NCBI RefSeq assembly: GCF_048128805.1
Contig: NC_136010.1
Location: 15,355,980 to 15,419,979, forward strand
Direction of reading: 5' to 3'
DNA from: Centroberyx gerrardi
Lineage: Eukaryota > Chordata > Actinopteri > Beryciformes > Berycidae
Length of the DNA: 64,000 nt
In this document: positions 1 through 64,000 of the stretch, in pieces
Position numbering within the stretch: position 1 is the stretch's first letter
Layout: each line of letters opens with the position of its first letter
The notes under the pieces: generated by a model
The model's input: the letters and a program-made list of their open reading frames with translations, nothing else
What the model was told of the DNA's origin: nothing
Database searches by the model: none
Program-made: the position numbers and the translations under genes

Positions 1-1
1 C

Positions 2-1686
2 GGTGACAAGAACAGACTAGACATGGAGAACAATATCATGCACAAAAATGTGGACGACTACAAGACAAAGTAAGACTCCGTCTCCTGTTATGCAACTACA
101 AATATCCAACACTCATACATTTAGCTGTATTCTGCTTCATATTGCAACTACTAAGCAACTACTAAGTCTGTGGGCCAAAGTGAAGTATAACACATACAGT
201 AACCCTTGCTAATTAAGTGGTGATGTATTATAACTACTGAGTGAGTAATTATTATTTCTGGCTTGTTCCAGGTATGAGGATGAGATCAACAAGAGGAATG
301 GAGCAGAGAATGAGTTTGTCTTGCTTAAAAAGGTATACAGTCATGATACGTATGGTGTGGGCATTTTGTTCTTTCAAGTAAAGAAAAGCCTCAATACACT
401 TACATCCAGCTTTTTATTCAATTTCTCCAGGAATTATTTTCATTGGTGGGAAACATGATTTGAATATCTGTTACTACAGTTATAGTGAAAAGATCTTTGC
501 CACACATGTAAAAGCAAATTTACGTGGAATGTGACTGTGTTGGTCAAATGGAAAAAAAATGAAGCATGTGAAAAGGTTGTTTCATGATTTTTTTGCTAAA
601 GCATTTCTCTCTCCTCTAGGATGTGGATTCTGGCTATCTATCCAAGGTGGATCTAGAGGACAAAGTAGCTGGTATTAGTGATGAAGTCAACTTCCTCAAG
701 ACTCTCTATGATATGGTATAGACAACTATTAGACAATAAATACCTCAAATCAAATGAAATCTGTATGAACTTTAAAGATTTGTCCATGGTGTAACAGCTG
801 TTTTGTATTGACAGTGTTGCTGTATGTGTTGTTTTGCCACAGGAGCTCCATGAGCTGCAGGACAGCCTGAAGCAAACCTCGGTGGTTGTGCAGATGGACA
901 ACTCCAGAGGCCTGAACATGGATCAGATCGTGTCTGAAGTTAAGGCCCAGTATGAAGACATCGCTGCACGTAGCCGCGAGGAGGCCGAAAACTGGCACAA
1001 GACCAAGGTGAAGAGATTTAAAACAGAGCTGAAAAATGTATTAATCTTGGGCTAATCTGAATCATTACATTTAAATGGGCTATTTGTATAGTTAAAGATG
1101 TAATAAAACAGGTTTCCTCTTAATGGGAGGAGTAGCAGAGTTCAAACAGTCACGCCAAATGCAATAAACCCACCAAAAAAAAAACCTGTAAAACTTGGGG
1201 CCACCCTAAAGAAACATGTGATAATTACTGATTATTTACCCATTCATCCTCTCTGCTCTCTGCCTGCACCAGTTTGACCAGATGTCTGCTCAGGCCGACC
1301 AGTACGGCAATGAGCTGCGCAGCACCAAGGGAGAAATCGCTGAGCTCAACCGGCTGATCAGCCGCTTGCAGAATGAGATCCAGGCTGTGAAAGGACAGGT
1401 GAGTGAAGTGTAATAAACATTTCATTTCATTTCAGTGTTTATTTGAATAGGGACAGATTAATACATAGACATAGAACATTTTAAAGAAAATAGTCCGATG
1501 TCACATATCATAACATTTATAGCCTAGGCTAATTTGCAATGTTTGTCCCTAGATGGGCTTTTGTTAAAAACTTTTTGTTAAAAACAGATATAGAATGAAA
1601 CAGATATAGAATACACACACAGAAGGACGTTGTCAACATAAGAAAGTTGGTACCAAAGACTGTATTTACAGACATTCACAGAAAAA

Positions 1687-1743
<57 letters not shown>

Positions 1744-3209
1744 ATGTTAATGCATTAAGCACAACAGAGTTAATACCCATTCACAGATCCCTGCTTTGAA
1801 TGACTGTCAACTGGTTGAACTATTGTCAACTATCTTAAAACTGATAACTGTCTGTGGAAGGAAGATTGGGTGTCAGTCAGTAGTGAGCTATGACAGAGAC
1901 AGGATCAAATCATGCTGTTGTTTACTCTGTAGTGGTTTGTGTGTTACTACAAGGCTGTCTGGGTAATATTTGCCAACTGGCATGCTGATCAGACGTACGA
2001 CAGTTTTTCCTAAAGCAGAAGGCGTGATTATGAAACAGTCAAATCCTCTAATTCACACATCTGACTGACAGCTTCAGTTGTAACAATATAGGCCCTAATG
2101 TCAACATTAACGGAGATTTGTTTTGTTTTGCGTCTCACCACAAGGCACATTCACAAATGACGTGGCACATTCACAATTAAAGAATCAACAAAATTACAGG
2201 CTGGGTAAAAGTGGCACACTGAGCAGATGGCAGTTATTTCTGAAGTACTGTATCTGTTTTGAAAGGTCTGATTGACAAACTCAGTGGTAACAAAACCTTC
2301 GTACCATCCCTCTATTATTTTGTCCCAGCGTGCCACCCTGGACGGCCAGATATCTGAGGCGGAGCAGCGTGGGGAGCAGGCCGTGAAGGACGCCAAGGCT
2401 CGCATCCGGGACCTGGAGCTGGCTCTGCAGAGGACCAAGCAGGACATGGCCCGCCAGCTCAGGGAGTACCAGGAGCTGATGAACGTCAAGCTGGCCCTCG
2501 ACATAGAGATCTCCACCTACAGGAAGCTGCTGGAGGGAGAAGAGGAGAGGTGAGCAGGAGTTTTACTGGTTGGCGTTTCAGCAGCGTCAAACTAATGCTG
2601 GTGATATGAGGGATACAGTCAAATCTTGCAATCAGTGTACCCACCTTTTTATGTGCAGAATATCAGTTACTCAGAGTTTATCTTTATTAGCTTACATAAA
2701 TCTTTATGACATAAATTCATAGTGTATATCATACTAAGTAGTATCAAACTGATTAAAGGTGTATGAGGATAGGGGAAAAAGCCTAAAGTTTTTCTGAACA
2801 TATTATTTATTTTTATTTAGATTTGTGGCTGTTTGCCTCAGGATGATCATCAACTCGAGGTCATAGTTCACTCACTTTTTTATTTACCGCTGCATCACTG
2901 CTCACATTTCCTCCTTTCTCATTCGCAGAATTGGACAGCAGTCTATTGTCAACATCCAGACAGTGCCCAACAAAAGTAAGTGCTGTATTTTACAACTGTA
3001 GGTTACAACATTGTTAGCACTATCACACGGGTGAAACCGATATATCACTTTGCCCTATAGCCTATGTGTGTGTGTTTGTGTGTCATTTTTCCACTGTCTT
3101 CTTCCCCCCAGTGCCCAAGGTACCAGCTACCATCAGCTACCAGCAGCAGCAAAGGTCGGCTCCAGTTCTCATCAAGACAGTGGAGACTAATGACAGATCG
3201 TACATCTAA
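2..3209 (+). CDS. Type II keratin, 3' part (5' end outside window)
   Basis: Intermediate-filament protein that pairs with a type I keratin in epithelial cytoplasm. Eight exons are visible: 2-69, 272-332, 620-715, 843-1007, 1273-1398, 2329-2549, 2929-2975 and 3112-3209. The 61, 96, 165, 126 and 221 bp sizes are typical of type II keratin rod exons. The rod reads [20 protein letters not shown], later [19 protein letters not shown], and ends with the helix-termination motif [12 protein letters not shown]. The tail is short, lacks glycine-rich repeats and ends [16 protein letters not shown], which recalls the IKTVET motif of vimentin and desmin and is closest in style to keratin 8. The head and coil 1A lie to the left of the window. 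A possible AATAAA lies near 3429. Family is certain; the exact keratin number is not. Confidence 0.92.
1689..1742. repeat. (AG)n microsatellite in keratin intron
   Basis: About 27 uninterrupted AG units lie inside the intron between keratin exons 1273-1398 and 2329-2549. Nothing suggests a function. Confidence 0.97.
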
Positions 3210-3388
3210 AGAACAACAACAGAAAAACTACATCAGTGCATGATCCTACTGGAATTACCATGGTCATTTAACTGTAACTTTACATTCATCTCTTTGTAAT
3301 CTACAGTAAGTCAAGTTAGCCAATGAGCCAAATGTGAACGTATCTGTGTATTCTGTCTTTGTGTTGAATGTCACAATAATTCCCAGTT

Positions 3389-3422
<34 letters not shown>

Positions 3423-3429
3423 AATTCAA

Positions 3430-5369
3430 ATAAACATGGACGTCCGCTCAGCTGCATGATCATTTGTATCCTCTTTCTCAGGCAGTAATTAAATAGACAT
3501 CCAACAAAGACTTGAGTACATTTCATTCATTCTCCTCATTCCATCCCCATCAAAACAAGCCGAAGTATGACGACTATTTTAATGCCTGTCTCTCCTCATG
3601 CCATAAGCAACAGCAGCCAACATGAAACCGGTAAAAGGACTGAAAGAGAGAGAGGAGGTCTGAGTATCCTTGAAGGTTTTCTTACACGTTGAGAATATTT
3701 GTAATGTTTTCAGGTGTCCGCCACCTGCCGAATGATATGCACCAGGTATTAGCCAGGTTACTCAGACAAGGACAGCTGTCACAAAACTAAAGCAGCACAG
3801 TCTGGTCTCACAACAGGTATAACATCAGGGTAAGGTCATACTGATGGGACCTCACACCTTGAACAGATGGGAAAAACACTGTAGGCTGTTATTTTGTTAT
3901 GATAGAGATGTGTGTGATCTAGATGAGAGCAGACACATATTATAGCTGCATGAATACCCCAGGCATGAATCATAAAGGTGTTTTTTTTTTAAGAACTCGC
4001 CTATCTACATGCATCAGCTGAAAGCATGCCACCTCTGTTTAGCCAGTGTTTACATCTACATGGAATTTCACACAACTGGCTTGGAGAGATACCTGTGGGA
4101 GTCATAAAGAGACGAGAAGAAACCCACCCAGTACACATGAAAGAGCACATCCTTTATAAAGTTCTGCTATTTCACTGCTCTGGATGATGATGATCTAATC
4201 ATGGCTGGCAGAAAACTGAAATATTTCCTTTTGTGATAGCATGGTGTAAAGCAAAATGAATGCTGTGACAGTACTGTGAAGTACTGTCAATAACGCAACA
4301 ACAAAGCTCCATGAAGAGTTATTAGCTTCAGTTGTTTGCAAGAGTTGAGATGAGGTTAAATTATTATTTTTGAAAGCATCAATAGACCATGTGGCTCAGC
4401 CTTGGCTGGATGTGCTTAAATTATACATTTGCTTCCAACGACGCATTGTGATTGAGTGAATTTAGCTAGCTTACAGTAATAATAAATTCTCAGTCACTTC
4501 TGTTCTTCCCTTCACCTTTTCTCCCAACGCACACGGACCACCACAACTTCCTGGGTCAGTTACCCCCCATATTGTTAAAAATCCACCCTTGGATATACAC
4601 AACCTGTCTGAAACACAACCATAATGTTAGGAGACATTGCTTTTGGTAGGCTGCTATTACAGACGGGCAGAAGCTCCACAGTAATTTGCCTGGAATGTCA
4701 ACAGGCTTGTTTGGTTACAGGACAGATAGTTTAGGACATATGAATTTTCATGAATTCTGTTTTCGTTTGTCTCTGGGCCTCTTTTGTCTGGGAGGACTTT
4801 GTAAATGGCAGTGTTAGCTAAAGTTTGGGCTTGCTAATGTTTCCGTGTTTCTAGATAGTTACCCATGGCGATGCCCTCGTCTGTAAGGCAGCGTTCAGGG
4901 CTTAATTACCCGACTGACATTACTTCCTGGTTTCCTACTACTCGTGTTTTGATTGGAAGACAGCTTATTTACGTTGGCTGGTGCATGCCTTGTCTAGTTG
5001 TATACTTCCATGTCGTATCCCCACCTTAAAAGCTGAAATCTCTCTGCTTCAACTCCTTGTTTTACAGTCCAATAACAGGGCGTGCTTTGTCGTAACTACA
5101 TTTGTTGTTTTTTTCAACAACACTGGATCCAAGGTAACTGTACTTTCCACTTTTCTCTGCAGGCTAGCATGTAGTTCTGACAGGTGTGACTAGACAGTTT
5201 GAAAAGTAAGAAAATACAATTTGTTACACTGTAAAAAAGCATTTATTACGCAAATATGAATGACAGATTTGCGTGCATGATGTTATTGTGTTGGAGCTCA
5301 TGCGTGTTAGCATTATGTACAACTCATCCTAACTGTTTTCTGTTATGTTTTTGTGTATTCTCATAACAG
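3430..5369. other. Keratin-NLR intergenic spacer
   Basis: I see no convincing coding exon here. An (AAT)n tract sits just before it, at about 3389-3425. The spacer must contain the NLR promoter and at least one 5' exon, because the NACHT exon starts at a splice acceptor (near 5369). Two possible donors are near 5134 and 5206, but neither can be chosen from sequence alone. Confidence 0.6.
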
Positions 5370-5380
5370 TGATCTACACA

Positions 5381-8300
5381 ATGCACAAAGAAGCTTTGCT
5401 GGCATGTAGCCTGAAGTCAAAGGGCACACCAACACTCCTTGGTGGCCAGCTGCCAATCAATGTGATCAATAACAGCCAGTACATATCTCCCTTGACTGCT
5501 GGGGATCAGGTGACAGAGAAATATGTGGCAGACGACCTGCCCTCTGTTGATCATGCCATCCACACTGCTCTGTCTGACAAAAACAAAACAGTCTTACTGG
5601 TTGGTCCAGGAGGATCTGGTAAAACAACTGCTTTGGAGAAGCTGGTAGTGGACTGGGCCAAAGGAGAACACCTCCAAAGCTTTTCTTACATATTCCATTT
5701 CCAGTTCAGGGAGCTGAATTCTCTTGATGGGATGCTCTCCTTGGAGACATTCATGTCACACCATCACAATCATTTTTCTCCTGAGTCCATGTGCCAAGTT
5801 CTGCAGAAGCCCGAGAGTCTGTTGTTTGTATTTGACGAGCTGGATCAGTACAAACACAGCCTGGACCCCTCAGTCCACACTCTCTGCTCTGACCCCAGAC
5901 AGCTGGCCTCAGTGTCCTGTTTAGTGGCCAGCCTGCTTCATGGGACACTGCTAACAGGAGCTGCCTTTCTGGTCGCCTCCAGGCCTACGGGATGTCTGCA
6001 GTTTCTGAGTGGGACCGGGGTCGACCTGCTGGGCTTTCTGAAGCCCCAGAGAAAGGCCTTTGTTAACGGGTTCTTTACTGACCCAGCTATTGCCAACAGA
6101 GCACTAATGAACATGGAGAAGACATTAGGCTTTTATGATTTCTGCACCTCCCCTAGATTTTGTTGGACAGTTTGTTCTATTTACAAGTCTCTGATGGATG
6201 CTGACGAGAGGCTTCCTGAAACATTAACTCAGGTGTGTGTAAGCATCATGGTCCACCTGATTCAGGCTCTCTCACTGAATGAGGCCCGCTCCAGAGATCT
6301 AGTGTCGGCCCTAGGGAAGATGGCTTCTCATTGCTTTCTTGACCAACGCTCTGGCTGCACCAAGGAGGAAATAATCTCCTTTGGTTTTCAGCAGTTTCTC
6401 ACCTCTCAAAGCTCAGCGGACGCTTTTTTGCGAGTAGACGGCGACCCGGAATCGGATGGATGCGTCTTCTCTTTCCACTCCCAAGTGATGCAAGAGTTCC
6501 TGTTGGCTGCAGCTTTCTTTTTGGACAAGTCGACGTCTGAGAGCGTGAAGGAGATGTTGGAGAAGCATGAAGGCCATGCAAAGTTTCTGGATGTTTACCT
6601 GTCAGGCCTCTCAGAACCAAATCAGCGGAGGCCGCTAGAGACCCTGCTGGGGGAGTTTGACTCTGATCGGATCTTGGATTTCAAAGGCTGGCTTAAAAGC
6701 AGCTCCCAGGAGACACTAGAGGGGTGCTACAAAGAGAAACACTACCGCTGCTTCCGTCGGCTTCACCAAAGTCAGAATGAGAGTTTGGTGAAAGAGATCA
6801 TCACGCCTTCAGCACGAATCGGCATCAGCTACGGGGATGTGGGCCTCCAGGACTGTGTGGCACTGAACTATGCTTTCATGTGCCTTGGGGAGATGGAGCA
6901 GTTGAATCTGTACTGTACGAAGGATTTGACAGAGGAGGAAGCAGAGATGCTGGCTCCAGCCATGGCCCTGTCTCAGAAGATAATGTAAGTCATCCAGACA
7001 TCCATCACCTTTGCTTTGTAGTAGCTGCATGTCTGAGTTTATTTGTGTTCACTGTGCTTTACACTCAGTTTGGTGCACACATCTCTATGTAACATCTCTC
7101 TCCTGTGTCCCCAGATTGTCACAGAGCTCCTTGAGACCCGGGTCTGTCCCTCACCTGGCTTCAGCTCTCAGCAAAGGAAGGACCAAGGAGCTGGATCTCT
7201 CTCATTCCCACCTGGGTGATGCAAGCTTCAAAATCCTCTGCACTGGACTCAGAGACTGCAAGCTACTCAAATTAACGTGAGACTAGCCTGGGAAATTTTC
7301 AAATGTCCTTTATGCTTTATTTCTCAAAGGCAAAAAAAAGCATTTTCAGTCAAATCAGTAAGTTGCTCTTGTTTTATATAGACTTGCAGTGTGCAGACTG
7401 ACGGCGGCGTGCTGTGGAGACCTGGTGTCTGTCTTGACCTCGGGCACATCCCAGCTGTGTGTGTTGGAGCTGATGTTTAATGAGCTCGGGGACCGGGGCC
7501 TCACGCAACTGTGCCAAGCGTTGCGTAGCCCTCACTGCAAACTGCAGGAGCTTCAGTATGTAATATGTGTGGTGCAGTATAATTGTAGCATAATTGCAGG
7601 ATAATTGTGCAGTATAATTGGTTTTTAAGATTTTCCTGTTTTTTATGTTACAACTCTGCAATTAAACTGAACAAAAATATAAAAGCAACATGCAACAATT
7701 TTCAAAATTTTACTTGGTTACAGTTCATATGAGAAAATCATTTGAGAGAAATTCTGGGCAAAGGAGAAATGCTCAGTAACAGGGATGTAAACAAACTTGT
7801 ACAGAAGATAAGAGAAAAATAAGCTTTTTATGGAAAACTAATGGGATATTTTAACTCAGGAAACATGGGACCAAAACTTTACATGTTGCATTCATACTTT
7901 TGTTCAGTATATGTTCGCATCAATGTTTTCAGACTTTAAGGTTTGAAAGATAAACTCATTTTTGTGTTGTTCATGACCAGGCTGCAAACCTGCCAGCTGA
8001 CTGCAGCATCCATGGAGGTTTTGTCGACGGCTTTGTGTTCTGGCCAGTCAGAGTTGAGAAAACTGACCCTGACATACAACACTATTGGTGACAGTGGAGT
8101 GGATCTGCTGTCCAGGTCCCTTCAGCATCCGCTTTGTAAACTGCAGAGCCTCCAGTAAGTCCATGTTTTAAAAGGATCAAATTGAAGTCAGTGTCTTTTT
8201 CAAAATGTTCAAAGAACATTTTATTATCCCAGGTGGATGTGACCAGTAACACCTCTAAAGGAATGTGTAGCAGGTTTGATTCATACAAACCTGTGATTCA

Positions 8301-9360
8301 GACATGCTAACCCTAATACTAATATCTTTCATTTATCTGTCCAGATTGTTTGATTGCCAGTTGACAGGTGCGTGCTGTGCTAGTTTGGCTGAGGCCCTGA
8401 AGTCAGAGCACTGCTGTCTGTTAGAGCTGGATCTGTCAGTGAACGATTTGGGCCAGGAGGGGGCGCTGCTGCTCTGCGAAGCCCTCAGTAGACCTGGATG
8501 CCCATTGGAGAAACTCGGGTATAGTCAACCGTTTTAATAAAGTGTCAGCTTTTAAACACTTCCAGTTATGTAGACAAAATCAACCAGTCTCGAATATTTG
8601 GTGAAATTCAGGATAGTGTGCATTGGTGTGAATTCTGCTCCTTCTTACAGCTTGACACGGTGTGAGTTAACCCACTTGGTCTACAAGGTACTGGGTTCAC
8701 TGCTGAGAAGTGGGACCTCTCGACTCAAGTCCTTGTCTGTAGCTATAAGTAGTGTAGGAGACCAAGGGGCCAAACACCTGTGGGACGCGGTAGCACATCA
8801 AAGCTGTCTGTTGGAGGACTTGGAGTGAGTCGACAAAATCATTACATGGCACAACACGGGCTTTTACACCACCAGCATTTTTTTTATCACGATTGCAGAA
8901 TGCAGAATTGCAGAATGTCCACTACTTCTACAGTCTAATTCTGTTGTCTCTTGTCTGTCTTAGTGTTGAAATGATCCAGCTGACAGATGCCTGTGTTGGG
9001 GACTTGTGTGCTGCTGTGAGAGCCAGTAAGACTTTAAGGAGCCTGGACCTGAAAAACAACTTGCTGACTAATGCCTCTGTCCCGGCCCTTGTCCAGCTCA
9101 TGCAGGAAAGCCACAACATGCAGGAGCTGAAGTGAGTGAGCATCATGTGGTGGAGGAGGAGGGTTGTTGATAAACCTCTACATAGAAACGTTATGTAATT
9201 GTCAAGATGCACTGCATAAAGGTGGTTTATAAGGAGAAGAAACACTTAACGCTAGCATCTAACGACTGCTTTTGTATCCCTTTCTTTCAGCCTGAGATAT
9301 AATGACTTCTGTGAAGAAGTTTTTAACATGTTGGACCAGTGTGATAAAATAAACTACTGA
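5381..9360 (+). CDS. NACHT-LRR (NLR) family protein, apparently intact
   Basis: Probable cytosolic innate-immune sensor or regulator of the NLRP/NLRC3-like group. Exons are 5370-6984, 7115-7276, 7382-7555, 7981-8154, 8345-8518, 8651-8824, 8964-9131 and 9291-9360. From the first in-frame ATG of the large exon (5381) the frame is open for 899 residues. The NACHT domain has Walker A GPGGSGKT (residues 75-82) and Walker B LLFVFDELDQ (about residue 147), followed by winged-helix and helical regions with an HSQVMQEFLLAAAFF segment. Leucine-rich repeats then follow in 162-174 bp exons of identical phase, the classic NLR one-exon-per-LRR-unit layout. No PYD, CARD, FISNA or B30.2 domain is visible. 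A short N-terminal exon upstream cannot be excluded. Its poly(A) signal (9481) lies beside that of cers5. Confidence 0.88.
7666..7908. mobile_element. Short non-autonomous TIR element (MITE) in NLR intron
   Basis: The two ends are inverted repeats of about 24 bp with about 3 mismatches. The left end begins ACTGAACAAAAATATAAA and the right end finishes CATACTTTTGTTCAGT. The element is 243 bp, has no coding capacity, and lies in the intron between LRR exons 7382-7555 and 7981-8154. The target-site duplication is unclear, so the superfamily is not assigned. Confidence 0.75.
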
Positions 9361-9480
9361 AGAAGGTTGGATTATAATCTCATTGCAAAGAAAGTCTTCT
9401 AGTGGATCACGCTGCATCAAATGCTACCATGTTATTATACAGTCAAACTGACCATCCACTAAATGCTACATTTACAGCAT

Positions 9481-9522
9481 AATAAAGTTATTCACACAAC
9501 ATGTGCACTACTGGATTTTATT
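9481..9522. terminator. Facing poly(A) signals of the NLR gene (+) and cers5 (-)
   Basis: AATAAA on the + strand at 9481-9486 fits the end of the NLR transcript. AATAAA on the - strand (TTTATT at 9517-9522) could end a cers5 3' UTR of about 480 bases. The two transcripts would then meet or overlap tail to tail. Confidence 0.55.
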
Positions 9523-10002
9523 AAATAAATGTTTTAATAAGAAACATATTTTTAATTTGGTCGTAAAGTAAAATGAGGGCAAGGAGCATATTCATTAAGG
9601 CACAAACAGTACATTTCCTACAGCTATCAAATATATTACCAATTTCATTGATAAAGCTCTGTTTCCAAGTATAAAACGAGTTCTCACAATAGCAATATAA
9701 TGCAACACAACTTAGTATCTGTCTTGTAAAACTGCTACAAAACATTTCTTTCTGTATGTCTTGTATAAGCGAAAAGCAGCTGTAAACTTGACAGAAAAAC
9801 AGTGATAAGTTTGTAAACCACACACAGAGTTCCTTGTATCCGTTCCTCTCCCCCTTTAAACAACTCGTACTTCAATTCTGAAAGTGACAGGAGTTGGCGT
9901 GTCTTCAGGGCATCGCAGAGACAAGGTGGGGTTCACAGGCACACAGGAGGTGATTAAAAGCCACATTACAAGCACAACTGGTTTATCGTCACCTCCCAGC
10001 GC

Positions 10003-13000
10003 TCAGTGGTCATGAGTCTCTCCATTAGCGTTAAGGCTGCCATTGTGGCTGTCCTTTGGTTTTGGGGTATGACCGGGGCTTTTACGGGAATTGGACAAAC
10101 CCTCCTCGTCTGAGCTGCTCTCGATGTCACTGCGGTCGTCCTTTGACACCTGTAAAAAGAAGCAATGAGGTGGAGATGACAGTCGCATTTCACCAACAGC
10201 ACTTAACCTTTGGAGCAGCGAGGAATGTAAAAATAAATTCTTACACACACACACACACACAGACAGACAGACAAACAACCAGACCTACCTTTCCCTTGAA
10301 TATGGCTTTGATAGCAATGCAAGCGATGAGGTAGAACCAGATGACGTGAAGAGCCTGCAGGACCAACAGCAGCCCGTTCAGCAGCCACCAGGACTGGTAC
10401 GGGCCAATGATCTCCCAGCTCTCGAACAGAACACTGTTAACAATCCTACAACACACACACACACACACACACGGATTACTGGGGCTGTCAATATGTTATC
10501 ACAAAAATAAGTTGTCATTTGTCACATTATTGACCTTTCATTGTCTCACCAGAATGGATAGATGACAAGTCGAGTGAAGAAGAAGCTTATGCTGAACACC
10601 ACAAACAGGCCATCACACAGCCTCTGGTACTTGGCGTAGTTGGCCAGCTTGGCAGCCTTGGGGAATAAATAAGGGATTAATCACTGTGACAAAGTAATAA
10701 ACAGATATCTATATTCTAATTTCCATGAATGACGCCTTGCCTCAGTAATCTCGGTACCAGAAAGGCTTTCCTGTCAGACAGGTAGCGCAGGTAGCAAAGG
10801 CTCTGATGTTCTCATCGCTGTGAAAGTGTTGGAACACAGCAGAGACTGACGTGCTGCAGGGGATCATTTCATATTCAGATATTCCCAGGTGTGTTTACCT
10901 GCATTTTGCCCTACAATGCCTGGCAACGTCCTGAACCAAACGTAATCTTTATTGTCTTTTACCTCAAGGAAGATGTCGGACGCATCGTGCACGCACATGA
11001 CCAGAGTCCCTGCTCGCAGCATGTTGTTGGCATAGGAGAAGGTGATGAGGGTTATGGTGGCCAGGTGGTGGACAAGCATGATGACGAAATCCTGTCATCG
11101 GTGGAAACGAAGAGAGATGACAGAAGAAGAGAGATGGGTAGATAGGTTAATATGATGCTCAAGCTGGCTCTGCTGTACATGAAACACTCACAGCTAGAAA
11201 GACAGCACAACACTGAGAATGCAATTGCTGGTTGAGCTAGAATGATCTTCACTTCTGGTCACATATTCACCAAGACTGGCTTTACAACACTGGCTGAAAG
11301 GGCTTATGTAAATACTGGGATGTTTGTGCTCGTGCAAAGAGGCAACTATAGAGGCATAGCTCTGTGCCTCTGCAGCACCTCAATGCCTAACCTGTTCTGC
11401 CAGAGTTTATTATCATGAGCTAATTCTAACAAACTGAAAACAATAATTAGTGTGTGAATAGCATGAAAGTCAAGCCTTTTGTTGGCATGAAGTCGTAAAG
11501 CCTGTTAACAGGATAGACCACTTAAGAAATTCAGGAAAAACAAGTGGATAGGAGAAGCTGGCATACAAGTAACAATACAAAGGTTAAGGATTGAGCAAGG
11601 CTATTGAGAGGAGGCACAATAGCACTAGTTTTACGGTCAGGTGACTCACCTTCCGTCGGATGTCTGTGAACTGGGAAATCATCAGAGACCAATAGAAAGC
11701 CAGCTCAGCTACATAGTAGTTGTACTGGCCAGGACTCAGAGGCTTTGGGAGGGAGTGACACAATAACACCTTAATCAAATACATATCCCTGCAGACAGGG
11801 CAACATTATAGTGCTGAACAGATTGTCACCTTATGATATAGGTAAATGAACATGGCATTTAAGCAATTAGTAAAAAAATAAGTTACCTGAAAAGGGTAGT
11901 TGTACCAGCACTGTTTGGTATCCCACATCCAAGGAGACTGCAGGAAACCACACAAAATGTGGACATGATTAGGCCTCTCTCTGATTGCTCAACAAAAGGA
12001 TATGCTTGAAATTCCAGCTTTCCTTCCAGCTTTCAAAAAGGCTATGCAACATTGTTTCATTCTCTCATTAATAGCTTCAGGCAATGGTTTCACAACTTAA
12101 ATCAATATTCAGACTGTGTCATACTGATTAAGCTATTCACTGAACTAAAGCATACAATATGCCAATTCTACTCACCACCCACAAATAGCGAATCGCATAG
12201 ATAAATATCCCCAGATAGAAGGTAAATCTCCACCTGAAGTGGAATAAAAGAATAAAGTTAGGAAAACACAATAACGTCATATGAAATCTGCTTGAAATAG
12301 AAACATGCTGTTGTACAAATTCCCTTCTTATTAACTCGATGCACACTACATCGAGTCCTGAGCAGGAACCTACATGCTCTCACAGAACTTCTTCAGCGCA
12401 CTGGGCCTGTCTTGGTTCCGCCGGAGGCGAAACCACCTCTGTATTTTCCGAACATCCCAGTCCAGCTGCTTGGAGAGCCCATCCAGTTGCCTTGTGTCTG
12501 GAGACTAAGGAGGACAGCACAGAGGAGTTATGAAATGACTTGCCTCTGTGAATGGAAAACAACAATGCCACTATGTACTACAGCCACACTACATAAGGTA
12601 TTTACTTTTATTGTATTTGTTTATTTATCCTTTATTTAACCAGGGAAGTCACATTGAGATTTACATCTCTTTTTCAAGTGAGCCCTGGCCAAGAAGCCAG
12701 CATACATTGTTTCACAAAACATAAAAGACAACAAAACATAAGACACATGAAATAAGATCAACAGATAAAACAGTGTAAACATCTGCAAGCCTAATACATC
12801 CTACAAGCATGTGCATTCTGAGGACCGCAGTTCATCAATCTGGACTTTAAAATTGATATCAAAGTGGCATACAATGGTCCAGTTGTAATGTATTTACATA
12901 TCTATCATGATAGTGTTGCTGTATTCCAGTGCACTAACATCAATGTTCAACTACATGGAGGATAATTTAATGAACTAGAGCACAAACATGAACCTTATGT

Positions 13001-15105
13001 ACCGTTATGGACATGTACACCCTCTCCAGGACGGCATTGGGCTGAGCTTGTCGACTCACTCCCGTCTGAATCTGAAGTATGCGGGCACAGGGCTTGGCCA
13101 CTAGCCTGTATACACACAGATGGAGGCAAAAAAAAACAGGGCGGGGGCAGGGAGGGGATAAAGAGGTGGTGTGCAAGTCAGAGAAAGACATCGACCATCT
13201 TGGACAGGTTATGGCAACAGATGGACCGCTAGCCAAGTTTTGCCAAGGGGCTTCCTTCACTGACACGGACTGAAGAGCTTTCACAGTTTGCCCACAATAA
13301 TTATGTTTGGCATGCATGCGTGTCTTAGGAAGAGGGGGAGAGAGCAAGAGAGTGAGAGAGAGAGGGGCTATAGAGGAGACACAGGCAAGCGATAGAAAGA
13401 GAGAATCCTGAGGAATGTAGCACCTAGTCTAAACAGAGGGTGATGAGCTGTCATGTGAGAGGATGGGAGCGGAGACAGAGAGAGGGGGTGTAGTCCCTGA
13501 CCAAAATACTGATCTCTGTCATGGGATCGTCTTGCTGAGTTGACCATTGTCCGCACTCAAGAGTCACAGCCATTTACAACTTCTCAGTCTTACAACCCAA
13601 AGGGAAACACCCCGTGCAGACCTTTGCAACGCCAAGGCAAACCCCAGTTGAGATCTGCAACAATCTTACAGCATGGAAAAATACAGACTGAATAAGTATA
13701 GGCTGGGCTTTGGCCTCTCCCTTCCCTTTCATCTGTCAATTTACTCTAAATGAAGCACTCTAGCACAGGAAAAGCTAGGTTATGCTTGAGGTGATCTTTC
13801 CTCTGAAAAGACGGTTTGGTGGCAGCTGTGTACAGTTCATTTATACAAGTTGGACTGATGGACACCTGGTAAATAAGATGTTGCCTGCTTAACTAGAGAG
13901 ACTGTACAGAAAGACACAAAATACTCTTGTCTCCTGTAATCACATCGAAAATGAGGCTGTAAAATGAGAGTATGTCAACATATCTCTTTTTGTTCTTAAA
14001 CTATCATTAACAAAAGCAAATACTACCAGTTCTGACCAAGTTTAATAATTGTCCCCCAACCAGAGGAATCAGTTTGTCATGTCTGCAGCAGGCCTTTCAC
14101 GTCGTCACCTCACAGGAATGATAACATTGTTAAAAGTAGAAGTTGAATGGAAAAAATAAATCACCCTGAGAATTCACCTATTACTCATATTCTGAGGATC
14201 TTGCATGGTGCTAAAAATATGTATCATTTAAAAAAGAGAGAGGAAGAGAAAGGAAGACTCCAATCTGCGATGTCAAGAGACAAAACCTGCAGCTGTTAAC
14301 AAGCTATGAATGGCAGAGTGAATTTGTGAACAAAGAATTACTTCCATGTGAGCTTTATTTCGCAACATGTAACATTTATGAGCCAGAAATCTGTCCACGT
14401 GTCTTCCCATCACTGTCAGTGGAACAGCTCAGGATGTCTCTTCAAAATAAAGCGCATTGGCTAGTCTAGTCTAGTTTCTGGAGAGAGTTTGTGTTCATAA
14501 AGTTTGACTGAACTGCCCAGATCATGTGGTTATGTAAATTCTGATTTAGTGTGGATTCTCTGACGTCAAATCACCATACTTCCATATTCCTAATTTACAT
14601 GAATTTATAGCGTGTCAGTGGTACTCAATGGTGAGTTTATAGTGACCTTATCATACTTTATGGTATTTTTTTTAAAATTTCCTAAGGTATCACTACATTC
14701 TCAGAAATGAATATGCCTAAAGAGAGTTAGATTTGTTGTTGTTCTGTTTTCTATCTTTATAAAATGCGTTGGATTACTTTTTCGTAAGGGGTTTTCCTGT
14801 ATGAGCAGATGCCACATACGCTGGAAAACACACAGCTGTGCACACACGCACACACAGACACCCAAACCGAGGCAGAACTAACTTCCAACTATGGCCCCAA
14901 AAAAGGAAACAAGCGTTTTTTTGGCCTACCTCTCAAAAACCAGTCGCAAAACAAGCACACAGACGGCCAGGGGTAGGGCGTACAGTATCTGGCCCACTCG
15001 GGGATACTCCACGCCAGGTGGTGGATGCTCAAGGTCCGCCCACGTAACATTTGGTGGCAGCCAAAAACTCTCACTCCAAATCCAAGCCGAGATAGAGGAA
15101 GTCAT
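10003..15105 (-). CDS. cers5: Ceramide synthase 5
   Basis: ER membrane enzyme that N-acylates sphingoid bases with fatty acyl-CoA to make (dihydro)ceramide; CERS5 prefers C16. Ten exons on the minus strand: 15105-14930, 13105-13003, 12504-12374, 12233-12176, 11937-11887, 11742-11650, 11091-10963, 10656-10550, 10445-10289, 10149-10003. Together they give 383 residues with consistent phases; human CERS5 has 392. The N-terminus has the conserved NVTWADLE glycosylation motif. The Hox-like region includes [17 protein letters not shown]. The TLC domain carries the Lag1 motif with [13 protein letters not shown] and HDASD. The C-terminus has the [16 protein letters not shown] phospho-cluster. [14 protein letters not shown] and the FESWE segment favour CERS5 over CERS6. 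Start codon chosen because it directly precedes the conserved N-terminus. Confidence 0.95.
12615..12800. repeat. Interspersed repeat in cers5 intron
   Basis: This contains a TTTATTTAACCAGGGAAGTC block followed by ATTGAGAT and GAGCCCTGGCCAAGA. I recognise this as a repeat that is common and dispersed in fish genomes. The class cannot be fixed from this fragment and the edges are approximate. Confidence 0.5.
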
Positions 15106-18100
15106 CGGGGAAGGTATTAAAAACCAAGAATAGCAGTTGGGAACTGACTTCTCCGGCATCCAGCGGCTCAACTCAAAGCCTGGTAGCTTTGCCGTGATGT
15201 TCCCACCTCCTCCTTGACATTAGCATCACCGTCTCTGAAAAACTCCTGCTAAACTGTTCAGACCGCTAAATGACGACGACACGTAAGGCAGAAAGGCAAC
15301 ACCCACTACATCTCTGAAACTTACAAGCAAGTTTTCCTGTTGAGTAATGAATGGTCGTTTTTTATAGTTTTCTAGGTTTCATTGGTTGAACGTTGGACGG
15401 GGCTAAAGTGTTCAGTGTTGGGGATTAACCTTAGCTAACAATTAGCTGACGACAGCAACTTAAAAGTTCAACTTCTCGTTTGAGTAACCACATTTTGGAG
15501 TAGTTTGTTGAAACAGGTTTTTTTTTCAGTAGTTAACCACATTTAGCCATGTAAGTTACTTTAATCTTACTGAAAAAAAGACGAACTAAAATACAAGAGG
15601 TAACGTTAGGCCTAAATATCAGTTTCATTCTGATGTTAAATAAAATAGCTGCCCCTCTCTGACAGCATTATAACGTTAGTGATCTTATAGTAAACTTTAG
15701 AGGGATACACACAGATAGCACAGGAAAACTGTAAGTCCCTACAGGCTAAAGGCATATAGCTATGACAAATGAGATTTTAAAAAAAACACCTTCCAAGTGC
15801 GAGAAAGTCACTATAAGTCACTATTGAGTACAAGTCTCTATTGTAAATATCACAGTGACTTTCATCGGGATGGGTAAAACTCTGACCTCCAGTGGGCGAT
15901 AATCATAAGGCAAATAACCACCAGTTTTCAGAAAAAAAAAACCATTCGTTTATGCCTTTCCCCCTTTTAAAAGACCTTATCCTAATATAATTTAGATATT
16001 AGATCTTTATTAGTCTAACTCCTCAAGGAGGAAATTCATTTCCACAGCAAATCAGACACAGATACATCCACACAATCAGATACAAGGCCACTACTCAGAC
16101 ACATGACTTGACATAGACCAAAACACCGTGACAGAGGGAATTCAGACATAACAAGAAGATAGTTCACATAGCTGTAGGGGGAAATAACAGTCCAGTGGGT
16201 TATGAGTCCAGGGTGCTATTAAAGGTGATGACATGTGGGACAAAACTATTTTTGAACTCGGCGTGCCTACATAGTGAGACAAGCAGTAGGTTGAAAAAAA
16301 TTGGATTAGTTTGGTGATATAGGCATACTATTTTTTGTCATAAAGATTTAAGTCATAAAAAGTGGGTGAATTATATATAAAAAGGTGGTTAAACTGAATT
16401 TAGGTGGGTTTATCCTCCACTAGTCTGTGGTTTTAATGTATTTTTATGCTGCAATGAAAAATTATTGTGCTATTTTATTTTCAGTTAATCTCATTCACTT
16501 TAAATTGAAGTTGTGGCCATTCAGTGCTCTCTAGACCAGATCTCCTAGCTTTATACCTCTACAGGATGCTAAAATAAAGAAGAATTTTGTGCATCTTCTG
16601 ACAACAGAGTACTAGGGTGGATTGGTTTTCCCTGATTTGTCATTGTCCATGTCAACACGCAGGACAGATTCATTAAAATCTGTAGATGTTTGGCAACTTT
16701 ATATCTTGAACTTTTACTTCACCTCTACCAATGAAGGTTAAGATCTCAGACCTAAAACTGTGGCCATAGCATACAGCAGTCCAACCCCATGAGATCTGCT
16801 CCTATTGTCATATTTCGTTTTACTATAATATCTGAAATTTCAGGCAGACAAGTTTTCACAATTGATGCAGTCCTAAGATTACCCTCCAGTTTCTATGGGA
16901 AACCCAAAAACTCCCCCTAACTGAAATGAACAAAGCACTGACCTAACAACCAAACCAAACTCCTGCATGCCACAGATTCTCAACTTTGTCCCATAACGTT
17001 ACATTAGACACTACAAAGTTCAGCAATTGATTATCTCCTCAAATCAAGAAATATAAGTTGAGTTATACTGAATTTGCTGTGATAGCTGAGTCATAATTTA
17101 AAATAGATGACATGGTTTGAAATAGATTAGCCATGTCTACCGTCACCTCTAGCTGCCAGCTATCTAGCTACATGCCAACTCCATACCACAGCCCTCATAT
17201 CATTGTTTGTTGGTAGGGGTAGTCTTCTCAGTTTCCACTTCAAAGTTTCCAATGTTCTGCACTTATTCCATACTGCCAATAGAAATACATGAGTTGCTGC
17301 TGATTCTGCAGAGGGGAGGAATAGGGAGTAACTAGCTGGGATGGCTAAAGGAAATGGATATTGATATTTATCTAGCTAGTTATAGTTAGGCTTCATACAG
17401 CTTGCTGGTTGATGGTATTTATTATACTTTAAGGGATATTCTTCTCAATTTCTACTCTTAATTTCACCATTGATTGATTTTCTGGGTGCAGCATTCTTTC
17501 ATCATGTATCACCGGTCTGGAAAAACATGTGACACATGAGCTGGTCAGACTTTTACAGCCTCAAGCATTAATATTACGATGATAATACCACCATGGCTAA
17601 ATTGTTTTATTGTTTATTGTTGGATTATGGATATGTAATGGTATAACATTCCAAAATGTTATACCAAAAATAATTGAGAAGGTGATTAGTTAAAACATAA
17701 TATGACAAATGAAGCAAACTGATGCCAGATCAGGCTAACGCTACATCAGTGAATGAGCATTTGCAACTTTAAGGGTGCACACAAACATGAAAGTAAGCAT
17801 GTTTGTGTACAGGTTATGATGAATTATTTAACTAAAACCTGCATGTCTGAATTGAACCAAAGTGTGTAAGGTGATCACGTTATGAGTCAGACCAGAGTTC
17901 TTTGCTTACAATGACAAAGGCTATTAAAATCACAGTGACATGTTTTCCTAATTAGGCTACTACTATCTTGATGAAATGATGAAAAGGCTAACTCTATTAT
18001 AGTCCAATACAATGCTCAGTCCAAATTAGCTAAATAAAACAATACGGCTATATAGCACTTACAGTGGCTCCACCCTTCAGGATGACGTACCGTCTATCTA
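15106..18100. other. cers5-slmap intergenic region
   Basis: The first few hundred bases should hold the cers5 promoter and 5' UTR. The rest is AT-rich with no convincing exon on either strand. A stretch at about 15,990-16,280 (TTTATTAGTC..CTCAAGGAGGAAATTCATTT) resembles a degraded dispersed fish repeat of unknown class. I looked here for SLMAP FHA-domain exons and did not see any. Confidence 0.55.
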
Positions 18101-18599
18101 TAGACCATCCTAACACTATAGGCCAATAATTAGTTAATTTAAAGTGACAAAAGAGTGCCCTACATGGCAAAACAAGGAAGGGGGGTTGCACATACTTGGC
18201 ACACACTCTGTCACACTCTCACAGTCGCAGGCCCTATTGTGTGTCATCCTGTAGATTTTTACATCAGTACCAACTGGCCAGAGAGCAGCACAATTCCCTG
18301 AACAAAACCTCTCTGTGTTTCAGTATGCAGCTGCAGCTTCCGAGATGCCCTACTCGGATACATGACCTAGTGTGGAGGGGCTGCGGACTTCAACCAAAAA
18401 CAGGGGGGGGTCGTGTATCAGAGGACATTCGTCTGACTTGCCTCCAGTGTAGCATTTTAGTCATCCTCAAGGTATTTGTCCATTCACTTCTGCCAGATCT
18501 TTATCTTCAGTGGCTGCAGTTCAACAATAACTGGGAGGTCTGGCAGGCAGCCTCGGTCTTTGCTTGTGGTCTCCCCCTTTCCAGTTGGACTGTTCCATT

Positions 18600-18690
18600 T
18601 CGCATCTGAAAAATCAGATAGTTGGAGAAGAGTTCTTCATGTCAGGGACTGCTGTAGCCCAGCACATATAATAGCTCTTGGATCACCTAA
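18600..18690 (+). other. slmap: Possible 5' untranslated exon of slmap
   Basis: A good donor (CCTAAG followed by GTAATA, near 18691) precedes the first recognised slmap exon at 19034. If spliced to it, the joined reading frame has an in-frame TAA immediately before. Translation would therefore begin at the ATG at 19042. No transcript evidence exists here; inference only. Confidence 0.25.
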
Positions 18691-19041
18691 GGTAATATTT
18701 TCTGCTTTTTAGTTTTTATTGCTTATCTTTTATGATACATTTTCTGTGAATTAGACTTCAAAGGAAATTTCTGAGCAATTATACAGGCTACTTCTAAAAG
18801 TACTTGTTTTCTGTTCATGGATGAACATGCACTTTTTGGGTTTTCCTTTAGAAATGCCATACAATTTATATTATTATTATTATTATTACTATTATTCTAC
18901 TTATTATTAGTTATTTTACTGAATGTATTTCTTTTTAAATGGTTTTATGTTTGTCAACATTGGCTCTTGATTTAGTGATATGTCTATTTCACTGCTCTGT
19001 CCACTGACATGACATATAATTCTTCTGTCCCAGATAAGCAA

Positions 19042-22000
19042 ATGGATGAGAAACAGCTGAACGACCCCTTGAATAATGTGTCACTCATTAAAGGTAACAG
19101 CTGTTTTATTGTTGTATGTACATGGGAAGACAGAACTGGAGGGAATGACTTGGCAGTGTTTTGCTGTTCTTTGGCTCTTATCTGGCACAGCATCTCTTAC
19201 TGATTGAGATTATAAAAAAGGAAAAACAAACATCAGTGTCAAGACTTCAAATGACCGGCTTTAGAGCTTACAATGCTATAGAAGGCTTTGCTTTTTGGGG
19301 GCAAATTTCACTGGTCAACAGCTTATTAGAAGATGGAGTCTCTTCACACAGAGGCCAACTCGGATGACTAATATTGGTTAGCTTTGACATTTAGGGCGTC
19401 TGGAATCAAAATAGAATGTAGTGACTAATACAATACGAATGTAATACAGACAACATGAAAATATGAACGGGGACAGTCATGACTCAGACCAGTGTTACTG
19501 AACATATTGGTGAGTGAATGAATTTTGCATGATGAATGAATTTGTAATGCTTCACTGCACATTATATCGGGGGCACAAAACAAACGGGCTCCTCACGACG
19601 ACAACATTTTTGCCATGAGCGGTAATCTCAATTTGATACGGATATCTCTCCGTTTCAGTCACATACAGCACATTCTGTAGCTGTAAAGTAATACCAGGCA
19701 GATTCATCAGCAGTTTTAAAGAGATTCATTGTATATTCTAATCATTCAGTGCGAGGCATGATAATCCTCTGATTCAGTTTAAGACTGCTGTCACATTCAC
19801 TGGGTAGGAGAACCGGCAGTGGGAACGATGGACCATGATGGCTATACCCTTCGGCATTTGTGCTAAAAAAAGAATTATCCCTACTTTTTTTTTTTTCCTG
19901 TTGTCACTTTGAAGCAATTTGATGCTCAACAACCCAGCTCGTCTGAGAGGTATTTTTTATATACAGAGAAACCCTGTTATTGTTTTGTCAGGTGTCATTT
20001 GCTGACACTAAGACATAATGGCGATAATAACTGACCATGCCATGTTACTAAAGATAAACACATCCAAGCTCTATTGGATGCCCTCTTGTCTGAGATACAC
20101 ACACACACGCACACACACACACTCTCTCCCTCTCCCTCTCTCACATGCAACCTCGCTCAGCTGTGCACATACACTCGCACAAAATACACAAGTGCATTCA
20201 TCTTCCACACACACTACACACAGACAACCCCACTTACAGGGAGCCCACTCACATTCTGATGCTCACTCAGCCACTCATACATATGCATACACACACACAC
20301 ACACATACAGACTCTCAGTGCTCCTTAGACTGCAAAGCCAGGAGAGAACATTCTGCCCTCTCATCCTCAGCCTGGCACACAGCAGGCTGGTCATGTGTTT
20401 GAGCCAGGGGGTGCCACCAGCCTCCAGCAGTCTGTCTACACCCTTTCATTTTAGGGACGTCTATTAGAATAACTTCATCTGATAGCAGTCCTAATGAAAT
20501 GTGTGTATGTGTGTGTGCGTGCATTAGTGTGTCAATGTGCGCATGTGTATGAGACACAATGAAATCCCAGTTTTCCCGACCAATATAGCATTTCACAGCG
20601 ATGTCATAGTCCTCTGATGTGTCCATTTATGGTGCACATGCTTGACCTGTTCTGGCTCTTGTTTTCTCCTCTGCCAAAAGGCTTGATCTGAGATGAGGTC
20701 ACCTCTTTTTCTGGCCGTGGCAGATTAGGGGATCAGGATGCTCACTGGGTATTATAAAGCCCCGAAGTATTTGCGGGGCTTGTTTCCACCTCTAGAAAGC
20801 ACAACATACCCTTGACAACGATGGCTAGTTCTTTCCCTCTGTGTATTGTTTAACTTACTGTTAGCAAGCAGTGTTGATGTGCCAAAGAAACAGCTCATAC
20901 GCTGCTGGGGTAATGGACAATTTGGAATGAAGACTTGGGTAGACTATTCAGATAATGCATTTGTGTCTATTTCTGGGTTAGCAATTAGTTTATGTAATAG
21001 GCCCATTTTTAATGTCTTGGGAAATTATCCAGTATGTCAGCCCTGGTTAAATATTTGGGACTGAAGCAAAATTAACAAGGCAAGACATTCAGTTATCATA
21101 GTTCTATTTTTGTGGCAACTTACAGAATTGCTGATTACTGCTTAAAGTACCATTCTGCACTCAGCTTTACTTTATAGTGTGCTCTGTTTACTATGCAGGT
21201 AGATAAGCTAATGTAATTATGAAAGTCTACCCTTACAGTTACTCTCATGTTAGTAGAATAGATCTTCTACCTCGGGTAAACACTTTTGCTCTGTATTTTA
21301 CTCAGATGAGCTTCACCGGTCAAACACGGGGTCGTCTGGCGACTCAGAGAAAATCATCCAGCGCTTGAATGATGAACTTCGAGAAGCCCAGGAGCTAGCC
21401 AATACCGAGAAGCTGAAATGCATGGAGCTACAAGGTATAGAATACAAATATCTTCGTGTCAGACTGAAATACGATTTGATCACTTATACAAGTTGACTTA
21501 TACTTTTTGACCTGATGTCCTTACAGGTCTCCTGGAGGACGAGAGAAGAGAAAATAAGCATCAAACTGACGAATCTGTAAAACAGATAAAACTTCTTCAA
21601 GGTAAGCCTGTGTGTTGTTTGGAGTTGCCTGTTGCCTTTTGGGGCATGTGCAAGTTGCAGATGGGCAGGAATGTTTTTGGGAGAGCTGTATTGGAGAGTT
21701 TGTGCTTATTCTCACTTAAAATAGCTTAATCATACTGCCATCTTCTCTTGATATAAATCCTAGTATATATGTTTGTAATCTATAATGAACACCAACTATG
21801 GTGTGGGCAGGCCAGCTGCGGCAGCTCCAAGATGAAATGGGCATTCTCAGAGAGCAGAGAGACAACGCCTCCTCCAGTTCACGTGATGAGGTGAAATCAC
21901 TGCAACGTGCCCTGGAGGCAGCCACGTCTGAACGGGAGCGTGAGGTCACTGCTATCCAGACTAACCTAGCAACTGTCACCAAGGACCTGGACAAATGGCG

Positions 22001-25000
22001 TCAGGCTGCCAACAAATATGAGCATGAGATTGACAACCTGCAGGGTGACCTTCAGCAACAGAGCAAGCAGTGGCAGAAGACTGCAGAGATACAAGGTACT
22101 ACATGGTGCAAATACACATATTGATACATAACATAATGATAATAGTTGGTGAAAATGACATTTGTGACACAACGGTAATAATTGTAATCATCATAATGTC
22201 TGATATTGTCAATTGCCATATATAAATTAAAGGGATAATTTGCCCTGAAACAAGTATGTACAACTCAAACACAAAATTATAATCCAGATAATCAAGACTT
22301 TAATTCTGGGGTTGCTTCACTGACAGTGAATGAGAGGCTTTCATAGTAGCAGTTAACAGTTTCAAACCAGAAACTTGCATCCCAGAAAAAATATTATTGT
22401 GGGTACCATCAGTTCTAACAAAGTCATTCTCCCACTCCATTTTAGGGGAGCAATTTGAAAAAGTGTTGCTTAATGACCTCACGGTTTAGAGGTATATAGC
22501 TCTTTTGTTTCTAGCTATAAGAGACTAGGCTGTCCAAGATAACAGGAACATGTCAGTGTATTATTATAAATATGTTTTGTTCTGAATCATTCTATGAGCT
22601 GATTCGGATAAGAGTCTCTGCTTAAAACAACAATATAAATGTAAATGACTTTATGCTGTAGTGTCATAATGTACATAAAGCCTTGAATGCTTTCCACAGC
22701 CGGTGAACTGCAGTCCATGCAGAAGGAGTGTAACGGCCTTCAGAAGGAGTGTTCTGCCCTGCGATCTGAAAAACAGGACATTGCGAATAAGCATCAGAAG
22801 GAAAAGAGCAGTCTGCAGAGTGAATGTGCTGCCCTCAGGGTCGAGAAGGAGGAACTCCTCAAGACTCACCAGAAAGAGAGGGGCAACCTGCAGAATGAGG
22901 CCGCCGCCGTGCGCTCCGAGAAAGAGGCAATGCTGAAGAAACAGCAGCAGCTAGAGAAGGACTTCGCCAGGTCAGGGCAAGAGCTCAACTCCACCCCCAC
23001 CTCCCTGCTCCCTCTGTCTCATTTGCTCCACTCTAGCGTCCATTTTGCTGTTTATACCTCACATTGCTCTCACCCTGATCCTCTACCTCCTGAACTCCTT
23101 GTTTTCTTGTGTCTGCTAGTTCACGTGCCCAGAATGATGAGCTGAGCAATAGCCTTAAGGCCCTGGAGAGATCCCAGGAGGAGCTGGAGAAGAGGCTGGG
23201 GGCCCTGAAGCTCCAGCACCAGCAGGACAGTACCAAGCTCCAGACCCAGCTGGATGAGGCGGACAGCCGCACCAAGGACCTGCAGAGAGAGGTAAACTCT
23301 CAAAACAAATCGGCCTCAAGCTAAGGAACCAGATCCTTTATCTGTCTGTCTGGACCAGTTTTCATTTATTCACTGCGCTTGACTTTGTAGTATCTTGAGG
23401 TCATTTCTTTACCAGTACACAGGATTTGATGTTACAATCCTCTGTGCCATAATCCAGGGTGAACATTCATACAGAGGCCTAATTAATTCAAAAGAATAAT
23501 GTACTAACCCACAAATAGTGTTCGTACAGGACATCAGGCTGCAGCATCATAAATCTACAGGACCATCAGACAGGCAGCACCATTCACCAGCCACCTAATC
23601 TAAATGTTACTAGGTTGAGTGTGAGTGTGGGTGTGTCACTGGGGTTATGAAGTGGGCCCCTCGCATCACAGATGTTTTATTGAATACCTCCAGATAGCTC
23701 ACAGTGTATTCCAGCGTCCTGGCGCCACCCTGCTGTGCTGTTCTGCTGTACCACTGCAACCTAAGATCTGAGAGCCTGACCTCTACATGCCCAATCCATC
23801 TGCATTATCAAAAAGAGAGAGAAGTGTGTGTGTGTGTGTGTGTGTGTGGGGCAAAGTGTGGTGTTTGGGTTGGGTTAATGTTATCTAGCCAGATACAAGT
23901 AATAAAAATATATATATATACCAACAGCAAGCATAGTACTAACAAACAAAATATTACATACAAATTTACCACCAATCTAGCAAAACCGATATGCTACCAA
24001 GCCAATTTATGAGCATACTAGCAACCCACTATACAAGCAAATGTATTTCTAACAAACTATATTTGCAAACCTAGTAACATGCCAACATATCAACATGCTA
24101 AGAAATATATACCAGCAATATACCAGCAAACATGCTACCAACAAACAGCCAAAGCAGCCATGCTAACAGCAAACATTGTCAGCTAGCATGCTAAAAGCAA
24201 ACAAAAGCCAACAAGCCAACATAAACAATGCTAAAAAATCAGTATACCAGTATACATACTACCAAAAACCAGCAAGCATGCCACAAACCGTTTTCACCAT
24301 ATAACACTCAAGGGCATTTACTACATCAGCAACTTTGTGCCCCAGTCATTGTGCTTCCTCCTTAGCCAGATCCACACTGAAAAGACACTGAATTGACAAT
24401 GAAATTGACCTTGTGTTGATTTCATATGAAAACTGTAATTTGCTTTATGCAGTATGAGGAGGCTAAGACCGAGCTGTCAGACCTTAAGGAGAAATACGAG
24501 AAGACTGAGCAGGAAAAACAGTCGATCGCAGATGAGCTTCAGGAGTGCCAAGCCAGCATGAAGATTTTACAGGAGAAAGGAACAAAGGTGAGTGCTGTTC
24601 TGTCCGTACAACAGGAAGAAAGAGGCATTCATGTTTCTTAACAAAATCATGTTTTATAAATGTTGTTAAAATATTATTTTAAAAGTCACATTAAGTTTAT
24701 TATAATCCTTCTGTGTTATAAAGTTAAAAACGGCACCATAGCTATTATTGGCATAGGAAGCAAACATCCTCAGTTGTCTTCAGTTTAAGAGCATGAGCTT
24801 TGCTTTCTCAAATTTTGCAACAAGAGCGTACTGAACACCAATTCATTGCGTGAAATATCTTCAGGCATAAAAAAGTGAATCTCTGGATAGATTCACAAGA
24901 ACATTTTTTATCTCGGCACACCTGCTTCCCTCTACTCATCCACGGTCCCATTACTGTTGCTTTTAGACGATGACACAGACTCTTGTGTGACTTTGAGATT

Positions 25001-25656
25001 TGTATACACCAATTACAGACTGAAGGGTTTATTAATATGCCCAACTAAAGTATGTCCCTTTGCACTTGATTACTATAATATCCCTTCCCTCCTGTAGACT
25101 TCCCTATTGCTGCCTGTTCAAGCCATAGTCATCGGCCTTATCCTGGCTTTGCTGTATTGGTGCTTCGGCGCATTGTGGTAGAAAGGTACACATTACTCCT
25201 GTCAAGTCGGCCTACATCTCTCATCCTCATCACTCTCTTTTAGACCATTGCATGACTTAATCAGGTCTTCCTCATTCCTCAGAATCCCTCCCTGTGGGAA
25301 ACTCCAAAAATTGTCTCCTCTGAAATCTAACCTTTCTAATCATACAGTGTCAACATCTGACATCTGCTTGTCTTGTCTGGATGGCTAATATCTAACAACG
25401 GGGCTCGGATGGGCTTGTCTTTCTCTATCTGAAAGAGCTGTTTTTTTAACCCTCGTTTTCTGTGCACTGCATTCGTCTCAGTGGCGAGCTCCCTCTGTCA
25501 AAGCTTTGACCAGTTTTGGACGGGCAGTTTGATCCGGTGATGCTCATGTTTCCATCTCTGTGTCACCGCTTGTTTCAGAACCCGTGGATGATCTGGGGGC
25601 CTGCGGTCGCTGTGGCTCTAACAGCTGTGACTGCGGCTGTGCTCTTCAGGACCTGA
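19042..25656 (+). CDS. slmap: Sarcolemmal membrane-associated protein (SLMAP), coiled-coil form
   Basis: Tail-anchored coiled-coil protein of the ER, sarcolemma and centrosome; full-length vertebrate SLMAP is a STRIPAK subunit through its FHA domain. Exons: 19034-19093, 21306-21434, 21527-21601, 21811-22095, 22700-22970, 23120-23291, 24453-24587, then either 25098-25181 or 25579-25656. From ATG 19042 the first ending gives 400 residues. Recognisable SLMAP segments are LNDPLNNVSLIK, EAQELANTEKLKCMELQ, KYEKTEQEKQSIADELQEC and LQEKGTK. The protein is almost all coiled coil. The two final exons each encode a hydrophobic anchor: LLLPVQAIVIGLILALLYW, or NPWMIWGPAVAVALTAVTAA. The second matches the usual human tail (KPWPWMPMLAALVAVTA). 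No FHA exons are visible upstream, so this is either an internal-promoter short form or a locus that has lost its 5' half. Confidence 0.88.
22200..22660. repeat. Degraded interspersed repeat in slmap intron
   Basis: The right end (GATTCGGATAAGAGTCTCTG followed by TAAATGTAAATG) resembles the tail GGATAAGAGCGTCTGCTAAATG found on many fish SINE and LINE copies. The body is not identified and the limits are approximate. Confidence 0.4.
23824..23847. repeat. (GT)n microsatellite in slmap intron
   Basis: A short, almost perfect GT run in the intron between exons 23120-23291 and 24453-24587. Confidence 0.9.
23915..24295. repeat. Degenerate minisatellite in slmap intron
   Basis: This is a low-complexity tract of imperfect units built from words such as CCAACAAGC, CATGCTA and CAGCAAAC, repeated over about 380 bases with many small differences. 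It sits between slmap exons 23120-23291 and 24453-24587 and has no coding potential. Confidence 0.7.
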
Positions 25657-25699
25657 GGGCAACACGCGCAAACACACACACTCGTCACTCGTCGTCAGA

Positions 25700-28300
25700 T
25701 TTCTCCACCCTGAAACCGAAAGCCCTCGCCTCCTTATCATATCTGCACTATTAATTAGGAGGGCTCGTACTTACACTGTTTAATTTTTAAGATGCTATAT
25801 TTTAGATGGCAGAGAAGTTAATAAAAGAATGTCAGTTATGTGTGCAAATGATTAAGTTTGATCTTTGTACATTTATTATTTTAGGAAATCTAGTGGGCCC
25901 ATTTGTTTTTTTTACCATTTTGCAATAGGACTTATAGAATATCCAGTAATGAATGTAAAGATACTATACACTCTTCACTAATATATGATGCTGCAGATGG
26001 ATCACCTGGAGGTCCAACTGCCCTAAACACAGCACATCTATGTAATTGTCAAATTAATCAAAATTGTCACAGTAACGTAGCCCATAATCGAATCCATGAT
26101 GAATGCCCTTAGATAGTTAATGATTCATCAGTATTTGGTTGTGGTGTGCACTGCTAGGATAAGATATTGTTATCTGTTAACATAAGCAATATCAATATGA
26201 AAATGGATATCAAAATATATCAGAATAGACTCCATAAGTCTTGTGAAGGTGAAACAATTGAGAATTCCACTCTCACCCTTTTTCTACCGTTCTGCCATAC
26301 TGGGGAAGGTACTGAAGCAGAGAGTTAGGGACAATATGTTGAATTTATCACCTCTTGTGGTGCTTTACCCAGAACCATTAACAGAACATTCAAAATGTAA
26401 CTGGCCCCGGAACCGTTTTGTTTTTTCATGTGTGTTGAGTGAAGTGAGTCAACAGCATTTGATCTGTGTAAAACTGTGGCAAGTTTTCCCTCACTGACTT
26501 ACAGGATCTAGTACAGGATTGTTAGTATCCACCTCCCTAGTGTTTGACTTTTGGTTGACGGTGTTTTTGTTTTTGATTTTTTCCACTTTAACACACATTT
26601 TAATAATGATGATAAAATATTAAAACCATTCAAGATACTTTCTGTCTGTACATCATATTACTTTATTGGCTACACCTTGAACCCACACTGACATTTCTTT
26701 CTTTCTGAGGAAGCTTGGATAGAATAAGGAACGATACTGTCCAGAGTGTTTTTGCACAGCATTAGTTTACCCATGAAGAGGCTGACCAGGTGAGGTTAAA
26801 CTAGTTGCAACAGACATGTTATTGATGACAGCAATCCACCATACATGCATTACCTGATTACCAAAGGGAACTCTGTAGCACATAGAATCACAGTTTTATT
26901 TAAATTAATTGTATTTATTGACGTATCACATCCTATCAGTAGCCACCACTCGAAACAGGTGCAAAATACTTGATATGTTATGGTTTATGAGATTGAGATG
27001 TAACACTAATCTTGACCTGTGAAGTTACTGTAAATAAGCCCAAACCTAAATTTGGTATTCATTCAGAATTTTCTTTTGGTTAAATGTTTGCATGCATTTT
27101 ACATTACATCATTCTTGGGAAAATCCATGATTTTATCAAAAGATGGCTTAATTGATTCACTGTATTTGATTTTGACTTTGCTTATTTCCCTGTAAATAAC
27201 TGTGCAAAATGTATATTGTAAAGAGATGGAAAGGTATAGTTTCTTGAGTTCAAAGTTTATGACTAATTGCTCTAAAATGTAAGTGTGACCTCAATTAAAG
27301 ATCATAACATTATAATTGCATTTTTTAGTCATTGCATATGTGTACAGTCTTTGAAGTAGTAGTTGTGTTTCAGGCCCCTTGTGATCATACTATAGTATAC
27401 CATGAGATGAAGTCATACCTCAAGTTAGGTTTGTTACTTCTCACGCATCCACACACACACACACACACACACACAGGGCACAGTTGAACATGTAGGTTAA
27501 GCCAGTATGCTCTTGTTTTATGACTGATTTCACCAGTTGTGGATCTTAGTAATAATTGCGCAATCTTTCCAGTCTATGGATGTTTGATACAGCTTAAAAG
27601 CCTGCGTGACTAATCATGCAGAGCTTTAGTTTTATATTTCCATCATTCCATTTGGGGAAACTAATCAAAAGAAAGTGTTTTTAAGTGTGTTCTCTGGCAC
27701 TGTAGGGGGTTTCTCCTCTTCCTCCTTCACTCTTCCTTTCTCTCTCTCTCTCTCTCTCTCTTCATCCCTTTCTCTCTTCTACATCTTTCCTCGCTCTCAG
27801 TGTTGTCATGCCATCCATCTGGATGAGTCATGTGCATTCCCTCCTGCACAGGAAACATAGTTACACACTGAGAGGCCATCGGAAGAATATGCTTTACGTA
27901 ATAATAGCACATTCTGGTTCTCCTAATGAATAACGTCAACACAGGCAGGGGGTGAAGAGATGAAGTCAGGGCTGGAGGTTAGTCATGACGCTCCCAGATG
28001 GGGATCAGCTTTACTCCTGGGGCTCAGGGATAGTATTACTGACCTCCATCCCATAAGACTTTACATGCCTGCATCCTGGTGAGGTCATCGCAACCTGTTT
28101 TTTATGTGCTCTCTCCGCAGAAAGGCTCCATATGATAATGACAACACTGGGTACATATGTCAGAGGCACTGTTCTCCTGGTGTGTATTGTGCACCCTCAG
28201 TATAATTATCAATAGCCTTTGCAATGAGGGAAATATTTTGTCCCTCCCCTCCAGCAAAAAACTTTGTGAGGTTAGAGCTTCTCATATTCCCCGTTTCGCC
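25700..28300. other. slmap-flnb intergenic region
   Basis: Possible slmap 3' UTR lies at the left (an AATAAA near 25,820). Beyond it are a (CA)n tract at about 27,450-27,475, a TC-rich tract at about 27,739-27,762 and no convincing coding exon. Untranslated 5' exons of the filamin gene could lie here unseen. Confidence 0.5.
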
Positions 28301-28304
28301 CTCC

Positions 28305-28312
28305 TTTAAAAG
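28305..28312 (+). promoter_or_regulatory. TATA-like box upstream of the filamin ATG
   Basis: TTTAAAAG lies about 65 bases before the first likely start codon. It could place a transcription start just upstream of the ATG. This is weak, since vertebrate filamin promoters are usually not TATA driven. Confidence 0.25.
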
Positions 28313-28375
28313 CTCCCCCGTACTGTGGATCACATTTTAAACAAGCTGGTTGATGAGCACAACAGTCATCTCAGG

Positions 28376-31300
28376 ATGTTTTCCATGGAGAGCCAGTTCT
28401 CCCCAGGTGGACACGGCGTATGTGCCACTGAGTGTAACCTGGCGGACGATGCGCCGTGGAAGAAGATTCAGAAGAACACCTTCACCCGCTGGTGCAATGA
28501 GCACCTGCGCTGTGTGGACAGAGCGATCCATGACCTGCAGTTTGACCTGAACGACGGGCTGACCCTCATCGCCCTTCTGGAGGTGCTGAGCCACAAGAAG
28601 ATGCCCAGGAAATACCACACACGGCCCACCTTCAGGCAGATGAGACTGGACAACGTGTCTGTGGCCCTGGAGTTTCTGGAGCAAGAGAAGATTAAGCTGG
28701 TGTCCATAGGTGAGTCAAAGAGGTCGTACATCCAAACTTGCTGATCTTGCTCTAGAAAAATGCCCAGAGTTCCAGTGTATGGTCCTAGGATTTAGGTGCT
28801 CTTGTAATATTGAGGGAATGACATGGAATCCATAGAGAGTGTTGAAATATTGTCCAGTTTGGTATTAATTTCAACAATTTCCTATTATGTTTTTCTACTG
28901 ACCACTGGAGCTTACATGTCTGTGCTTATAATATCACTGCTATTCTCTCAGTATTTTACATAATATTGCCAGCCGATGCTTTTGCATTTGGGTCAGTTTG
29001 ATGATGGATGGGTGATGTTGCCCCTCCAGATAGCAAGGCCATTGTGGATGGCAACATGAAGCTGATTCTGGGGTTGGTGTGGACTCTGATCCTACACTAC
29101 TCCATCTCCTCCCACCTGCTGGAGGATGGAGAAGCCAAGAAACAGACGCCCGAGCTGCGGCTGCTGGGCTGGATTCAGGGTAAAGTGCCTGAACTGCCCA
29201 TCACCAACTTCAACCAGGACTGGATGGATGGCAAGGCACTGGGAGCCTTGGTGGACGGACTGGCCCCAGGTGAGCTGTTACTGGATCTACTTTATCACAG
29301 CCATAACTAATGATGAGAGAGTCAAGAATAAACAGACCACCAAGAACTATGTTATCATTTAACTGCCTTTTTTCTCATTTTATTTAATAATGGACCTACT
29401 TTGAAATCAGGTTCAGTTTCTCCTGCTGTCTGCCTTAGTTCTCAGTTCCCTAAAGAGACTCAGCACCAGCAGTATTGTACACAGTCTGGTTTAACAGTGA
29501 TGGTCCTCTGGCTGCAGGCCTGTGTCCTGACTGGGAGAGCTGGGACGAGATGCAGCGAGTGGACAACGCCAGAGAGGCCATGCAGCAGGCTGATGAGTGG
29601 CTAGGAGTGCCACAGGTTGGTTCCAGGACGGCTGAGTTTTGCTAAGAACTTACTTCTGTACCCTCTTAGAGGCAAATATAATGAACTAGCAGGGACTGTA
29701 CACGACAATACTCTACACTACCAGGTAGCCTTCCCTGCTAAGGCATACGCAGTATTACTTTTGACCTCTTGGGTTTAAAACTGGGCCATGACTTCTACTG
29801 CTTGTTATTTTCTCTGTCTCTCTCATTCTGTCTACTCTGTTCTATCTAATAAAGCACAAATAGTTTAAAAGTAATCTTAAAAAATCCATACACTCAGAAA
29901 GGCAACACACTTGTGCAAACTACGCATCAGTCAAACCCAGCTGTTTCCTTCTTTTACTCTTTTGTAAGATGTTATGACATATTTCTCAAAAAGGCCTCCT
30001 GGGAAAAGGACTTGGAGTTTACCTCATCATCTCAGTATTTGCCCCAGTATCCAGTCTCAATAACTAGTTTACTTTACTCTTAAAACCTTGCAGAGGGATG
30101 ACATCATGTCACACAGGCAGTTAGATCATCCGAGTTATTGTGACTGCTGGTGACTTCAACTCCTGCTGATCATCGGTAGACACTCTAGGGTTAAGCAGTT
30201 AGCGGAACCGCTCCCTTTGACGACGCTGACCGCACTAATGGGAAGTTTGAGGAGGAGGAGGCACTTTATTTCTCAACAGGATGAGACGTCCGTTGTTATT
30301 GTGTAACGTGTAAGACCTTCAAATTGCATCATTTCCTTAAGGTTATAGCTCCAGAGGAGATCATCGACCCCTGTGTGGATGAGCAGTCCATCATGACCTA
30401 CCTGTCCATGTTCCCCAAAGCCCAACTGAAACCTGGAGCACCCCTCAAACCAAAATCAGGTGTGTGCCTGCAGGCCCAAAGCAAGCCAAATTAGGGTAAA
30501 AATGATATAATTGATTCCGTATCTCATGATTTTAAATTGATGTTTTAAGTCCTTAAATTAATTTAAAATCCATGTATTTGGTATAAGTGAAAGGACAAAT
30601 TCTGATTCTTTCATTCTTTCTACTTGTCTGGTGAATTTAAAAGCAAATTGCAAGTAATTGTAGTTAATCATATATCACTTGGCCCTTGATGATTAGCATA
30701 ATATTATCAAAGGTCTCTTGAAATTCATACATTTTTTATACTATTACATATCACATGAACAGAATGACATCTTAAGGATATGATGATATGGGAGTATGTT
30801 CAAAAATTCACATAAGGTATCATATACTGGGACACTAAATATACCACGGCTGGTCCTGTTTGAATTACGTCAGTGAACTAAATTATGCTATATTATTCTT
30901 GTCTGTAGTTAAAATAGTTTAGTTGAAATGTACCCTAATGCTGACATAAAATTCTCCATATCTATCCACTTAAAACCTCAATATTAAGTCTTCCAGCTCA
31001 CTTGTTTCAGTGTCAAAAGCGAAGGCCTGCAGAGCCAGTGGGCGGGGGCTGCAGCCTGCTGGGGTGAGGGTCGGCCATGTGGCGAGCTTCAAAGTAGATA
31101 CGTCCAGAGCTGGACCCGGGCACCTGGAAGTGCATGTCAGGGGACCAGGTGTGTTTGTTTGTTTGGCTGTTTGGTTGCTTTTTTCTAATGCATATTGGAG
31201 GCAGATTGCATATGTTGCGCGTATTCTACTGCATATTTGTGTGTTTTCTCTACAGATGGCATGGATGTACCTGTTAAACATAAAGAGGACAGCGAAGACT

Positions 31301-34300
31301 TTTATTTTCAGTATGAACCCAACATAGTGGGTAACCACATAATCTCGATCACATGGGGAGGGGAGCACATCTTCAAGAGGTGAGCAGAGAGCCTGGTCAT
31401 GTTCAAACAGTGGCCTTAGGGATGGGACGATGTATTGAAATTCAATACATCGCAATACAAAAATGTGACAATACGTTTTGGGGGGCAGAAAAATGCATCG
31501 CAATATTAGCTACATTTTATTCTGCTGTAGTAATCACAATTTCACAAGCTCTCCATGGAAATTATATTATTTGTACTTTGTAATGACATTTTTAAATGAT
31601 TGTTTACATTCTAACAAGCCAATGCCGTCACTAGAAGGATTAGTGGCCCAGAAATAAACATAATTCTGCACAGTCATACTTGGTTATTTGTTATTTGTTA
31701 CATCGTATCGTGGCTGTATCGAATCGTGAACCCCATATCACGTACCGAGTCGTATCATGAGATAAGGATATTGTCCCATCCCTAGGCTTTACATTTGGTA
31801 GATGTGGTGAATGTAACTTTATTAATTCTAATGTTTTTAGAATGGTCTCCATGAACACAGCCCCGCTCAGTTTTAGTTGTTTCCTTTTTGTGTTGACAGC
31901 CCATTTGAGGTCGGGGTCGGTCCAAAAGCAGGCCCTCAGATGATCCGGGCGTGGGGTCCAGGACTGGAGCATGGTGTTGTGGAAATGTCAGCTGACTTTA
32001 TAGTGGAATCTGTCGGCGCTACTGCAGGGATGCTGGGTAGGAGACACAGACTGTTGAATGGCGAGATCACTGTTAAAGTCAATTGGATAGGTACAAAGTA
32101 TACAGTCCAGAAAACACTGGACTTAGAAGGAGACAGAAGGAGGGATAAAAGGATCGGCATTGTCATTTCTGTTCTGCAGGCTTTGCCATCGAGGGCCCCT
32201 CCCAGGCTCGGATCGAATGTGATGACCAGGACGATGGGTCATGTGACGTGAGGTTCTGGCCTACAAAACCTGGGGAATACGCCGTGCATGTGACGTGTGA
32301 CGACGAGGAGATTGAGGACAGTCCCTTCGTGTCCTATATAAACCCAAATAAGAAGGAATGCTACCCACACAAGGCGAGTCGGTGCCTCTCTGCAGAGTTG
32401 CTGTGTCCATTTATTCTGCTCTATTTTGCATCTAGGTCATCTGTAGTGGACCAGGCAAGGATGCAGCAGAGTGGCAGCTCTACACTGTGGTGGATTGTAT
32501 TTACAGTGTAATCTTGGGCTTTATATATTCCTAATTCACATTCTGATTAAGATATCCCTGTTTAATGTGAATGTCTATAACAATTTAAACCCATTTCATA
32601 AATAACAACACAGTAAATAGCATGGACTTTTGTAGAAGAACTCTACTAGAAAGGAATTGAAATAGGTTACTCCAGTGATCATGTACAGATCAGCAAATAT
32701 TTGATGATAAACAGCTCTCTCCCAAAACTAAATCCGCAAAACCAAGATGATATCATGTACTTTCAAGTGCTCGTGCTACACTGACGATGTATGGGGAGCT
32801 GACTATGCAGACTTAAAGAATGTGTATTTGAGCTTGTGTATGTAAACAAATTTTAATCAGTAGTTGTTCAACAGTCCTGAACCAGAAAATCACCCTTGCT
32901 GCTGTCACAGTGTACAGAGTCAGTCTCTTATTCATTGTCAGTGGAGCAGCTCCAGGAAGTGTCGCCTGATGGCATCAGAGACAAGGATCTAGACTCCCTT
33001 ATCTCTGGCTTGAAGAGAAATTTGTTTACACAAAACTGCCCAACAACATAACATGAATGAATTTTAGGGCGTGCCCTCAGTTCATTTATTGTTTTTATTA
33101 TGTTTTAGGTGAAAGTCTTTGGAATGGGAGAGAGTCAGGAAGGCTTCATTTTAAACAGATTGATGGAGTTCACAGTAGATGCCAGGTTTGCTGGAGATGG
33201 ATCACTGGGCATCCAGGCTCAGGTAAAACTAACACACACACACACACACACTGAACTGGCCTGGGTGGAGCATATGGACAGAAATAATGTACAGAAGTAA
33301 TGAGACAAATATCAGGCACCTTCCACACATATACTATAATCCAGAATTTACTCTAGTAATACTTCATTATAATATACTTGTTATGTTGTATTAAGTTTGT
33401 GAAGTGTTATATATCATCCTACTCTGTAACCCATAGAACATCGAGGGGAAGCCTGTCAGTGTGGATGTGAAGTGTAAACAGCCTGGCCTGTACACCTGTT
33501 TCTACACACCCACCTCTCTGGTCAAACACACCGTCTTTGTAACCTGGGGAGGGGTCGGTGTGCCTGGCAGCCCCTTCAGAGTGAGTCCTCACCTCACACA
33601 TTTATGGACACATTCTGCTTAGTGTTTTTAAAAGACCTAGTAAAGATATGAAGCTCTTTAATAATAGTAATAATCCACAGCATTTTGATATAAATATATG
33701 TCAGTTTTGCTACTTGCTATTGTAAACTGATATAACACAATATCGACTGAACCTATAGCCAGTTCATAAACGCTTTTACATTTGCTGTTCTAAACACCTG
33801 GTGTAGGGTGGGTCTTTCCAGTAGCAGCAACAGCGGTTTGTTTGGAATAAATAGAAGAAGAAGTGGCTAGTTAGCATGAGCAGCAATAGCCAACATGGTT
33901 GAACTGGCAAAGAAAGGACCAGTAGCTACAGAAACTCAAAATCCAGTAATACAGTAAAATACAGTGCTGGCCACACTGTTTAATAGCCAAATGATCAAAG
34001 CAAAAACACCACAGTGATAGCCGCGTATCACAAAAGATGACGGCAAAATATTAATATAGAATAATATAGAAGATTTTGAGGATTACCACTTTAAATACAT
34101 GCCAACATAAACTGTGCAGGTAGTTGTTTGTTTAAAATATCTATTTTTTGCTCTAGGTAACCCCTGGAAGAATTAAATTTGAGCCTTCATGCAACACCTC
34201 AAACATCAAGACTCAAGGGTCAGATCACAACGGTGAGGTGGATTTTCACACGATATCCTCCATCTTCAGTCTACTCTTCAAGCATAAATTGTCATTGTGA

Positions 34301-37300
34301 TGGATAGATAATATGAGAGAAGGAAAATATGTACGCTTTTGAATGCTGTGGGTATCTGTAGTACTGTTTGAACAATACAATCCTACCCCACTACTATGTT
34401 GCATGTTGTAGAGAAGAGGACATCAGCCTGGATCTTGCCAAAAGCACAGACAAAATCCTGACGTTTTGCTGGAACATGAACATAGAAAGTGAATGAAGAG
34501 ATTCTAAAGAGATTCTATTTTCCACTACTATGTTGCATGTTGTAGGAGAGGGTATCGGCCTGGATCTTGCCAAAAGCACTAATTCTCTGTTCAAGCTTGA
34601 TTTGAATGTCACCAGTCCTGAAAATGTGCCAGCTGATGCCAACAAGGTATGGCAATAGCTACACACACACACATGCACACATATATACAGAATATCTATG
34701 TTCAGTTTTGATCAGTTCAGTTCTCTCTGCTCAGGTCACGGCTTACGGCCCGGGTCTAGAAGGTGGATTTGTTGGGACCCTCGCCGACTTCATCATCGAC
34801 ACAAACGACTCCGGCAGCGGTCAGCTCTCTGTGACAGTGGACGGTCCCGGCCCCGCCAAAATACAGTGCTCTGATAACCAGGACGGTAGCTGCACAGTGA
34901 CGTATCTACCAGTGGAAAATGGAGAACACCTGATCAACATTGTCTTCCAGGGAGTACACATCCCAGGCTCCCCGTTCCACGCTGACATCCAGATGCCCTT
35001 CGATCCCGCCAAGGTGGTCGTATCTGGGCCTGGGCTGAAGAGGGGCAAAGTCGGGGAGCCTTGTGTTGTGAATATCGACTGTGGCTCGGCCGGGTTCGGT
35101 GAGCTGTCAGTAGAGGCGGTGTCCGAAACTGGACAAAAGGCCAAGACAGAGGTTCAGAAAAATAAAGATGGCACCTGCACAGTTGTCTATGTGCCTCTCA
35201 CCGCTGGCGTCTACACACTCCGATTGAAGTATGGAGGAAAAGTGCTGGCTAACATTCCCTCTGAGGTGATAGTGGATCCTGCTGTTTGCACCAGCCGGGT
35301 GAAACTCTGCGGGAGTGGAGCTGATGGTGGAGGTAAGGTTGTGTGTCTCATGACCACATATAGAGTAATACTACAGTTCAGCTGTTCAGGTTTTATTTGA
35401 GGAGTTTGGATCATCCACAGTATGCTTATTGCTGGCATGTATGCAGGAGATGCAGGAGAACTAAAGGGTTTTGAAGGAGAACAGAAAGCAGCGTCAGTCT
35501 TTGCCAGCGGGACTGGACTCCTTCAGGGACTAACAGGGGAGAGAAACCATTTTACTATCACAGCGAGGTAAGACAGAAGGCCTTCCATGTTTCACATCAG
35601 CCTCATTAGTCTGCAGACAAAATGACGTTTTGTTTTAAGAGAAACAAAGCGAATGAAGAGTTTCAAACTATTTTCCACAGAAGTGGCGGAGCAGGAGGCG
35701 TAGCTGTCACTGTGGAGGGACCATCGGATGCCAAAGTGTCCTGCACAGACCGTAATGATGGCCGTTACGATGTGCAGTACACCCCCAGTGTACCAGGACT
35801 CTATCAGGTCAACATCACCTCTGGAGGGGAACACATTGAAGGTAAGGCTTTAAAGATTCAGTTCTTCTTGAGTATCTGAGATATTTGGATCAAGTATTCA
35901 ATATGTGTCAATTCTAATTCTTCATCTAAATCAAGGAAGCCCCTTCAAGGTGCCAGTGAAGGAAGTCTCTGATAAAAGCGACGTCAAAATCTCTGGTCCA
36001 GGACTGGAATCAGGAGTCTGCACCCAAATCCCTCAGACCTTCACTATTGACTGCAGCAAGACTGGAAATGCCCTACAGTCTGTGGCTGTTATGACACCCA
36101 GTGGTAAGTCAAAGCACTCAACATTAAGATATTTTCTGAGTGGTTCATTGTTGTGGCTCAAATCATTGTGTTTATATTGTTTTTTTTAGGGAAAATAGAG
36201 CTTGTTGATGTGAAAGACACTGGGGATGGAACGTACTCTTTGGTTTACTGTCCTTCTATGGAGGGTGATCACTCTCTGGTGGTCAAATATGCTGAAGAAG
36301 AGGCATTTTCCAGGTAACATGTCATTTATGTAAAAATAATTTTGGGTTCAACAAAGCAGGGAAGTATCAGATAGAATGATTTATTACCATTAATTTATTT
36401 CACCTGTCTCTTATCTTTCTCATACATCAAAGCCCATTTGCCTTCCGAGTGCTGCCAAATAAAAGTACCAACAAGTTGAAAGCATCAGAACCAGGACTGG
36501 AATCAGGAGTCGGTGCCCAAATCCCGCAGACCTTCACTAGAGGCTGTAAGACAGGAGAAGCTCCAGAGACGATGAGCTCATCATTCATCAAATTATACAA
36601 TTTCACTCTTTCTCTTTTACTTTTTACTAAGAGATCATTTTCATATTTTGTTGATCTGGCCAGGTGAAATAGACCCTGCTGATGTGACAGACAACGCAGA
36701 TGGGACTTTCTCAGCAGCCTGCTCTCCTGATGATGATGATGATGATGATGCCAACAAGCTGAAAGTGTTGGGTCCAGGTCTTTGTGCCAAAGTTCCCCAG
36801 ACTTTCACTATAGACTGTTCCAAGACAGGGAGAGTCCCAGAGTCTGTGGCTGTTAAGACACCCAATGGTGGGTATTATCATGTACCTTCTAGATTTTAGT
36901 TCTGATTTTGTACTATTCCAATATTCAGAAGGAAACGGAATGTGCACAATGTGATGAAAACATGTTTTTAATGGTCAGGTGACATGGAGCTGGTTGAGGT
37001 GACAGACAGTGGAGACGGGACATACTCAGTGGTTTACTGTCCCACTGTGGAAGGTGCTCACCATCTGGTGGTCAAACATGATGATGGAGAGGAGTTTTGT
37101 AGGTGAGAATAAGAGGGCTAATGATAGATTTCATAAGCAAAACACATACCATAAACCATTATTGCAATATTTTTGTTGTAGATATCTATTTACTCACTTA
37201 TTTGTTTCTTTTTTCACTTATTGATTGATGGTTGCATTGATTCATGCAGGCCCTTAAACTTCCAAGTTTGTCCCGTCAGTGATGCCAACAGGCTGAAAGT

Positions 37301-38703
37301 TTCTGGTCCAGGACTGGAATCGGGACTTTGTGCCCCAGAGTCTGTGCCTGTTATAACACCAAATGGTAATATTATTCATTTGTCGGGATATTACACGTAG
37401 TTATTTCCTCATTGGTGGTTTTATTTGCATTGTATCGGTAGTTTTGTTAACTGCCCTGTGACCTCATTCAGGTAACATGGAGCTTGTTGAGGTGACAAAC
37501 AACAGAGTCGGGACAAACTCACCTCTCTCTGTGGAAGGCGATCATTCTTCGGTGGTCAGATATGCTGATGGAGATGAATATGTTAGGTAGATTTTCACTT
37601 AATTTTTTTTAACAAATTAGAAATATTTCAGCAGCTTTATCTGTAGGTTATTTAGTTCTATATTTTAGATGATTTCTTTATTTTTACTTTGCTGTAAAGT
37701 GTTTATTGTGAATGTCATTTTTTGTGTGTCATCATCGTTATCATCATGTTACCTGTGTTACCAAGTGATTCCAGTAGAAAGGTGAAAGTTTCAGTACCTG
37801 GACTGGAATCAGAAGTCTGCGCCCAAATCCCTCAGACCTTCACTATTGGCTGCAGCAAGACTGGAGACGCCCCGCAGTCTGTGGCTGTTATGACACCCAG
37901 TGGCAAGTTTTAGAAGAAGCACCTTGAGCAAAACTTGATTATTTTCATGTCTGAAGTGAAATTTCCGGCTGTGTGTGAAGTTATCTGATTGAATCTGCCT
38001 CATCCTGTCTTATCAACAGGCACTATGGAGATTGTTAAAGTAACTGACAATGGAGATGGGACATATTCAGTAGCGTACTCTCCTTCTGCGGAGGGTGCTC
38101 ACTCTCTGAAAGTCAAATATGCTGATGAAGCAGAGTTTAGCAAGTATGGCTCATAAACACTTTCAGTGCAGCTTAATCTGTAGCTACATGTTTAATTTGT
38201 TAATAAAGTTAAGGTTATTAAAATGGTGTTCTTTCACTGCCTTTCAGTCTCTCCAACTTCCAAGTCCTGCCCACCAATGATGCCAACAAGCTGAAAGTCT
38301 CTGGTCCAGGACTGGAGTCAGGACTTTGTGTTAAAGTTCCTCAATCTTTCACTATTGACTGCAGCAAGACTGGAGAAGCCCCAGAGTCTGTGGCTGTCAT
38401 GACACCAAATGGTGAGAATAATGTCAAGAAATGAAAGCTGTTAAGTATGTTTTGTTTGTCGGTTTTTTCTTTTAATGATGGTTTCCACATTGTTTCTTTG
38501 CTTCAAACAGGCCACATGGAGCTGGTTGAGGTGACAGACAATGGAGACGGGATATACTCAGTGGTTTACTCTCCCTCTGTGGAAGGTGCTCACCATCTGG
38601 TCGTCAAATATGCTGATGAAGAGGAGTTTCAGAGGTAGAATCTATTCACATTTTTAAAAACTATTTGAGGTTTATTAGAGTTCCTCACATACATTTTTGA
38701 TTG

Positions 38704-38735
<32 letters not shown>

Positions 38736-41700
38736 CATTAAAGTGGCCTCTAATGTTTGTTTCAGCCCTTACCAGTTCCAGGTGTTGCCAAGTGATTCCA
38801 GTAAAAAGATGAAAGTATCAGTGCCAGGACTGGAATCAGGAGTCTGCATGGAAATCCCTCACACCTTCATCACTGACTGTGGAAAGGATGGAAACGCCCC
38901 AGACTCTGTTGCTATCATGACACCCAGTGGTAGGCTATTTAATTTTTTTAATCTTTTAGCGTCTCAGTATATTTCACATAAATAAGAGACATCTGTGTAG
39001 TATTAATACATATGATGTTTTTGTCCTTGAATGTCAACAGGTAATATCAGTATTGTTGATATAGCTGACAGTAGAGCTGGAACATACTCAGCACCCTACT
39101 CTCCTTTTATGGAGGGTGCTCACTGTTTGGCAGTGAAATGCGCTGATGAAGATGACTTTACCAGGTAGGCTCAGACAAAAAAAATAATGCTGCTTAATGT
39201 TCTTAATTTGGAAGGCAGAATTTAAAAATTTGGGAATTTTTGAGAATAGTTGAAATGTGGTCTAGCAATTTGAGGAGAGGTGACACATTCAACAGAAAAC
39301 ATGACAGAATGGATAGAATATGACTGAAAAATGCAACAAAAATATATTCTCTCTATGATCGAGGGATTTCAGATTTATAATCTTCATCAAAAGTTGCGTG
39401 AAAATTTTGCATTTTTGAACTATGAGTACCATAGCTCTTCCAGTCTATAAAATGTAAATTTGGGAAACAGTTATCATCATAATCAATGCAAAATGTTGCA
39501 TTTCAGTTTCTCCAATTTCCAAGTGCTGCACGCCAATGATGTCAAAACGCTTAAAGTTTCTGGTCCAGGACTGGAGTCAGGACTTTGTGCCAAAGCTCCT
39601 CAGACCTTCACTATTGACTGCAGTGAAACTGGAGAGACTCCAGAGTCTGTGGCTGTTATGACACCAAGCGGTAAGAGACATATAACATCAGTATGTATTC
39701 ATATTTTAATGAGAGTGTCCTCATAGTTTGTTTGACTCATCCAGGCCACATGGAGCTGGTTGAGGTGACAGACAATGGAGACGGGACATACTCAGTGGTT
39801 TACTCTCCCTCTGTGGAAGGTGCGCACCATCTGGTGGTCAAATATGCTGAAGAAAATGAGTTTTGCAGGTAAATATTTAATTAATAATTTATATATCAGT
39901 TCATGTATTTTTCCTATACAGATTTTGGAGTTTGGGGATTTGGATATTTTAATGTAATTCTTGACAAAAGAGTCTAATCTCATGTTTGTTTCAGTCCTTA
40001 CCCGTTTCAAGTGTTACCAAGTGATTCCAGTAAAAAGATGAAAGTTTCAGTACCAGGACTGGATTCAGGAGTCTGCGCCCAAATTCCTCAGACCTTCACT
40101 ATTGGCTGCAGCAAGACTGGAGACGCCCCGCAGTCTGCAGCTGTTATGACACCCAGTGGTACGCATGCTTAAAATCAGTTTTTATTCTTTTGTGATGTGA
40201 AATATTTGTGAGCTGTCAGTATTTTCTGTATAACAGGTAAAATGGAGCTTGTGGATGTAACAGACAATGGGGATGGCACATATTCAGTGGCCTTCTGTCC
40301 ATCCATGGAGGGAGCTTACTCTATTATGGTGACATACGGTGATGAAGAGGACTTTTGCAAGTAAGATTTTTTTTATTCATATGTAATGCACACTGAACTA
40401 GAAGGTAAATGCACAGGCAGTAACTTAACCCTAAGCTAAGGGAGTTATAATGGTGTTTTTCACTGCCTTTCAGTCTCTCAAACTTCCAAGTCCTACCCAT
40501 CAATGATGGCAGCAAGCTGGAAGTCTCTGGTCCAGGACTGGAGTCAGGACTTTGTGTTAAAGCTCCTCAGATCTTCACTATTGACTGCAGCAAGACTGGA
40601 GACACCCCAGAGTTTGTGGCTGTCATGACACCAAATGGTACAAATAGTATTTGAACGGGTCATGTGAACTGCTTTCAAGGACTCTGAAGTCGTTTTATTG
40701 TCCATTTCTGTCATTATTTGTTTTCTTCACCCAGGTACAATGGAGCTTGTCGAAGTGACAGATAATGGACATGGGACTTTCTCAGTGGCCTACTCACCTC
40801 ATATGGAAGGTGCTCACTCTCTGGTGGTTAAATATGCTGACAGAGATGAGTTTTGCAGGTGAGTGACATGTTAGATTAAGTTAAATCCCAATAAAATCCA
40901 ACTTAATTACAGCCTTATGATTTGAAGTAACAGGTTATTTTCATACAGTCCCTACGACTTCCATGTTCTGCCCACCAATGACGCCAATAAGAAAGAAATG
41001 GAGTCAGGACTTGGTGTCAAAGTCTCAAACGGTAATATGTTTTTTATATATGATTTGATCTATTCATAAACTGTAGTTATGACTTGTAACTGTTCATGTT
41101 TATTATTCGTATTGTTGAACCAGGTAAGATGGAGCTTGCTGAGGTAATGGACATTGGAGATGAGAAATACTCTCTCTCCATCGAAGGTTCCCCCTTTCTG
41201 TTCAAATACACTGATGAAGAGGAGTTTTGCAGGTAAATTTCTTTATCTTAATTTAAAAAAAAATAGAATTGCTGGATTGTCCAATTGAATGTACATATCT
41301 GCACTTAAGACTTTGAACTGTTAACTGGTATTATTTTCTTCAGCCCTCACTGCTTTCAAACATTGCCACATGATTCCAGTAGAAAGTTGAAAGTTTCAGT
41401 ACCAGGACTGGAATCAGGAGTCTGCGCCCAAATCCCCCAGACCTTCACTATTGGCTGCAGCAAGACTGGAGACGCCCCGCAGTCTGTGGCTGTTATGACA
41501 CCCACAGGTACGTGATTGATTAAGAATGATTAAATCCACAAAGGTAGAGGATTTCCTGATCATGTCTTTTGATATCACTTGAAATCATACCTTTATTATT
41601 AATATTAACATAGAATATATATGCATTAATGACATATAATACTATATTCAGGTGAAATGGAGCTTTTGAAAGTGACCGACATTGGGAATGGGGCCTATTC

Positions 41701-44700
41701 TGTGGCCTATGCCCCTTCTATGGATGGTGCTCATTCAATCATGGTTAAATATACTGAAGAAGATGACTTCAGCAGGTATCTATTAAAATTATACATGATA
41801 ATTTATAGAAATATGCTTTTTATAATATAGAATTATAGTCTATATTATAGTATATAAACAATACAAATGATTTGTTTTGATTGCAAAAATTCCAGTTCCA
41901 GCTTCAAACGATGTTGAGTTATTTACTTTTTCTCAGTTTATCCAACTTCCAAGTGCTGCCAACCAATGATGATAAAAAGCTGAAAGTCTCAGGTCCAGGA
42001 CTGGAGTCAGGACTTTGTGCCAAGTGTCCTCAGACCTTCACTATTGACTGCAGCAAGACAGGAGAGGTCCCAGAGTCTGTGGCTGTGATGACTCCAAGTG
42101 GTGAGAATATGGTTACACAACATTTTAAATTCCCCTTTTTAATTTATCCATTCAATAGGGTTACTATTTCTGTGTTGTTTCTATCCAAGCAACTCAGATT
42201 GATGTTCATAATTTACTCATTCTTTAAATGATTCAGGTAAGATGGAGCTGGTTGAGGTGACAGACAATGGAGACGGGACATACTCATTGAGCTACTCTCC
42301 CTCTGTGGAAGGTGCTCACTCTCTGCTGGTCAAATATGCCGATGAAGAGGAGTTTTGCAGGTACACCTTTAGCTGAAAGTGGCCATGTTGGTATAGGCTA
42401 TTACAGTTTCATTTGGTCTCCACTAATATACTGTATGTTGGATTTTTTTCCCCCTACAGCCCTTACAACTTTCATGTTCTACCCAGCAGTGATACAAGTA
42501 AGCTAAGAGGTTCTGGTTCAGATGTGGAGTCCAAACCTTGTGCTAAAGTCCCTCAGACCTTCACTATAGACTGTAGCAAGACAGGAGAGGCTCCAGAGTC
42601 TGTGGCTATGGTGATGCCAAATGGTAATGGATTACATCAGTTATTCAAATTGCAACCTAAAACTTACTGGTGTATATTTTAACTCAAAGTTTTTGCTATT
42701 GAAACTGTTTAGGAAAGGTTGAACTCGTAGAGGTGAGAGACTGTGGAGATGGGAAATACTCAGTGGCATGGTCACCTGCTATGGATGGATCTCATTCTCT
42801 TGTGGTCAAATATGCAGATGAAGATGAGTATCGCTGGTGAGAATATGTTTTGGTTTTTTTTTAGATAAGATATATTCGAACATGACATTTTAGATCCTTC
42901 ATCACACATGTCCTGTTTACTTTTCTTGTTTTGCAGTCCCTTTCGATTGCATGTGCTGTCCAGCCATGACGCCCATAAAGTTCGGGTCAGCGGTCCTGGG
43001 CTGCTGCCCGGTCTCCCTGCCAGCTTGCCTGCACACTTTACTGTGGATACCGCTGAGGCAGGGGAGGGTCAGCTGTCAGTGGAGATCGTTGTGAGTTATT
43101 TTGTTGTTTGTATGTTCCAACATTCACATTTCTCGATTCCACTTGGATCGTCTGTGTTTTTTTCCATCCTGTGTTTCGTTAACGTCAGTTTCACCTCAGG
43201 ATCCGGATGGAAGATCAAAAAGACCCAGAATCCATGATAATTGCGATGGCACCTATGACGTGTCCTATGTTCCCGACAAAGTGGGAGACTACAAGATTAC
43301 TATTGAATACAGCGGAGATGAGATTCCTACATCACCCTACCACGTCTGGGCTATTGCAACAGGAGACGCCAACAAGTGCATCGTTACAGGTGTGAGGTGT
43401 TATTGTCAAGCGCTCAAAACTTTTAAAGCATTCAAACTACCGTATTAAACCAAACGAAGAAACCAACTTTCTTCATTTGTCTTTCCCAAGGTCCTGAGTT
43501 AGGCTCCATTGTTGGTGCAGGGGAGGAGATTGTGTTTGTGGTGAACACTCAGTCTGCGGGCGTGGGGAAGGTCTCCTGTTTTGTTCTGACCCCGGACGGG
43601 ACTGAGGTGGAGGCAGATGTCACTGAGAGGGAGGATGGGACCTTTGAGATCTGCTATACAACCGCTCAGCCAGGGAGCTACATCATATCAGCGAGCTTCG
43701 GAGGCGAGAGCCTGTTCACTTGGCCCTTTGAGGTCATGGGGAGAGACGTATGTTGGTTGTCCCTTCTCTCAATCAAGGACAAGTTTCCATTATTTAAAAC
43801 ATAAATATACAAGACCATTAATTTTTACACTTCATGCTTGATATCTTTTGTCAGGTTGTTTTTGTTTGATACTGTATCTTTGGCTTTTTATGTGGATGAA
43901 GGCACAAGATGACAGTTTTGAAATGAACCGTGATGGTCGGGTGTCCAAGTCTAGGCATGAAGCTTCATCCGGAGATGGTTTCCAGCCTGTGGTATGAACA
44001 CAGTTTCACAGAATAAAGACTGTGAATTATAACTATAATATTTCACTTTGGATGTGTTCTCAAGGGAGATTTTTTACCATCCTCTGTTACCTACCTCTAA
44101 TCTACCTAATCCCTCTCATTTTGTAGATGAAGCATGGCTCTTACATTCCCCTAAGAAGTGTGGACCAACAAAACGGCCTGACGATATTTAACATCGTTAT
44201 GGCTTGGGGCTTGGATGATGGAGAAATAACAGGTGTGAAACTAAACTAAACTAAGCATTTTAAATTTTTTGTTGTTTATTGGTCTGTACATCTTGGATTG
44301 GTTTTGGGGTCTCAAACTGTATTTTTTAGGAGAAGTCCACATGCCGTCAGGAAGTAGGGCGCAAGCTGAGGTGACTGATAACAGAGACGGAACGGCCACT
44401 TTAATGTATGAACCCACAGAGGAAGGCTTGCATCAAATACACATCAAAGTCAATGGTGCCACTGTGTCAGGTAAAACTGCAAAAAAATAGATTCTTGTAG
44501 TTTGACCAAAACAACTTCACTTGGACTACACAGTAACATAGTAGATATTCAGGACATGTTTGTATGTTTTGAGAGTACAATGTTCTATTATTTAATTTTA
44601 CTGTTTCAGAAAGCCCTCTCCAGTTCTATGTGAACAACACTAGCAAGAGGGAGCTGATGGCACATGGGCCAGGTCTTGTGTATGGCACTTCCAATGACAT

Positions 44701-47111
44701 TGCAGCCTTCACAATCTTCAACAAAGACTTATTACAGGGTAAGAGAATCTCACTGAAGACCCCTTAAGCTACACTGAGGCTGAGAAAAATGCAGATTCAA
44801 AAAAATATTTGCCAAAATAACACATTATACGTCTGCATCGTTAATCAGGTGACTTGGATATAGCTCTTGAGGGTCCGTCTAAAGCCGAAATCCGGTGCTT
44901 GAACAACAGAGATGGTACCTGCACTGTCACTTATCTCCCCACTGTGCCTGGAGCCTACAATATCTTTGTCCGCTACAATGATGAGGATATCACAGGCAGT
45001 CCCTTCACTGCAAAGATAGCTGGTATGTAGATGATGCATCGGTTGAGAGATTGCATGGGATTACCACTGACTCTAAGCATAACATTGTTTAATGGGTTGT
45101 TTATTGGTACAAGCAATTCCTCTGGTAAAAGCTGACTTCACCTTTATGAACCTTAGGACCCAGTGCTGAGGCTCAACTTGACCCGACCCAGCTGAGGTCC
45201 CAGGTGAGGTTTGGCAAAGGAGCAGACGTCACCTTGGACATCACAGAGGAAGACGTCAGCCTGCTCAGCGTTAGCATCATGTCTCCCTCAGGACGGGACG
45301 TGTCCTGCCTGCTCAAGAGGCAGCCGGACAGACACATAGGTGACAATACAAAGCCTAAATCTATCACTGGATCTTCATATTAGAAGATTACATTTAACTG
45401 TCTCTTTCCTTCTGCTGTTTAGGTATTTCTTTCATTCCTAAAGAGGTTGGAGAACATCTTGTGAGTGTCTTGAAGAACGACGAGCATGTGGCCAATAGTC
45501 CCATTCCTCTCACCATCAATCTGTTAGAGATTGGAGATGCCAGTCAGGTCAAAGTGTTTGGTCCGGGTCTAGCAAAAGGATTCACATGTGAGATGTCAGA
45601 TTTTGTGGTGGACACACGAGAGGCAGGCAAGTTTCTCTGTTTTTTCAGTGCTACAATCAATACTGTACTGCTTGAGTTACACTCCCAGAAAAGGAAGAAC
45701 TGACTTAATACATCTTGAGCAGGTTATGGCGGTCTAAGTTTGGCTATTGAGGGGCCCAGTAATGTGGAGATCCAGACAGAGGAGTTGGAGGATGGAACCT
45801 GTGGTGTGTCTTTCTGCCCAACAGAGGCTGGAACATACACAGTTTCTGTCAAATTTACAGATGAACATGTGCCAGGTACGGTGTGCAGAGATCCTCTATA
45901 GGGTCGCGGTTAGACGCTAACATCATTCAGGTTAAAGGATCGATTTTTAAAACCGTATACACTAAAGGTATTGTACGAGGTGTTGGATACATGTGTCCGC
46001 TGAATGACATGTCAGATAAAACCCAGTCTGAGATAATTCAAATGTTTCTTCATGAGTAGTCTGACATATTTTTAAAAAGAGGGGCCGAATTGTTGATTAA
46101 TTTGAACATTGAGGAAGGAAAGATGTCCAAAAGGTTCCTCTTACTCTGTGAAACCCACATTCTCAATTCCTCAAACAGTTTTTAGAAACTCTATGCTTCA
46201 GCTGTGCCTTTGATCCCATCAGGGAGCCCTTTCTCAGTGCTGGTGACAGAAAGTGACCATGTGACAGAGAGCAGAACTCATTGCCAGGGAGCTGCTGTTG
46301 TTGCCAACGTGGGGAAAACATGTGGGATCAACCTCAAAAAAACAGGTACAACAGCTCTCTAACTCAGCCTCCACCACATCTGATCAAACATCTATGGCAT
46401 CAGACATCTTCAAGACTTTACTGTATGGATTTATGCACATGTTGTTGAATTTATGCTGCAAAATACGACTACACTGATAGAGCTTTTTTATGATTTTGTT
46501 TTTTCATGATGGTATATTTATTTTGGCCTTAGCCAGGAGAATATGCACTGCAAATTGTTTATCTTCAGAAACTACAGTTATGATCTTCCATGACCACAGA
46601 TCATCAGATGAGTGGACTAAACATGTCAGCAGAAGGTGTCAGCAGAGTTTCTCCTCCATGGCCCTCCTTCCTGTCTGATGCCTCCAAGGTTGCCAGCAGC
46701 GGCCAAGGCCTGAAAACGGCCTTCATCGGGAAGACAAACATCTTCACTGTGGACTGCAGCAAAGCTGGTGAGCTCGTTTTATAGGACACAATGTTACAAA
46801 AATATATTTGGTGTTATTAGACTTCTGAAAAGGAAGCAACTTGCAATTTTGCCACTGTAATTTTCCTTGTTACATGAACCCATACAGCTCTAATTTTGTA
46901 ACTGATGTTATTTCTCTCTCCAGGCACAAACCTCCTGCTGGTGGGTATGCACGGCCCTACCATCCCTTGTGAGCAGGTGTCAATCAAACACCTTGGCAAC
47001 AACCACTATGATATCAGTTATGTGGTCAAGGAGAAGGGCAGCTATATCCTGGCAGTGAAGTGGGGAGAAGAGCATATTCCTGGATCTCCTTTCCATGTCT
47101 TTGTTCCATAA
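28376..47111 (+). CDS. flnb: Filamin B-like protein with rearranged, expanded rod
   Basis: Actin cross-linker and scaffold of the cytoskeleton. First exons (28376-28709, 29030-29269, 29518-29615, 30342-30459) encode CH1 and CH2, including the actin-binding [19 protein letters not shown] segment. Rod exons follow: 31011, 31256, 31900, 32180 (repeats 3-4), 33109, 33437 (repeat 5), 34157, 34546 (linker), 34735-35332 (repeats 9-10), 35447 and 35681 (repeat 12). Twenty-seven exons of repeat-13 type (35936-42836) come next. Then 42937 and 43200 (repeat 14), 43491 (15), 43902 and 44127 (hinge 1), 44330 to 45875 (16-19), 46223 (start of 20), 46600 and 46924-47111 (hinge 2 and repeat 24, ending [10 protein letters not shown]). 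All phases join to about 2,892 residues. Repeats 1-2, 6-8, most of 11 and most of 20 through 23 are absent. ATG 28385 is an alternative start. Neighbours slmap and abhd6 support flnb. Confidence 0.88.
31417..31784. mobile_element. hAT-like MITE in filamin intron
   Basis: The ends are inverted: TAGGGATGGGACGAT at the left and ATTGTCCCATCCCTA at the right, with ATCG-rich subterminal repeats inside. This pattern is familiar from non-autonomous hAT-type elements in fish. It is 368 bp without coding capacity, and an 8-bp target duplication is not clear. It lies between filamin exons 31256-31379 and 31900-32036. Confidence 0.7.
33230..33250. repeat. (CA)n microsatellite in filamin intron
   Basis: A short CA run just downstream of the donor of exon 33109-33222. 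Confidence 0.9.
34393..34460 (+). pseudogene. Decayed duplicate of a filamin exon
   Basis: The acceptor and first half of exon 34546-34646 recur about 134 bases upstream. CTACTATGTTGCATGTTGTAG precedes both, followed in both by a CCTGGATCTTGCCAAAAGCA block. In the upstream copy the reading frame and 3' half no longer match and no good donor follows, so it looks like a dead tandem exon copy that could still compete for splicing. Confidence 0.65.
36728..36750 (+). repeat. (GAT)n codon repeat encoding a poly-Asp run
   Basis: About seven GAT codons lie in frame at the junction where exon B of unit 2 is fused to exon A of unit 3, giving an aspartate run inside a filamin repeat. Confidence 0.85.
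38709..38736. repeat. Poly(T) tract in filamin intron
   Basis: About 27 T residues lie upstream of the acceptor of exon A of unit 7 (38766). Confidence 0.95.
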
Positions 47112-48172
47112 AGGCTGCGACACTGGCTGGTGTCGGTGTAGAAATCCTTTGCTACACCTCTGTAAAATTATTTGGTTGTACTGTAATCCCTCTCCTGACT
47201 TTAGTTGCTGCTGTTGTATTTAGTTGTTGTAGGCTACTATTAAAATTGAGTGTAATTCACGGTGGTTATCACATAATGTTATACAAATAATCTGCATTTT
47301 TTTTCTTCTTGTTTTGTATTTTAACACAACAATGACTTGTTTTCAACAAAAATTGATTTTTGTCAAATACTTTGTTACTACAGTATATTAAACACTTTAT
47401 ATATTCTATAATTTTTGGTGACAGTGCATAATAAATAATACAAAAATGTTTTATGAAATGGAGCTTTGACGGTGCATTGACGTGACTCAGCCAGGGCCCA
47501 GTCTGGTCGGTACGTTCACTTTAAAAGGTTGACCGAATAATGTAGTGGCCCGGTTTTCCCCAATGATAAGTAATAATCAATGAGCTCATCCACAGCAAAC
47601 ATAATCTGCCAGGACCACTGCTCTCTACAAGGACAATTTTGACAAATTTCATCATCACTCAGAGGAAGATAAGTTGAATATTTACACTTTCTGCACATAA
47701 ACAACTGCAAAGCAAAGTTTTGTATCTGCATGTTAGACTAATCTATAGAGCTGCTGTTGAAGCATCAGTCACATGTGTCTGCCTGTGACAGAAGATTCAA
47801 GAGGAATAAAAAAATAATCTCATAAGGTGAGTTGTTACATTTTTTTAAACGGTTTGTCATAGGACTATATAGTAAATTTAGAGAAGTGCATGTTTTAATT
47901 GGGTTGTTTAACTGTACAAGTTGGACCTATAACATTCTATTATTGTATACAAAAACGACTTATTATGTACACAGATTGTTAAAGAAACACAATATTGTCA
48001 CTAGTTCTTCTGTGTGCTGCTGGCAACATTAATTGTTTAGGATAACTATTATGCCTCATCTCAAAGCATTGTATGGTTGTCATATTGATTATGCCCCTCC
48101 CCCAACATTTTAACCACATGAGTTACTGCATGCATGTGTGTAATGTGTGTGTTCATGTTTGTCAGGTGAGCC
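47112..48172. other. Filamin 3' UTR and spacer to abhd6
   Basis: Possible poly(A) signals for the filamin transcript are ATTAAA near 47,238 and AATAAA near 47,430. The rest contains no convincing gene; a 5' untranslated abhd6 exon may be present. No DNASE1L3-like exon is visible, although that gene lies between FLNB and ABHD6 in human. Confidence 0.5.
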
Positions 48173-51100
48173 ATGGCAGCCGATCTAGATGTGGTGAACC
48201 TGTTTGTCATTGCTGGGGGAACACTGGCTATTCCCATTCTGGCCTTCGTCGCATCGTTCCTTCTCTGGCCCTCAGCGCTCATTAAAGTGTATCACTGGTA
48301 AGGCGGATGAGGGTGTTGTCAAGTCCTTCACTGTATGTTTTAATACCTGTGATGAATTCTCTTCAGAGTGCCAGAGATGGGCAAGAATACAGTTCATCAA
48401 AACTGCATCTTGTTACAAATGATAATCCTTCTACTAAATACTCATGGCAAGGAATGTTTTTAATCAAATGCATTTTGTATTTTCTAATTACAGAAATTGA
48501 ATCTTTCAGAAAATTGAATCTGAACTTCTATGAACAATCAAATATGCTGTGAAAACTCATTGTATGAAACTCTAAATGAATGAGACCAGAAAGCTAAGCA
48601 AATTCTATTTCACATTGTTAAGTATAAAACACCTGATATCGTTCCAACCCATCCCCCTTCGATGCCAACACTACACACCGTGTGTGTAAGAGTGAAGCTT
48701 TCTGAATCACCTCAAAGGAGCACACTGAGAATGATAGAAATACAGTAGATACAGGCAGTTTAACTACATCATGTCCAAGGTGCTGAGGATTCAAATTACT
48801 ATGAAAACTGACATTATTATCAACTGCCATCTATGAGGACGGTGGCCCATAAAAATTTGCATCCAGGCCCAGAATTGAATTCCATTCCACTGCAGTCATA
48901 TTTCTGTATGTGTGTGTGTGTGTGTGTGCGTGTGCCTGTGTGTGTGCGTGTGTGTGTGTGTGTGTGTGTTGAGCTATAAGTTCACCAAACAGCTGCCATC
49001 CCTCCCTCCTCCTCTGCAGGTACTGGAGGCGGACGCTGGGCCTGCAGGTGCGATACGCAGACTGTGGCGGCTACCGCTTCTGCTACTCCTACAGAGGGAA
49101 GCCAGGCATGAGGCCGTCCATCCTCATGCTGCACGGCTTCTCGGCTCACAAAGACACGTGGCTCACTGTCGTCAAGGTCAGGGGATCTAAAACACACAAC
49201 ATGAACTCATGAACTTAGCTGACTTTTTAATTCATGAGTTTGATTCATCTTTTATTGAGTGAAAAACAAAGATTGCCTTTAGCTTTAAGATTTTTTTTAC
49301 TACTAACTCACAAATCAATACCTACTCAACTAGACAGTCAAGCCTCCTCCATTTACCAATGTGTCACACACTATTCAGGGACGTATTTAATTCTTACATT
49401 GATCTGGCTAAAACATCTTCATCACTTACAGTATTTAAGGTAAACTCAAATCCAAAATGTTGTCTTCCCTTATAAATAATGCCATTTTGTACTTTTGTAC
49501 TGTATTTTGTGTTGTATGGAGTACTTTTACTTTTGATACTTAAGCAAATTTGATACCAAATACATGGATAGTTTTAGTCAATGAGAATTTGGAATGGAGG
49601 ACTTGATTGTAACAGATTTGTGTATTTCTTCCACCGCTGCTCTTTAGTATCTACCCAAACACCTGCACATCCTGTGTGTGGACATGCCTGGCCATGAGGG
49701 AACCACACGCACCAACACAGAGGATTACTCCATCCAGGGCCAGGTCAGAAGGATCCATCAGGTAGACGCACACTTTTTTTGTTGTTGTATCTTTTTTCCC
49801 ATACATATGCATGAGGTGGCATACTGACCTGTACTTTTCAGAAGTAATTGTATAAGTGAAATGATCTCACTGAAAACCTGTTCTTGTTCCTCGTGCTTCT
49901 CAGTTTGTAGAGACCGTTCGCTTGAACAGGAAACCCTTTCATCTGGTGGGGACCTCCATGGGGGGAAACGTAGCTGGAGTTTACGCTGCCTGCTACCCCT
50001 CCGAAATCTGTAGCATGACTCTCATTTGTCCAGACGGTCAGTTACTCTGTGTGTGTGTGTGTGTGTGTGTGCGTGTATAAACATACAAGTGTTATATGCA
50101 AAGTAAAGTAACCAAACTAACCAAAAGTAACATAACATGGCTTAATTTAGATAGATAGATCATATATATACCCTTTATTAATCCACCTTTCCTTTACAGT
50201 TTATTATTATGTGTAAATGTGCATCTTCTGTTTCTTATCAGAAAACACTGCATTTAATCCACAGGTATAAGACACCCATGTGAGACCAAATTTGACAATC
50301 ATCTGCAGGACCTGGAGCATAGCCATTACACAATAAGCATCCCACTGATCCCCACTACACCGGAGGAGATGGAGGACATGTTGAGACTTTGTTCCCATGT
50401 TCGCTTTAAGATCCCTCAACAGGTCAGGTCCACACTTGAAACTGAAAGCATTGTGAACTTCACTTTGTATGCACTCAGCACCACAATCTCTTCCAAATGA
50501 CAATCATTCTGTTGCTGTTTATACATTGTGCTTCCATGGTTTAGATTCTTCAAGGATTGGTAGATGTCCGGCTGCCTCACAATGAATTTTACCAAGAAGG
50601 TTAGTTCACTTGAGTCTGAAATATTTTCAGCATTTCCCACATGTCACAATATAATGTATGTTGGCTAAAATGCCTATGATTGTCTGTTTTTGTTTAGTTT
50701 TTATGGAGATTGTTGGTGAAAAATCAAGATATGCCTTACAGGAGCACTTACATCTAATCACTGCACCTTTACAAGTGATATGGGGGAAACAAGACCAGGT
50801 AATACTCAGTCAGGTCTTTTTTTTTTTTTTTCAGCATGTTACACTAATGGAATAACTGTATTCTCAGACATGGACATCAGGGTCTGATTCATAAAGCCTA
50901 TATGAGTAGGATTGATGACCTAGCAGCTTTTTGTTACTTATGTAATGGTGAAATTCATGTAGTTGTGTACCAACTTGTGACCTTCATCTCTGGCAGTCTT
51001 CAACACAGTTAATGGCTGAAAAGGATAAGAATCTGTGGAGAAATGAAACTTCAGTCATATATACAGTATGTGATGTAATGATTTTCCACCTTTCATTCTT

Positions 51101-51298
51101 CATCCCATTTCCCTCCAGGTGGTGGATGTGTCTGGGGCCACAGTGGTTGCAGAGGCCTTGCCTGGGTGCAGAGTGGACCTGCTGGAGAACTGTGGTCACT
51201 CTGTGGTGATGGAAAGGCCCCGCCGCACAGCCAAACTCATCTTGGAGTTCATCATCTCCCAGCAAGATACCAAGGGCAGCACCAAGAAGTCTTCATGA
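48173..51298 (+). CDS. abhd6: Monoacylglycerol lipase ABHD6
   Basis: Membrane serine hydrolase that cleaves monoacylglycerols such as 2-arachidonoylglycerol, and some lysophospholipids. Eight coding exons (48173-48297, 49020-49176, 49648-49761, 49904-50036, 50265-50422, 50545-50599, 50698-50798, 51119-51298) join in phase to 340 residues; human ABHD6 has 337. An N-terminal hydrophobic segment (about residues 10-32, FVIAGGTLAIPILAFVASFL) fits the signal-anchor. The alpha/beta-hydrolase triad is visible: Ser about 150 in GTSMG, Asp about 280 in WGKQDQ and His about 308 in NCGHSV. The oxyanion region LHGFSAHKDTW is intact. A poly(A) signal (AATAAA) lies at about 51,507. It follows the filamin gene on the same strand, as in human 3p14. 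Confidence 0.96.
48907..48970. repeat. (GT)n microsatellite in abhd6 intron 1
   Basis: A GT-rich tract with a few GC interruptions, ending about 50 bases before the acceptor of exon 49020-49176. Confidence 0.95.
50048..50072. repeat. (GT)n microsatellite in abhd6 intron
   Basis: A short GT run directly after the donor of exon 49904-50036. Confidence 0.9.
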
Positions 51299-51512
51299 TA
51301 TAAAGAATTTTAATTTTTTTCCTCCCATTACAATGTTTCACATGTTCTTGTAGCCTATATGATTGCATCGACAGATGTTCACTACTCAGAATTTACACTA
51401 AGGTAGTAGGCAAGGAAGGCCTATGCTGTACCACTATCATATAAGTCTATATAAATCATTTTTGTAGCTACAAATATTTCATTTGTAATGCAATTTGGAT
51501 GATGAAAATAAA

Positions 51513-52831
51513 GTCCCAAGCAGTCCTGTGTGAATCCATTCAGATGTACTGGTGTAATGTATTCATCCAGAGGTGCCTGTGTGCAGCAGCACCTCCTCCC
51601 TCCCTCCCACTTCATGATGTGCGCAGTTTTGCTGCAGCCTCGAGCGGAGCACAGCTGCCCGCTGCTACAGCTTTGTGTGTCAGCGGCAAACATCAATGAA
51701 TATCTGTCTGCACCATCTAGTAGACACAGTGGACCGTTGTTATTGAAAAGACACGTAGTCAAGAAAGAGAACTGGTAAGAGTTGATTTAAACTTCTATTT
51801 TATTCTGCGGTAGTCTAAATAAAGTCCGTTTTGCCAGCGAGCATCTTACTAGCGTTAACATTAGTTATCATCGAGCGAGCGAATGGTTTCTGGACTACTG
51901 GCGCGGTATGTTAGCTTGTAGCTAGCCAGCCATTAGCCAGTAAGCTAATAATGCTGCATAGCATTGCCAGTAGACGATTCAGTGGACGAGTCTGTATGTT
52001 TTTTTCTTGTTATGGAAATCTTGGTCTGTGGTCGACATCTTAATGGACCCAAACAAGATTTATGGACTACTAACGTCATTGATTTTTAATAAAATGTACT
52101 TTGTTGCTTGCTACCCTAGCTCGTTAGCTAACTTCATGTTCATTGCATAGAAACAGTGAATTGTATTTGGGTGGTATGGCAAGTTTGGACATTAGCTTGA
52201 CTACTGAGCGCTGTTACTTTATCTGCAGCTATACAGTTGTATAAGTTACCCAGATGGAAATAAATGGCTATATCTCCTTAAATTGTGACTTGAGCAGCGC
52301 CAGGTAGCACTCTGGTGGCATGAATTAGGTTTGATCCATGCATGCGTTATTTCACCTCTGCTTACACACACTCACACATACCGTACATACCGTTGCTTTG
52401 TCAGAAAGCACACCCAAATTTTCCTCAGAAAATGTACCAAATCTAGTGTTTTAAATAATCTCGTAACTCATAAATGAGCAATGTTAAATAGCCATTTAAT
52501 TTAAAATGCTAGCATTGCTTTCTCCCAGGCAAGCAAGCTCCCTGGTAGAGCAGTTCTCATCTAATCCAATCCTTATGGAAGGTGCAAGCTATTCAATTTT
52601 GAGTTAAGTGAATGCTATCAGATACTGCTAACTTTGTGGCAGAAAGAGCCTGCTAGCATTTTAACTGAGCCTGCTTGATTCGGCATCCTTCTCGTCCTTC
52701 ATATTCTTCATATCAAATTTTGTTACAGCTCATGTATTGTGACTCTTTTCATAGGTGATATTGAAGTAAACCAAACTACATTCATTGCCTCTCTGTTTTG
52801 GTTCTGACCAAGTGGGCATCTTTTTCTACAA
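51513..52831. other. abhd6-kctd6 spacer with probable kctd6 promoter
   Basis: No coding exon is seen. A GC-richer stretch around 51,590-51,775 ending in a donor-like AACTG followed by GTAAGAG (near 51,776) could be the untranslated first exon of kctd6. The remainder is intron-like. Confidence 0.4.
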
Positions 52832-53798
52832 ATGGATAATGGAGACTGGGGCCATAGGGTAAGAGATGGTTCAAAGTCAGTCCAGAGTAAGAGCAATGTC
52901 AGATGTTGCTGCTATAGAAATGTTTGTTGATTATCAGTATAGAATATATACACTAAGTGTGTGGTTTATTTTTGTTTAATGTGTCTACATCCCAGTAGTA
53001 ATTTATACTGTTCATAGTATAGACTAGAATTGTTATATGCAAATGATAATTTCCTTTTTCCTTATGCAAACTTGTGATTCTTATCCTCCTCTCTGCTCTC
53101 TTTTGTTGTAGATGACTAATCCTGTCACCTTGAACGTGGGAGGTCACCTTTATACCACCAGCTTATCAACCCTGCAGCGCTATCCAGACTCCATGCTGGG
53201 TGCCATGTTCCGGGGAGATTTCCCCACAACCCGCGACTCCCAGGGGAATTACTTCATTGATCGCGACGGGACACTTTTCCGGTACATCCTGAACTTCCTG
53301 CGGACATCTGAGCTCACTCTTCCTCTGGACTTCACAGAGACGGACCTCCTGAGGAAAGAGGCAGACTTCTACCAGATTGAGCCTCTGATCCAGTGCCTTA
53401 ATGATCCCAAGCCGCTGTACCCTCCTGACATCTTCGAGCAGGTAGTGGAACTGTCCAGCACACGGAAACTGTCAAAGTACTCAAACCCAGTGGCTGTTAT
53501 CATCACTCAGCTGACCATAACCACGAAGGTACACGCCCTGCTGGAGGGGATTTCCAACAACTTCACGAAGTGGAACAAACACATGATGGACACTAGAGAC
53601 TGCCAGGTGTCTTTCACCTTCGGACCATGTGACTATCATCAAGAGGTGTCCCTCAGAGTTCACCTGATGGACTACATCATGAAACAAGGCTTCACCATTC
53701 GGAACACACGTGTGCATCACATGAGCGAGCGTGCAAACGAGAACACAGTGGAGCATCACTGGACTTTCTGTAGGCCGGCGTTCAAAGTTGAAGACTGA
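52832..53798 (+). CDS. kctd6: BTB/POZ protein KCTD6
   Basis: Substrate adaptor for cullin-3 ubiquitin ligases; the mammalian protein targets HDAC1 in Hedgehog signalling and small ankyrin-1 in muscle. Two coding exons: a 27-base exon (52832-52858, MDNGDWGHR) and a long exon (53112-53798), giving 237 residues, the same length as the human protein, which begins MDNGDWGYMMTDPVTLN. The T1-type BTB domain (about residues 12-110) includes VTLNVGGHLYTTS, YPDSMLGAMF and GNYFIDRDGTLFRYILNFLR. The C-terminal half (TKWNKHMMDTRDCQVSFTFG) is nearly identical to mammalian KCTD6 as I recall it. A start at 53112 would lose only nine residues. Its position downstream of abhd6 agrees with human 3p14. Confidence 0.96.
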
Positions 53799-53799
53799 T

Positions 53800-55700
53800 G
53801 AAAATATCGTTATAGATGACATTAGTAGAGGTTTGTCATAATAATTAATTAGAAAAGTTTAAATTGTGATTAAAAGAGAACAAATAAGACTGTTGCACAA
53901 TTTGGAGATGTGTCACTAGTAATTAATATTTTATGGATTATTTTGATCACGGTGGTACGTAACATGCACAATGTCCAGACAGATAATATCAAAGGAATAC
54001 AAATCTTTTGATTTAATGGTGAAACAAAATCTGTTGTGGTGCACAAATGTTATTATGGTGCAAAATATTCTCAGCTGGGCTACCACAAGATACAAAGAAA
54101 CCGTTGCTGTGATGCGCATATTTGGGTACAATTTTTTTTTTATTATGTCCAGGAGTAATGAGTACGTCATTGCAAAAATAAATAAATAAATAGTGTGATA
54201 TGACTGCAAATGGTCATACTCAGTTTATCAAATTGTTTTTATTTTTGTTATTTTTGTTTTACAAAAACAAAAAAACATTTCTTATAAAACAGAAAAATGC
54301 AATCCTTTGCAATGTGTTTTTATTTAGGAACACTGTCTTTTACCCCCAATGCCAAACTATGCTAAAGAATATGGGTATAATTATTCCCTGCAGAATAATT
54401 GTGTATTTTATGTCGTTGATCTGATTACTAGTGTCTAAGAGCCTGTTTACACCCAATCCTGTTTGATTGTAACCAGATAGCCATGATTTAACACAGATTT
54501 AAGACGCTATGTCTAGATCTGGCATCAAAGCCACATGTAGACGTGTGTACATGAACCCTAATGGATAACAGTTTGGGGATTTAAGTCGACAGAAACTAAA
54601 GATTGTAAAATATTGTGCATATTATTGTACCCCTTAAACAAGTTGTCTTGGACAAAAAATAAGACAAGTTTTGGACTAGAGACACTTTCAACAAAGAATC
54701 TTTTTGGATGCAGAGTGGGCAGGACTGCATAATAAAGTATGATTATCCTTGGGCCATTTTTTTCTGGTGACTATAGATATTAAAATTAGTCTTTTTAGCT
54801 CTGTATTATCTTATTGTACGGTACTATTTCTAAAGACCCTAGTAGTGTTGCATGTGTCTGAGTGTCTTGAGTATGTATATGTATTTGCCATGTGTGTATC
54901 TGCAGTATTATGTCATCATGTTACCCATTAGAGCTCATATTACTAGTGATGTATTTGGTCTCCACAGCCAAATAAACCCATTTGTGTATTTGTCACTCAT
55001 TAACTTAGCTTTTCGCTTGACCTTTTTTGCCTTTTATGAGGACACAAGTGATTGCATAAGATGGCTAACAAGCTTGCTTGTGGCTAGCAGTGGCTAGTAG
55101 TGATTTTTTTGAAAGCAGGAAATATTGGAGGGGTCTTGATAGTTAAATATATTTAACCATAATCATAATATTTCTACAAAATATTACATGTTTGAATATT
55201 ACATTAAGTCATAAGGAAGTATAGGCTAATAAAAGTTTGTTGAGGCCTCAATTTTACAAAAAAGTTACAAAATATGCTACTGTTGAAGTCCAAGTAAAGT
55301 CATTACATGTATATCATTTATGGTTTTAAAGTGTAGCCTACTTCTCTAGCTTTCGGGTGTAGGAAATTAATTCAGTGAGTCTTTTCTATTTACAGGACAT
55401 AATGACCTTTTTTTTTTAGGACATAATGACCTAGCTCCCCCTATTTAAATACTGTCATTGGCTTACAAGAGCCAATGAAAACACACCCGGATGTCACGTT
55501 GTTAAGCGCATTCTTGGGTACGTGCGTTTTAACAGTTCAAATACACCGATTGGCCTGCCGTTGTTTCTGCTTTCGGTTACAGAGAACTCCGCCCGTTTGG
55601 TTTACAGCGGGTGTTAAAACGCGCGCACTCGTGTCCCTCGCTGTTGTAACACTTGTAAAGGACAAGTAAGGTCCATGCGATATGCCTGAAATAGGTTATC
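53800..55700. other. kctd6 3' UTR and spacer to uqcc5
   Basis: AT-rich sequence with several AATAAA words (for example near 54,177) that could end kctd6. No convincing gene is seen. The right end from about 55,490 is richer in CG and probably contains the uqcc5 promoter and first exon. Confidence 0.5.
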
Positions 55701-55817
55701 GTAAGAGTTTTTCCACAATATCGTGTCTTTAAATTGTAGAGTATTTCGGTGTCACTTTTGCCATATCAAGCGTATAGTGAGAAGCGGCCAGCACGCCTGT
55801 ATGTCCGTTTGTCCAAG

Positions 55818-57774
55818 ATGTTTTGGAAGAATCAGAACATCAAGTATATGCTGAGCCTTGTACCGGGTAAACGTCGTTTTGGGACGTACCGATTCCTTCC
55901 CATCTTCTTTTGTATTGGAGGCGTGATGGAGTGGATCATGATCAACGTGAGGATAGGGAAGGAGACTTTCTGTACGTTAAGTATAAAACAACCAACTCTG
56001 TTTTCTTGAACAGTCAAACGATATAACGTTACGTGATATAACATGAGGAGAATTGCTACTTCAAGTACACCTCGTGAGCTCCTACTTCGGAGATGCGATT
56101 TCGTAAATACGACTGCTCACGCATTCAAGTGCATTTGGTCGGAAATAATGACAAAATGGACACCATAACGTTTTTTTGGTGGGTGATGTTTCACTTTAGG
56201 AATGAAGCAACACAGTGCTACTTTGTGCTGCGGTGACATAATGAAGTGGAGAAAAAAAATCCATGCCAGGATTGCCAATTGATGTCTTTAAAAACAAAAA
56301 ACAAAAATGGGAGACAGCTAAAGTAGTGAAAAAAGAAGCATAGACCAATATTAGTAATTAATATGGGATGCCAAACAATAACATACAGTAGGCTAATACC
56401 TTGACCTACATCACTGTTAGCATCCGTTCCTGACATGTCTCATATTCTCTCCGCCCCCTAAACGTCACATCTGGGAAAAATCCGATTTTCGTCGTATTTA
56501 CCACTTTGGCTCGTTTATCTGCGCTGAACCCGTAATTTACAATATTTCCGACATGACTTGAATCTCCCATGTCGCACTGGCCACTCGGTTGTTCCTGTAC
56601 AGTACAGGTTTTTCTAGAAGGAGATAGGTGGGCGGGTCCCAGAAGAGACCAAACAGAGTCAAATCAGGCCAGTAGCTCGTCTGGATTGAATTTAGCTCTT
56701 CCGGATTAATATGCTGCTTCACTGTACTGACTTTATTAGGCAGATTCTAGCCTAGACGGTATAATCAATCAGTGACTGAAATCAATGACGTGAAGTGATG
56801 TGGAAACTGCCATGTTGCATGCTGCAGTGTACAGTCTGGTTGGTACAGGCCTGCAGTTAGGATTGTGGATGTACTGAATAGAACTGGGACAGAGCACAGT
56901 AGTTGACTATGCAGATGTGTCCTCCTCAGACTTTCCTATGCTTCTGTCCCCTCCTCTGCTGGTCTCCTATCAGGAAGCATGGAAAAACTGAGAGATGGGA
57001 GGGAGGAGGAGGAGGACAGAGGGGAAACTGAGACGGTTGTTTCTTACACAATACAGAGTGCAAGCAGTCCAACTTTTGGGACACACTCTGCATTTGTGTT
57101 GTTGAATTTATGGCAGACTAGATACGCCACATTTGCATTTTATAAACTTTGCAGGAAGAGAGCTATAGTGTTTTTCTTCTTCCTATAACCCCACCGATAT
57201 ATTACTTCAAAATTATCTGTTACATCCCAGGAGTCTGAGAGGACTGAAATTCCTCTCTCCCTCAAAGCTGCCCACTTTTCTTATCCTGTAATATCCTTAA
57301 TATCCTGAGACCTTTTAGCCATATCCATAGGATTATTCCTCTTCATAGCACACAACTGACTACCATTCCTAGAAAAAAACAAGAATCTAGTGCCTGGTTG
57401 CATAAATATACAAGGTGGTTTCATCCCTCGACTGTTGATTTGTTTCCTTATCACTTCTGTCATGGTCACAAAGTCTCTTCTTTGGCAGTCATCCCAGTTT
57501 TTAACAAGTATTACATGATAACTAATTGAAAATAAGACCTAGTTGGTAAAGTCGGATCATCCAGAATGTAGTCTCAATAGTCCAGCATCCTGCCACATTT
57601 GACTGCTCCAGCTATTACTGTATCAAAATTGTCTGTAGTATTATCATTTTATTTTATTCTCTCTATTCTTGTTGTTTGCCAGATGACGTCTACAGGAGAA
57701 AACAGTCAGAACGGGAGTACCAGCAGAAGATCACAGATGGTTTGCTAGTTCTTGATGAGCCTGCAGCCAAGTGA
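55818..57774 (+). CDS. uqcc5: Ubiquinol-cytochrome c reductase assembly factor 5 (SMIM4)
   Basis: Small mitochondrial inner-membrane protein needed to assemble respiratory complex III. Two exons (55818-55971 and 57683-57774) encode 81 residues; human SMIM4/UQCC5 has 70. Matching segments are VPGKRRFGTYRFLPIFF, the membrane-spanning IGGVMEWIMINVRIG and YDVYRRKQSEREYQQ. The extra length is at the C-terminus (about residues 70-81, ending DEPAAK). The reading frame is open upstream without another ATG in good context, so the ATG at 55818 is preferred. Confidence 0.92.
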
Positions 57775-57914
57775 ATGATGATGGGACATAATGATGACGA
57801 CACAGGTGTGAAATCTGGACACGTCCTTGGACACTTGTTTCCATCAGGCTGAAATGGACTTAATAGTACCTTTCTGGGTTAAAAAGACTTTATCGAAATT
57901 ATGGATGTTTGTCA

Positions 57915-58477
57915 TTAAAGGTGCTATGTGTAGCATTTTAACATCAATAAATCAGTACCACTTTAATTTTGAGACATAAGTATAATTACCGCAAACAAAC
58001 GAGACCATCATAGAGAAGATTGGCAGCCTCTACCGGACTCCACACTGCATTTAACTTCATGTGCCACTGGTTTGTATTTTGTAGGAAAATCTACTGGATT
58101 GCTTTATGGCACAAAACAGGAAGAAGGGTGCTGTTGTTTCAGAGATTCAATCGCAAATGGTGGAAGGAGTGAAAGGCAGATAGAAAAATCACTTCCAACA
58201 TGTTTACCCTCTTCAGTAAAGAGTAAACAAACACACGCAGAGACACTGGGGTAGGGCAACATCCTCGTGGCAGGAACCAGCGGGGTTTATGGGAAATGTA
58301 GTCTTCATTTTGAGAAACACTCGCACTAACAATACCTCTGGTGTGAGATAGAGTATACCAATCGTCTCAACCATGGTCTCACTTGTTTACAGTAACTGTG
58401 TCAAGGTAGCACAATTAGTTTGACCATGATATATTTATTTTAAAAAAAATGCTACACATTATACATACCACCTTTAA
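57915..58477. mobile_element. TIR element (MITE) just downstream of uqcc5
   Basis: The left end TTAAAGGTGCTATGTGTAGC is inverted at the right end (GCTACACATTATACATACCA then CCTTTAA), with a small insertion in one arm. The element is 563 bp without a real reading frame, consistent with a non-autonomous DNA transposon. It begins 140 bases after the uqcc5 stop and carries an AATAAA near 57,945 on the + strand. Confidence 0.7.
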
Positions 58478-58894
58478 CAATGCAAGACATAAAGGTAGCT
58501 CAGAACATAGTCTCAGCCAAAATGTAACAAAAGTAATAAAAAGAGTAATTTATTTATTAAATGTATTCAATACTGGCAAATGCCATAATTGTATGATTTT
58601 TAACTGCTTAAAGAAATTGTGTGTAAAGCTGTATTGCTCTTGGAGGAGGCTAAATGTATTGACATACCTGCACACTGAAGAACTGATGTATGAAATTCAT
58701 TTCTGAAAATCTCTATAAATTCTAAAACCTGAACTGTATGGCAGTGTTATTGAGTATATAAAAAGGTAACTTAAAAACATTAGTATTTACTAAATGGTAT
58801 TAGTTGCCATTTCATTATCTGAATATTTGTGTCTTACACTATAGAGCTTCCCCCCTAATGTAGTTCAATCCTCTGAAAGCATGCTTTGGTTGGT

Positions 58895-60544
58895 TCAGTG
58901 GTATTTTCCAATAGGGAGAGTCCGCAGACAGATGAAGCTGTTGGGGTGCTGAGCCAGCAAGAGCGGGTTTCCATCCAGTCTCACCTCTTCCATGTTGCTT
59001 CGGATGTAGTGAGTGTTGTTGCCTCTGCAGAATGTCTCATCTGTTAGTGTGGTGATGTTGTTGTTCTGCGGCCAGAGGAGACAAAATTAGCTCATGAACT
59101 ATTTACTAAATGCAATGCAAAAAAAATCATCATCATTATGCGTTATCCCAGTGCATTTACAGAGCTTTTCTGAGGAATTTAGTTCAATATGTCGATTGCA
59201 GTGAAGTAAAGATGAACTTACATTTAGGTGCACAGTGTGAATAGACTCTGGAAGTTGTGGTATTGCTTCCAGTTGGTTGTTTCCAAGGTATAGATATGCC
59301 AGTCTTGTGAGTTTCTGCAACAACACAAGAACACACAGGCCACTTCAGGTGAGGCTGCTTACTCAGTCTAACATCTAAACATGTTGAACTGCATTCAAGG
59401 TAAGTTTTGCAACTATCGCTAAGACTGAATAGGTTTCATTGTATGTCAGAACATTAGCACAAGATCACTGGACTGACTCCCTGGCTTACTTTAAAAGCAC
59501 TTGACTTGACACCCTGGGTTTTAAGCTTGTTGAAATTGGCATTCAATGAGATTAGTTTGGTAGGCAGCATGGGAAGTTTAGTCAGTCTGTTCTCTGCCAG
59601 AGTGAGCTCCTCCAGATTGGGAAGTTTTGAAAAAGCCCCGTCTTCTATCTCAGTGATCAGGTTCCCAGTCAGGTCAATTCTTTTTAACGTGGCTGGAAAA
59701 AGTCAAAACAAATGAAGAGCAGAATTAGTTGAAGACTCGAAATGTCAGAATTTGCCCCTAGTGTCATCTGTGTATATAATTTTTTAAAAACTATCAGTGC
59801 AGCATTGAATTAGACTTCTATTTACCCATGTCTGCAAAGTCCTTGTTCTTTATTTTGGTGATTTTGTTGAAGCGTGCATACAGATAGGCTGTTTCCTTTG
59901 GCAGTGCCGGGACGTTTGACATTTCGGGGGACACCTCCTCACAGTAAACAGATCCAGTCAGGCAAACGCACAGTAGGCATGTTGGCAGCTCTGAAATCAA
60001 CACATTGTTTCCCTCCATTTCATCTAGAATTAAATGCTTTTCTTACCTATGTTGTGAATCAGTCAAGTAATTAGTCTCATTGCTGTTACTTTGAAACCTA
60101 AAACACACTACATGCACATTGGAAGAGGACACTTGAACGGCCCTGTTATTACATAATGTGGGCTTTAGCTACATTCACAAAAATGTGGAAGAATGCCTCA
60201 GCAAACGTTGCATAATCAGCTTTGAAAATGCATCCGATTGTTGAAAACTATTTATCAGTGCAAACAAACATTACCATCAGCTTTTGGAGCCACTGCCGAG
60301 TCAGTGTCCGAGTCTCCATAGTCAGAAATGGACACGTCTGTCTGTAGAAAGAAAGAGTCTTAACAACACTTGACAGATATAATTATCTTCCAAGCTTAGA
60401 CTGTGTAGTGCAACTCCAACAGATACATATCTTTTTTTTTTTTACCTTGGGTTTTCTTGCTTCCATGTATTCACTTTTCGCTGCAGAAGATAGCATCCAT
60501 GGGAGCATTACAATCGTGAAAATCAAAGTCCTCAAGTGCACCAT
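58895..60544 (-). CDS. ogn: Osteoglycin / mimecan, small leucine-rich proteoglycan
   Basis: Secreted class III small leucine-rich proteoglycan of the extracellular matrix, involved in collagen fibril organisation. Six coding exons on the minus strand: 60544-60446, 60341-60275, 59990-59826, 59692-59490, 59314-59222, 59065-58895. They join in phase to 265 residues; the human protein has 298. The first exon gives a signal peptide ([16 protein letters not shown]). Then come an acidic stretch with one Tyr ([10 protein letters not shown]), the N-terminal cysteine cluster [16 protein letters not shown], about seven LRRs ([47 protein letters not shown]) and the C-terminal [20 protein letters not shown] ear with its cysteine. 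Teleosts have more than one ogn copy and I cannot say which this is. Confidence 0.94.
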
Positions 60545-61318
60545 TGTGTCTTAATTGCTGGTGAGAGAAGTGTTGTGAGGAGAGTGCTGTCTGCTGGTCC
60601 ATGTGAGCAGGAAAAATTTTCCATCCAGTTTTTATTAAGCTGCCAGTAGACCTTTGAGGAAGAGAAGGAAACAAACTTTAACTCACTACATGCTGTGCTG
60701 GTCTTACTCTCAGGTCTTGGTAACTTTCCTGACTATTTGTATACTATGTTTTTCTCTAGCAAACAGGAATAGTCTCTGTTGATAGTGGGGAGAGGATTTA
60801 GTCTAATGAGCACAGAGTGTCAATTACAGTCTTGGCTGATGGCAAATTGACAACTACTTAACACTGTGCTTTTTCACTTTGAATGTAAAAGGAACTTTGT
60901 TGTTGCTGGAAGGACAAAGTAGTCGTGTGTTTTGGGAATAGGTGGAAAAACATGGAAGAATGTTGACTTTTTAAATATATGAACAATCAGGGACAATGGT
61001 GACTTGGAGAGTGGAGAGAAAATAAAGACAAGAAACAGCAGGATATGATCACTGGAATTTTGGCTCGAGCCAAAGTGATTATAAATTGAAAAGCCAAGCC
61101 AAGCAATGAACTGGAGAGAGAGTATTACTCTGACCAAGTTCTCCCTTTAACTTCAGTTAACCCATGATAACTCCTGCTTACAGATGCTTTTCTGTTGTAT
61201 TCTGTTGCTTTAGGACAGTGCCACTCCCACATTAGAGTCGACTCAATTTGTGAAAGAATCATTTACAGCTAAGGATATAATTGTGAGGGTGTTGGGTTGT
61301 TGTTGTTTTTTGTTTTAG

Positions 61319-61387
61319 ATCAACTGCAGTCGGCAGGCTCTGGACTCCTACTTTGAGAAGATATGCAGCGACCTCCTTCCCTTTTAA
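61319..61387 (+). CDS. Possible isolated terminal exon, perhaps of cenpp
   Basis: After an acceptor (TTTTAG at 61318) an open phase-0 frame reads CSRQALDSYFEKICSDLLPF and stops at TAA. AATAAA follows at about 61,758. Human CENPP encloses OGN in an intron on the opposite strand and ends in a segment like ALESLIKSLCAE, which could align to ALDSYFEKICSD. No other CENPP exon is visible here, so this is a weak suggestion only. Confidence 0.22.
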   Translation: MNCSRQALDSYFEKICSDLLPF

Positions 61388-61769
61388 ATAATGGTAAACA
61401 TTCCTCATTCCAAGTAGCTTGACTCAAATTGACTTGACTCAGATTCAAATTCTTCAACATGAACTAAACTTTCCATCGGCAAATGCAACGCCCTCCTGGT
61501 CTTTAATTAGTATTCCCATGTCTTCTTCTCCAACAAGCATGGTTAAACATGACACTGTACTGTATGTGAGGTGTGAAACTTTATGCTCTTCCACCTGCAA
61601 ATTATTCATGCTTCCCCTCAGCAGAGGTAATAATACTAATACTTATAATCTAATTTACTCCTTGGTATTCATCCACAGGTATCCTGCTTTGCATATACTG
61701 TATGTCTGCATCTCTGGACACATGCAGTTGAGGCTAAACAGAGAAAGTGCATTGTTTGAATAAATTAAG

Positions 61770-63200
61770 CAATACCTGCATTCATCAAAACCTTTTTATT
61801 TTTTTTCTTGATTTTTGCAGTCAGTGTGGAGTCTGCTGTTGGTGAAAGAAAACAGTGTTGAAGAGCTGGAAGATGACAACCAGTTTGAGTCTTGGCAGTT
61901 ACTGATTTTTCCAAGGCGACCTCGAATGAATCTGCTTTTTCCCGCAAGTCACATGAGCTAGCTGAGTGTTCACCTTAGGTTCTCCAGTAATGTAACGGGT
62001 ATGCTTCACAGTCACTGTCTGGTATGTTTTGCAAGTCCACTCTCATGTATTATTGCCAACATAATATTTGTAGTATATTGTATTTATATAACCTATGTTA
62101 TTTTTAAAATGTTAAAATATTAAAGTATTAACAGTTGTCCTCCACTGCAGTTAACTCAAAAATGTTCTTTTGGTAATCTACAGATTCCATACAGGTGATA
62201 GTCAAGGTTTACAGACAGTTTCTGTAGGGCAGACCAAGGTCATTGTAAAAGGTGTTGGTTGTAGTTAGAAATGGGTTAATATACTGCTATTCACTATAGA
62301 CGAGCAAAAAACAGCCTTTTGCTGCATTGAAACAGTTATGATTCATGTCAAAGCAAATTCCTCCAATCCTCCAAAACATGTTTTTTGAAAATTAATTTTC
62401 CACCTTCCTGTGTGTTTCTTAAAGGAATACAGTAACTCTAAGCAAAAGCTGTTTGATCAGCTGACTGTTGTGTAGTTCCACTCCTTTTTGATTCAGCTCA
62501 ATAAGACAGAGAGATAAGCCTCAAATCACACAGCTGCACCTTGAGTGAGAACTGGCAAAACAAGCAGAACTTCCCATCCATAAAGCTCTGACTCTCTGGT
62601 GGTGTGAAAAGAAAACTTCTGCTTTTGCTACTGAGGGAAAATCTTCTCTGTCCATGTTCTGCTTCAAAAGACGTTAATTTGCTCAGCGCTGGGTGTAGGA
62701 AAAACAATCAGCATCAAAAAAGCTTGAATCAAACTCAACAAATCATTTCCACTAATGCTGAATTAGATTTCAATAATTGTTACAGATGGTGCGGGAAACA
62801 AGACTGGACACGCTGTAGGGCTTTGAAATGTAAGAACTCTGTCTTTTTCCCCCCAGTTGCTATTCTGTGCGCTGCTGTGTTAGTGCAGAGAATAACAAGT
62901 CTGTCAGATTTGTAGTCTTGGAGAGCCTCCACATCATATCCACAGCTGTTAGGTGTTATTTTTTTTGGTGCAGTCTGATTTCATATCAACCCAAAAAATT
63001 TTAAGTAAAATAAACACATTCTGCTTCCAAAGTATTGTTTTGAAAACTGAATGGCCACTATTTGAATATTTAAAAAAAAAAAAAAAAAAATCAATGAAAA
63101 AATCATATGCACTCAGCAAATAATTGAATAAGGAACTTGCAGGGAAAAAAAGCTGTCACCATAATTCTTTTGAGGATTGTATATCCAATATATTTCTATT
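61770..63200. other. Intergenic region without recognised genes
   Basis: AT-rich, with no exon I can support on either strand. A poly(A) tract of about 20 bases lies near 63,070-63,090. Confidence 0.55.
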
Positions 63201-63215
63201 ATTATTGTTCTATTG

Positions 63216-63350
63216 TTTGGGCTGCTGGGGGGCTTGTGGTTAGAGAGACCATGCAGGTTCAAGCCCCTGTGCTGGTAAACATCTGTCCTGCTGAAGTGTC
63301 CTTGAGCAATTTCCATAAGGGTATCAATAAAGTAGCATTGTGATTATTAT
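63216..63350 (+). mobile_element. tRNA-derived SINE-like fragment
   Basis: A box A-like GCTTGTGGTTAGAGAG is followed by a box B-like GGTTCAAGCCC, then CCTGCTGAAGTGTCCTTGAG, a sequence familiar from fish tRNA-derived SINEs. A short ATT-rich tail follows. It appears to be a 5' fragment of a SINE. Confidence 0.6.
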
Positions 63351-63759
63351 TATTGATACAATTTATATAACAATTTGCCCAGTATGTGCCTCCACAGCAG
63401 AAATTGTAGCATACTATATTAATTATTGACCATTTCCAGGCCATAATTCTGTGTATAGTAATTTAATCTGCTTGACTGGGGCGGGCGGCTCACCTGCGCC
63501 TAGTAAAAGGAAAAGTAGATCTCATGCTAAAACAGAAGTTTGCCCATCACTGGTGTAGCCTATCTTGTAAAAACGGCTGGCTATTTATAATAATTTATAA
63601 GTAATTGAAGCAGGAAGCTTTACGACCGACCGCAGCTACTTTTAACCTCAAGGCTCAAGAATCAATGACACAGTGTTTGAAGCAAATCTACTTCGCGTTT
63701 GCTTAGATTATAATCTTATTTGGCGTCTATGCTGAAGTTGCGTAAGGCAGATGTGGTGG

Positions 63760-63883
63760 GAAAAGAGGAAATACAAGTGTCAGTGTAACGGAAGTGGTAC
63801 TGCCCTGAACGATACGCTGAGCGAGACGGAGGACGGAGGCTGAATCGTCCAGAGAAAAAGCAGGATTAAAAGTCGCCAATATT
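63760..63883 (+). other. Possible promoter and 5' untranslated exon of the next gene
   Basis: A CG-richer patch (GATACGCTGAGCGAGACGGAGGA region) ends at a good donor (AATATT followed by GTGAGTG at 63884). It has no long open frame, so it may be an untranslated first exon of a gene that continues to the right of the window. Confidence 0.3.
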
Positions 63884-64000
63884 GTGAGTGTGTTAACCTT
63901 ACACGTGTGAACAGTGCACTATATTGTTTGATTTTTCATTTCTACATCAATGTTAGGAGGCGTGTGTCTCCGTCTTCGGTTTAATTCTATTGAGAAGCCA

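Follow-up and report, generated by a model that had tools for sequence, protein, structure and literature searches.

A filamin gene within the 64,000-nt stretch of Centroberyx gerrardi DNA analysed here (contig NC_136010.1; the window) carries repeat 13 in 14 units at positions 35936-42836, nine of them intact and five shortened or damaged. The gene is probably the second FLNB ohnolog of a teleost-like fish, with an array of repeat 14/repeat 13 cassettes that is under constraint, and would encode a structural actin cross-linker with fewer signalling contacts.

Gene model and domain layout

The single filamin gene lies on the forward strand of the window at 28385-47111 and was modelled with 53 exons, 8322 nt of coding sequence and 2773 aa, with zero internal stops. 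Its identity as a filamin, already proposed in an earlier note made from the sequence alone, is borne out by an N-terminal actin-binding domain (ABD) with two Pfam CH stretches and a match to PDB 3fer, and by a series of filamin-type Ig repeats detected as 24 Pfam filamin stretches (6 + 11 + 7 with the protein scanned in three parts, the last seven running from repeat 14 to the protein end). The genome holds five genes for filamins, cross-linkers of actin in the cytoskeleton: the array gene and four paralogs designated C4, C24, C14b and C5, against which the automatic starting model was corrected by eye. This first model had truncated the repeat 12 exon and the hinge exon, and two of its exons (32447-32489 and 37506-37586) were discarded as chance exons after paralog comparison. 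The automatic models of C4, C24, C14b and C5 are uncorrected and contain read-through stretches and chance exons; therefore, only chosen exons from them were used. Outside the array, the gene is laid out as follows.

28385-30459, + strand: actin-binding domain, two CH domains, exons 28385-28709, 29030-29269, 29518-29615 and 30342-30459 (Pfam CH, PDB 3fer)
31011-33580, + strand: canonical repeats 3, 4 and 5, the repeat 4 exon ending at 32373 with a GC donor (exon-by-exon paralog match)
34735-35332, + strand: repeats 9 and 10, sharing a 598-nt exon (equal 598-nt exon in C24)
35447-35841, + strand: repeat 12, exons 35447-35567 and 35681-35841 (gene model)
42937-45875, + strand: repeats 14-19, hinge 1 being a short exon (44127-44232) (paralog match, Pfam)
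42937-43389, + strand: repeat 14 within the preceding stretch, directly after the array by position
46223-47111, + strand: repeat 20 stub (46223-46345), then hinge 2 and repeat 24 (46633-46767 and 46924-47111) to the stop (paralog match)

Exon-by-exon comparison of the gene locus with the paralogs did not find repeats 1, 2 and 6-8, the main exon of repeat 11, most of repeat 20 or repeats 21-23. The gene departs from the 24-repeat vertebrate layout, in which each repeat occurs once across two rods with hinges, in having 14 units of repeat 13 and ten repeats missing or reduced to a stub. With some ten canonical repeats absent, the gene is something other than an ordinary filamin plus an insertion. 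The C-terminal repeat 24 is present, encoded by exons (46633-47111) homologous to the last exons of the paralogs, and is predicted to mediate dimerisation.

The repeat 13 array

A repeat search of the array region recovered families of diverged copies, mostly 10-12 each and in register, across 35924-42861. An exon-by-exon count that included fragments gave 14 copies of the first half (A) and 14 of the second half (B), arranged in the units listed here.

35936-36313, + strand: unit 1, the original repeat 13; A 35936-36103 (168 nt, phase 1 to 1), B 36190-36313 (124 nt, phase 1 to 2)
36433-37102, + strand: units 2 and 3, damaged; A2 36433-36545, fused B2/A3 exon 36664-36867, B3 36979-37102 intact
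37250-37586, + strand: unit 4, in-frame shortening; A 37250-37365 (-48 nt), B 37472-37586 (-9 nt)
37775-38143, + strand: unit 5, class beta; A modelled at 37775-37902, B 38020-38143 intact
38248-38634, + strand: unit 6, class alpha, intact
38766-39164, + strand: unit 7, class beta, intact
39507-39868, + strand: unit 8, class alpha, intact
39995-40360, + strand: unit 9, class beta, intact
40474-40858, + strand: unit 10, class alpha, intact
40949-41232, + strand: unit 11, in-frame shortening; A 40949-41031 (-81 nt), B 41124-41232 (-15 nt)
41344-41775, + strand: unit 12, class beta, intact
41937-42360, + strand: unit 13, class alpha, intact
42460-42836, + strand: unit 14, intact, basal with alpha in the tree (82/80)

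Both exons are whole in units 1, 6, 7, 8, 9, 10, 12, 13 and 14, and the array as a whole accounts for 3712 of the 8322 coding nt (44.6%), spread over 27 exons; the estimates of about 14 two-exon copies and roughly 40 percent of the coding sequence in the earlier note were thus sound. The A exon of unit 1 matches those of C24, C14b and C5 in length and phases, and its B exon matches those of C4, C24 and C14b.

The exons of intact units are bordered by AG and GT. The suggestion that phases are kept throughout holds in the model, but the gene contains two GC donors and the array two atypical places, A2/B2-A3 and A5. In the former, A2 is without a normal donor and ends at a new donor of low score (0.4), and the B2 and A3 fragments form one exon; in the latter, the normal acceptor of the A exon is lost, a GC donor stands at its end, and the candidate in-frame acceptors are at 37700 (-0.3), 37775 (-0.8) and 37856 (1.3, deep inside the exon), all splice scores being approximate values from consensus frequencies. 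In all four exons of units 4 and 11, the net change in length is a multiple of 3; the pairwise aligner broke up the changes of unit 11 further and placed small offsetting gaps in three intact A exons of unchanged length.

The copies had been described as near-identical, which they are not: on average, amino acid identity is 81% among class alpha units, 68% among class beta units and 62% for units of different classes (four units each). The classes alternate in all six adjacent pairs among units 5-13, with unit 11 unclassed, which may hint at a regular higher-order period of the kind found in super-repeat proteins such as titin and nebulin, although this is statistically marginal (p 0.058).

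Identity of the amplified repeat and hybrid exons

Position and phylogeny both identify the multiplied repeat as repeat 13, as first suggested. The array lies between repeat 12 (35447-35841) and repeat 14 (42937-43389), where all four paralogs encode one repeat 13 followed by repeat 14. In a tree of 10 units (1, 5-10 and 12-14), these group with repeat 13 of C4, C24, C14b and C5 and apart from repeat 14 (support 100/100), rather than being scattered over several repeats; the nine internal units in the tree form one group (91/86), to which unit 1 is joined in a basal position (86/88). Over the 3' part, repeat 13 scores above repeat 14 in 9/9 intact units, and an array of mixed repeats is ruled out by this result together with the tree. 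A counterpoint to the FLNB reading is that, in PDB rankings by whole-chain score, a two-repeat FLNC chain exceeds the single FLNB repeat 2dj4, which we take to be the 13th repeat of FLNB, for unit 13 (91.7 versus 83.0) and unit 1 (86.6 versus 80.0), whereas by single domain unit 13 scores 66.3 against the FLNC chain and 82.5 against 2dj4. The predicted fold of the spliced unit follows from its homology to 2dj4.

The identification as an amplified repeat 13 stands but is incomplete, as the internal units tested are repeat 14/repeat 13 hybrids, 5/14 units are damaged and about ten repeats are missing. Over the first 17 residues, BLOSUM scores favour repeat 14 over repeat 13 in all eight intact internal units and in unit 4 (the comparison covered these and unit 1), with unit 8 a tie by identity, while the 5' end of unit 1 shows the reverse. 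At the DNA level, the 51 nt at the 5' end are nearer to repeat 14 than to repeat 13 of C5 in 9/9 internal units; compared with the gene's own two exons, repeat 14 wins six times, ties twice and loses once. Internal A exons thus resemble repeat 14 at their 5' end, where they begin in phase 2, and repeat 13 further on, making the A-B cassette phase-symmetric (2,2). Since B ends in phase 2 and A starts in phase 1, copying the repeat 13 exon pair unchanged would disrupt the reading frame; such plain duplication is ruled out, and the hybrid exon accounts for the phase change. The hybrid 5' ends, the two alternating classes and the missing repeats are features that the earlier note missed.

Subfamily and ohnolog status

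The ABD, neighbouring genes and phylogeny suggest that the array gene is a fast-evolving second FLNB copy. The best PDB match of the ABD is that of FLNB (3fer, 395 bits), a small margin as the score ranges for FLNB (380-395) and FLNA (372-383) overlap. By sequence features, we take C5 to be FLNB, C14b to be FLNA, and C4 and C24 to be FLNC. In a five-leaf tree without an outgroup, the array gene and C5 are joined against the rest (99.8/100), and the branch of the array gene is about three times longer (0.50 versus 0.165). The two exons of repeat 13 and the first of repeat 24 were excluded from this tree and some ends were re-cut; its topology was the same in a version in which the first repeat 24 exon was misread in two genes. 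The neighbours of the array gene are common to both chromosomes, as expected of an ohnolog pair: the ABHD6-like gene (name supported by 7ots) has its sole other match, and the KCTD-like gene its best other match, on the chromosome of C5, within 1.3 Mb of that FLNB-like gene. The array is confined to one copy, C5 having one repeat 13 between repeats 12 and 14 in an N-free stretch, although the wider C5 comparison is partial because 32.5 kb of the fetched region is N.

Selection and alternative explanations

The array looks translated, as had been proposed, with most units showing purifying selection and a few eroding in frame. Among the nine intact units (units 2-5 and 11 set aside), dN is lower than dS in 36/36 pairs across A and B combined (median ratio 0.33), in 35/36 pairs for A alone and in 49/55 for B alone with B3 and B5 added. 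Differences at the three codon positions are 0.213, 0.199 and 0.391, highest at the third. A neutral simulation, rough in that the consensus was taken as ancestor, gave 9.4 expected stops against none observed and was stop-free in 1/5000 runs.

These results bear on whether the gene is instead a decaying ohnolog, a second FLNB copy losing function whose array grew under weak constraint and in which both the missing repeats and the damage to units reflect decay. The ten canonical repeats not found, the damage to five of 14 units, the two atypical places and a branch three times that of C5 would all fit a gene on its way out. However, the 53-exon model is free of stops and frameshifts, dN/dS stays near the median in close pairs (0.35 for units 6-13, 0.32 for units 6-8), the simulations rarely reproduce the absence of stops, and the shortened units have kept their frame, so we consider decay improbable. 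An assembly artefact, in which a normal repeat 13 was mis-joined or falsely expanded, has nothing but the repetitive nature of the array in its favour and is rejected as very improbable. Intact units differ from their consensus at 9-24% of sites, and the closest matches to unit 6 outside the array gene reach at most 55% identity among the at least 38 matches listed. The array is neither a product of chance nor an assembly duplicate because dS between pairs of intact units is 0.28 to 1.72 and the introns are mostly dissimilar (11 A-B and 10 B-A compared; similarity in one pair only, over 42 nt). As dS is at least 0.28 for even the most similar intact copies, the array would be old, barring distortion by gene conversion.

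Titin-like tuning of length by splicing offers a parallel for a filamin rod whose unit number would vary by alternative splicing. Internal phases (A-B 2-2, B-A 1-1) permit in-frame skipping of whole units, and, given the atypical splice sites at units 2 and 5, inclusion of some units could be optional, yet phase symmetry is a consequence of the duplication itself and in intact units AG and GT stand at the exon ends; such tuning is unlikely, if somewhat less so than decay. Slightly more credit, though still little, goes to a reading in which the gene was rebuilt as a near-homopolymeric cross-linker: the repeat 14/repeat 13 cassette would have refilled the rod while ligand-binding repeats were lost, keeping about 24 repeats through selection on rod length, with cassette number perhaps varying by splicing or between species to give a tunable length.

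Under the preferred reading of a constrained second FLNB copy, an unequal crossover within the first exons of repeats 14 and 13, which are homologous, would have produced the hybrid A exon and with it the phase-symmetric (2,2) two-exon cassette, whose symmetry would allow units to be freely added or lost. Later copies may have been duplicated in pairs, giving the two alternating classes. The protein would keep dimerisation through repeat 24 and actin binding through its two CH domains, both predicted, with rod 1 mostly a run of one module and rod 2 without repeats 21 and 23, which bind ligands, and without the pair formed by repeats 20 and 21. The array might multiply one partner-binding face, as the earlier note proposed. 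Judged from its sequence, the protein may cross-link actin as a dimer whose rod 1 is uniform and whose rod 2 is stripped, its main role being the structural one of cross-linking or spacing F-actin, with fewer contacts for signalling.

Comparison with known systems

To our knowledge, filamin repeat number and order are treated as fixed in vertebrates, and no described vertebrate filamin with such an array was found in the literature searched, in agreement with the earlier note. The array gene shares with FLNB and the four paralogs the ABD (of FLNB type), repeats 3-5, 9, 10, 12-19 and 24 in order, and matching exon boundaries around repeats 13 and 14, while the C5 filamin has copies of the ABHD6-like and KCTD-like neighbours on its chromosome. 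It differs from them in its 14 repeat 13 units with hybrid first exons and in being without repeats 1, 2, 6-8, 11, most of 20, and 21-23. The protein therefore appears rebuilt around a single repeated module, with one block multiplied about fourteen-fold and about ten others lost. This looks like a natural experiment; with one repeat multiplied and several docking repeats removed, the gene could be used to test rod length against individual repeats in actin networks. The array also suggests how intra-exon crossover can circumvent the splice-phase barrier, making a duplicable cassette.

Lineage-specific multiplication of filamin repeats is described for Hirudo medicinalis and Trichoplax adhaerens (Light et al. 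2012, as cited in PMC8275333), although these are invertebrates. A parallel among fish is piccolo b, in which one of two teleost gene copies amplifies a domain-coding exon, there a single-exon zinc finger present 8-16 times rather than a two-exon Ig-type repeat, with unequal crossover between exons proposed as the cause (PMC3484663). The author of that article knew in 2012 of no other case in which one of two teleost ohnologs had amplified a domain extensively (PMC3484663). The filamin gene described here looks like a further case after piccolo b, in which a fish copy multiplies a domain that its sister copy keeps single.

Gene model and array layout

A single plus-strand filamin gene (window G000:C14:15355980-15419979; genome 779 Mb) extends from an ATG at 28385 to a stop ending at 47111. 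The gene was found by translated comparison with four other filamin loci of the same genome (the paralogs C4, C24, C14b and C5, named by contig) together with a small spliced gene-finder, and the model was then corrected by eye using these paralogs. The corrected model comprises 53 exons and encodes 2773 aa, with no internal stops. All introns are GT-AG apart from two with GC donors (GCGAGT and GCAAGT), one in canonical repeat 4 after 32373 and the other in array unit 5 after 37902. A Pfam scan, run on the protein split into three parts, identified 24 filamin stretches: 6 before the array, 11 within it and 7 after.

Direct repeats in the 34-45 kb interval searched formed families of mostly 10-12 diverged copies spanning 35924-42861, and 14 first-half (A) and 14 second-half (B) exons could be counted in the array, fragments included. 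The array contributes 27 exons and 3712 of the 8322 coding nt (44.6%). Nine units are intact (1, 6-10 and 12-14). Units 2 and 3 have merged where splice sites were lost, and units 4 and 11 have each shrunk in both exons (-48 and -9 nt, -81 and -15 nt), every net change being a multiple of three. The A exon of unit 5 has lost its normal acceptor; of the in-frame alternatives, two score -0.3 and -0.8, and a third, deep inside the exon, scores 1.3. A GAT run encoding seven consecutive Asp residues (36729-36749) sits where fragments of B2 and A3 join without an intron, which hints at a microsatellite in the junction.

Identity of the amplified repeat

Repeat 13 occurs once in each of the four paralogs, and repeat 14 follows it. 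The A exon of repeat 13 is separate in C24, C14b and C5 (168 nt, phase 1 to 1) and fused with the preceding repeat 12 exon in C4, which we take to be FLNC-type; the resulting 329-nt C4 exon (11745076-11745404 of that contig) lacks the repeat 12/13 intron of the other three. A 19-row tree (10 units, 4 repeats 13 and 5 repeats 14) split repeat 14 from the array units and paralog repeats 13 at 100/100. The units formed one group (86/88), with the nine internal units nested inside it (91/86). By sequence comparison, the amplified module is repeat 13, and the tree with repeats 13 and 14 upholds the earlier note's assignment. Among single PDB domains, unit 13 matched FLNB 2dj4 best (82.5 bits; best domain of FLNC 7p0e, 66.3), although by whole-chain score the two-repeat chain 7p0e ranked first for unit 13 (91.7 versus 83.0), and a two-repeat FLNC chain also did so for unit 1 (86.6 versus 80.0).

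Origin of the cassette

The repeat 13 A exon starts in phase 1 wherever it is separate (3 of 4 paralogs). Its B partner ends in phase 2 in C4, C24 and C14b, the three genes with clean models; the automatic model of C5 overran the donor. Duplicating the two exons as they stand would thus shift the reading frame, and plain copying was rejected. Inside the array, the A exons of the eight intact internal units measure 164 nt instead of 168 and begin in phase 2, like the first exon of repeat 14. Their first 17 residues score nearer repeat 14 in 8/8 cases, and also in unit 4, while the remainder scores nearer repeat 13 in all nine intact units; unit 1 is repeat 13-like throughout, and the 5' end of unit 8 ties by plain identity. 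Over 51 nt, 9/9 internal units compared were nearer C5 repeat 14 than C5 repeat 13; when the two corresponding exons of the gene itself served as reference, repeat 14 was nearer in 6 units and repeat 13 in 1, with 2 ties.

The simplest account of these sequences is that unequal crossover within the homologous first exons of repeats 13 and 14 would have produced a two-exon cassette starting and ending in phase 2; gene conversion is also a possible source of the hybrid first exons. Along units 5-13 the copies then fall into two alternating classes. Class beta holds units 5, 7, 9 and 12 (96/92) and class alpha units 6, 8, 10 and 13 (91/86) in the 19-row tree, alternating in 6/6 adjacent pairs (p 0.058 by shuffling), and mean amino acid identity is 81% among alpha units, 68% among beta units and 62% across the two classes.

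Probable coding constraint

Among intact-unit pairs, dN was below dS in 36/36 for A and B exons combined (median ratio 0.33) and in 35/36 for A exons alone, as it was in 49/55 pairs among 11 B exons. Differences at codon positions 1, 2 and 3 were 0.213, 0.199 and 0.391, and neutral simulation gave an expectation of 9.4 stops, with none in 1 of 5000 runs. The array introns compared included one similar pair. Units 2 and 5 have atypical junctions, which count against a coding array. Two cysteines in the A exons (35936-42623) are invariant across all nine intact units; the first, an arginine in repeat 13 of all four paralogs (register by eye), may be specific to this gene's version of the module.

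FLNB affiliation and neighbouring genes

The paralog labels FLNA (C14b), FLNB (C5) and FLNC (C4 and C24) rest on sequence features. The actin-binding domain best matched FLNB (395 bits; FLNB entries 380-395, FLNA 372-383), and the gene joined the C5 filamin (34.79-34.85 Mb) at 99.8/100 in a five-leaf tree, with a branch of 0.50 versus 0.165 for C5. The human FLNB gene order served as background for reading the neighbours. An ABHD6-like neighbour, a name supported by 7ots (144 bits), had its only other genome match at 35.78 Mb of C5, and a KCTD-like neighbour, presumably KCTD6, its best other match at 36.04 Mb of C5. Together, the domain match, the C5 grouping and these C5 neighbour copies point to the gene most likely being a second FLNB copy from the teleost genome duplication.

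The KCTD-like gene (53112-53795) is one open frame here and its C5 relative matches in four pieces, so the copies may differ in exon structure. Immediately upstream of the filamin gene lie exons that resemble coiled coils (21789-24638), at a guess those of SLMAP; a genome search with the exon at 21789-22121 found no close second copy. An NLR-like reading frame with a NACHT domain lies further upstream (5333-6985). Other features around the gene are:

2272-2550, intermediate-filament (Filament domain) exon
10867-11094, TLC-domain exon
59457-59702, leucine-rich-repeat exon

Predicted function

By exon correspondence, the gene retains canonical repeats 3, 4, 5, 9, 10, 12, 14-19 and 24, and repeats 1, 2, 6, 7, 8 and 11, most of 20, and 21, 22 and 23 were not found in it. 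The array's position inside the repeat 9-15 stretch, the missing repeats 21 and 23 and 20-21 pair, and the retention of repeats 4, 9, 12, 17 and 19 favour a protein that would cross-link actin in a structural role, its rod 1 uniform and its signalling end reduced.

Comparison with known repeat expansions

A vertebrate filamin with a multiplied repeat was not found in the literature searched, a scope that took in few subscription papers. Filamins have 24 repeats in human, against 20 in worm FLN-1 and fly cheerio (PMC3143143). Lineage-specific filamin expansions are described for a leech and Trichoplax (PMC8275333, reporting Light et al. 2012). A close teleost precedent is piccolo b, where one of the two copies of the gene has a single exon multiplied to 8-16 copies; the author of that study, writing in 2012, was aware of no other such case (PMC3484663).
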